The notes under the pieces: model-generated
The model's input: only the letters and a program-made list of their open reading frames with translations
Database searches by the model: none
What the model was told of the DNA's origin: nothing
DNA from: Oscillospiraceae bacterium
GTDB lineage: Bacteria; Bacillota; Clostridia; Oscillospirales; CAG-272
Assembly (NCBI GenBank): GCA_015064345.1
Contig: SVSK01000020.1
Coordinates: 1 to 34,362, forward strand
Length of the DNA: 34,362 nt
Reading direction: 5' to 3'
Part shown: positions 1 to 34,362 of the stretch, piece after piece
Numbering within the stretch: the first letter of the stretch is position 1
Layout of the letters: each line of letters opens with the position of its first letter
Program-made: the position numbers and the translations under genes

Positions 1-2
1 CC

Positions 3-599
3 GATCCCACAAAAAGCGTTCCCGACAACATTCCCCTGTTTAAGAAAACCTTTGAACCTCTCGCAAAGCTGGCTGAGGCTAACGGAGTGAAGATCGGCTT
101 CGAAAACTGCGGCTACGGTTGGCACGGAAACTCCGAAAACATTGCTTTTTCTCCCGCCGCTTGGGAGCTTATGTTCGACGCAGTTCCAAGTGATGCTCTC
201 GGACTTGAATGGGAGCCTGCTCATCAGCTCTGCGCCCTGGTCGATCCAATTCCCCAGCTTCGCAAATGGGCAAAAAAAGTAGTCCACGTTCACGGCAAGG
301 ACGCAACTGTTGCGTGGGATGTAGTTCGCGAATACGGCACACACGGCATTCACCCTTATGCTTGGCACAGAACTCCCGGTTTCGGAGACACCAACTGGGC
401 GGATATCTTCACAATCTTGCTTCAGGCAGGATTCACAGGTTCAGTTGACATCGAAGGATACCACGACCCTGTACACTACGACGATATGGAGTGGACCGCG
501 CAGATAACCTCCATGGAATATCTGAAGCGTTGCCGCGGTGGCTTACAGTTCTTTGAAGGTCCCGCAGAATACCGCGGTTATCAGGGAAAAAGAAAATAA
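3..599 (+). CDS. Sugar phosphate isomerase/epimerase-like TIM barrel protein, 3' part (5' end outside window)
   Basis: Frame is open from base 3 (DPTKSVPDNIPLFKKTFEPLAKLAEANGVKIGFEN...); motifs HVHGKDA, DIEGYHDP and GNSENIAF are typical of the AP-endonuclease-2/xylose isomerase-like family. Confidence 0.85.
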   Translation, partial: DPTKSVPDNIPLFKKTFEPLAKLAEANGVKIGFENCGYGWHGNSENIAFSPAAWELMFDAVPSDALGLEWEPAHQLCALVDPIPQLRKWAKKVVHVHGKDATVAWDVVREYGTHGIHPYAWHRTPGFGDTNWADIFTILLQAGFTGSVDIEGYHDPVHYDDMEWTAQITSMEYLKRCRGGLQFFEGPAEYRGYQGKRK

Positions 600-626
600 T
601 TCGGTTTTTACTCAAACAATAAAGAA

Positions 627-656
627 AGCCCTACTGAAATTCAGTAAGGCTTTTTT
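627..656. terminator. Bidirectional intrinsic terminator between convergent genes
   Basis: AGCCcTACTGAA-a-TTCAGTAaGGCT followed by TTTTTT; A-run on the other side. Confidence 0.8.
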
Positions 657-671
657 GTATTGGTTGGTATG

Positions 672-1568
672 TCATTTATTCTGAGCCACGGGGCAGCGGC
701 ACATTGAGCCTATCTCTGCGATCCACTTGTCAACTGTTTCAGCGTTCGGCGTTTCAAATATGTTCGACTCTTTGCCAAGCCCTTCGGATTTTGCTTCTCC
801 AAGGGAGTGATATGGCTCAACTTCAACCATTTGTATGTTTGAAAGCCTGTTAACAATGCTCGCGATGGCACGGAAATGCTCGGTATTGTCGTTAACCGTC
901 GGGATTATCGGACAACGCAGGATCACGGGCTTGCCAAGCTCACACAGCAATTCAAGATTCGCGATTATCTGCCTGTTGCTGACCCCCGTGTAGCGGCGGT
1001 GCAATTCATCGTCTCCAAGCTTGAAGTCGTAGAGGAACAAGTCACACATCTCAGCCGCACGGCGTATATTGTTTTCCGAAGTCATACCGCAGGTCTCAAT
1101 TGCCGTGTGAAGTCCACGTTTCTTACAAGCCTCAAGTATTTCAAACAGGAATTCAGGCTGACAAAATGGCTCACCACCTGATATCGTCACACCGCCGCCG
1201 GAGGTTTTGTAAAATATCTCGTCTCGCAGTGCAATGCTTACGATATTTTCCGCGGTCTCTTCCCTGCCGATTATTTCCATTGCTCCACTCGGGCAGATGC
1301 GAGCACATTCACCGCAAAGGGTGCAGGATGAAAAATCGAACTCGTGTCCGCCCTCGTCTACAGCATGACAAGCGTTCGGGCAAACCGCGGCACAGCCTCC
1401 GCACAAAGCGCATTTTGCAACTCGGCAAATAGGCTGTCTCTCCGAGGAATGCGACTCGGGATTGTGACACCATTTGCAGTTCAGCATACAACCCTTGAGG
1501 AACACGGTGGTTCGTATGCCAGGGCCGTCATGTATAGAAAATCTTTGAATGTTGAATATTTTTCCCAT
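672..1568 (-). CDS. Glycyl radical enzyme activase (radical SAM, with ferredoxin-like 2x[4Fe-4S] insert)
   Basis: GCMLNCKWCHNPES (CxxxCxxC), two clusters CALCGGCAAVCPNAC and CTLCGECARICPSGA, GGGVTISGGEP; adjacent to GRE. Confidence 0.93.
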   Translation of the reverse strand: MGKIFNIQRFSIHDGPGIRTTVFLKGCMLNCKWCHNPESHSSERQPICRVAKCALCGGCAAVCPNACHAVDEGGHEFDFSSCTLCGECARICPSGAMEIIGREETAENIVSIALRDEIFYKTSGGGVTISGGEPFCQPEFLFEILEACKKRGLHTAIETCGMTSENNIRRAAEMCDLFLYDFKLGDDELHRRYTGVSNRQIIANLELLCELGKPVILRCPIIPTVNDNTEHFRAIASIVNRLSNIQMVEVEPYHSLGEAKSEGLGKESNIFETPNAETVDKWIAEIGSMCRCPVAQNK

Positions 1569-1628
1569 AAATTTTCTCCTGCGGTGCGAAAATGCCCATT
1601 CTCAAATTTGGAACAGAAAAGCGGTATG

Positions 1629-3818
1629 TTACAGTGAATGCATTGTTCTGCTTATAATATTCTGTCTGAGGCCGATGGGAAGATTTACAAAAATGTCGCT
1701 GTATCCGCCCACGCGAACAACGAGATTTTGGTGGTTTTCCGGATGCTCCATTGCGTCAAGAAGCTCCGCGGAATCAAGAACGTTGATCGACATTTGCTGA
1801 CCGCCGCCTGCAAAATATGCCTTAATAAGAGCCAGCGCGCTTTCCTGTCCCTTGGGGCTAGCGAACAGTTCCTTCTCGAACTTCATCTGAAAAACGAATC
1901 CGCTTTTTGCAAGTCTATGGTCATACGCGAGAGCTGATCTGATCAAAGCGGTAGGACCGTTCATATCGCACCCCGGCACTGCCCCAAGACTGTCGGATAT
2001 TATTATGTCTCCCTTGTGGCGTCCGTTGGCAGATGCGCCTGCCCATACACCGAATGCCGCTGTTCTGTTAAATGTGCTAAGTCCGCCGCCGTACATTCCG
2101 TTTACGGGATCGCGGTAGGTGTGATACTTCATCAGCTCGCTGTAGAAATGACGCTGAATCTCTCCGCCAAGTGTATCAACCTCGTCTATGTCGTTGCCGA
2201 ACTTGAACTTAGATCTCTTGAAATCGCGGTACATTTCCTCATAGCCTTCGTAGTCACGCTCAAGTGCGTCAACTACCTCTGCCATTGTGTATTTATGTGT
2301 ATCAAACACAAAATGCTTGATGTTCGCAAGTGAGTCAATTGCATCTGTAAGTCCTTCGGAGAGTATCTGACCGTGGTTGTAGATGGGCCCGCCGTCCTTG
2401 TAGTTCTTTCCCTTCTCAATACATCCCTGAATAAGCACAGAGCGTATTGGGCTGGGTCCGTATTCCGCAAAGAACTTCTGATATTTGTTCGCCATATCAG
2501 TTGCGTATGCCACTACCCAGTCAAGCTGAGCATAGAATGCAGTCATAAGCTCGTCAAATGACTTAAAATTCCTTGCGTCCCCAGTCTGAAGACCGAATGT
2601 TTCGTCCTTGATAAGGCATTTGCCGTTGTGAAGCGCTCGCTCAAGGCATTTGAGAACGTATATCTCGCCGTCCTCAAGTCCCATGTGAGACTTTCCTTGG
2701 ATATCTATCTGATTACAGCCGTTCATCGCGTACATATGAGAGTCGCAAGGGGGAATACCCAAATCTTCAAGGGCGGGACAAACGACCTCGTCGTTATAAA
2801 GAACAGGCATGCCTGTACCGGCTGACATTACCTTTACGGCATATTTCAGAAAATCCTCCGGTGTGTTTCGGTGGATTCGCATGGTGAGATTGGGGGTGTC
2901 AAACTTATATTTTTCAACAAGGCTGAGTATCGCCCATGACAGAGAGTTTGTTCTGTCGTTCCAGTTCTCGTCGCTACCCGAGATGCAGAGATTCCAGGTT
3001 CTGACTCTCTTGAATTCTCGCCAAAGTCCCTCGAGGATCTCCATATTCTCTTCGCGGTCACCCATTTCGAAGAACTTTCCGCAGTACTGGTCAAAGTTAC
3101 CGGGGGAGTCGTTGCCGTCCATGAAGAACACCATTGCAAAGGACTGACACGCAGTCATAAAGTCAACGGCAGGCTTCTTCGGAACTATCTCCAGCGCCTT
3201 TGCGATACGCTCGTAAATTGCGCGGTTTTCGGCATCCTTCTCCATCATTTCGATGGCGTAAAGGCGATATCTTTCAGAAAGCATATCAACAGTGTCGAGC
3301 GTGAGCATCAGAGCATCATAGAAGTCCGACTTTTCGGGATGTTCCCCTCTGTAGCGGGATATCTTTTCGCGAAGTCCGTCGGTGCCAAGGTCGAGAAGCA
3401 TCCCGAAATCGGGGTTAGCGTGTCCGCCCCAGTCGTGTCCGCCCCAAAGAGTCTTACTGCTCAGCAGCTGAATATCAAGGGGAACGAGGGTTCTGTTGCA
3501 AAGTTCATGATAATCCCTGTCCTCGAAATAATTGATGTAATCCTCAAGTTCATCTGCAAGCTCGGGATACATCTCCATGTACTCTTCCATTTTACCGTGG
3601 TTAACGTATACGCCGCTGTGGTAAGCGAAACAAATACCCTGTTCATAAAACGGCCCATTCATATCAAGGAAGGCAAGGCGGGAGTCCGTCTGAATGGTAA
3701 TGGGAATTCTCTCCATAAACGCGTGCCAACCGGCGGCTATCTTCATTGTTATATCATCGGATTTGCAGTTTCTGTAGGCATATCCAAAAGGAATCAAATT
3801 GGCAATTTTAGGTGTCAT
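1629..3818 (-). CDS. Glycyl radical enzyme (PFL-like family), substrate unknown
   Basis: C-terminal glycyl loop VVRVGGYSDIFVNL; thiyl-Cys loop MYAMNGCNQIDIQGK; followed by its activase. Confidence 0.93.
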   Translation of the reverse strand: MTPKIANLIPFGYAYRNCKSDDITMKIAAGWHAFMERIPITIQTDSRLAFLDMNGPFYEQGICFAYHSGVYVNHGKMEEYMEMYPELADELEDYINYFEDRDYHELCNRTLVPLDIQLLSSKTLWGGHDWGGHANPDFGMLLDLGTDGLREKISRYRGEHPEKSDFYDALMLTLDTVDMLSERYRLYAIEMMEKDAENRAIYERIAKALEIVPKKPAVDFMTACQSFAMVFFMDGNDSPGNFDQYCGKFFEMGDREENMEILEGLWREFKRVRTWNLCISGSDENWNDRTNSLSWAILSLVEKYKFDTPNLTMRIHRNTPEDFLKYAVKVMSAGTGMPVLYNDEVVCPALEDLGIPPCDSHMYAMNGCNQIDIQGKSHMGLEDGEIYVLKCLERALHNGKCLIKDETFGLQTGDARNFKSFDELMTAFYAQLDWVVAYATDMANKYQKFFAEYGPSPIRSVLIQGCIEKGKNYKDGGPIYNHGQILSEGLTDAIDSLANIKHFVFDTHKYTMAEVVDALERDYEGYEEMYRDFKRSKFKFGNDIDEVDTLGGEIQRHFYSELMKYHTYRDPVNGMYGGGLSTFNRTAAFGVWAGASANGRHKGDIIISDSLGAVPGCDMNGPTALIRSALAYDHRLAKSGFVFQMKFEKELFASPKGQESALALIKAYFAGGGQQMSINVLDSAELLDAMEHPENHQNLVVRVGGYSDIFVNLPIGLRQNIISRTMHSL

Positions 3819-3860
3819 AATTCTATGTTCTCCCCATGGAGTAATATTTCTCTTATTTAC

Positions 3861-3888
3861 ATTATATCACAACAGCCGCCCGTGTCAA
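3861..3888 (-). promoter_or_regulatory. Sigma70-type promoter for the GRE-activase operon
   Basis: Minus strand TTGACA-N16-TATAAT. Confidence 0.75.
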
Positions 3889-3946
3889 GAGCTTATGAGA
3901 ATCACTTCAGTTAATACCGTCCGGTTGTTACAAGTAAGCACACAAA

Positions 3947-3978
3947 AAAAGGAATGAACACAGCATTCCTTTTGTTTT
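3947..3978. terminator. Intrinsic terminator at the 3' end of the pilus operon
   Basis: AAAAGGAATG-aacacag-CATTCCTTTT with T-runs on both strands. Confidence 0.8.
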
Positions 3979-4566
3979 TTATTTTCTCATGCAAGTTATC
4001 ACAGTATAGTCAAGGGAGCCCGAGTTTTTTGTAAACAGCAAAAGATCCGCTTCCATCCCCATAAGTGCATCGGAAGACACGTCGTCCGTGGACTGTACCC
4101 ATGTCACCGTGTAAGAATATCTTTTCCCGGTCATATCGGTAACAAATACCGAGTCTCCTATGGACACGATTTTTGAAAAGTCCAGCTGTCCTTTCGCATC
4201 GCTTCCGCCGATAATCAGACTTTTGTCATAAATACTGCCGGTGTATCTGCAGGGAAAGCGGGAGACCTTGCTCTTATCCCACTCGCCGTAAACCGGTAGC
4301 TCAACACCAAACTTCGGCACCCCGAGAATCGCAACAAAATCCTCGCCGTCTATCTCAAGTGAGGGCATATCCATGTCAACTCTGTCGTCAACAGTCCCTG
4401 CGCTCACCTCGGGAATGATGGAGTATATCTCGGATATTATCTCCTTGTTCTTTGCCACAGCGGTTTTCTCGGAGATCATGGGAAGAACAGTCATAAGCAC
4501 CGCGGCGCCGATCAGTATTATACCGACTATAAGAAGCAGCCGCGTGATTTTCGTGCTCTTTTTCAT
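3979..4566 (-). CDS. Sortase-fold protein lacking canonical catalytic residues
   Basis: N-terminal TM; sortase core pattern: I/V-P-x-x-x-VELPVYG, GSIYDKSLIIGGSDAKGQLDF, IGDSVFVTDMTGKRYSYTV, DLLLFTKNSGSLDYTVITC; the last gene of the pilus operon. Confidence 0.75.
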   Translation of the reverse strand: MKKSTKITRLLLIVGIILIGAAVLMTVLPMISEKTAVAKNKEIISEIYSIIPEVSAGTVDDRVDMDMPSLEIDGEDFVAILGVPKFGVELPVYGEWDKSKVSRFPCRYTGSIYDKSLIIGGSDAKGQLDFSKIVSIGDSVFVTDMTGKRYSYTVTWVQSTDDVSSDALMGMEADLLLFTKNSGSLDYTVITCMRK

Positions 4567-5486
4567 GCGTCATTCCTCTTTCGCCATACTGCCAGGACCA
4601 CAAGAAGTCCGCCTGAGATGCACATCACAACAGCATAAAGCCTCAAATTTATCATCTCGCCTGTCTGCGGAGCATCACCGCTGTCGTCGGAGGTTGCTTT
4701 GTTTGTGACAACGAAGGTGTTTCCCTCTCTGACAGCTGTAACTGTGTATCCCTCTGCCACATCTCTCTCAACTGCATACCAAGAGGATCCGTCATCAGGT
4801 GCTGTCCATGAATATGACCATGAATTTTCGGAAGAGAGGATCTTTGTGTCAACGATAACGCCGTCCTTCAGAATATCAACGATGATATTTGCGGGACGCT
4901 TACCGGAGGCTCCCTCGTCTTTCCAAAGCTTTATTACTTTATACTCCTTGTCCTCTACAGATGTGTAGGACTCGGATTTCGGAACCGCAGTAACGTCGTA
5001 ATTATGGTTGCCGTTTTCATCCGGTCGGGGAACAACCGTGAGGAATGACTCAAAAATTGTAACCGTATTGCCTTCACGCACTGTAACAGACAAAGTCAGA
5101 TACATTCCGGGAAGGATGTTCTCGAAAGAAACCTCGCCGTTCTTATCTGTTGTGCCGATTCGTGTGGGCTCGATTCCGTCAGCCGCCGCATATGCCGCAA
5201 GAGTTGACGCAATGGCACGCCATTCGCTCTGGGATGTTACGTCGTATATCTTTACGGGATATTTCGCAAAAGCTCCTGTCAGCGCGTATGTACCGTCGGC
5301 AAACACTTCTGCTATTCTGTATGTTCTTACTTCCACGCCCTCAAAAACTCTGCCGTCACGGGCATATTTCAGCGTAAGAGAGGACGGACGCGCAGGATCA
5401 ACAGGTGCAACGGCAAAAGTCGGCACCACCAGCGCAGAAAAAATGATAAGTACACACAAGGAAAGCGCAACTATTCTTTCTTTCAT
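4563..5486 (-). CDS. CnaB-domain minor/basal pilin with cell-wall sorting signal
   Basis: Signal peptide; CnaB-like domain KEYKVIKLWKDEGASGKRPANIIVDILKDG...; C-terminal APQTG, hydrophobic segment, RKRNDA. Confidence 0.88.
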   Translation of the reverse strand: MKERIVALSLCVLIIFSALVVPTFAVAPVDPARPSSLTLKYARDGRVFEGVEVRTYRIAEVFADGTYALTGAFAKYPVKIYDVTSQSEWRAIASTLAAYAAADGIEPTRIGTTDKNGEVSFENILPGMYLTLSVTVREGNTVTIFESFLTVVPRPDENGNHNYDVTAVPKSESYTSVEDKEYKVIKLWKDEGASGKRPANIIVDILKDGVIVDTKILSSENSWSYSWTAPDDGSSWYAVERDVAEGYTVTAVREGNTFVVTNKATSDDSGDAPQTGEMINLRLYAVVMCISGGLLVVLAVWRKRNDA

Positions 5487-6319
5487 TCGAAGTCCTCCAA
5501 ATCATCTTTTTTGACGGGCATTGCCAGAACGATCACCATGAGTATAAGCAGCATGGGAATCGCCACAGCAGGCATTACGATAAGCACGTCTATCTGATAC
5601 GCATCGGAAATAACGTATATATTCTTCTGTGACACAGTCTCTATACGCTGACCGCGAACTAGAAGTCTGTGTGTGTTGATTCCGTAGGGGGTGCAGGTTA
5701 GAAGTGTGCAGTAATCCCCCTCGGGATCTATCTTTATGTCGTTCACGTTATCAGGTGTGATGGTCTTTATCTGATCCACCTGATAAGTGAGCACTCTGTC
5801 AAGTATTGTAATGGTAAAGGTATCACCCAGCTCCATATGGTCGAGATGAGTGAACAATGTAGCGGAAGGAAGTCCTCTGTGAGCCGAGAGCACGGAATGA
5901 GTACCTGTGCCTCCTGTGGGGATGCTCGTTCCCTCAAGATGTCCAACCGCAACGCTGAGCACGGTGTCACTGGTTGTATGGTACACGGGAAGCTCCAACC
6001 CGATCTTCTCGATTGAAATGTATCCCATGATGCCTGTCCCGCCGAGATTAAGGATATCCATGTATCCATCCACCTGCTTGTGCTGTATCAAGGGAGATTC
6101 AAGCTCACGAAGTGCCGCGTTGTATTCGTCAGCACGGGCAAACTCCGAAGAATAGTCAGCCTCGGGGATGGCCTCAAGCATTTTTTCATAGTCAATGATT
6201 GCCTGTGACTGTGTCCTCGAGTTCCAATAGCTTGTTATCGATGGATATAACAGCACGGAGAGACCTACGAAAAATATGGCCAGCAGTATTATTGTAGACC
6301 ATTTATGTTTCTTCTTCAT
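5483..6319 (-). CDS. srtC: Class C (pilus) sortase
   Basis: LSAHRGLPSATLFTHLD (catalytic His), TLLTCTPYGINTHRLLVRG (catalytic Cys and Arg), N- and C-terminal TM segments. Confidence 0.95.
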   Translation of the reverse strand: MKKKHKWSTIILLAIFFVGLSVLLYPSITSYWNSRTQSQAIIDYEKMLEAIPEADYSSEFARADEYNAALRELESPLIQHKQVDGYMDILNLGGTGIMGYISIEKIGLELPVYHTTSDTVLSVAVGHLEGTSIPTGGTGTHSVLSAHRGLPSATLFTHLDHMELGDTFTITILDRVLTYQVDQIKTITPDNVNDIKIDPEGDYCTLLTCTPYGINTHRLLVRGQRIETVSQKNIYVISDAYQIDVLIVMPAVAIPMLLILMVIVLAMPVKKDDLEDFE

Positions 6320-6343
6320 AAGCTTCTCCCTGATATTATATCA

Positions 6344-6373
6344 TATCGGGTACAGGCTGTCCCATACCCGATA
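6344..6373 (-). other. Intercistronic stem-loop between major pilin and class C sortase
   Basis: TATCGGGTA-N12-TACCCGATA, 9-bp perfect stem, no U-tract. Confidence 0.5.
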
Positions 6374-6428
6374 CGATGATAACATAAATCTTTTTAATTC
6401 TTATTTGTTCTGTGGTTCGATAACCGAA

Positions 6429-7901
6429 TTATTCAGCGATCTGAGACATTCTCTTCTTAGCAAAGAGTACTACAGCTGCGCAGAGTACCATTACGCTACC
6501 GAATGTGATGAAGAGAGTTGTGCCGAGGCCACCTGTTTCGGGAAGCATGGATCCTGTCTTGTTTACAACGTGTACACCGGAACCTGTGGAGAATACGCCG
6601 TCGTTGAAGATAGCGTCAAGGTTCTTGTCGGAGATAATGAACTGTGTGCGGGATGTAAGCTTGTTGTAACCTGCGGGAGCTACTGTTTCTTCAAGATAGT
6701 AAGTACCGTTGTCTAAACCAACTACTCTTACCTTACCGTCCTTAACAACGATAGCAACACCTGTTTCATCTTCTCTTGCACGGCGGTATGTAACACCGTC
6801 ATCCATGAGAACTACTTTAACTTCTTCTCCTTCTGTAGCAGCGTCATAGATCTTGAACTGTGCGCCGTCGATAAGTCTGTTCTGGGAGTCTGTCTTGATG
6901 ATGTCAATACCGTATGTAAATGTTGTAACTTCGTCAACGTTGGACTCGTGGCCGGAATTATCACCGAATGTGAGCCATGCTGCGTTCTTGTTGCCTTCGC
7001 CTGCGATTACAGCATTACGGTTGAGCATTGCTGTGTAAGTGATAACGATCTTGTCGTTTGTAGAGAGGTGGTCGCAGAATTCCTTTGTGAATACGATCTC
7101 GAATGTGCAGTCGCTGTCCTTGAGTTCTGTGGTCTTTACTGTGTAATATTTTGCATCAACTGTTTCTGTGCCTTTGGCGCCGGGAATAACGTGCTCAATA
7201 CTAGTTACTTCCTTGTATGTAAGACCTGCGTCCATCTTATCGTGGAAGATGTAGTTTTCAGCACCTGCGTGTACGTTGATTGTTACACGGTATGTTACGG
7301 TCTGACCGATGTCGGCTGTGTTTGCAGCGCCGTAGGAGTTTGTGGAGTCTTCAAGAACCTGCTTGTCTACTGTAGGAGCTGCGTTCTTTGCGTTGATGGA
7401 TGCGTTGGGGTTAGTTGTTGTAAGACCGCAGAGAGCACCCATTGTGGAGTCAACGAGGTAGTAACCGAGGGTAAGGTCGGAGAACACGCCTGTTGTACCG
7501 GTAACAACGAATTCACCGGCGTTTGCTGAAGACTTAACGGGCTGAATTCCATTTTCCTTTGCGTAGGAAAGAGCGACCTTAGCGAATGTAGCAACTATGG
7601 AGTTGTCTTCGCCTGCGATCCATGTTACGTAGCCTGCATCATCAATTGTGATGTAATTCTTTGCTTCAGTTGTCTCGAAGAATGCTGTCCAAGCGGAGTT
7701 TACCTTGTAGGAGTAAGCGCCGGATGTCTTGTCGTAGGACTCGAGATCGAGGAGCTGGTAGATGGAGTAAACGTTTTCAGTGCTTACGCCGTTGATTGTG
7801 ATGGAGCCGAGTTCTGTTTCTTTTACTTCAGCTGCGAATGAGGGAAGCGCGAGAGTCATGAGCAGCATCGCTGCGAGTACGAGAGTAATAACTCTTTTCA
7901 T
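6429..7901 (-). CDS. Major pilin (SpaA-type, isopeptide-forming fimbrial subunit)
   Basis: Signal peptide; pilin-like Lys context NAAPTVDKQV; E-box YYLEETVAPAGYN; C-terminal LPETG-TM-KKR. Confidence 0.93.
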   Translation of the reverse strand: MKRVITLVLAAMLLMTLALPSFAAEVKETELGSITINGVSTENVYSIYQLLDLESYDKTSGAYSYKVNSAWTAFFETTEAKNYITIDDAGYVTWIAGEDNSIVATFAKVALSYAKENGIQPVKSSANAGEFVVTGTTGVFSDLTLGYYLVDSTMGALCGLTTTNPNASINAKNAAPTVDKQVLEDSTNSYGAANTADIGQTVTYRVTINVHAGAENYIFHDKMDAGLTYKEVTSIEHVIPGAKGTETVDAKYYTVKTTELKDSDCTFEIVFTKEFCDHLSTNDKIVITYTAMLNRNAVIAGEGNKNAAWLTFGDNSGHESNVDEVTTFTYGIDIIKTDSQNRLIDGAQFKIYDAATEGEEVKVVLMDDGVTYRRAREDETGVAIVVKDGKVRVVGLDNGTYYLEETVAPAGYNKLTSRTQFIISDKNLDAIFNDGVFSTGSGVHVVNKTGSMLPETGGLGTTLFITFGSVMVLCAAVVLFAKKRMSQIAE

Positions 7902-7989
7902 GATGGTTATCCTTTCTTTTTTAGAAAAAATTTAATAAATTTGTTTAGTTTGGGTTATATATTGTTTCACGAGTCAAGTGGAGATCATA

Positions 7990-10900
7990 TCAGCATTTCC
8001 TCCTCAGAGAACGTCGTTTAATAATATATAGCGATACAAGTGAACCGAGCATCAATGCCAGTCCACTGAGTACCCATAACTGTGCGCCGCAACCTCCCGT
8101 AGAGGGCAGCTCGTATCCGTGACCGAACTTGTATGTGTTCGTCACAGATGTTTCGTAGGTGGGAATGCCGTTTCCGACGGACAATATCTCGCCGTATTTC
8201 GGTTCCCAATCATTTGAATCCCATGCCTCGACAACGGTGTATGAGATAACATGACCGTCATCTCCCTGGTACGGGAGTCCCATAAAGGTTTCAGTCCAGC
8301 TGTTTTTCAGGCTGAGTGTAACCGAACGTCCAGTGTCTTTTCCGTCAGCGTAGAGCTTTATTGTGACCTGCGCTGTCTCATACTTGACATTCTGGGCAAG
8401 ACCCGTATCCCAATACTTTGTAACCTTCAGTGAGGTTTCCGCCTCAAGAGGTGTGTTTGTAATGGTGTATGCAATACCCTCAACCTCAATTTCGGTAGAT
8501 GTCATTTTTACTACCATGGGAGTAAAGAGCAATGCATTGTTGTCGTTCGTATGCGATGCAAGATAGCCGTTGTTGTTCAGCGAAGTTGCGTATCTTGATG
8601 TATTTGTATTACCCGACTTATAAGCAAGTCTGTAACCGTTGTTTGTGTTGGTATATGTCAGGTTCTGGTAGCTGTTTGTTCTGCTGTAGGCGTAGAAGTA
8701 TCTTCTGCTGCTGCTGGTGTTGAAGGTAAGTATCTGTCCTGCACCGTTTGTAAGCTTAACTGTGCTGTTTCTTGTGTTGACCTCCGCGGTCCAGGTAGCC
8801 AGAGAGCCCGCTGTTCCGTATTCGGCCTTTGCTTCTTCCTCAGAGATCCATTTCAGCTTGTCGCTTGAGGAGCTTACTGTTGACAGGAATCCGTAACTCG
8901 TCTTAAGCAGATACTCGCCGCCATTCTCGAACTGGTAGGATTCCCACGCCTCGTCGTTGATTATGATCTTTTCTACCCGTTCAACCATGGACTGGTATCC
9001 CGTGGTGTAGGATTCCTCAACGCCGTAGTCAACCTCGGTAACTCCGTCAGCGCCGTGCTTCGGAAGGTTGGTCCAGGTGTACGTCCACTCATTTTCCTCA
9101 CCAAGTACGATCTCGCGTATTCTTCGTACAGTGCCATCTTCGTCGGTGACTGTCAAGTACACGCTGACATAGTCGGTGGAGTGGTCTTCGGTGTCATCCC
9201 AGACCTTGTATACCTGAATGGTGGTGGTTTCATCTACCCATTCCTGGGCATTTGTAATCGTGATGTACGCGTCCTGGTCATCCGTGTCAATATGGTAACC
9301 GTGGACGGTATATCCGGGTGAGATGCCCTCTCCCTCTTCTTCCTCAATGATCTCAAGGTCGAATGTTGCGTTACCCTTGATGTCGAATACCAGCTTGATT
9401 ATACCAACCGCGCATTCGTATCCCGGGTTATCGGGAGCTTTTGTTTCCTTAATGTAGTAGGTCTTGCCGGGGCTTATACCCCAGATATTAGCAATACCGT
9501 TTACAACTGTGAATGTGCTTTGTGAGGGTGCTTCGTTATCGTAGTCCTCTTCAGATCCCCAAAGCATAGCAGGTTCTGTACACTCGAGGTCATTGTAGAA
9601 GGTGAATTCTGCACCGTCCAGCAACTCCTGAGTAAGTACGTCTTCCTTCTGAAGTGTCAGACTGTATCTCGGAGCGATATTGAAGTACATCGCGCAGTTG
9701 GACTGAGAGCTTCCTCGTTCAAGATAGTAAACCGTAAGAACGTGGTCACCGGGCTCAAGGTCGGAAAGCGTGTCAGTCTGTCTGCCGTTTACTGTTACTA
9801 TACCGGAGGAGAAGTTAATAGTACCGCTGACAACCTGGTGGATACCACCGATGTCAAGGCGAACAACGCCGTCAACAAGTACCCATACGTCGTCGTCTCC
9901 CGAGAAGGTGTAGACCATTTCGTTGCCGTAAATGTCCAGGTTGGCATATTCGCCGTTTTCGTTTCTCTCTCCGGGAGTATCAGGCAGGTAGAACTTCATC
10001 TCCATGCTCATGCCGAAGGCCATGTTGGCACCGACAATACTGGAGTTGTTGTAGCTTACGTCATATTCGTAGTGGTTGACTCCGTCGTACTCACCAAGGT
10101 CACCCTCGTATGTGTACGTATCCGTACCCTTGCCATTTGTGTTCGCGTAGGGCGAGTTCATGGGCAAGAAGTCGGAGTATCCGTATTCGCCGCTCTGTCC
10201 TGTTGAGTCGGAGGTACGGGCAAGATAGTCATATACGTAGAATCTCTGCTCGCTACGGTTATAAGACGCCGCGTGGAGCTTTGAGTCAAAGTAGTAGTAT
10301 CCGTAATATTCGCTGGCGGGGTTTTCCATAAGCTGGAACAAGTGGTCGCCCCTGCCGAGATATGTCTTACCGAGAATTCCCTCTCCGGTTTCGGGATCAA
10401 AGCTGTTATAGTGACCGAAGAGTATCTCGCCAAGCTCAGGTGTATAGATTCCGTCCGATACAGTAGTTGCCTGGTGATAGTCGTTGTTATAGCTTCTGTT
10501 GTTTGCGAGAGAAAGCTTGCCGCCGGAGTCATTGTCCTTGAAGATGAAGTCAATGGTCTCGGCATTTTTATAAGGCACCGTGCCGCTTGAAACATGTGAC
10601 CATGTCTCCGAGTGGGAGGTTGTGCTGACATTCACGCTTGCCTTCGACGACAGAATGTTAAAGAGGTAGTTGTAGTCGAAGACGTGAATATCAATAATGT
10701 GGTTGGTGCTTATGGTGTCGGAGGTTGATGCGTTGAATCGGCCTATATCATATGTTATAGGCTCCCAGTCGGTGTACAGTACCATGTTGCCCAGTACCGT
10801 TACCTCCTCACCGGGACGGTAGTAAACGCTGTTTGTTACGTCGTACCAGCCGCGAACCCTGTAGCCAAACTGGTTCGGGGACTGCCACTCGGTAGGAAGC

Positions 10901-12444
10901 TGTATAGTGTCACCATGCTTTACCGCATAACGCGTATTGGGAGAACCGGACAAGCTGCGAAGTCCGCCGTTTGTACCGTCAAGCCATACGGAATAGGTGT
11001 CGCCTACCGCTGTAATTTCAACATCAGGCTCTTCGTCACCGCCTTCAAGCTTCACTTCCGAGTCAGCTTCAAGCTCAAGTGAAGGCTTCTTCTCAGGCAC
11101 GTCCGTTTCAGGCACATCCGTTTCAGGTGCGTCTGTTTCGGGTGCGTCCGTTTCGGGTGCATCTGTCTCAGGTACATCCGTTTCAGGTGCGTCTGTTTCG
11201 GGTACGTCTGTTTCGGGTACGTCTGTTTCGGGTACGTCTGTCTCGGGTGCGTCTGTTTCAGGTACGTCCGTTTCGGGTACATCCGTTTCAGGTACATCCG
11301 TTTCAGGTGCGTCCGTTTCGGGTGCGTCCGTTTCGGGTACATCCGTTTCGGGTGCGTCTGTCTCGGGCACGTCTGTCTCGGGCACGTCTGTCTCAGGCAC
11401 GTCTGTTTCGGGTGCGTCTGTCTCGGGCACGTCTGTCTCAGGTACGTCTGTCTCGGGTACATCCGTTTCAGGTGCGTCTGTCTCGGGTACGTCCGTTTCG
11501 GGTACGTCTGTTTCAGGTGCGTCCGTTTCAGGTGCGTCTGTCTCGGGTACGTCCGTTTCTTCACCCTCGATTATTATCAAGCTGTTTTTCGGAGCGGAAA
11601 GTCCGAATCCCACAACCGTCTCGTCATCGAAAGCGTATTCATTCTCCGCCACAATGCCGTCGCAGTCTCCTTCGATGACAATGATGCTCTCAAGTTCGAC
11701 TTCAATAACGATCGCTGCAGACTCAGGCACTCCGTTTTGGTTCTTATCAAGGAATACCACGTCACCGGGAATGGGAGTGTAGTTGTCCTTGCCTTTGTAA
11801 AGCTCTTCCCTGTTCCATTCTACGATCATTGCCTCCGCACCGGAGTTGATCGGAACATCTTCAAGCCCTGCATATCTGAGGCAGAAGGATACGAACATCA
11901 CAGACCAGTTTCCGTAAGTGTTGCCGTACCATTCGCCGTATCTTGTGTATCCGTGGCGCACGCCCTCCAAGTCAACGGCGAAATTCCGCTCACTCTCAGC
12001 GTAACCAAGCTGGGATCGTGCTATCTCCACAACTCGCTCTGCAGTAGTTGCGTCTTCGTGGATATCGGGCAACGTAGCCTCCCACATATCGGGAGTTTCT
12101 ACATCTGCTTTGATATCGGAGTAGCACATCTCATCGTGAATATGTTCTTCCATTCCGCAAATATATGAGATGGAATAACACTTATTCGTGTGCTCATGCG
12201 GATTTTCTTCATCCGTGTCGGATTCTGTGCAGATAAGTACTCGCTCAATACATTCGTTTTCGTGAACGTGTTCGTGTAGTCCGCAGAATGCTTCTCCTGC
12301 CATGGTGATTCCGATAAGCTTCAGCCACCAGAACACCGTTATAATTACGATCAGTGAGATCAGAGGAAGCATAGCGCTGAGGCGATGTTTCCATGTTTTT
12401 GAATATTTTATTGTATCGAGATCACTTCTCAAAGCTTCATTCAC
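7990..12444 (-). CDS. Giant pilus tip/adhesin protein: Cys/His motif region, CHAP-like domain, PETD repeats, fibro-slime-type domain, CnaB domains, LPSTG anchor
   Basis: N-terminal TM/signal; YTRYGEWYGNTYGNWSVMFVSFCLRYAG; PET-D-[VA] repeats; YTFSGDDDVWVLVDGVVRLDIGGIH; CnaB-like TTIQVYKVWDD and TSLKVTKYWD; LPSTG-TM-KRRSLRRKC. Confidence 0.92.
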   Translation of the reverse strand: MNEALRSDLDTIKYSKTWKHRLSAMLPLISLIVIITVFWWLKLIGITMAGEAFCGLHEHVHENECIERVLICTESDTDEENPHEHTNKCYSISYICGMEEHIHDEMCYSDIKADVETPDMWEATLPDIHEDATTAERVVEIARSQLGYAESERNFAVDLEGVRHGYTRYGEWYGNTYGNWSVMFVSFCLRYAGLEDVPINSGAEAMIVEWNREELYKGKDNYTPIPGDVVFLDKNQNGVPESAAIVIEVELESIIVIEGDCDGIVAENEYAFDDETVVGFGLSAPKNSLIIIEGEETDVPETDAPETDAPETDVPETDVPETDAPETDVPETDVPETDVPETDAPETDVPETDVPETDVPETDAPETDVPETDAPETDAPETDVPETDVPETDVPETDAPETDVPETDVPETDVPETDAPETDVPETDAPETDAPETDAPETDVPETDVPEKKPSLELEADSEVKLEGGDEEPDVEITAVGDTYSVWLDGTNGGLRSLSGSPNTRYAVKHGDTIQLPTEWQSPNQFGYRVRGWYDVTNSVYYRPGEEVTVLGNMVLYTDWEPITYDIGRFNASTSDTISTNHIIDIHVFDYNYLFNILSSKASVNVSTTSHSETWSHVSSGTVPYKNAETIDFIFKDNDSGGKLSLANNRSYNNDYHQATTVSDGIYTPELGEILFGHYNSFDPETGEGILGKTYLGRGDHLFQLMENPASEYYGYYYFDSKLHAASYNRSEQRFYVYDYLARTSDSTGQSGEYGYSDFLPMNSPYANTNGKGTDTYTYEGDLGEYDGVNHYEYDVSYNNSSIVGANMAFGMSMEMKFYLPDTPGERNENGEYANLDIYGNEMVYTFSGDDDVWVLVDGVVRLDIGGIHQVVSGTINFSSGIVTVNGRQTDTLSDLEPGDHVLTVYYLERGSSQSNCAMYFNIAPRYSLTLQKEDVLTQELLDGAEFTFYNDLECTEPAMLWGSEEDYDNEAPSQSTFTVVNGIANIWGISPGKTYYIKETKAPDNPGYECAVGIIKLVFDIKGNATFDLEIIEEEEGEGISPGYTVHGYHIDTDDQDAYITITNAQEWVDETTTIQVYKVWDDTEDHSTDYVSVYLTVTDEDGTVRRIREIVLGEENEWTYTWTNLPKHGADGVTEVDYGVEESYTTGYQSMVERVEKIIINDEAWESYQFENGGEYLLKTSYGFLSTVSSSSDKLKWISEEEAKAEYGTAGSLATWTAEVNTRNSTVKLTNGAGQILTFNTSSSRRYFYAYSRTNSYQNLTYTNTNNGYRLAYKSGNTNTSRYATSLNNNGYLASHTNDNNALLFTPMVVKMTSTEIEVEGIAYTITNTPLEAETSLKVTKYWDTGLAQNVKYETAQVTIKLYADGKDTGRSVTLSLKNSWTETFMGLPYQGDDGHVISYTVVEAWDSNDWEPKYGEILSVGNGIPTYETSVTNTYKFGHGYELPSTGGCGAQLWVLSGLALMLGSLVSLYIIKRRSLRRKC
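11090..11560 (-). repeat. 15-bp/5-aa tandem repeat (PETD[V/A]), 31 V/A units
   Basis: Uninterrupted units such as gtctgtttcgggtac read directly on the plus strand. Confidence 0.95.
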
Positions 12445-12489
12445 TATACCATCCTCCTTTCTTCAAAGTTCGGTATTTGCTAAATCTTG

Positions 12490-13071
12490 TTAATGGAGAA
12501 TAGCGAAACCGTTCAGCGGCCATACGCGGAAGAACAGCTTACCAACGATCTGTTCCGTTGGGATACAGCCGATAACTGTGCTTCTGCTGTCAATGGACGT
12601 TGATCTATGGTCGCCCATCAGGAAATAGGTGTTTTCCGGAACTGTGAACGGGAATTCTATATCGCATTCACCAAGTCCGCGGTCGCTTATATACGGTTCT
12701 TCAAGGAGATATCCGTTTATGTAAACGTATCCGTCGTTGTCAATAACGATCTCGTCTCCCGGAAGTCCGACAACTCGTTTAATCAGTATCTTATTGGAGT
12801 ATGAGAATCCGCAAAGATCCCCTCGCTCCAGCTTAGATGTTTTAACAAGCACTACTATATCCCCGTTATTCAGGGTAGGCTCCATACTCGTGCCGGCAAT
12901 CTGCAAAACGGGAAGAACGAGCGTCGTAATAAGAACCGCTATTGCTGCTACGACAACAAGAGTGTACAGCGTGTTCTTTATGATACGTCTGAAGCGTATC
13001 TTGTTACGCTCTCTTTTCAGCTCCTCTTCGATCAGATCTGCCGAGAGTATTACGTTTTCGTTTTCGTTCAT
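12490..13071 (-). CDS. lepB: Signal peptidase I, encoded in the pilus operon
   Basis: GTSMEPTLNNGD (Ser), KRVVGLPGDEI (Lys), GDHRSTSIDSR; single N-terminal TM. Confidence 0.93.
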   Translation of the reverse strand: MNENENVILSADLIEEELKRERNKIRFRRIIKNTLYTLVVVAAIAVLITTLVLPVLQIAGTSMEPTLNNGDIVVLVKTSKLERGDLCGFSYSNKILIKRVVGLPGDEIVIDNDGYVYINGYLLEEPYISDRGLGECDIEFPFTVPENTYFLMGDHRSTSIDSRSTVIGCIPTEQIVGKLFFRVWPLNGFAILH

Positions 13072-13086
13072 AATCTTATCTGTACT

Positions 13087-13587
13087 TTACTTCTGATTGT
13101 TTTTTTGAAGTTTTTTCTTCTCTTCCGACAGGTATCTGTAAAGGCCGCGTATTTCGTCAAGCTTTGCGTTAGCCTCCTCATCGATCTTCTCGGCACGCTT
13201 CTGTGCGTCTCTGATTATCTGCTCGGCAACCTTTTGACTCTGTTCCTCTTTTTCTGCACAGCGTCTGTCAACCTCAGCAAACATTGCTTTGGCTCTTTTC
13301 ATGCACTCTTCTTGAAAGCGCTTTTTCAGGATATCCTGATTGTCGTAAAGCTTTTTGACATTGTAGAGATACTGCTTTGCCGCATCTTCGGCAGCTTCAA
13401 AAACGCCGTTCAGCTTTAATGCCGCTTCAGCGATAGATCCTGCCTCTGTTTTGATAAGAAGTCTGTTTTTCAGTTTTTTGTTCGCGTCGTCAAGCTGTGC
13501 CTGCAGCTCCTCCGATCTCTCTGTAAGTCGAAGAAGTAACTCAAGCAGCTGCTTTCTGTTTAGTTTCTTTAACTCTCTGTCAGCCAT
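13087..13587 (-). CDS. Coiled-coil protein, first gene of the pilus operon, unknown function
   Basis: Intact ORF 16 bp from signal peptidase; heptad-rich Lys/Glu sequence (LTERSEELQAQLDDANKKLKN...). Confidence 0.75.
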   Translation of the reverse strand: MADRELKKLNRKQLLELLLRLTERSEELQAQLDDANKKLKNRLLIKTEAGSIAEAALKLNGVFEAAEDAAKQYLYNVKKLYDNQDILKKRFQEECMKRAKAMFAEVDRRCAEKEEQSQKVAEQIIRDAQKRAEKIDEEANAKLDEIRGLYRYLSEEKKKLQKNNQK

Positions 13588-13628
13588 TATTCCACTTCAT
13601 TTTTACAATATTTTGATCTTTGCGATGC

Positions 13629-13688
13629 AAAAAACGGACAAAAAGCTCCTCTCCGGGTATCGGCAAGGCTCTTTATCCGTTATTTTTT
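13629..13688. terminator. Long terminator-like hairpin in the pilus operon 5' region
   Basis: Minus strand AACGGATAAAGAGC...GCTTTTTGTCCGTTTTTT (about 14 bp including GU pairs, then U-tract); T-run also on the plus strand. Confidence 0.6.
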
Positions 13689-13870
13689 AGGGAATTTTTG
13701 CGGAATTTTGCCGTCAACCGAAACTGTCTCGCACCATCGTGATACAAAAAAGCAAGAGACATCCGGTTTACGAGCCTTTTTTGTTTTTTCTTGCCTTATC
13801 AAAAACTTCTTTGACGCCGTTTGTCGCTCCTATGCGGGCAAATATTAATAATACACATTCATCTTTTTAT

Positions 13871-13899
13871 TTGACATTTCTGTCTATTTATGATATAAT
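13871..13899 (+). promoter_or_regulatory. Consensus sigma70 promoter for the MarR-OYE-AcnX operon
   Basis: TTGACA-N17-TATAAT. Confidence 0.85.
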
Positions 13900-13904
13900 T
13901 ATAA

Positions 13905-13922
13905 AAGTTGAAACTTCAACTT
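13905..13922. promoter_or_regulatory. Palindromic operator candidate (MarR autoregulation)
   Basis: AAGTTGAA-AC-TTCAACTT just downstream of the -10, before the marR-type gene. Confidence 0.65.
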
Positions 13923-13931
13923 CTGTAGCCC

Positions 13932-14402
13932 GTGGAGAATTATATAATGATAGATAGATTCGAAAGATTTTCACTTGCGATTTCCGAGATATCTCGCGCT
14001 TGGCGTAAGCTTGCATCAGAAGAGCTTGCAAAATACGGCTTAAAAGGGCCTCACGCCACTTACCTAACAACAATGTACAGATATCCCGATGGCATTACCG
14101 TCCCAAAACTGTGCGAAGTCAGCGGCAAGGATAAATCGGATGCCTCTCGCATGATTTCCATTCTGGAAGAAAAAGGACTTGCAAAAAAGAAAGTAGTCGA
14201 CGGAAGCCTGTATCGCGGGCCGTGGGTTCTTACAGATGAAGGACGAAATGCGGCAGAACAGGTAAGCTTGCGCGCAAGTCGGGCAGTGGAGCTGGCAGGT
14301 AAAGACTTAACAGACGATACAAGAACCGTTTTTTATGAGGCGCTTGAATCGATCACGGCAAATCTGACCGAGCTTTGCAAGGATGGTATACCTGAAGAGT
14401 AA
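13932..14402 (+). CDS. MarR-family transcriptional regulator (ATG at 13947 with upstream GGAG is a likely start; 13932 is GTG)
   Basis: wHTH pattern ITVPKLCEVSGKDKSDASRMISILEEKGLAKKK...YRGPWVLTDEGRNAAEQ. Confidence 0.85.
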   Translation: MENYIMIDRFERFSLAISEISRAWRKLASEELAKYGLKGPHATYLTTMYRYPDGITVPKLCEVSGKDKSDASRMISILEEKGLAKKKVVDGSLYRGPWVLTDEGRNAAEQVSLRASRAVELAGKDLTDDTRTVFYEALESITANLTELCKDGIPEE

Positions 14403-14470
14403 TATCACCGAGAGAGCTTTTGTTTTATCAAAGAAATCAATAAAATTTATATTTTTGGAGGAAGTATCTC

Positions 14471-16540
14471 ATGAACAAGACAGACGCAAAGTACGAAGCG
14501 TTGTTTACCCCTTGGAAGATCGGCAACGTTGAGATCAAAAACCGAATCGTAATGTGTCCAATGGGCGGAACGTCACTTTTCGGTTGGTTTGAGCTCACAG
14601 GCTGTGGCTTTGATAAGGAGGCAGCAAAGCTTTTCCTTGAGAGAGCAAACAACAACGTAGGACTTATCATCCCCGGCATCGCTCCCCTGCGTGATACGTT
14701 CTGGGGCAAGTGGCTCTGGCAGAATCCGAAAATGTTCCGAGAGCTTAAGACCTTTATGGACGAGATCCACAAGACAGGCGCAAAGCTATTCATTCAGCTC
14801 ACCGCAGGTATGGGCCGCTCTTGGGCAATTACCGAGCTTGTTGCTCCTCTGCACAAGAACAAGTTTACACGTGCGTTGGTTAAGCCCATCATTGATACCT
14901 CCCACGAGCTTGCATCTCCCTCCCCTCAGCCGTCTCGCTGGGCACACGATATTGAATGTCCCGAGATGACAAAGGAGCAGATCCACGAGATCATCGAGGC
15001 GTTTGCCAAGACTGCAAAGCTTTGCAAGGATGCAGGCGTTGATGGTGTTGAGGTTCATGCTGTACACGAGGGATACCTTCTCGACCAGTTTGCAATTGAG
15101 TTCTTCAATAAGCGCACCGATGAGTATGGCGGAAGCTTTGAGAACCGCTACCGTTTCGCCGCAGAGGTTGTAAAGGCTATTAAGGAAGCCTGCGGAGATG
15201 ACTATCCCGTATCGCTTCGTTATTCAGTAGAATCCAAGATGAAGGGCTTCTGCGAGGGAGCAATGCCAGGTGAGGAATATATCGAAGTCGGCAGAAATAT
15301 GGAGGAATCCGAGCGCGCGGCAAAGTATCTCGAGGACGCAGGTTACGATATGCTCAATGCGGACAACGGCACATACGACTCCTGGTACTGGGCGCATCCG
15401 CCGATGTATATGCCCGAAAACTGCAACCTTGACGACGTGGCACACATCAAAAAATACGTTGATATTCCCGTTGTTTGCGCGGGCAGAATGGATGCAGAGG
15501 TTGGTGCGAAAGCTGTCGCTGAAGGCAAAATCGACGCTGTTGGCGTTGCCCGTCAATTCCTCGTTGACCCTGAATGGATCACAAAGCTGATTGAAGACAG
15601 GCTCGAGGACATCAAGCCTTGTATCTGTTGTCACGCGGGTTGCTTCAACTTCTCTTCATCCAAGGGTCACGCAAATACCCAGGATCTGACAGATACAATG
15701 GGACTTGCCCGTTGCGCACTCAATCCCGAAACAATGCAGTCAAAGAAGTATCACATTGAGCCTGCAAAGAAAAAGAAGAAAATCGCAGTCATCGGCGGCG
15801 GTATCGGCGGTATGGAAGCTGCTATCGTTTGTGCAAAGCGTGGACACGAAGTAACGCTTTACGAAAAGAGCGACAAGCTTGGCGGTGTATTTATTGCGGC
15901 AGCTTCTCCTTCATTCAAGGAAAAGGACAGAGCGCTTATCGCATGGTATATCCGTGAGATCGCAAAGTATCCCATTACCGTAAAGATGAATACCGAAATC
16001 AAAGACGTAAAATCCCTTGATGCAGACGAGATCATCGTAGCAACGGGTGCTGTTGCAAAGAAGATTCCCGTGAAGGGAGCGGAAACAGCGGTTGAGGCAG
16101 TTGACTATCTGCTCGGAAACAAAGAGGTAGGCGAGAACGTAGTTGTTATCGGCGGAGGTCTTACGGGTTGTGAAATAGCATACGACCTTTATCTGAACGG
16201 AAAGAAGCCCATAATCGTTGAAATGCAGGACGACCTTATCACTACTCCCGGTATCTGCCTTGCAAACACGAGCTATCTCCGTGATTTCTTCAAAACAAAC
16301 AAAGTTCCCGTACATCTTGAAACCTCTCTATCCGAGATAGGTGAAGGATACGTAACTCTTAAGGGAAAAGACGGAAAGACATTTACCGTAAGCACGGATT
16401 CCGTTATCCTCTCTGTTGGCTATAACCCCGCACCGCTTTCAACCAAGGGCAGACACATCCACGTTATTGGGGACGCTGACAAGGTTGGCAATCTTCGTAC
16501 CGTTATCTGGGGCGCGTGGGACGTTGCAATGAAACTGTGA
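14471..16540 (+). CDS. NADH:flavin oxidoreductase / enoate reductase (Old Yellow Enzyme + [4Fe-4S] + FAD/NAD domain)
   Basis: GVDGVEVHAVHEGYLLDQF, NKRTDEYGGSFENRYRF, CICCHAGC...ARCALNPE cluster motif, dinucleotide motifs AVIGGGIGGMEAA and VVIGGGLTGCEIA; SD ggagga. Confidence 0.93.
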   Translation: MNKTDAKYEALFTPWKIGNVEIKNRIVMCPMGGTSLFGWFELTGCGFDKEAAKLFLERANNNVGLIIPGIAPLRDTFWGKWLWQNPKMFRELKTFMDEIHKTGAKLFIQLTAGMGRSWAITELVAPLHKNKFTRALVKPIIDTSHELASPSPQPSRWAHDIECPEMTKEQIHEIIEAFAKTAKLCKDAGVDGVEVHAVHEGYLLDQFAIEFFNKRTDEYGGSFENRYRFAAEVVKAIKEACGDDYPVSLRYSVESKMKGFCEGAMPGEEYIEVGRNMEESERAAKYLEDAGYDMLNADNGTYDSWYWAHPPMYMPENCNLDDVAHIKKYVDIPVVCAGRMDAEVGAKAVAEGKIDAVGVARQFLVDPEWITKLIEDRLEDIKPCICCHAGCFNFSSSKGHANTQDLTDTMGLARCALNPETMQSKKYHIEPAKKKKKIAVIGGGIGGMEAAIVCAKRGHEVTLYEKSDKLGGVFIAAASPSFKEKDRALIAWYIREIAKYPITVKMNTEIKDVKSLDADEIIVATGAVAKKIPVKGAETAVEAVDYLLGNKEVGENVVVIGGGLTGCEIAYDLYLNGKKPIIVEMQDDLITTPGICLANTSYLRDFFKTNKVPVHLETSLSEIGEGYVTLKGKDGKTFTVSTDSVILSVGYNPAPLSTKGRHIHVIGDADKVGNLRTVIWGAWDVAMKL

Positions 16541-16562
16541 TAATTTGATAGGAGAAAGAAAA

Positions 16563-17837
16563 ATGATACTTACAAAAGAACAGCAGGCCATACTTGACGG
16601 TGAAAAGGGTGAAACGCTTGCCAAGGTAATGAAAACGCTCGTTATGTACGGCGATGCCTTTGAAGCAGAAAAACTCGTTCCCATCACCTCAAAATACAAC
16701 CACCTTGTAACCTCCTTCGGCCTCAAGGTTATGTCTCCCGTGTACGATCTGATGCAGCAGCTTCTGGACGCAGGTGTTTGCTCCGATCAGAAGTTCTCGG
16801 TGGACCCCCGTCCTCTTGATAAGAATGTACCCGCTAACTTCTTACAAAATTTCGTGTTTAACAAGTTCATGTATACAAAGCAAAGCTTCTACGAAAATCA
16901 GCTTGATAAGCTTGGACTTATGGACAAAAACGCGTTCACCTGTACCTGCTATATGGACGAGGTAGGCAACAAGCCGAAGAAGGGCGAAATCCTTTCATGG
17001 GCAGAGTCAAGCGCGGTGGTTTATGCAAACTCCGTACTTGGTGCGAGATGCAATAGAAACTCAGGTATTATTGATATTATGGGTTCTATCGTAGGCTACG
17101 TTCCCTACTTCGGACTTCTCACCGACGAGGGCAGACGTGCAACTTGGGTAGTTAAGGTAGAAACAACAAAGAAGCCCGAAGCACAGCTCCTCGGTTCTGC
17201 CATCGGTATGAAGGTTATGGAGGACGTTCCTTACGTCGTTGGCCTTGATAAGTGGATCGGAGACGAGCTTAATGATTCTGCCTGCGCATATCTCAAGGAT
17301 TTCGGCGCTGCTACTGCTTCAAACGGCGCGGTAGGTCTATATCACATAGCAAACCTCACACCTGAAGCAGTTGAGCTTGGTGAGAGCCTTATCGTCGAGG
17401 GTGCAAAGGAATACGTCATCGACGACGCTGAGCTTGAAAGAGTAAAGAACAATTATCCCGTTATCTGGAAGAATCCTGATGCGGCACCTAAGCTTTGCTT
17501 CGTCGGTTGTCCTCATCTTTCTCTCGAGCAGCTCAAGGATTGGACACTCAGTATTGAGGCTGAACTGAAGAAGAACGGCAAAAAGAAAGTTGTTATTGAT
17601 ACGGTATTTACCGCCGCTCCCGCAGTTCTTGAAGCATTTAACAAGACAGAATACGCCGAGAGACTTAAGGCAACAGGCGTTATTACCTCGTACATCTGTC
17701 CTCTGATGTATATGAACAATCCTCTTTGCAAGAAGATGCCCGTTATTACATCCTCTAACAAGCTCCGCACTTACACAAGCTCCAGATATTACACAGACGC
17801 AGAAATTCTCAATACTATTACGGGAGGTAAAAACTAA
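16563..17837 (+). CDS. Aconitase X catalytic (large) subunit (DUF521 family)
   Basis: Start MILTKEQQAILDGEKGETLAKVMKTLVMYGDAFEAEKLVPITS; NSVLGARCNRNSGIIDIMGSIVGYVP; pairs with the swivel subunit downstream. Confidence 0.9.
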   Translation: MILTKEQQAILDGEKGETLAKVMKTLVMYGDAFEAEKLVPITSKYNHLVTSFGLKVMSPVYDLMQQLLDAGVCSDQKFSVDPRPLDKNVPANFLQNFVFNKFMYTKQSFYENQLDKLGLMDKNAFTCTCYMDEVGNKPKKGEILSWAESSAVVYANSVLGARCNRNSGIIDIMGSIVGYVPYFGLLTDEGRRATWVVKVETTKKPEAQLLGSAIGMKVMEDVPYVVGLDKWIGDELNDSACAYLKDFGAATASNGAVGLYHIANLTPEAVELGESLIVEGAKEYVIDDAELERVKNNYPVIWKNPDAAPKLCFVGCPHLSLEQLKDWTLSIEAELKKNGKKKVVIDTVFTAAPAVLEAFNKTEYAERLKATGVITSYICPLMYMNNPLCKKMPVITSSNKLRTYTSSRYYTDAEILNTITGGKN

Positions 17838-18280
17838 TGAAACAGTTCAAAGGAAGAGTGGTTACTCCCGGCGAGGTTTCTGCCGAAGCGGTTGTAACAA
17901 AAGAAGGATTCAACACACTTGCTTCATTCCAGATGGCGTTGCAGTTTGGTGATAAAGAAGTAAAATGCGGCGACCAGAGCAATAAAGAGCTCTACGGGAA
18001 GCCTCTCTTGGGCAAGGCCCTTTGCCTGCCGCAGACCATTGGCTCCACCACAGGCGGTCTTGTACTTTATTGCGCCTGTGCAATGGAGAAAAACCCTGCT
18101 TGTATGCTTTTTGCAGGTCACATCGACTCACTTGCAGCTGCCGGTGCTATCCTTGCAGACGTTTGGGTTGACGGCGTGACAATGCCCGTTGTGGACTCCC
18201 TCGGAGACGAATTCCTAGCCTATGTGAAAGACGGAATGAAGATCACCGTAAAGCCTGACGGCGTTGTTGAAGTAGAATAA
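17837..18280 (+). CDS. Aconitase X swivel (small) subunit (DUF126 family)
   Basis: GRVVTPGEVSAEAVVTKEGFN, GKALCLPQTIGSTTGG; TAATG overlap with the large subunit. Confidence 0.9.
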   Translation: MKQFKGRVVTPGEVSAEAVVTKEGFNTLASFQMALQFGDKEVKCGDQSNKELYGKPLLGKALCLPQTIGSTTGGLVLYCACAMEKNPACMLFAGHIDSLAAAGAILADVWVDGVTMPVVDSLGDEFLAYVKDGMKITVKPDGVVEVE

Positions 18281-18301
18281 GTTCGCATTTTCACAAAAAT
18301 T

Positions 18302-18331
18302 AAAGCCTTGCTTCTCCGGCAAGGCTTTTTT
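18302..18331 (+). terminator. Intrinsic terminator of the OYE-AcnX operon
   Basis: AAAGCCTTGC-ttctcc-GGCAAGGCTTTTTT. Confidence 0.85.
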
Positions 18332-18377
18332 ATTCTGACAGCATCACTTGATACTGCTGTTTATTTGAAAGGTACTG

Positions 18378-18572
18378 TTAAATTCCGTACACCAGCCACA
18401 GATAAACGTAGGCAGGGATGATTGCCGCAAGTGTGAACGGAATACCGATCTTGAAAAAGTCGGAATTTTTGACGGTGTAGCCTTCTTTTCGAAGAATACC
18501 AATACCAGTAATATTTGCCGACGCACCGATAGGTGTACAGTTGCCGCCGAGAGTTGCACCCGAAAGAAGCAT
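18378..18572 (-). pseudogene. 3' fragment of an ArsB/NhaD-like (SLC13-type) permease
   Basis: LLSGATLGGNCTPIGASANITGIGILRKEGYTV...FFKIGIPFTLAAIIPAYVYLW matches the C-terminal part of the family; frame closed at 18588. Confidence 0.7.
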
Positions 18573-18603
18573 ATCGCTTACCCCTTTCTAATATCTTACT
18601 GTT

Positions 18604-19650
18604 TTATACTATCTTGAATCCCTCATCACGAAGTGTTTTTGTGATAAGGTTAACGTGGTCAAAATCTCTTGTTTCCATTTCTATACGAAGGAAGCATCCG
18701 TTTACACTTTCTGTGTCTCCCTTTTCGTAGTGTACTCCCGTTACGTTTCCGCCGCAATCCGCAATGATTCTTGAAATCTCCTTCAGCTGGCCGGGTTTGT
18801 CGATAAGCTCGATTAGCAGGCTTGTTGATCCACCGGACTTGAGAAGACCTCGGTCTATTACGCGGGACAGGCTGGTAACGTCAATATTACCACCCGACAC
18901 AACGGCAACCACATGCTTGTTTTTCAGATCGAATTTGTTGAACATAACCGCCGCAACCGCAACTGCTCCCGCGCCTTCGGCAATCATTTTCTGCTTTTCA
19001 ATAAGGGCGAGAATAGCTGAAGAAACCTCGTCGTCAGTCACAAGGGCGATCTCGTCTACGTACTCCTTCACAAGGGCGTATGTGTTCTCACCCGGCTTCT
19101 TTACGGCAATGCCGTCAGCGATCGTGGAGACTGATGAGAGGCACTCGATCTCGCCGTCCTTTACCGAATTGTACATGCTCGGTGCTCCCGCCACTTGAAC
19201 GCCGTATATCTTTATTGACGGTCTGATCTGCTTTGCAGTATATGCGATGCCTGAGATCAGTCCCCCGCCACCGATTGGAACGACGATTGCGTCTATGTTG
19301 TCAAGGTCGCTTAAAATCTCAAGCGCAATCGTTCCCTAACCTGCAATAACGTTTTCGTCATCAAACGGATGCACGAACGTGTAGCCTTCGCTTTCCTTAA
19401 GTTCAAGCGCCTTTGCGTAGGCGTCATCGCAGCATCCCTCCACAAGGCAAACATCAGCGCCAAAGCCCTTTGTGGCTTCAACCTTTGAGATCGGAGCGGA
19501 ATCGGGCAAGCAAATGAGTGACCTTGTTCCGTTCTTTGTAGCTGCCAGGCCTACTCCTTGAGCGTGATTTCCCGCCGAGCACGCTATTACACCTTTTTTC
19601 TTTTCCTCCTCGGAGAGCATTTCTAGTCGATTTGGAAAGGCAGTCGTTCT
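18604..19650 (-). pseudogene. ilvA: Threonine ammonia-lyase, N-terminally truncated with an in-frame amber codon
   Basis: ACSAGNHAQGVG, ...HPFDDENVIAG* (TAG at 19336-19338) then same frame GTIALEILSDLDNIDAIVVPIGGGGLISGIAYTAK...; ACT-like C-terminus. Confidence 0.85.
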
Positions 19651-19765
19651 TTAATCACACAACTTGTTTGCAACTTTCGGAAGTTTTTCGCAAAATCATC
19701 ACATAGGGAGAGTATAGTATCCTTGTTTTACAAAATCCACCGAAGGAGGTAATTTCAAAGAAAGG

Positions 19766-20155
19766 ATGAACCGAGTACAATTCAGGCATGAAGTAAAACA
19801 TGAGATCAGCACTCACGATATGCTGATCCTGCGGCAGAGACTTAAAGCGGTAATGAAGCCCGACTCCCACGCAGTAAACGGACAATATGATATTCGCAGT
19901 TTGTATTTTGACAACATTTACGATAAAGCACTTCGAGAAAAGCTTGACGGTACAAGCACATCCGATGAATCCGAAGGCTCAGCAAGACCCGGCAATTCCG
20001 GCAGTTCCACAAGTCGCCCATCAAGCGGAGACTTCAATTTCGGTTCCGGCTCTATGGGCAGCAGAAGCGGCAACTCAACCGGCTGGACATGGATTCTTGT
20101 ATCAGTAGCCATCCTCGCAGTGGGAATTATCATTGCGAAGAAATACAAATATTAA
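19766..20155 (+). pseudogene. Chimeric remnant: N-terminus of a VTC (polyphosphate polymerase-like) domain fused to a CotH-like C-terminal tail with TM
   Basis: FRHEVKHEISTHDMLILRQRLKAVMKPD...YDIRSLYFDNIYDKALREKLDG then STSDESEGSARPGNSG...FNFGSGSMGS...WILVSVAILAVGIIIAKKYKY; SD aaggaggt upstream. Confidence 0.65.
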
Positions 20156-20180
20156 AAATCAACATCCCCCAAGAATCACA

Positions 20181-20219
20181 AAAGCCTTACTGATTCATTT
20201 CAGCAAGGCTTTGTTTTTT
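20181..20219 (+). terminator. Intrinsic terminator
   Basis: AAAGCCTTACTGA-ttcatt-TCAGCAAGGCTTTgtttttt. Confidence 0.8.
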
Positions 20220-20250
20220 ATACCGGTTAAGACTCTATCGTCGGTGGATT

Positions 20251-21366
20251 TTATTTTATTTCCTTAGCGCTTTCGTGAATAATATCGCACATTCTGCGGT
20301 GCCACTCGGCTTCGCGCCACATTCCCACAAACTGCGGTGCGCAGAAGTTGCTGGTTGCAATTCCCGCATAAGCACCTGTTTTTGTAGCAGTTTTAACACC
20401 AAGCTCGTTTAGCTCGAGGATCCAATCCCAGTTCAGCATAGGCCCGTCTTTGTAGTCAATTACCGACCAGCACTCCGTTGTAACAAAGGGCATGTTCCTC
20501 TTTTTTGCCCACCGACCGATTCGCTCTATTCCGCTCACAAGGGCAGAGTCGAAATAGTCCTTGTCCTCGCGGTAAATACGCTCTCCGTCGAATGCCATTT
20601 TGACGTATCCCGTATCCTCAAATCTTTCGTACTTGTAGCCCACTCTTGCGTAGTAATCGGTAAATGATACCATCCAGGTGTGCACTTCCATAAAGTCAAG
20701 GAAACTGATGTCAGGTGCATCATCCCCGAAATTCGTGCAACAAGAGAAGGTCACAGGCACGGCAGGGTAACTATCCTTGAAAATTCTTACGGTTTCTCTC
20801 ATCCATTCTACAGATGTGGAATCGAAATATTCCACTTTACCGTGAATATCGGTGAAAAACGGTGCCCATATATCAAAAGGCCACTCGTTGCAGAAATCTA
20901 CGTAGAGAATGGTGTCAGCCATCCCCCAACCATCAATTCTATGCAGAAGCTCTGTCCAAATGTTCGCGTGGTCACGGGGAGTTTTTATTTTCAGATGAAC
21001 GTTGTCCATGTCTTTGCGATACCAGGATGATAGGCCAACCCGTATCCCGTACTTCTTGCAAGCGGACAGGAAATCCCGAAGAGCGTCGTGAACGGTAATT
21101 TTCGTCAGCATAGGGCTTCCCCAGGAGTTTTGATTCCATTCGGGAGGCATTAGCCATTCTTTATGCGGGTCCACTGCAAAGAGATGCGGGTAAGGGTCAA
21201 TACGCACAGCGTCGTATCCTCTCTCCTTCAGTTCAAGTAGTGCGGTGTCCCAATTTTCAAACCCACCACCGGACCAACGTCTTTCCAGCCACGAGAAATC
21301 CCACATTGCGATGGCAAAGGGCCCATCAAAGCCGAAAAGTGCGCGTGTTTTTTCTTTGATAGTCAT
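20251..21366 (-). CDS. Cellulase-like glycoside hydrolase (GH-A clan type TIM barrel)
   Basis: DFCNEWPFD (acid/base Glu context), TTECWSVID (nucleophile Glu context), no signal peptide; SD aggag. Confidence 0.75.
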   Translation of the reverse strand: MTIKEKTRALFGFDGPFAIAMWDFSWLERRWSGGGFENWDTALLELKERGYDAVRIDPYPHLFAVDPHKEWLMPPEWNQNSWGSPMLTKITVHDALRDFLSACKKYGIRVGLSSWYRKDMDNVHLKIKTPRDHANIWTELLHRIDGWGMADTILYVDFCNEWPFDIWAPFFTDIHGKVEYFDSTSVEWMRETVRIFKDSYPAVPVTFSCCTNFGDDAPDISFLDFMEVHTWMVSFTDYYARVGYKYERFEDTGYVKMAFDGERIYREDKDYFDSALVSGIERIGRWAKKRNMPFVTTECWSVIDYKDGPMLNWDWILELNELGVKTATKTGAYAGIATSNFCAPQFVGMWREAEWHRRMCDIIHESAKEIK

Positions 21367-21433
21367 TCATTTCTCCTGTGCAGATAAGGATTTTTTATTG
21401 TTCAACGGTTTCCAATGCTTGTATTTTTATGTT

Positions 21434-23704
21434 TTATTCAACAAAAATATCTCCTATGCCGTGTTCCACACCAATGAGGCCCACTTCAGCAAGCTGTTCG
21501 GGAGTCATAACGGTACCGCAGGCGGCATTTGCTGTCTCAAGCGCTTCCGCTATAGTAATCGGGGTCTTGTTGCGCTTTGAGTTGTACACGGTAACTCTGC
21601 CGTTTTCCACGGATATATCTTCAATCTCCGACATCAGGAAATACGCGTCCTCCACGTCCATCAGCTTAGTGCTCTTGTATTGCTGACTGGGGAGCCATGT
21701 TCTGTATGACTTATCAAAGAAGAAGTAGTTGTCCTTCACCACGTTGTTTCCGGGAGCTCTCAAGTACATGGGGTCGAAAGCATTTTCGGGGTCGAAGCTG
21801 CCGTGGATTCCCTTGAGCTCAGGGAAAGTTTCCTGCCAAAGCTCGCTCTGCAGTTTGGCGTTTACCTTTCGGTTTTTTGGCTCGCCTGCAAGCCAGTCGG
21901 AATTGTAGGTGGGAGAGATCGCCTGGAAAGCGGAACGGCCTGCCTTGATGATCAGGTTGTTTGTCATTTTGCTGTCGCGGGAGTACGCCAGAGAAAGCCC
22001 GTGGCCCGTGCAGTTGTAAACGATATTGCCGTACACAGTTGCGCCGAGAGAGTCCTCGTCTACGGTGATTCCCTGCACTCCGACAATGTCTATCATGGAA
22101 TAGTAGCCTGTATTCATAACCACGTTGTACCTGCAGATCGTACCGTAAGCATATCCGTGCATGCTGAGAGTACCGCCGTCACAGAAGAACTGGCAGGTAT
22201 CATGAATGTAGTTATATTCGATAAGATGGAGAGGTCCTCTTGTGGCAACGCCAAGGTCAGTGGAGTCAGTCACTTCGTTGTGGCATACCGTGCCTCCGCA
22301 ACCGCTCATTTCAACGCCAAATGCCAGCGTAGTGCGTGTGTCCCAGTTGTGAATGTAGTTGTTGCAAATGAGATTGTTTGACTTTGTCAGGGTTTCAGCC
22401 TCGCCGCCTGTTACCACGATGCCGTTTTCACCGACGTAGCCTATTTCGTTGCCAATGAATTTGAAGTTCACACCTGTTCCCTTCACGCCCTTTCCATAAA
22501 CGCCTTGAATGGTGCATGAGGTAATTGTGAGGTTGTTTGTCTCGAACGTGATGCCGCTTTTCAGAGAAGACTCAAAGGTTATGTTCTCGAAAGTTAAGTA
22601 TTCGGCATCGGTTATGTCAACAATGCTTCCGTCAAGAAGAGGCATGGTGAAATACGCTGTCTCAAAATCCTCTTCGGGGTAGTAGTAAAGCACCGCACTG
22701 TGGTCGATATAGAATTCCCCGGGCACGTCCAGCTCTTCGGGAATGTTATAGAAGTAAAGTAGTCCTCCCTCTACAGGATTCCATCCGTTTGAATAGGGGA
22801 GAAGCATAGTATCGCTGTCATCATAAAGCTCTGTAACGCCGGTATCGTCTCTGAACCAGATGAAACGGTAGTGTCCTCTTACGAACAAGTCCTCACGATT
22901 CTTCCAGGAAAGCACACGTTCCATATGCTCGTTCCCATATTCGATCACCGTTGCTTTGGGGTGAAGCTCCTTAGGGCTGTCGTAGTCCTCGAGAGTTACG
23001 TTACCCTCTCCGTCCAGGAAATATCCTCCCTCGATCTCGATCCAGCCTTCGTCAGCGTTGGGATAGCGTGCCAAGGTCATTTCCTGCCCGTTTACAAGGA
23101 TAATGCTTGCTTTGTTATAGTACTTCTTGTTTGTGAGCATTTCGGCAATGTCATCCGCGGTGTACCCGAACTTGCCAAGATCCAGCATATACAGCTTGTC
23201 CTGCACGTCCTCGGGGAACAGCGCGAGAGTGTCTCCGCTTGCTTTCTCGAATGCTGTGTAGTCAAATGAAGTGCCGCCGTTTATAACAGCACCGTCTTCA
23301 CCAATGTAGCGGATGGGGCAAGACTCGCTTCCCGTGTCAGCAGAGGTAAACTCAATAGTCTCGGTAATGTGATACGTGCCGCCCTCGATTATTATATCAA
23401 TTCCGGAAAGCGACGACTTGTCAAGAGAGCGAACAGCGTCTCGTGCAGCCTCAATGGTAGGAAACGGGTCATTCTTTGTGCCGCGGGCGTTTTGCTTTCC
23501 GCTTGATGAGACATAAACTGTCAGAACGCCGTCTTCAAGCTCACCGTACATAGGCGCGTTGTCGTCGTCTTTCGAAAACATACCGCGAATGATTCGGATC
23601 AGATTTAGTTTTTCGGAAAACGATTCTATTGAAACTGCATTTGCGCTTGCGACTACGCCAAAGCTTACAAAGAGAACGAGAATTAACGAAACTACTCTTT
23701 TCAT
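21434..23704 (-). CDS. Secreted right-handed parallel beta-helix repeat protein
   Basis: Signal peptide MKRVVSLILVLFVSFGVVASANA; TVYVSSSGKQNARGTKNDPFPTIEAARDAVR; repeated N-x-I/V beta-helix coils. Confidence 0.85.
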   Translation of the reverse strand: MKRVVSLILVLFVSFGVVASANAVSIESFSEKLNLIRIIRGMFSKDDDNAPMYGELEDGVLTVYVSSSGKQNARGTKNDPFPTIEAARDAVRSLDKSSLSGIDIIIEGGTYHITETIEFTSADTGSESCPIRYIGEDGAVINGGTSFDYTAFEKASGDTLALFPEDVQDKLYMLDLGKFGYTADDIAEMLTNKKYYNKASIILVNGQEMTLARYPNADEGWIEIEGGYFLDGEGNVTLEDYDSPKELHPKATVIEYGNEHMERVLSWKNREDLFVRGHYRFIWFRDDTGVTELYDDSDTMLLPYSNGWNPVEGGLLYFYNIPEELDVPGEFYIDHSAVLYYYPEEDFETAYFTMPLLDGSIVDITDAEYLTFENITFESSLKSGITFETNNLTITSCTIQGVYGKGVKGTGVNFKFIGNEIGYVGENGIVVTGGEAETLTKSNNLICNNYIHNWDTRTTLAFGVEMSGCGGTVCHNEVTDSTDLGVATRGPLHLIEYNYIHDTCQFFCDGGTLSMHGYAYGTICRYNVVMNTGYYSMIDIVGVQGITVDEDSLGATVYGNIVYNCTGHGLSLAYSRDSKMTNNLIIKAGRSAFQAISPTYNSDWLAGEPKNRKVNAKLQSELWQETFPELKGIHGSFDPENAFDPMYLRAPGNNVVKDNYFFFDKSYRTWLPSQQYKSTKLMDVEDAYFLMSEIEDISVENGRVTVYNSKRNKTPITIAEALETANAACGTVMTPEQLAEVGLIGVEHGIGDIFVE

Positions 23705-23739
23705 AGTAACCTCTCCTACGGTGGGATGTGTATATAATT

Positions 23740-23768
23740 ATTATACAGCGATACGCCTCTTTTGTAAA
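23740..23768 (-). promoter_or_regulatory. Sigma70 promoter for the beta-helix/GH pair
   Basis: Minus strand TTTACA-N17-TATAAT. Confidence 0.75.
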
Positions 23769-23840
23769 TAAGTTAAGGTGGCGAATTTTGCGTCTTTGAG
23801 GTAAGATAGTATTCATCTCATGAAAATTCCCGCAAACAAA

Positions 23841-23885
23841 TACAGCTACGGTCAACTCAGGTCAACCGTAGCTGTAATTTTTATT
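23841..23885. terminator. Terminator-like hairpin downstream of the VWA/SLH gene
   Basis: TACAGCTACGGT-N12-ACCGTAGCTGTA, 12-bp perfect stem. Confidence 0.7.
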
Positions 23886-23911
23886 TAGTTGTCATCGGAC
23901 TCGCCGATTGC

Positions 23912-26725
23912 TTAGTCAGCGTTTGCTGTGGACCATTCCTTTTCCAGTGCCGCCCAGTCGCGTACAGGGAGAATTGCTTCCCAGATCTCATATCCGAAGT
24001 CGTCCCAGATGTAGATATGGGAGTTGGTTGCTTCCTGAACGTCTGCGTAATACCACTTGTCAGCAGTATTGTCAGCCCAGGTGATCATGCCGGGGAGAAG
24101 CTGATTCTTATGAGGATTTCTACCGAGTGTACGGTTGATGATCTTCATTGCTTCCGCTCTTGTGACATACTTGTCAGGGCGGAATGTGCCGTCTTCGTAT
24201 CCGTCGATAAAGCCGAATTCTTCAGCAGCGGCAACAAATTCTGTAGCCCAGTGATTCGATGCATCCGCAAAGTGAGTGCTCTGACCTGCGCTTGTACCGA
24301 AGAAGGAAACTGCAATCTTTACAAGCTCTGCTCTTGTGATATATGCGTTAGGTCTGAACGTGCCGTCTGCATAACCGTTGAGAACACCTGCATTTGCAAG
24401 AGTGGAAACAGCATTGTTGAACCAGTCAGAAGAGGAAACGTCGGAGAAGCTGTTGGTCTGTGACCAGTATTTTGCTCTCGCCTCATCTGTGAGCATTCTG
24501 AAGAAGATCGTTGCAACCTCGGCTCTTGTGATGTTAGCCTCAGGTCTTACAAGTCCGTCGGGATATCCGATAACGTAGCCGAAGTGATCTTCTCTTACAA
24601 GAACGTTTTCGTAGTAGGAGTTCTTGAACTTGATGCTGCTCAGTCTGCCTGCCTTAACTACTACTCTGTTGCCTTCCACGTCACTTGTTGTGAACAGCGT
24701 GTAGCCCTCAACCTCTGCATTCTCTTCTACGATCTGGTAAATACCGGGATCAAGGCTGATGGAGATCTTCTCACCTGCCTTAATGCGTACAGTCTTGATG
24801 TACTCAAGTCTTGTGCCGTATTCGCGGTAGATGGAGAATGTGAAGTATCTTACGTTAAATCCTGCGGGAGCTTCAAGTTCCTTTTCGATGGATACAGTTC
24901 CGTCGATAGGCATGTTTACGTTACGCTCGCCGTAGATGTTTACGTCTGCCTCAGGCATTACGAACTTGCCGTCAGTTGTGGGAACTACCTTACCTGTAGA
25001 TGCATTGATCGGCTCGGACCAACCCTTGAATGTAATGGGTGCGGGATATTCGGGCTTTTCAATGATTGTGTGAATGTCGCCTGAATATACGATGAAGCTT
25101 TCGTAGAGGTTGTTGTCTACGTAGTAGTTTACTCTGTAGGGGAAGTTGGTCTGAGTGAAAGATCCGCTGATAACAACGTCATGCGCAGGCATTGTGAAGC
25201 TGCCGCTGCTGATAGTTGCATCAGTTGAAGTCCAGCCGTTAAACTCGAAGTATTTGGACTCGGGTTCATCCGCTACGTTAACGGTTACACCGTGATATAC
25301 GTACTCATCCGCAGGAAGAGCAGGTGCATCCTCGGGAACTGTGCCTGAGTATCTGTACGTAACCTTGTAGCTCTTGCGAGTGCTTGTGAGATGGATCTCA
25401 ACATCCTCTGCGGGCATCTTGAACTGATCGTCAGTGATCGTTACATCCTCGGAAGTCCATGTGCCGTAGTCAAGAGCGGCTGTATCGGCAGGCTCGTCGA
25501 TGAGTGTTACGTCTGTACCTGCAAATCTGTAAACAGTCTTGTAAAGTACACCGTCAACGTAATATGTAACCTTGTACATCTGCAGTGTAGGAGAAGGAGC
25601 TGTTGCAACCGCATTCATGCTTGAATCGTAGAGAGTTGCGTCACCGTAGTTTGTGGCGATCTTACCGTCTTCACCTACTGCATCAGCCGCAGTGTCAAGA
25701 GCGTCATAGTCGGGAGTGATATTGAAGGTAAGGATAAGCTTCTTACCGTAGAATCCGTTACGGGGTGTTTCGGAAACGTAGTTTTCATCGAAATCAAATC
25801 CGTTTACGGAAATTGTTCTGCCATTCTGAAGTGTAACGGTTACTGAAGACGATACGTCAACAGGATCTGCCCAGCCTGTAGCAGTCTTCTCGGAGGTGAG
25901 CACGGAAATGCCGTTTGTTCCCTCGGGAAGTGTGAAGTAAGGGCTGATAGTGTCAACAAGAGTTGCGCTCTCACCAACCTCGATAGTGGGCTTTTCGATA
26001 GACTGAGCAATGCCCTCGAAGATGGAGCCAAGGCTCATGTTAGTATCGGGAGTCTGATAGAATCCGCGTCCCATTGCCTCTGCAACCTCGGAATTAGCTA
26101 CACCGTCGTCAAGAACGTTGTTATTTCCTGCGGTAGCATTCGGGAAGTTGCTGGAGAGGTAATGCATGAACTTGTTGATATCTTCGTTGCTTGTGGTAAG
26201 TGCCGCAGAAGAATCTGCATTCTCATCTACGCAAATTGTAAATATAGTAACACCGATATCCTTCAGCGCCTTTGCCTGATTGATACAGGTCGCGGCAACT
26301 GACTCGTCATAACCGTTGCTGTGGTTGGGCTCACCGTCGGTAAATACAACCACAACGTTCTTTCTGTCAGCTGCAGAGTTGCTTGCTTCATTTATCAGCT
26401 GTGTTGCAAGAGCCAAACCGTAGTCAACAGATGTTGCACCGCCGGGAGTGATGGAATCCATATGGGCGATCAGCGTAGCAGCACCGGTCTCGTTAACTGT
26501 GGTAAGAGGAGCAACTACCTGAGAATAGTTGTATCCGTTGCTTTGCTTATTGTTACCTACAACAGCTTTGGAAACCTCCTGTGTGGAGTCGCTGCCGCTA
26601 TAGTAAGAGTCGTCCGCAAACTTAATAAGCGCGATGGAATGCTTGTCGGCATCATTTGCAACGGACTTGTTCGCTTCAAGTGTTTCTGCGATAAACAAGT
26701 CAACGCCCTCAGCCAGCATTTCCAT
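23912..26725 (-). CDS. VWA domain / InlB-type beta-repeat / CnaB-like / three SLH-domain surface protein, 5'-truncated
   Basis: VVVVFTDGEPNHSNGYDES and GGATSVDYGLALA (VWA); repeated FxGWTSxDATI-type units; SLH motifs YVIGYPDGLVRPEANITRAEVATIFFRML, LNGYADGTFRPNAYITRAELVKI, IDGYEDGTFRPDKYVTRAEAMKIINR. Confidence 0.85.
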   Translation of the reverse strand: MEMLAEGVDLFIAETLEANKSVANDADKHSIALIKFADDSYYSGSDSTQEVSKAVVGNNKQSNGYNYSQVVAPLTTVNETGAATLIAHMDSITPGGATSVDYGLALATQLINEASNSAADRKNVVVVFTDGEPNHSNGYDESVAATCINQAKALKDIGVTIFTICVDENADSSAALTTSNEDINKFMHYLSSNFPNATAGNNNVLDDGVANSEVAEAMGRGFYQTPDTNMSLGSIFEGIAQSIEKPTIEVGESATLVDTISPYFTLPEGTNGISVLTSEKTATGWADPVDVSSSVTVTLQNGRTISVNGFDFDENYVSETPRNGFYGKKLILTFNITPDYDALDTAADAVGEDGKIATNYGDATLYDSSMNAVATAPSPTLQMYKVTYYVDGVLYKTVYRFAGTDVTLIDEPADTAALDYGTWTSEDVTITDDQFKMPAEDVEIHLTSTRKSYKVTYRYSGTVPEDAPALPADEYVYHGVTVNVADEPESKYFEFNGWTSTDATISSGSFTMPAHDVVISGSFTQTNFPYRVNYYVDNNLYESFIVYSGDIHTIIEKPEYPAPITFKGWSEPINASTGKVVPTTDGKFVMPEADVNIYGERNVNMPIDGTVSIEKELEAPAGFNVRYFTFSIYREYGTRLEYIKTVRIKAGEKISISLDPGIYQIVEENAEVEGYTLFTTSDVEGNRVVVKAGRLSSIKFKNSYYENVLVREDHFGYVIGYPDGLVRPEANITRAEVATIFFRMLTDEARAKYWSQTNSFSDVSSSDWFNNAVSTLANAGVLNGYADGTFRPNAYITRAELVKIAVSFFGTSAGQSTHFADASNHWATEFVAAAEEFGFIDGYEDGTFRPDKYVTRAEAMKIINRTLGRNPHKNQLLPGMITWADNTADKWYYADVQEATNSHIYIWDDFGYEIWEAILPVRDWAALEKEWSTANAD

Positions 26726-26816
26726 TCTGCTCTTTGAGGTCTGTACCTGCTGTGATGTACGGTTATAGAACTGTACAACTAATATATTCTTAATACTACG
26801 TTAATTGAGCAAAAAC

Positions 26817-26856
26817 AAAACTGACTCCGATTTTGATACGAAGCCAGTTTTTTCAT
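26817..26856. terminator. Intrinsic terminator of the Cys-rich operon
   Basis: Minus strand AAAACTGGCT...AGTCAGTTTTGTTTTT. Confidence 0.75.
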
Positions 26857-26886
26857 ATTTTTTCGGCTGTTTTACCCGTGCCGATC

Positions 26887-29800
26887 TTACTTAACTTTGC
26901 TCTTTTTTCTCGATATTGAAACAAGTACCGCGCCGCAAACAATCACAGCCGCACCGAAGAGGGAGAGTGCCACAATAACGAATGTGGGCATCTTGTTTGC
27001 CGTGTCTCCGGGCTCGTCAACTGTATCGGTTGTTTCCGTGGGAGTGGTCTCTGAGGGATCAGTCACCGCAGGGTCATCAGTCTCGGCAGGTTCGGTTTCC
27101 TTCTTCATAATGAAGCCGCACTCATCGCAGGCGTTGTCCCCGTCGCTGTCAACGTGATTACCCTCGCCGCAGTCCCTCCACTTGGGCTCAAGCTCGATGT
27201 TTCTGCTGATCTTATCGCCCTTCTGTACGGTCTCGCCCGTTGCCTTGTCTACCCATCCTTCAAAGATGTTTCCGTCTTCTGTGGGAGGAAGAGTCGGCAG
27301 AGCAGGAACGGTATTGTCCTCTCCCTTTGTGAGCACCTCAACGTAGGGGGCAGTTGACGGTACGGTGGGAGCATCGGGGTCTTTATCATCAGGCTGTTTA
27401 CCTGTGTCGGGATAACTCGGATAGGTTATGACCACCTTATCATTGGGAACAGTCAGCCTCGGTATAGCCTCAGTAGCAACATGGCCACAGGCACTGCAAG
27501 TTCTCTGCTTCTCACCTTCGTAAGTATATCCGGGCTTTGTTACAGTCGCCCACGAGCTGAATCTGTGAGTTCCATCGTTACTGATTTTACCGCAGTATTC
27601 GCATTCCTTCCAATGAGAGGTCTCGTCGGAGCGCTGCTTGTAGTTGTGTGACCGGGCAGGTGTTTCGTCATCTGTCCAGCTATGTCCGCAGGAGCAGGTG
27701 TGCGTTGTATAGCCTTCCGACGTACATGTCGCAGGAGTTACCGTTTCCGTGTAGCTGTGGGTATGACCGCCTTCAAGCTTCGGGATAGCCTCAGTCTTCT
27801 CATATCCGCAAATTACGCAGGAGAATTTAAGCTCACCTTCAGAATCCTCAGTTGCTTCAGCTGTTACGGTGCCTCGTCCGAAGGAATGATGTGCAGAATT
27901 CAGCTTGACGTCACATCCCTCGTCGCATATGTTCCAGTGGCCGCTTTCATCAGAACCGTATTCGTTGCTTGATTCAATACAGTGGTTGCCGGCTGTACAG
28001 TAGTGGGATTTCCATTCATCGCTCATGACACAGATACCGTGGTCGCAGTTAAACTTATCTGCCGCCGCTTCACAGCAGTCTTCGCAAAGCTCACAATCAC
28101 CGCAGATAGTGCTGCAATTATCGCACACGCCGCATTCGGAACAGATATCAACGCAGTCAGAACAGTACTCACCGCATTCGGCGCAAAGCTCTTCGGCACA
28201 GTCGATGCAATAATAGCACTGCATACACATTGCCTCAGCACAGTCCTCGCACTTTCCGCAATCGGGACAGGAGTTCATAGCGCAATCTTCGCACTTGCCG
28301 CAATCTTCACATGAGCTGAGCGCGCAATCACGACAGACCTCTCCGCAGTCCTCGCATATTTCGGCGCATCCACCGCATCTGTAGCACTCCTCGCACCACA
28401 TATCCTCGCCTGCACACTCTCGGCACAGGTCACAGGACGCACAGAACTCATCAGTGCAGTTCGAACACTTCTCACCGCAGTCGGGGCAGAGGTCAGCGCA
28501 GTTTTCGCATCCCTCCCCACAGATACACGCCATAACACAGCTTCCGCAGAGTCCGCAACTCAAGCAGAATCCGTCAGCATCGGAGCAGTCGCGGCAGGTT
28601 CCGCATTCCGTACATACATCCGTATCCGCGCAATTCGAACACACCTCGCAGCAGGTCATGCACACAGCCGCGCAATTGGTGCATCCGTTACCGCAGGAGC
28701 AGACCATCTCAACACAGGTTATGCACAGCGAGCACTCGGAGCAGAAGTTTTCCTCTCCGACACAGTCTCGACAATATCCGCAGTCAACGCAGAGCTCCTC
28801 TTCGGCACACTCGGAACATTTTTCGTTACATTCGGGACATATTCGTTCTACACACTCGGAACAGCCTCCACCGCAGATACATATGAATTCCGAGCACATT
28901 TTACAGGTTTCGCAGTTATCGCAGAAGTTGCCGTCTCCTCCCGCGCAATCTTTACATGTGTTACAACCGCCGCAGATCTCTTCGTCCGCACAGTTCGTAC
29001 ATTTCTCGCCACAGTCAGGGCATATCGTTGCACAATTTGAGCAACCCTCGCCGCAAATACAGATTGCATCAACGCAATTCTTACATACTCCGCATTCTTC
29101 GCAGTAGTTGCCCTCGCCTCCTACGCACTCGAAGCAGAGTTCGCATCCGCTGCATAGCATATCGTCAGCACAGTTTTCGCATCTTTCTCCGCATTCGGCA
29201 CAAATTATCGCACACTCGGTGCAACCGTTGCCGCAAATACATACTTGATCCACGCAGTTTTTGCACAGTCCGCATTCGGCACAGTAGTTGCCCTCACCGC
29301 CTACACAGTCGAAGCAGGTCTCGCAGTCACCGCACAGCATATCGTCAGCGCAGTTTTCGCATTTCTCACCGCACTCGACACAAATTATCGCACAATTTGA
29401 GCAGCCCTCACCGCAGGCACACACGTATTCAGAGCAGAACTTGCACGTCTCGCAGTTGTCGCAGAAGTTGCCGTCGCCTCCAACACATTCCTTACAGGTG
29501 TTGCATCCGCCGCAGATCTCTGAGTCCGCACAATTGGTACATTTTTCACTGCATTCGGGGCATATCGTTGTGCAGGATGAGCACGCACCGCAGTTTGCAC
29601 AGAGGTTTTCAACGCAGTTTTTACACAGACCGCAGTCCTCGCAGAAGTTGCCTTCTCCGCCTACACAGTCAAAGCAGGTCTCGCAGTCACCGCACAGCAT
29701 ATCATCCGCGCAGTTTTCGCACTTCTCTCCGCAATCTTTACAGATGACGGAGCAGTTTGAGCAGCCTGCGCCACAGTAGCATACCTGATCCACGCAATTT

Positions 29801-31095
29801 TTGCACAAAAGGCAGTCCTCGCAGAAGTTGCCCTCGCCGCCCGCGCACTCGTAGCAGACCTGGCAATCGTTACATAGCATGTCGTCAGCGCAGTTTGAGC
29901 ATTTTTCACCGCATTCGGGACAGACGTAGCAGCATTCCGAGCAACCCGACCCGCAAATACACACCGCTTCAACGCAGTTTTTACAAAGGCCGCAGTCCTC
30001 GCAGTAGTTGCCCTCGCCTCCTACGCAGTCAAAACAGGTCTCGCAGTCACCGCAAAGCATATCATCCGCGCAGTTTTCACACTTTTCGCCACAGTCTTTA
30101 CAGATGACGGAGCAGAGAGAGCAACCCTCACCGCAGATGCATATGTAGTCTACGTGATCTTTGCAAAGGGTACATTCATGGCAGAAGTTGTTGTCCCCTC
30201 CGGCACAGTCGTCGCATATTCCGCATTCAATACAGATGTATCCGTCTGAACAGTTTTCGCAGTACTCGCCGCACTCGGGACAGACGTATGCACATTCCGA
30301 GCAGCCCTCACCGCAGGCACAGACAACATCCACGCAATCCTTACATTTCTGACATTCCGCACAGTAGTTACCTTCGCCGCCGATACAGTCAAAGCAAGTC
30401 GTACAGATGAGGCAAAGCTCGTCGGCTGCACACTTCGTACATTTCTCAAGGCACTCCTCGCATCCAAGTGCACAGTTGGAGCAGCCCTCTCCGCAGTAGC
30501 AGATCCAGTCGGCACAGTCAATGCAGAGCAAGCACTCGGAGCAGTACAGCTCGTCTCCGACACAGTCCGGACATTTTTTGCATTGGTCGCACATCCAGTC
30601 CGCGCATCCGGAGCACTTCTCGCCACATTCAGTGCAGACGGTCTCCCCTACCTCGTAGCATCCGCGGCATTTTTCGTCACATTCGCAGTGATCCTCAAGG
30701 CAGTTGCCGCAGTCGTCGCACAGCTCGTGGTCATCGTCACAGGCGCCGCAATATCCGCAGTGATGTTCCTCGTAGCAAGACGTACCCGAGCCCTCACCGC
30801 AGTGGTCACCGTTGTCGCATTTCCAGTCATCATAACGCCATCCGCCGCAGAACTCACACTCCACGCCGTCTTCGTAATCGGCGTAGGTAGGAGTCGCGAA
30901 CACGGACAGCACAAATCCTACGGCATCCTCGCAGATAGAGAGCAAGTCAATGCCGCCTTCGTGATCATCGTGGCCGTCGTGTGTATTCCCTGCTAACGCA
31001 TGTACGTGCCCAAGCTGACTCGCCAAAGGAGCCGGGTTTACAAGCAGCGCCAGACAGAGCAGAAAGCTCAAAAGTTTATTTATTCTCAAGTTCAT
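26887..31095 (-). CDS. Giant secreted, membrane-anchored Cys-rich repeat protein, unknown function
   Basis: Signal peptide, His/Asp-rich segment HVHALAGNTHDGHDDHEGG, tandem CxxC repeats, GHTHSYTETVTPATCTSEGYTTHTCSCGHSW-type repeats, C-terminal TM and RKKSKVK; SD ggag. Confidence 0.9.
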   Translation of the reverse strand: MNLRINKLLSFLLCLALLVNPAPLASQLGHVHALAGNTHDGHDDHEGGIDLLSICEDAVGFVLSVFATPTYADYEDGVECEFCGGWRYDDWKCDNGDHCGEGSGTSCYEEHHCGYCGACDDDHELCDDCGNCLEDHCECDEKCRGCYEVGETVCTECGEKCSGCADWMCDQCKKCPDCVGDELYCSECLLCIDCADWICYCGEGCSNCALGCEECLEKCTKCAADELCLICTTCFDCIGGEGNYCAECQKCKDCVDVVCACGEGCSECAYVCPECGEYCENCSDGYICIECGICDDCAGGDNNFCHECTLCKDHVDYICICGEGCSLCSVICKDCGEKCENCADDMLCGDCETCFDCVGGEGNYCEDCGLCKNCVEAVCICGSGCSECCYVCPECGEKCSNCADDMLCNDCQVCYECAGGEGNFCEDCLLCKNCVDQVCYCGAGCSNCSVICKDCGEKCENCADDMLCGDCETCFDCVGGEGNFCEDCGLCKNCVENLCANCGACSSCTTICPECSEKCTNCADSEICGGCNTCKECVGGDGNFCDNCETCKFCSEYVCACGEGCSNCAIICVECGEKCENCADDMLCGDCETCFDCVGGEGNYCAECGLCKNCVDQVCICGNGCTECAIICAECGERCENCADDMLCSGCELCFECVGGEGNYCEECGVCKNCVDAICICGEGCSNCATICPDCGEKCTNCADEEICGGCNTCKDCAGGDGNFCDNCETCKMCSEFICICGGGCSECVERICPECNEKCSECAEEELCVDCGYCRDCVGEENFCSECSLCITCVEMVCSCGNGCTNCAAVCMTCCEVCSNCADTDVCTECGTCRDCSDADGFCLSCGLCGSCVMACICGEGCENCADLCPDCGEKCSNCTDEFCASCDLCRECAGEDMWCEECYRCGGCAEICEDCGEVCRDCALSSCEDCGKCEDCAMNSCPDCGKCEDCAEAMCMQCYYCIDCAEELCAECGEYCSDCVDICSECGVCDNCSTICGDCELCEDCCEAAADKFNCDHGICVMSDEWKSHYCTAGNHCIESSNEYGSDESGHWNICDEGCDVKLNSAHHSFGRGTVTAEATEDSEGELKFSCVICGYEKTEAIPKLEGGHTHSYTETVTPATCTSEGYTTHTCSCGHSWTDDETPARSHNYKQRSDETSHWKECEYCGKISNDGTHRFSSWATVTKPGYTYEGEKQRTCSACGHVATEAIPRLTVPNDKVVITYPSYPDTGKQPDDKDPDAPTVPSTAPYVEVLTKGEDNTVPALPTLPPTEDGNIFEGWVDKATGETVQKGDKISRNIELEPKWRDCGEGNHVDSDGDNACDECGFIMKKETEPAETDDPAVTDPSETTPTETTDTVDEPGDTANKMPTFVIVALSLFGAAVIVCGAVLVSISRKKSKVK
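28072..28356 (-). repeat. Array of 13-15-aa tetra-Cys mini-units
   Basis: CEDCGEVCRDCALSS / CEDCGKCEDCAMNS / CPDCGKCEDCAEAM / CMQCYYCIDCAEEL / CAECGEYCSDCVDI / CSECGVCDNCSTI / CGDCELCEDCC. Confidence 0.9.
28490..30636 (-). repeat. About 12 tandem copies of a roughly 180-bp / 60-aa repeat, 16 Cys per unit
   Basis: Consensus C-P/K-E/D-CGEKCENCADDMLCGDCETCFDCVGGEGNYCEDCGLCKNCVDQVCICGEGCSNCAxI. Confidence 0.93.
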
Positions 31096-31122
31096 TTGCT
31101 TACTCCTAATAAAACAGTAGCA

Positions 31123-31605
31123 TTAGTCGGCTCTGTCGAGCATCTCACGCAAAGCCACAACAAATTCGTAATATCCCTTCGGGAAGTTTTCGGAGCCGTC
31201 AGCGTAGATCCTGCGTCCTCCGTTTACTTCAGCCGAAAAGGTGAACATGGTTCCGTCAAGCACGTTTCTCGGATGAGGCCCGTGGAAGCCATCCCAGTTC
31301 ATAATCCCGCACTTGTTCATTAATTCGATCATTTCGTCAGTTGTGCACGCCACAGAGGCGTCAAGTTCAAGGATAGTATCCTCTCCCTTGTATTTTTCAT
31401 AATAGTGGCAAAGCTCTGTCTTTTCCTCGGAGATTTCAAACCTGTACACGTCGCCTCCGCGCATTCCACGCAGGGTGAGTGTCATTGATTCCACTGAGGT
31501 GACAGGCTCCGGAGGTTTTTTTGAAGGTTTTTTTGCACATCCGAACAATCCCATAAGCGTTGTAAGTATCATAACAGCCACCAAAATTCTGCGCTTTATG
31601 CCCAT
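31123..31605 (-). CDS. Small lipoprotein, unknown function
   Basis: MGIKRRILVAVMILTTLMGLFGCAKK (lipobox-like LFGC); start overlaps the upstream stop (ATGGGCATAA). Confidence 0.8.
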   Translation of the reverse strand: MGIKRRILVAVMILTTLMGLFGCAKKPSKKPPEPVTSVESMTLTLRGMRGGDVYRFEISEEKTELCHYYEKYKGEDTILELDASVACTTDEMIELMNKCGIMNWDGFHGPHPRNVLDGTMFTFSAEVNGGRRIYADGSENFPKGYYEFVVALREMLDRAD

Positions 31606-32153
31606 GGATCGTCTGACTTTGCCTTCTTGATGCTTACAAGCAGGAACTGATCCCAAAGGTACCACTTGCCATCCCCTGCTCTGCGAAGAACGATTTCTCT
31701 GGGGTTGTCTGCACCGCCGGAAGCGATAAACAGCTTCTTGTAGCCCTCGCCTGCGTTCGCATCGGAATACGGGCCTGCGTTTACTGTAATAACGAAGGGT
31801 GTATCGGGGGTGTAGTCATTACCCGGAACAGCTCCCTTGAAGTATGAGAAGGGAACGTGATGTCCGTCTCTGAATCTGTCGTTGAGGAAGGAGATATCGT
31901 AATTGCCAAGAGGACGGGGACCGCGCAGATAGTTGAGCATTTCCGTTCCGATGGTTTTGTCCGCCGCATATACGCAAAGTGCGCAGACGGTCAATGCCGC
32001 TGTGGCAAAGGGAGACTGGAGCGACGCCTCGGGAAGAGACTTGAGCTCACTGAGGCTTTCGGGAAGTGCGTTGAATGTGAACGTTTCGCTGTCCGCAGAA
32101 GCGCTCTGTACTGTGTTGTTAATGCTCTTCTTAAGCTTATCAAAAATAGACAT
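31596..32153 (-). CDS. DUF6935-like cytoplasmic protein
   Basis: ATAALTVCALCVYAADKTIGTEMLNYLRGPRPLGNYDISFLNDRF...VPFSYFKGAVPGNDYTPDTPFVITV...WYLWDQFLLVSIKKAKSDDPWA; recalled family pattern. Confidence 0.75.
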   Translation of the reverse strand: MSIFDKLKKSINNTVQSASADSETFTFNALPESLSELKSLPEASLQSPFATAALTVCALCVYAADKTIGTEMLNYLRGPRPLGNYDISFLNDRFRDGHHVPFSYFKGAVPGNDYTPDTPFVITVNAGPYSDANAGEGYKKLFIASGGADNPREIVLRRAGDGKWYLWDQFLLVSIKKAKSDDPWA

Positions 32154-32170
32154 ATTATTCCTCCTGAATT

Positions 32171-32749
32171 TTATTCGTTTTCTGTTTCCGTTGCCGCGCC
32201 AAAGTGCACGATCAACTCTCTTACTGCCCGGATTGGCAGAAAACCGCTCTGATTATCATTGGCGTATATACTTTCGCCGCTTGCGTAGGTGATATCCAAG
32301 CTCTCGCCGTACATATCAGGCAAGCCGCTGACTCTGTGATAGTATCCGTTGTATTTTGCGAGGTTGTGGGCGGCGACGATCATCTGCAGACGTGCCATAA
32401 AGTCATTTTCCGCCGTGTACTCACCCTTGCCTCTCTTGCCATCCCGTTCTCGCCAGCTGTATTTGACAGTTACAAGACCTTCAGAGGCCACCGCATCCAG
32501 CTTGTAGACACGGTGTCCAAGGTCATCTACGTCGCACACAGCGAACAGGGATATTTCACAGTGGAATGAAACGATCTCATCTGATTCGATCTCTTTCGGT
32601 ACGTCATCCCAGCGTCTTGTGACAACTCCGCCGTCAATGTCATCGGTGTCAGCGCGATGATTTCCCCGACTGCGCGTAAGGGATCTGTACCCCAAAACAG
32701 CGCACACCGCCAGCGACAAAGCTCCTAAGCTCATGGCTATCCATTTCAT
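32171..32749 (-). CDS. Membrane-anchored protein of unknown function, related at the C-terminus to the 31123-31605 lipoprotein
   Basis: N-terminal TM; ...YNGYYHRVSGLPDMYGESLDITYASGESIYANDNQSGFLPIRAVRELIVHF. Confidence 0.75.
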   Translation of the reverse strand: MKWIAMSLGALSLAVCAVLGYRSLTRSRGNHRADTDDIDGGVVTRRWDDVPKEIESDEIVSFHCEISLFAVCDVDDLGHRVYKLDAVASEGLVTVKYSWRERDGKRGKGEYTAENDFMARLQMIVAAHNLAKYNGYYHRVSGLPDMYGESLDITYASGESIYANDNQSGFLPIRAVRELIVHFGAATETENE

Positions 32750-32771
32750 CCTTGCGCCTCTTTCCGCAGCC

Positions 32772-34362
32772 TTATTTTTTCTTGCTGCTCTTAATAAGTA
32801 TCACAGTTACCAATACCAGACATACCACACCAAAGATCAATGCCGCGCCGGTGATTATCCACATCGTTTTGTTGTTGCCGGGAGTGGTGCCATCCTTGTC
32901 GGTTTCAGGTGCATCAGTCTCATCTGTCTTCGGAGGCTTACCGTTTTCGGGTGCGTCGGTCTCGGGCTCATCTGTTTCTTCCGGCTCGGTAGTTTCTACC
33001 TCTTCAGTTTCGACCTTTCCCGTCTTCTTGCTGTATGTGCAGATTACGCAAACGTTATCTTCGTCAAACTGATGCTCGTTTTCGCTTCCCTCCACAACGT
33101 AGCCGCATCCTTTTACAGAGCATTTCTGTGTATGCTTGGAGGAGGTAGCTTTCCACGTCAGCTTATGTCCTGTCGCGGGGATGATCAAGGTTGACTTGTC
33201 GGTGATCTCCTCGTTGCCCTTGGAATCTGCGAAGATTTCATCACATCCGGAGCAGGTGTAATACTGCTTATTGCCGTTCTCAGTACAGGTGGGATCCTTT
33301 TCCTTAACCTTTGTGAGGTCATGCTTGTGTCCCGTTGCGGGCTTAACGATGTATCCGCATTCGGTACACGTCTGAGGAGAAGTCTCGGTTGCCTCTGCTC
33401 CGGGCGTATGCTTTACTCTGTCGCTAAACTCGTCACATCCGACAACCGTACACTTGTGTGCGTGGCCCTTGGAGTCTGTGTAGTCCCACGTACTGCTCCA
33501 CTTGTGTTCCCCGGTCTTACCGTATTCTGTACCGCAGGCGGAGCATTTCGCCTTATTCTGACAGTCAGCTGTACCGCCGCTGTGCTCCTGAACTTCATCT
33601 CGCTCACCGCATACTGTACACTTGTGAGCGTGTCCCTTTGAATCTGCATAATCCCAAGTGGTGCTCCACTGATGCTGGATCACTTCACCGTATTCTGCTT
33701 TACATTCGGTACACTTTGAAACCTCTCCGCATTTTGCCTCTCCGGCCGTATGAGGTACTAAAGTATCATGCGCGCCGCAGACCTTGCATTTGTGTGCGTG
33801 GCCGTGTTCGTCTTTATAGTCCCAGCCGCTGCCGAAGTTATGGTTTTCGAGCTCGCCGTAAGGAGTTCCGCAGTTCTTACATACTGCTTTTTCACTACAT
33901 GTCGCCTTACCGCCGGTATGTCCCTTTGCCTCGATAATTCCCCAAGTCAAGAAGTTTCTGATTTCCTTGGTGCATTTTGCGTCCTCGAAGAATTTATCGC
34001 ATTCATCGCAGAAGTAATGCTCCTTTTTACCGTCTGTGGTGCAGGTCGCCTCGACTTCCTCAATCTTTTGAGGTGAGCAAACGTGTACATCCTCGGGAAG
34101 AGTGTAGCTGTACCAAACTGTGAGGGTGTTTTCGTATACCTCTTCAGTTCCCGCATTCTTGCCGTTGAGCTTTGCACTTACCGACCACGAGTCGTCGTCC
34201 TCGTTATACACGAGCGTATACTTGCCCGTTGTTTTGATGAAGATGTAAACGGTGTACGTGTTTCCACCCTCGAATTTGTCGATACCGGGGCGCATTTCTG
34301 TTCTGGTTGTATCGTTGTACCACTGTACGCCGTTCTGTGTATATTCATCAGAATAGCTTTGC
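32772..34362 (-). CDS. Cys/His-rich repeat surface protein with C-terminal TM, N-terminus outside window
   Basis: Frame open through the window end; 56-aa repeats (HxWSxTWDYxDSKGHAHKCTVCG...), C-terminal NNKTMWIITGAALIFGVVCLVLVTVILIKSSKKK. Confidence 0.88.
   Translation of the reverse strand, partial: QSYSDEYTQNGVQWYNDTTRTEMRPGIDKFEGGNTYTVYIFIKTTGKYTLVYNEDDDSWSVSAKLNGKNAGTEEVYENTLTVWYSYTLPEDVHVCSPQKIEEVEATCTTDGKKEHYFCDECDKFFEDAKCTKEIRNFLTWGIIEAKGHTGGKATCSEKAVCKNCGTPYGELENHNFGSGWDYKDEHGHAHKCKVCGAHDTLVPHTAGEAKCGEVSKCTECKAEYGEVIQHQWSTTWDYADSKGHAHKCTVCGERDEVQEHSGGTADCQNKAKCSACGTEYGKTGEHKWSSTWDYTDSKGHAHKCTVVGCDEFSDRVKHTPGAEATETSPQTCTECGYIVKPATGHKHDLTKVKEKDPTCTENGNKQYYTCSGCDEIFADSKGNEEITDKSTLIIPATGHKLTWKATSSKHTQKCSVKGCGYVVEGSENEHQFDEDNVCVICTYSKKTGKVETEEVETTEPEETDEPETDAPENGKPPKTDETDAPETDKDGTTPGNNKTMWIITGAALIFGVVCLVLVTVILIKSSKKK

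Follow-up and report, generated by a model that had tools for sequence, protein, structure and literature searches.

Sortases are textbook enzymes defined by a catalytic triad of His, Cys and Arg. The window analysed here, a stretch of 34,362 nucleotides forming a single contig (G000:C38) of the draft genome of an Oscillospiraceae bacterium, carries on its minus strand a pilus operon whose last gene codes for a sortase-like protein in which, according to an earlier note, all three of these residues have been replaced. The question raised by the locus is whether such a protein, here called the pseudo-sortase, is a defect of one genome or a conserved component of the pilus machinery and, if the latter, with which partner it works.

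The pilus operon and the catalytic positions of its last gene

The operon contains a complete set of pilus genes (Table 1). The coiled-coil-like protein encoded by the first gene has no Pfam match, but was matched in 27 fetched neighbourhoods and leads pilus operons with dead as well as with active last-gene sortases. The pilin polymerase SrtC has retained its catalytic residues (SAHRG, LLTCT, THR). The open reading frame of the pseudo-sortase is intact, as previously described, with a hydrophobic N-terminal segment, and its start overlaps the stop of the basal pilin gene by 4 bases (ATGA, 4563-4566), in agreement with the translational coupling suggested earlier. A terminator-like hairpin follows immediately, and the gene thus closes the operon.

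Table 1. Location of the operon genes, the basal sorting motif and the codons at the catalytic positions in the window.
Feature	Position	Strand	Remarks
Charged coiled-coil-like protein, first gene	13087..13587	(-)	Conserved first gene of such operons
Type I signal peptidase	12490..13071	(-)	PF10502, 128 bits
Tip/adhesin protein, 1484 aa, LPSTG	7990..12444	(-)	Cna_B and fibro-slime domains, long ETDVPETDAP repeat
Major pilin, LPETG	6429..7901	(-)	
SrtC, class C pilin polymerase	5483..6319	(-)	260 bits, cut-off 160
Basal pilin (Cna_B)	4563..5486	(-)	Inferred partner of the pseudo-sortase
Basal pilin sorting motif APQTG, then Glu	4656..4673	(-)	
Pseudo-sortase, 195 aa, last gene	3979..4566	(-)	Membrane segment at the N-terminus; sortase-fold domain lacking His/Cys/Arg
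Ser122 codon	4201..4203	(-)	Catalytic His position
Lys180 codon	4027..4029	(-)	Catalytic Cys position
Tyr187 codon	4006..4008	(-)	Catalytic Arg position
Cys192 codon (C-terminal ITC)	3991..3993	(-)	Common to active relatives
Terminator-like hairpin	3947..3973	(-)	Directly 3' of the pseudo-sortase gene

Several other features of the window were recorded. The repeat in the tip protein spans about 11050-11560 and adjoins a weak CHAP-like domain (18 bits, below the cut-off). Downstream of the operon, genes for a glycyl-radical-enzyme-like protein and its activating enzyme (672-3818, minus strand) are accompanied by a perfect match to a sigma-70-type promoter at 3888-3861. An aconitase X gene is located directly after an NADH:flavin oxidoreductase-like gene on the plus strand (14471-17837), and a 1402-aa protein with zero Pfam matches (26887-31095, minus strand) adjoins an S-layer-homology/VWA protein (23912-26725) and a beta-helix protein.

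The score of the pseudo-sortase against the Pfam Sortase model was 18.9 bits, below the cut-off of 26.6, so that a search with the single sequence was insufficient and relatives in other genomes were needed. Profile-profile comparison placed the protein with active relatives (E = 2.4e-50), supporting a sortase fold. An AF2 model of the single window sequence was poor (pLDDT 48.5) and residue-level geometry was for this reason not drawn from it; a PDB search still ranked sortases first, with the top 30 matches at E < 0.001. The protein could not be assigned to class C (NF033745 in NCBIfam, 17 bits versus a cut-off of 160) and did not reach the cut-off for class D (NF058671 and NF033746, 17.8 bits versus 140). 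Nor did it resemble the S26 signal peptidases, since its only matches were to sortases; the S26 gene of the operon is a separate one.

The active relatives are 28-32% identical to the window protein and carry the motifs GHNYxxHFG, LFTC and xxRxTVRC, in place of which GGSDxxGQxDF, LFTK and xDYTVxxC are found in the window protein and those closely related to it. Because the profile-profile alignment has no gap across the three catalytic positions, and because the His, Cys and Arg of the active relatives align with those of the solved class C sortase 24rr, the positions could be assigned to Ser122, Lys180 and Tyr187, respectively. None of the Cys, His and Arg residues characteristic of C60 transpeptidases is thus present. 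The replacements of His by Ser and of Cys by Lys were as first reported, and so was the loss of Arg, but the residue at the Arg position is Tyr187 and not Asp, Asp186 being the residue before it.

We also asked whether other residues restore a triad, for which the Cys of the C-terminal ITC had been named as a candidate. As a substitute nucleophile, Cys192 was ruled out, being present in 55 of 58 active relatives besides their real catalytic Cys. No conserved His was found in the dead family, and no alternative triad was recovered.

A family of pseudo-sortases descended from active sortases

Searches for relatives at the genus, family, order and class levels yielded two groups split by score, in genomes whose gene content suggests Clostridia-like gut bacteria. 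The first consists of 39 aligned relatives, which are spread over many genera and several families. All of them are intact and lack the triad, whereas the triad is complete in all 58 active relatives with which they were compared; no intermediates between full triad and full loss were seen in either set. In the dead members, the Cys position is occupied by Lys (19), Arg (19) or Glu (1) and the Arg position by Tyr (38) or Trp (1), while the His position is variable (Ser, Thr, Ala, Val, Tyr, Pro, Glu or Cys) and never His (0/39). The replacement pattern seen in the window recurs in other pilus loci, with Lys or Arg at the Cys position in 38 of the 39 members. Besides the dead centre, the sequences show a surrounding pocket that is remodelled and conserved (K/R180, Y187 and G-Q-x-D-F), and the protein may be needed for pilus assembly in the way that SipA, discussed below, is. 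A permutation test of entropy on hand-picked pocket columns was set aside as circular.

When the triad columns were excluded and SrtC served as the outgroup, the dead sortases formed one clade of the sortase tree (SH-aLRT 99) nested inside the active ones. On this topology, the family is shown to have descended once from active sortases encoded by the last gene of such operons, with loss of the triad and retention of the fold. Among 299 genomes sampled across the phylum, those outside the class gave active-like scores only. A search of plasmid records yielded no match, and phage records yielded two weak matches, about 30% identical to the query across two thirds of its length. Two of the loci (L037 at G342:C5 and L064 at G486:C42) have identical contig coordinates and protein features in genomes of different families, probably due to binning contamination of one of them.

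The dN/dS ratios were 0.11-0.26 for the closest pairs of dead sortases, for which dS was near saturation, and 0.05-0.17 for pairs of active ones. Relaxed selection and frameshifts among the homologs had been named as grounds for abandoning the idea of a retained protein, and we observed no widespread decay. The one decayed operon (L154, G158:C15) has a broken fusion of the basal pilin N-terminus with the dead sortase, near a resolvase-like gene, and the rest of the operon is missing. Since the 39 dead relatives are intact, the window protein is, on the comparative evidence, a member of a conserved pseudo-sortase family and not the product of chance or a defect of a single genome. The complete loss of the triad, the long-term retention and the purifying selection seen among the homologs all support the earlier proposal that the protein has been kept in a non-catalytic capacity.

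The basal pilin as the probable partner

In the fetched neighbourhoods, dead and active sortases occupy the same place after the basal pilin within the same gene order. The tails of the basal pilins differ, however. Beside active sortases they read [L/I]PQTG-x-L-x-W-P, that is, [L/I]PQTG followed by a short stretch and W-P, whereas beside dead sortases they read [A/P]PxTG (in some cases with S, T, V or I in the first position) followed by Asp or Glu. The Leu of the motif has been lost in nearly all dead operons. When the tails were read by eye, the acidic residue was present in 39 of 39 dead operons versus 1 of 53 active ones; an automatic count, in which a few tails were misread, gave 36/40 versus 1/55 (Fisher's test, 1.6e-20). 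The motif of the major pilin is LPxTGG (in a few cases LPETGA) in both operon types alike. With the basal pilin as the starting point instead, a search of 297 genomes of the family identified 16 basal pilins of the dead type, each of which adjoins a dead sortase (16/16).

To separate the possible partners, we counted changes of the dead/active label on single-gene trees. A single change sufficed for the basal pilin tree (SH-aLRT 100), and the same was true of the sortase tree. The SrtC tree required four changes and the major pilin tree six, and in both of these three changes were forced by well-supported branches. As judged from these trees, the two operon types have traded SrtC and the shaft with each other, but not the basal pilin and the last sortase. 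The dead clade has a single origin, so that the correlation with the motif amounts to one event on the tree, strengthened solely by the fact that SrtC and the major pilin have been reshuffled. One label change on the basal pilin tree compared with several on the SrtC tree ties the dead sortase to the basal pilin rather than to SrtC, and this contrast is the main evidence that the target or partner of the pseudo-sortase is most likely the basal pilin and not SrtC. Pilin docking, base assembly and regulation of SrtC had all been suggested initially; the data favour the basal pilin as the partner, with one label change, over SrtC, with at least three to four.

A few operons depart from the general pattern. 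The basal motif is degraded in three dead operons (L136, L138 and L141). In the genome G1017 (L151, G1017:C57), the dead sortase carries Glu in place of the catalytic Cys, has no adjoining basal pilin and is followed by a uracil-DNA-glycosylase-like gene; this sortase (L094) is the sole member of the family with Glu at that position. The locus shows that, at the level of gene content, a dead sortase gene can persist without a basal pilin neighbour. In another genome (G183), a coiled-coil gene is directly followed by the basal pilin and the dead sortase (L127, G183:C41), and the tip, major pilin and SrtC genes are at the end of another contig (L315, G183:C99). The basal pilin and dead sortase pair may here form a small operon of its own, or the assembly may be wrong.

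Anchoring of the pilus base

The explanation that we favour, in which we place about even confidence, is that the pseudo-sortase helps to dock or present the pilus base by binding the basal pilin, while a class B sortase performs the wall anchoring. The protein would be descended from the sortase that anchors pili of this type, still membrane-bound but catalytically dead. It would bind the basal pilin, probably at the sorting signal or the membrane end, and hold it during attachment of the shaft by SrtC, the wall-anchoring cut being left to the housekeeping class B sortase. The Lys or Arg that replaces the Cys may face the new Asp or Glu after the basal pilin motif, an idea with which the Glu-bearing sortase of the operon without a basal pilin fits, although it is one case. 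More tentatively, and with some doubt, this could be the first pseudo-sortase family in which a single loss of catalysis turned an anchoring sortase into a motif-reading adaptor, with Lys/Arg facing the new Asp/Glu, and anchoring was rewired from a private sortase to the class B enzyme.

A class B sortase was identified in 37 of 39 genomes with dead sortases versus 31 of 41 with active ones, and its presence is a weak argument since it is also common in the latter. In the window genome it is a separate active gene located elsewhere (L002, G000:C52). Of the 21 dead-type genomes, all drafts, that were searched for all sortases, at least 13 yielded no complete sortase besides SrtC and class B. 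The class B enzyme SrtB of Clostridioides difficile, the sole sortase of the strain studied, cleaves (S/P)PXTG but not LPETG, and the substrates listed for it include SPKTGDSTN (PMC4155245); these resemble the tails of the dead-type basal pilins. A genome-wide search for anchor motifs in the dead-type genomes also identified surface proteins unrelated to pili with similar ends, such as PPKTGDTSN (G031), SPSTGDTT (G341) and NPQTGDNS (G125). Almost no [S/P/A]PxTG substrates were found next to the class B sortase genes. From the near-universal presence of class B sortases in the dead-type genomes, the motif of C. difficile SrtB and the surface proteins with like ends, we infer that class B took over wall anchoring once the operon's own sortase had died.

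Alternatively, the basal pilin may remain uncut, with the pseudo-sortase capping a degenerate sorting signal and thereby fixing the pilus to the membrane. The loss of the motif Leu in nearly all dead operons, the membrane segment and the conserved pocket retained by the dead protein speak for this alternative, and the three broken motifs mentioned above fit a membrane-held base better than anchoring by class B. We nevertheless regard it as unlikely, given that most dead-type motifs are well preserved as PxTG-D/E and that their resemblance to the C. difficile SrtB substrates and to surface proteins of the same genomes points to a cutting enzyme. Pseudoenzymes often regulate an active relative, and the common operon and fold make SrtC an obvious candidate for a polymerase tuned by a dead partner. 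This appears rather improbable, since SrtC types have swapped between dead and active operons (the four changes counted above), which the basal pilin has not, and since the active-type operons use the same kind of SrtC.

The strong conservation of K/R180 and Y187 might further suggest an enzyme with another chemistry, based on Lys/Arg180, Tyr187 or Cys192, or a protein that becomes the pilus anchor itself with Lys180 as the covalent acceptor. Both variants seem very improbable: the presence of Arg instead of Lys in half of the family speaks against an amine that all members share as nucleophile or acceptor, Cys192 also occurs in active sortases, where another Cys is the catalytic one, and no His is conserved. 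Least credible is a decaying remnant without function, for which the broken fusion in G158 could be cited. That operon has also lost SrtC and the other pilins, and the 39 intact copies in many genera and several families, the dN/dS values well below 1 and the strict pairing with the basal pilin contradict, on present comparisons, such a reading for the family as a whole.

Anchoring of the pilus base is less understood than polymerisation of the shaft, and a conserved pseudo-sortase inherited together with the base pilin represents a natural experiment on base anchoring in Gram-positive pili, for which matched pairs of active and dead operons offer a test. It would also be wrong to annotate genes of the dead family as sortase enzymes. 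Among the papers searched, none used the term pseudosortase or described a family of dead sortases conserved in pilus operons.

Among the systems with which the pseudo-sortase can be compared, the active last-gene sortases (L010, L012, L055, L073 and others) resemble it in size and fold, likewise begin with a membrane segment and lie at the same position of the operon, but have His, Cys and Arg in 58 of 58 cases and adjoin basal pilins of the [L/I]PQTG-x-L-x-W-P type; NCBIfam assigns them to the sortase family only (TIGR01076). SrtC is likewise a sortase-fold protein of the pilus operon, encoded by an adjoining gene, from which the pseudo-sortase differs by the absence of the triad and of a C-terminal membrane segment such as that in the SrtC of the window. 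The C. difficile SrtB-type class B sortase is a separate active gene, and its product is the enzyme that we suggest anchors the [A/P]PxTG basal pilin in these genomes. The closest parallel in kind may be SipA of Streptococcus pyogenes, a dead signal-peptidase-like protein that has kept its peptide cleft, lost its catalytic residues and is essential for pilus polymerisation (PMC4049620). Both are membrane-bound dead relatives of peptide-cutting enzymes encoded in pilus operons, but SipA has the signal peptidase fold and is not homologous to the pseudo-sortase, in whose operon there is a signal peptidase gene of its own. We use SipA as a working comparison, with what may be the same kind of role performed by another fold and without kinship.
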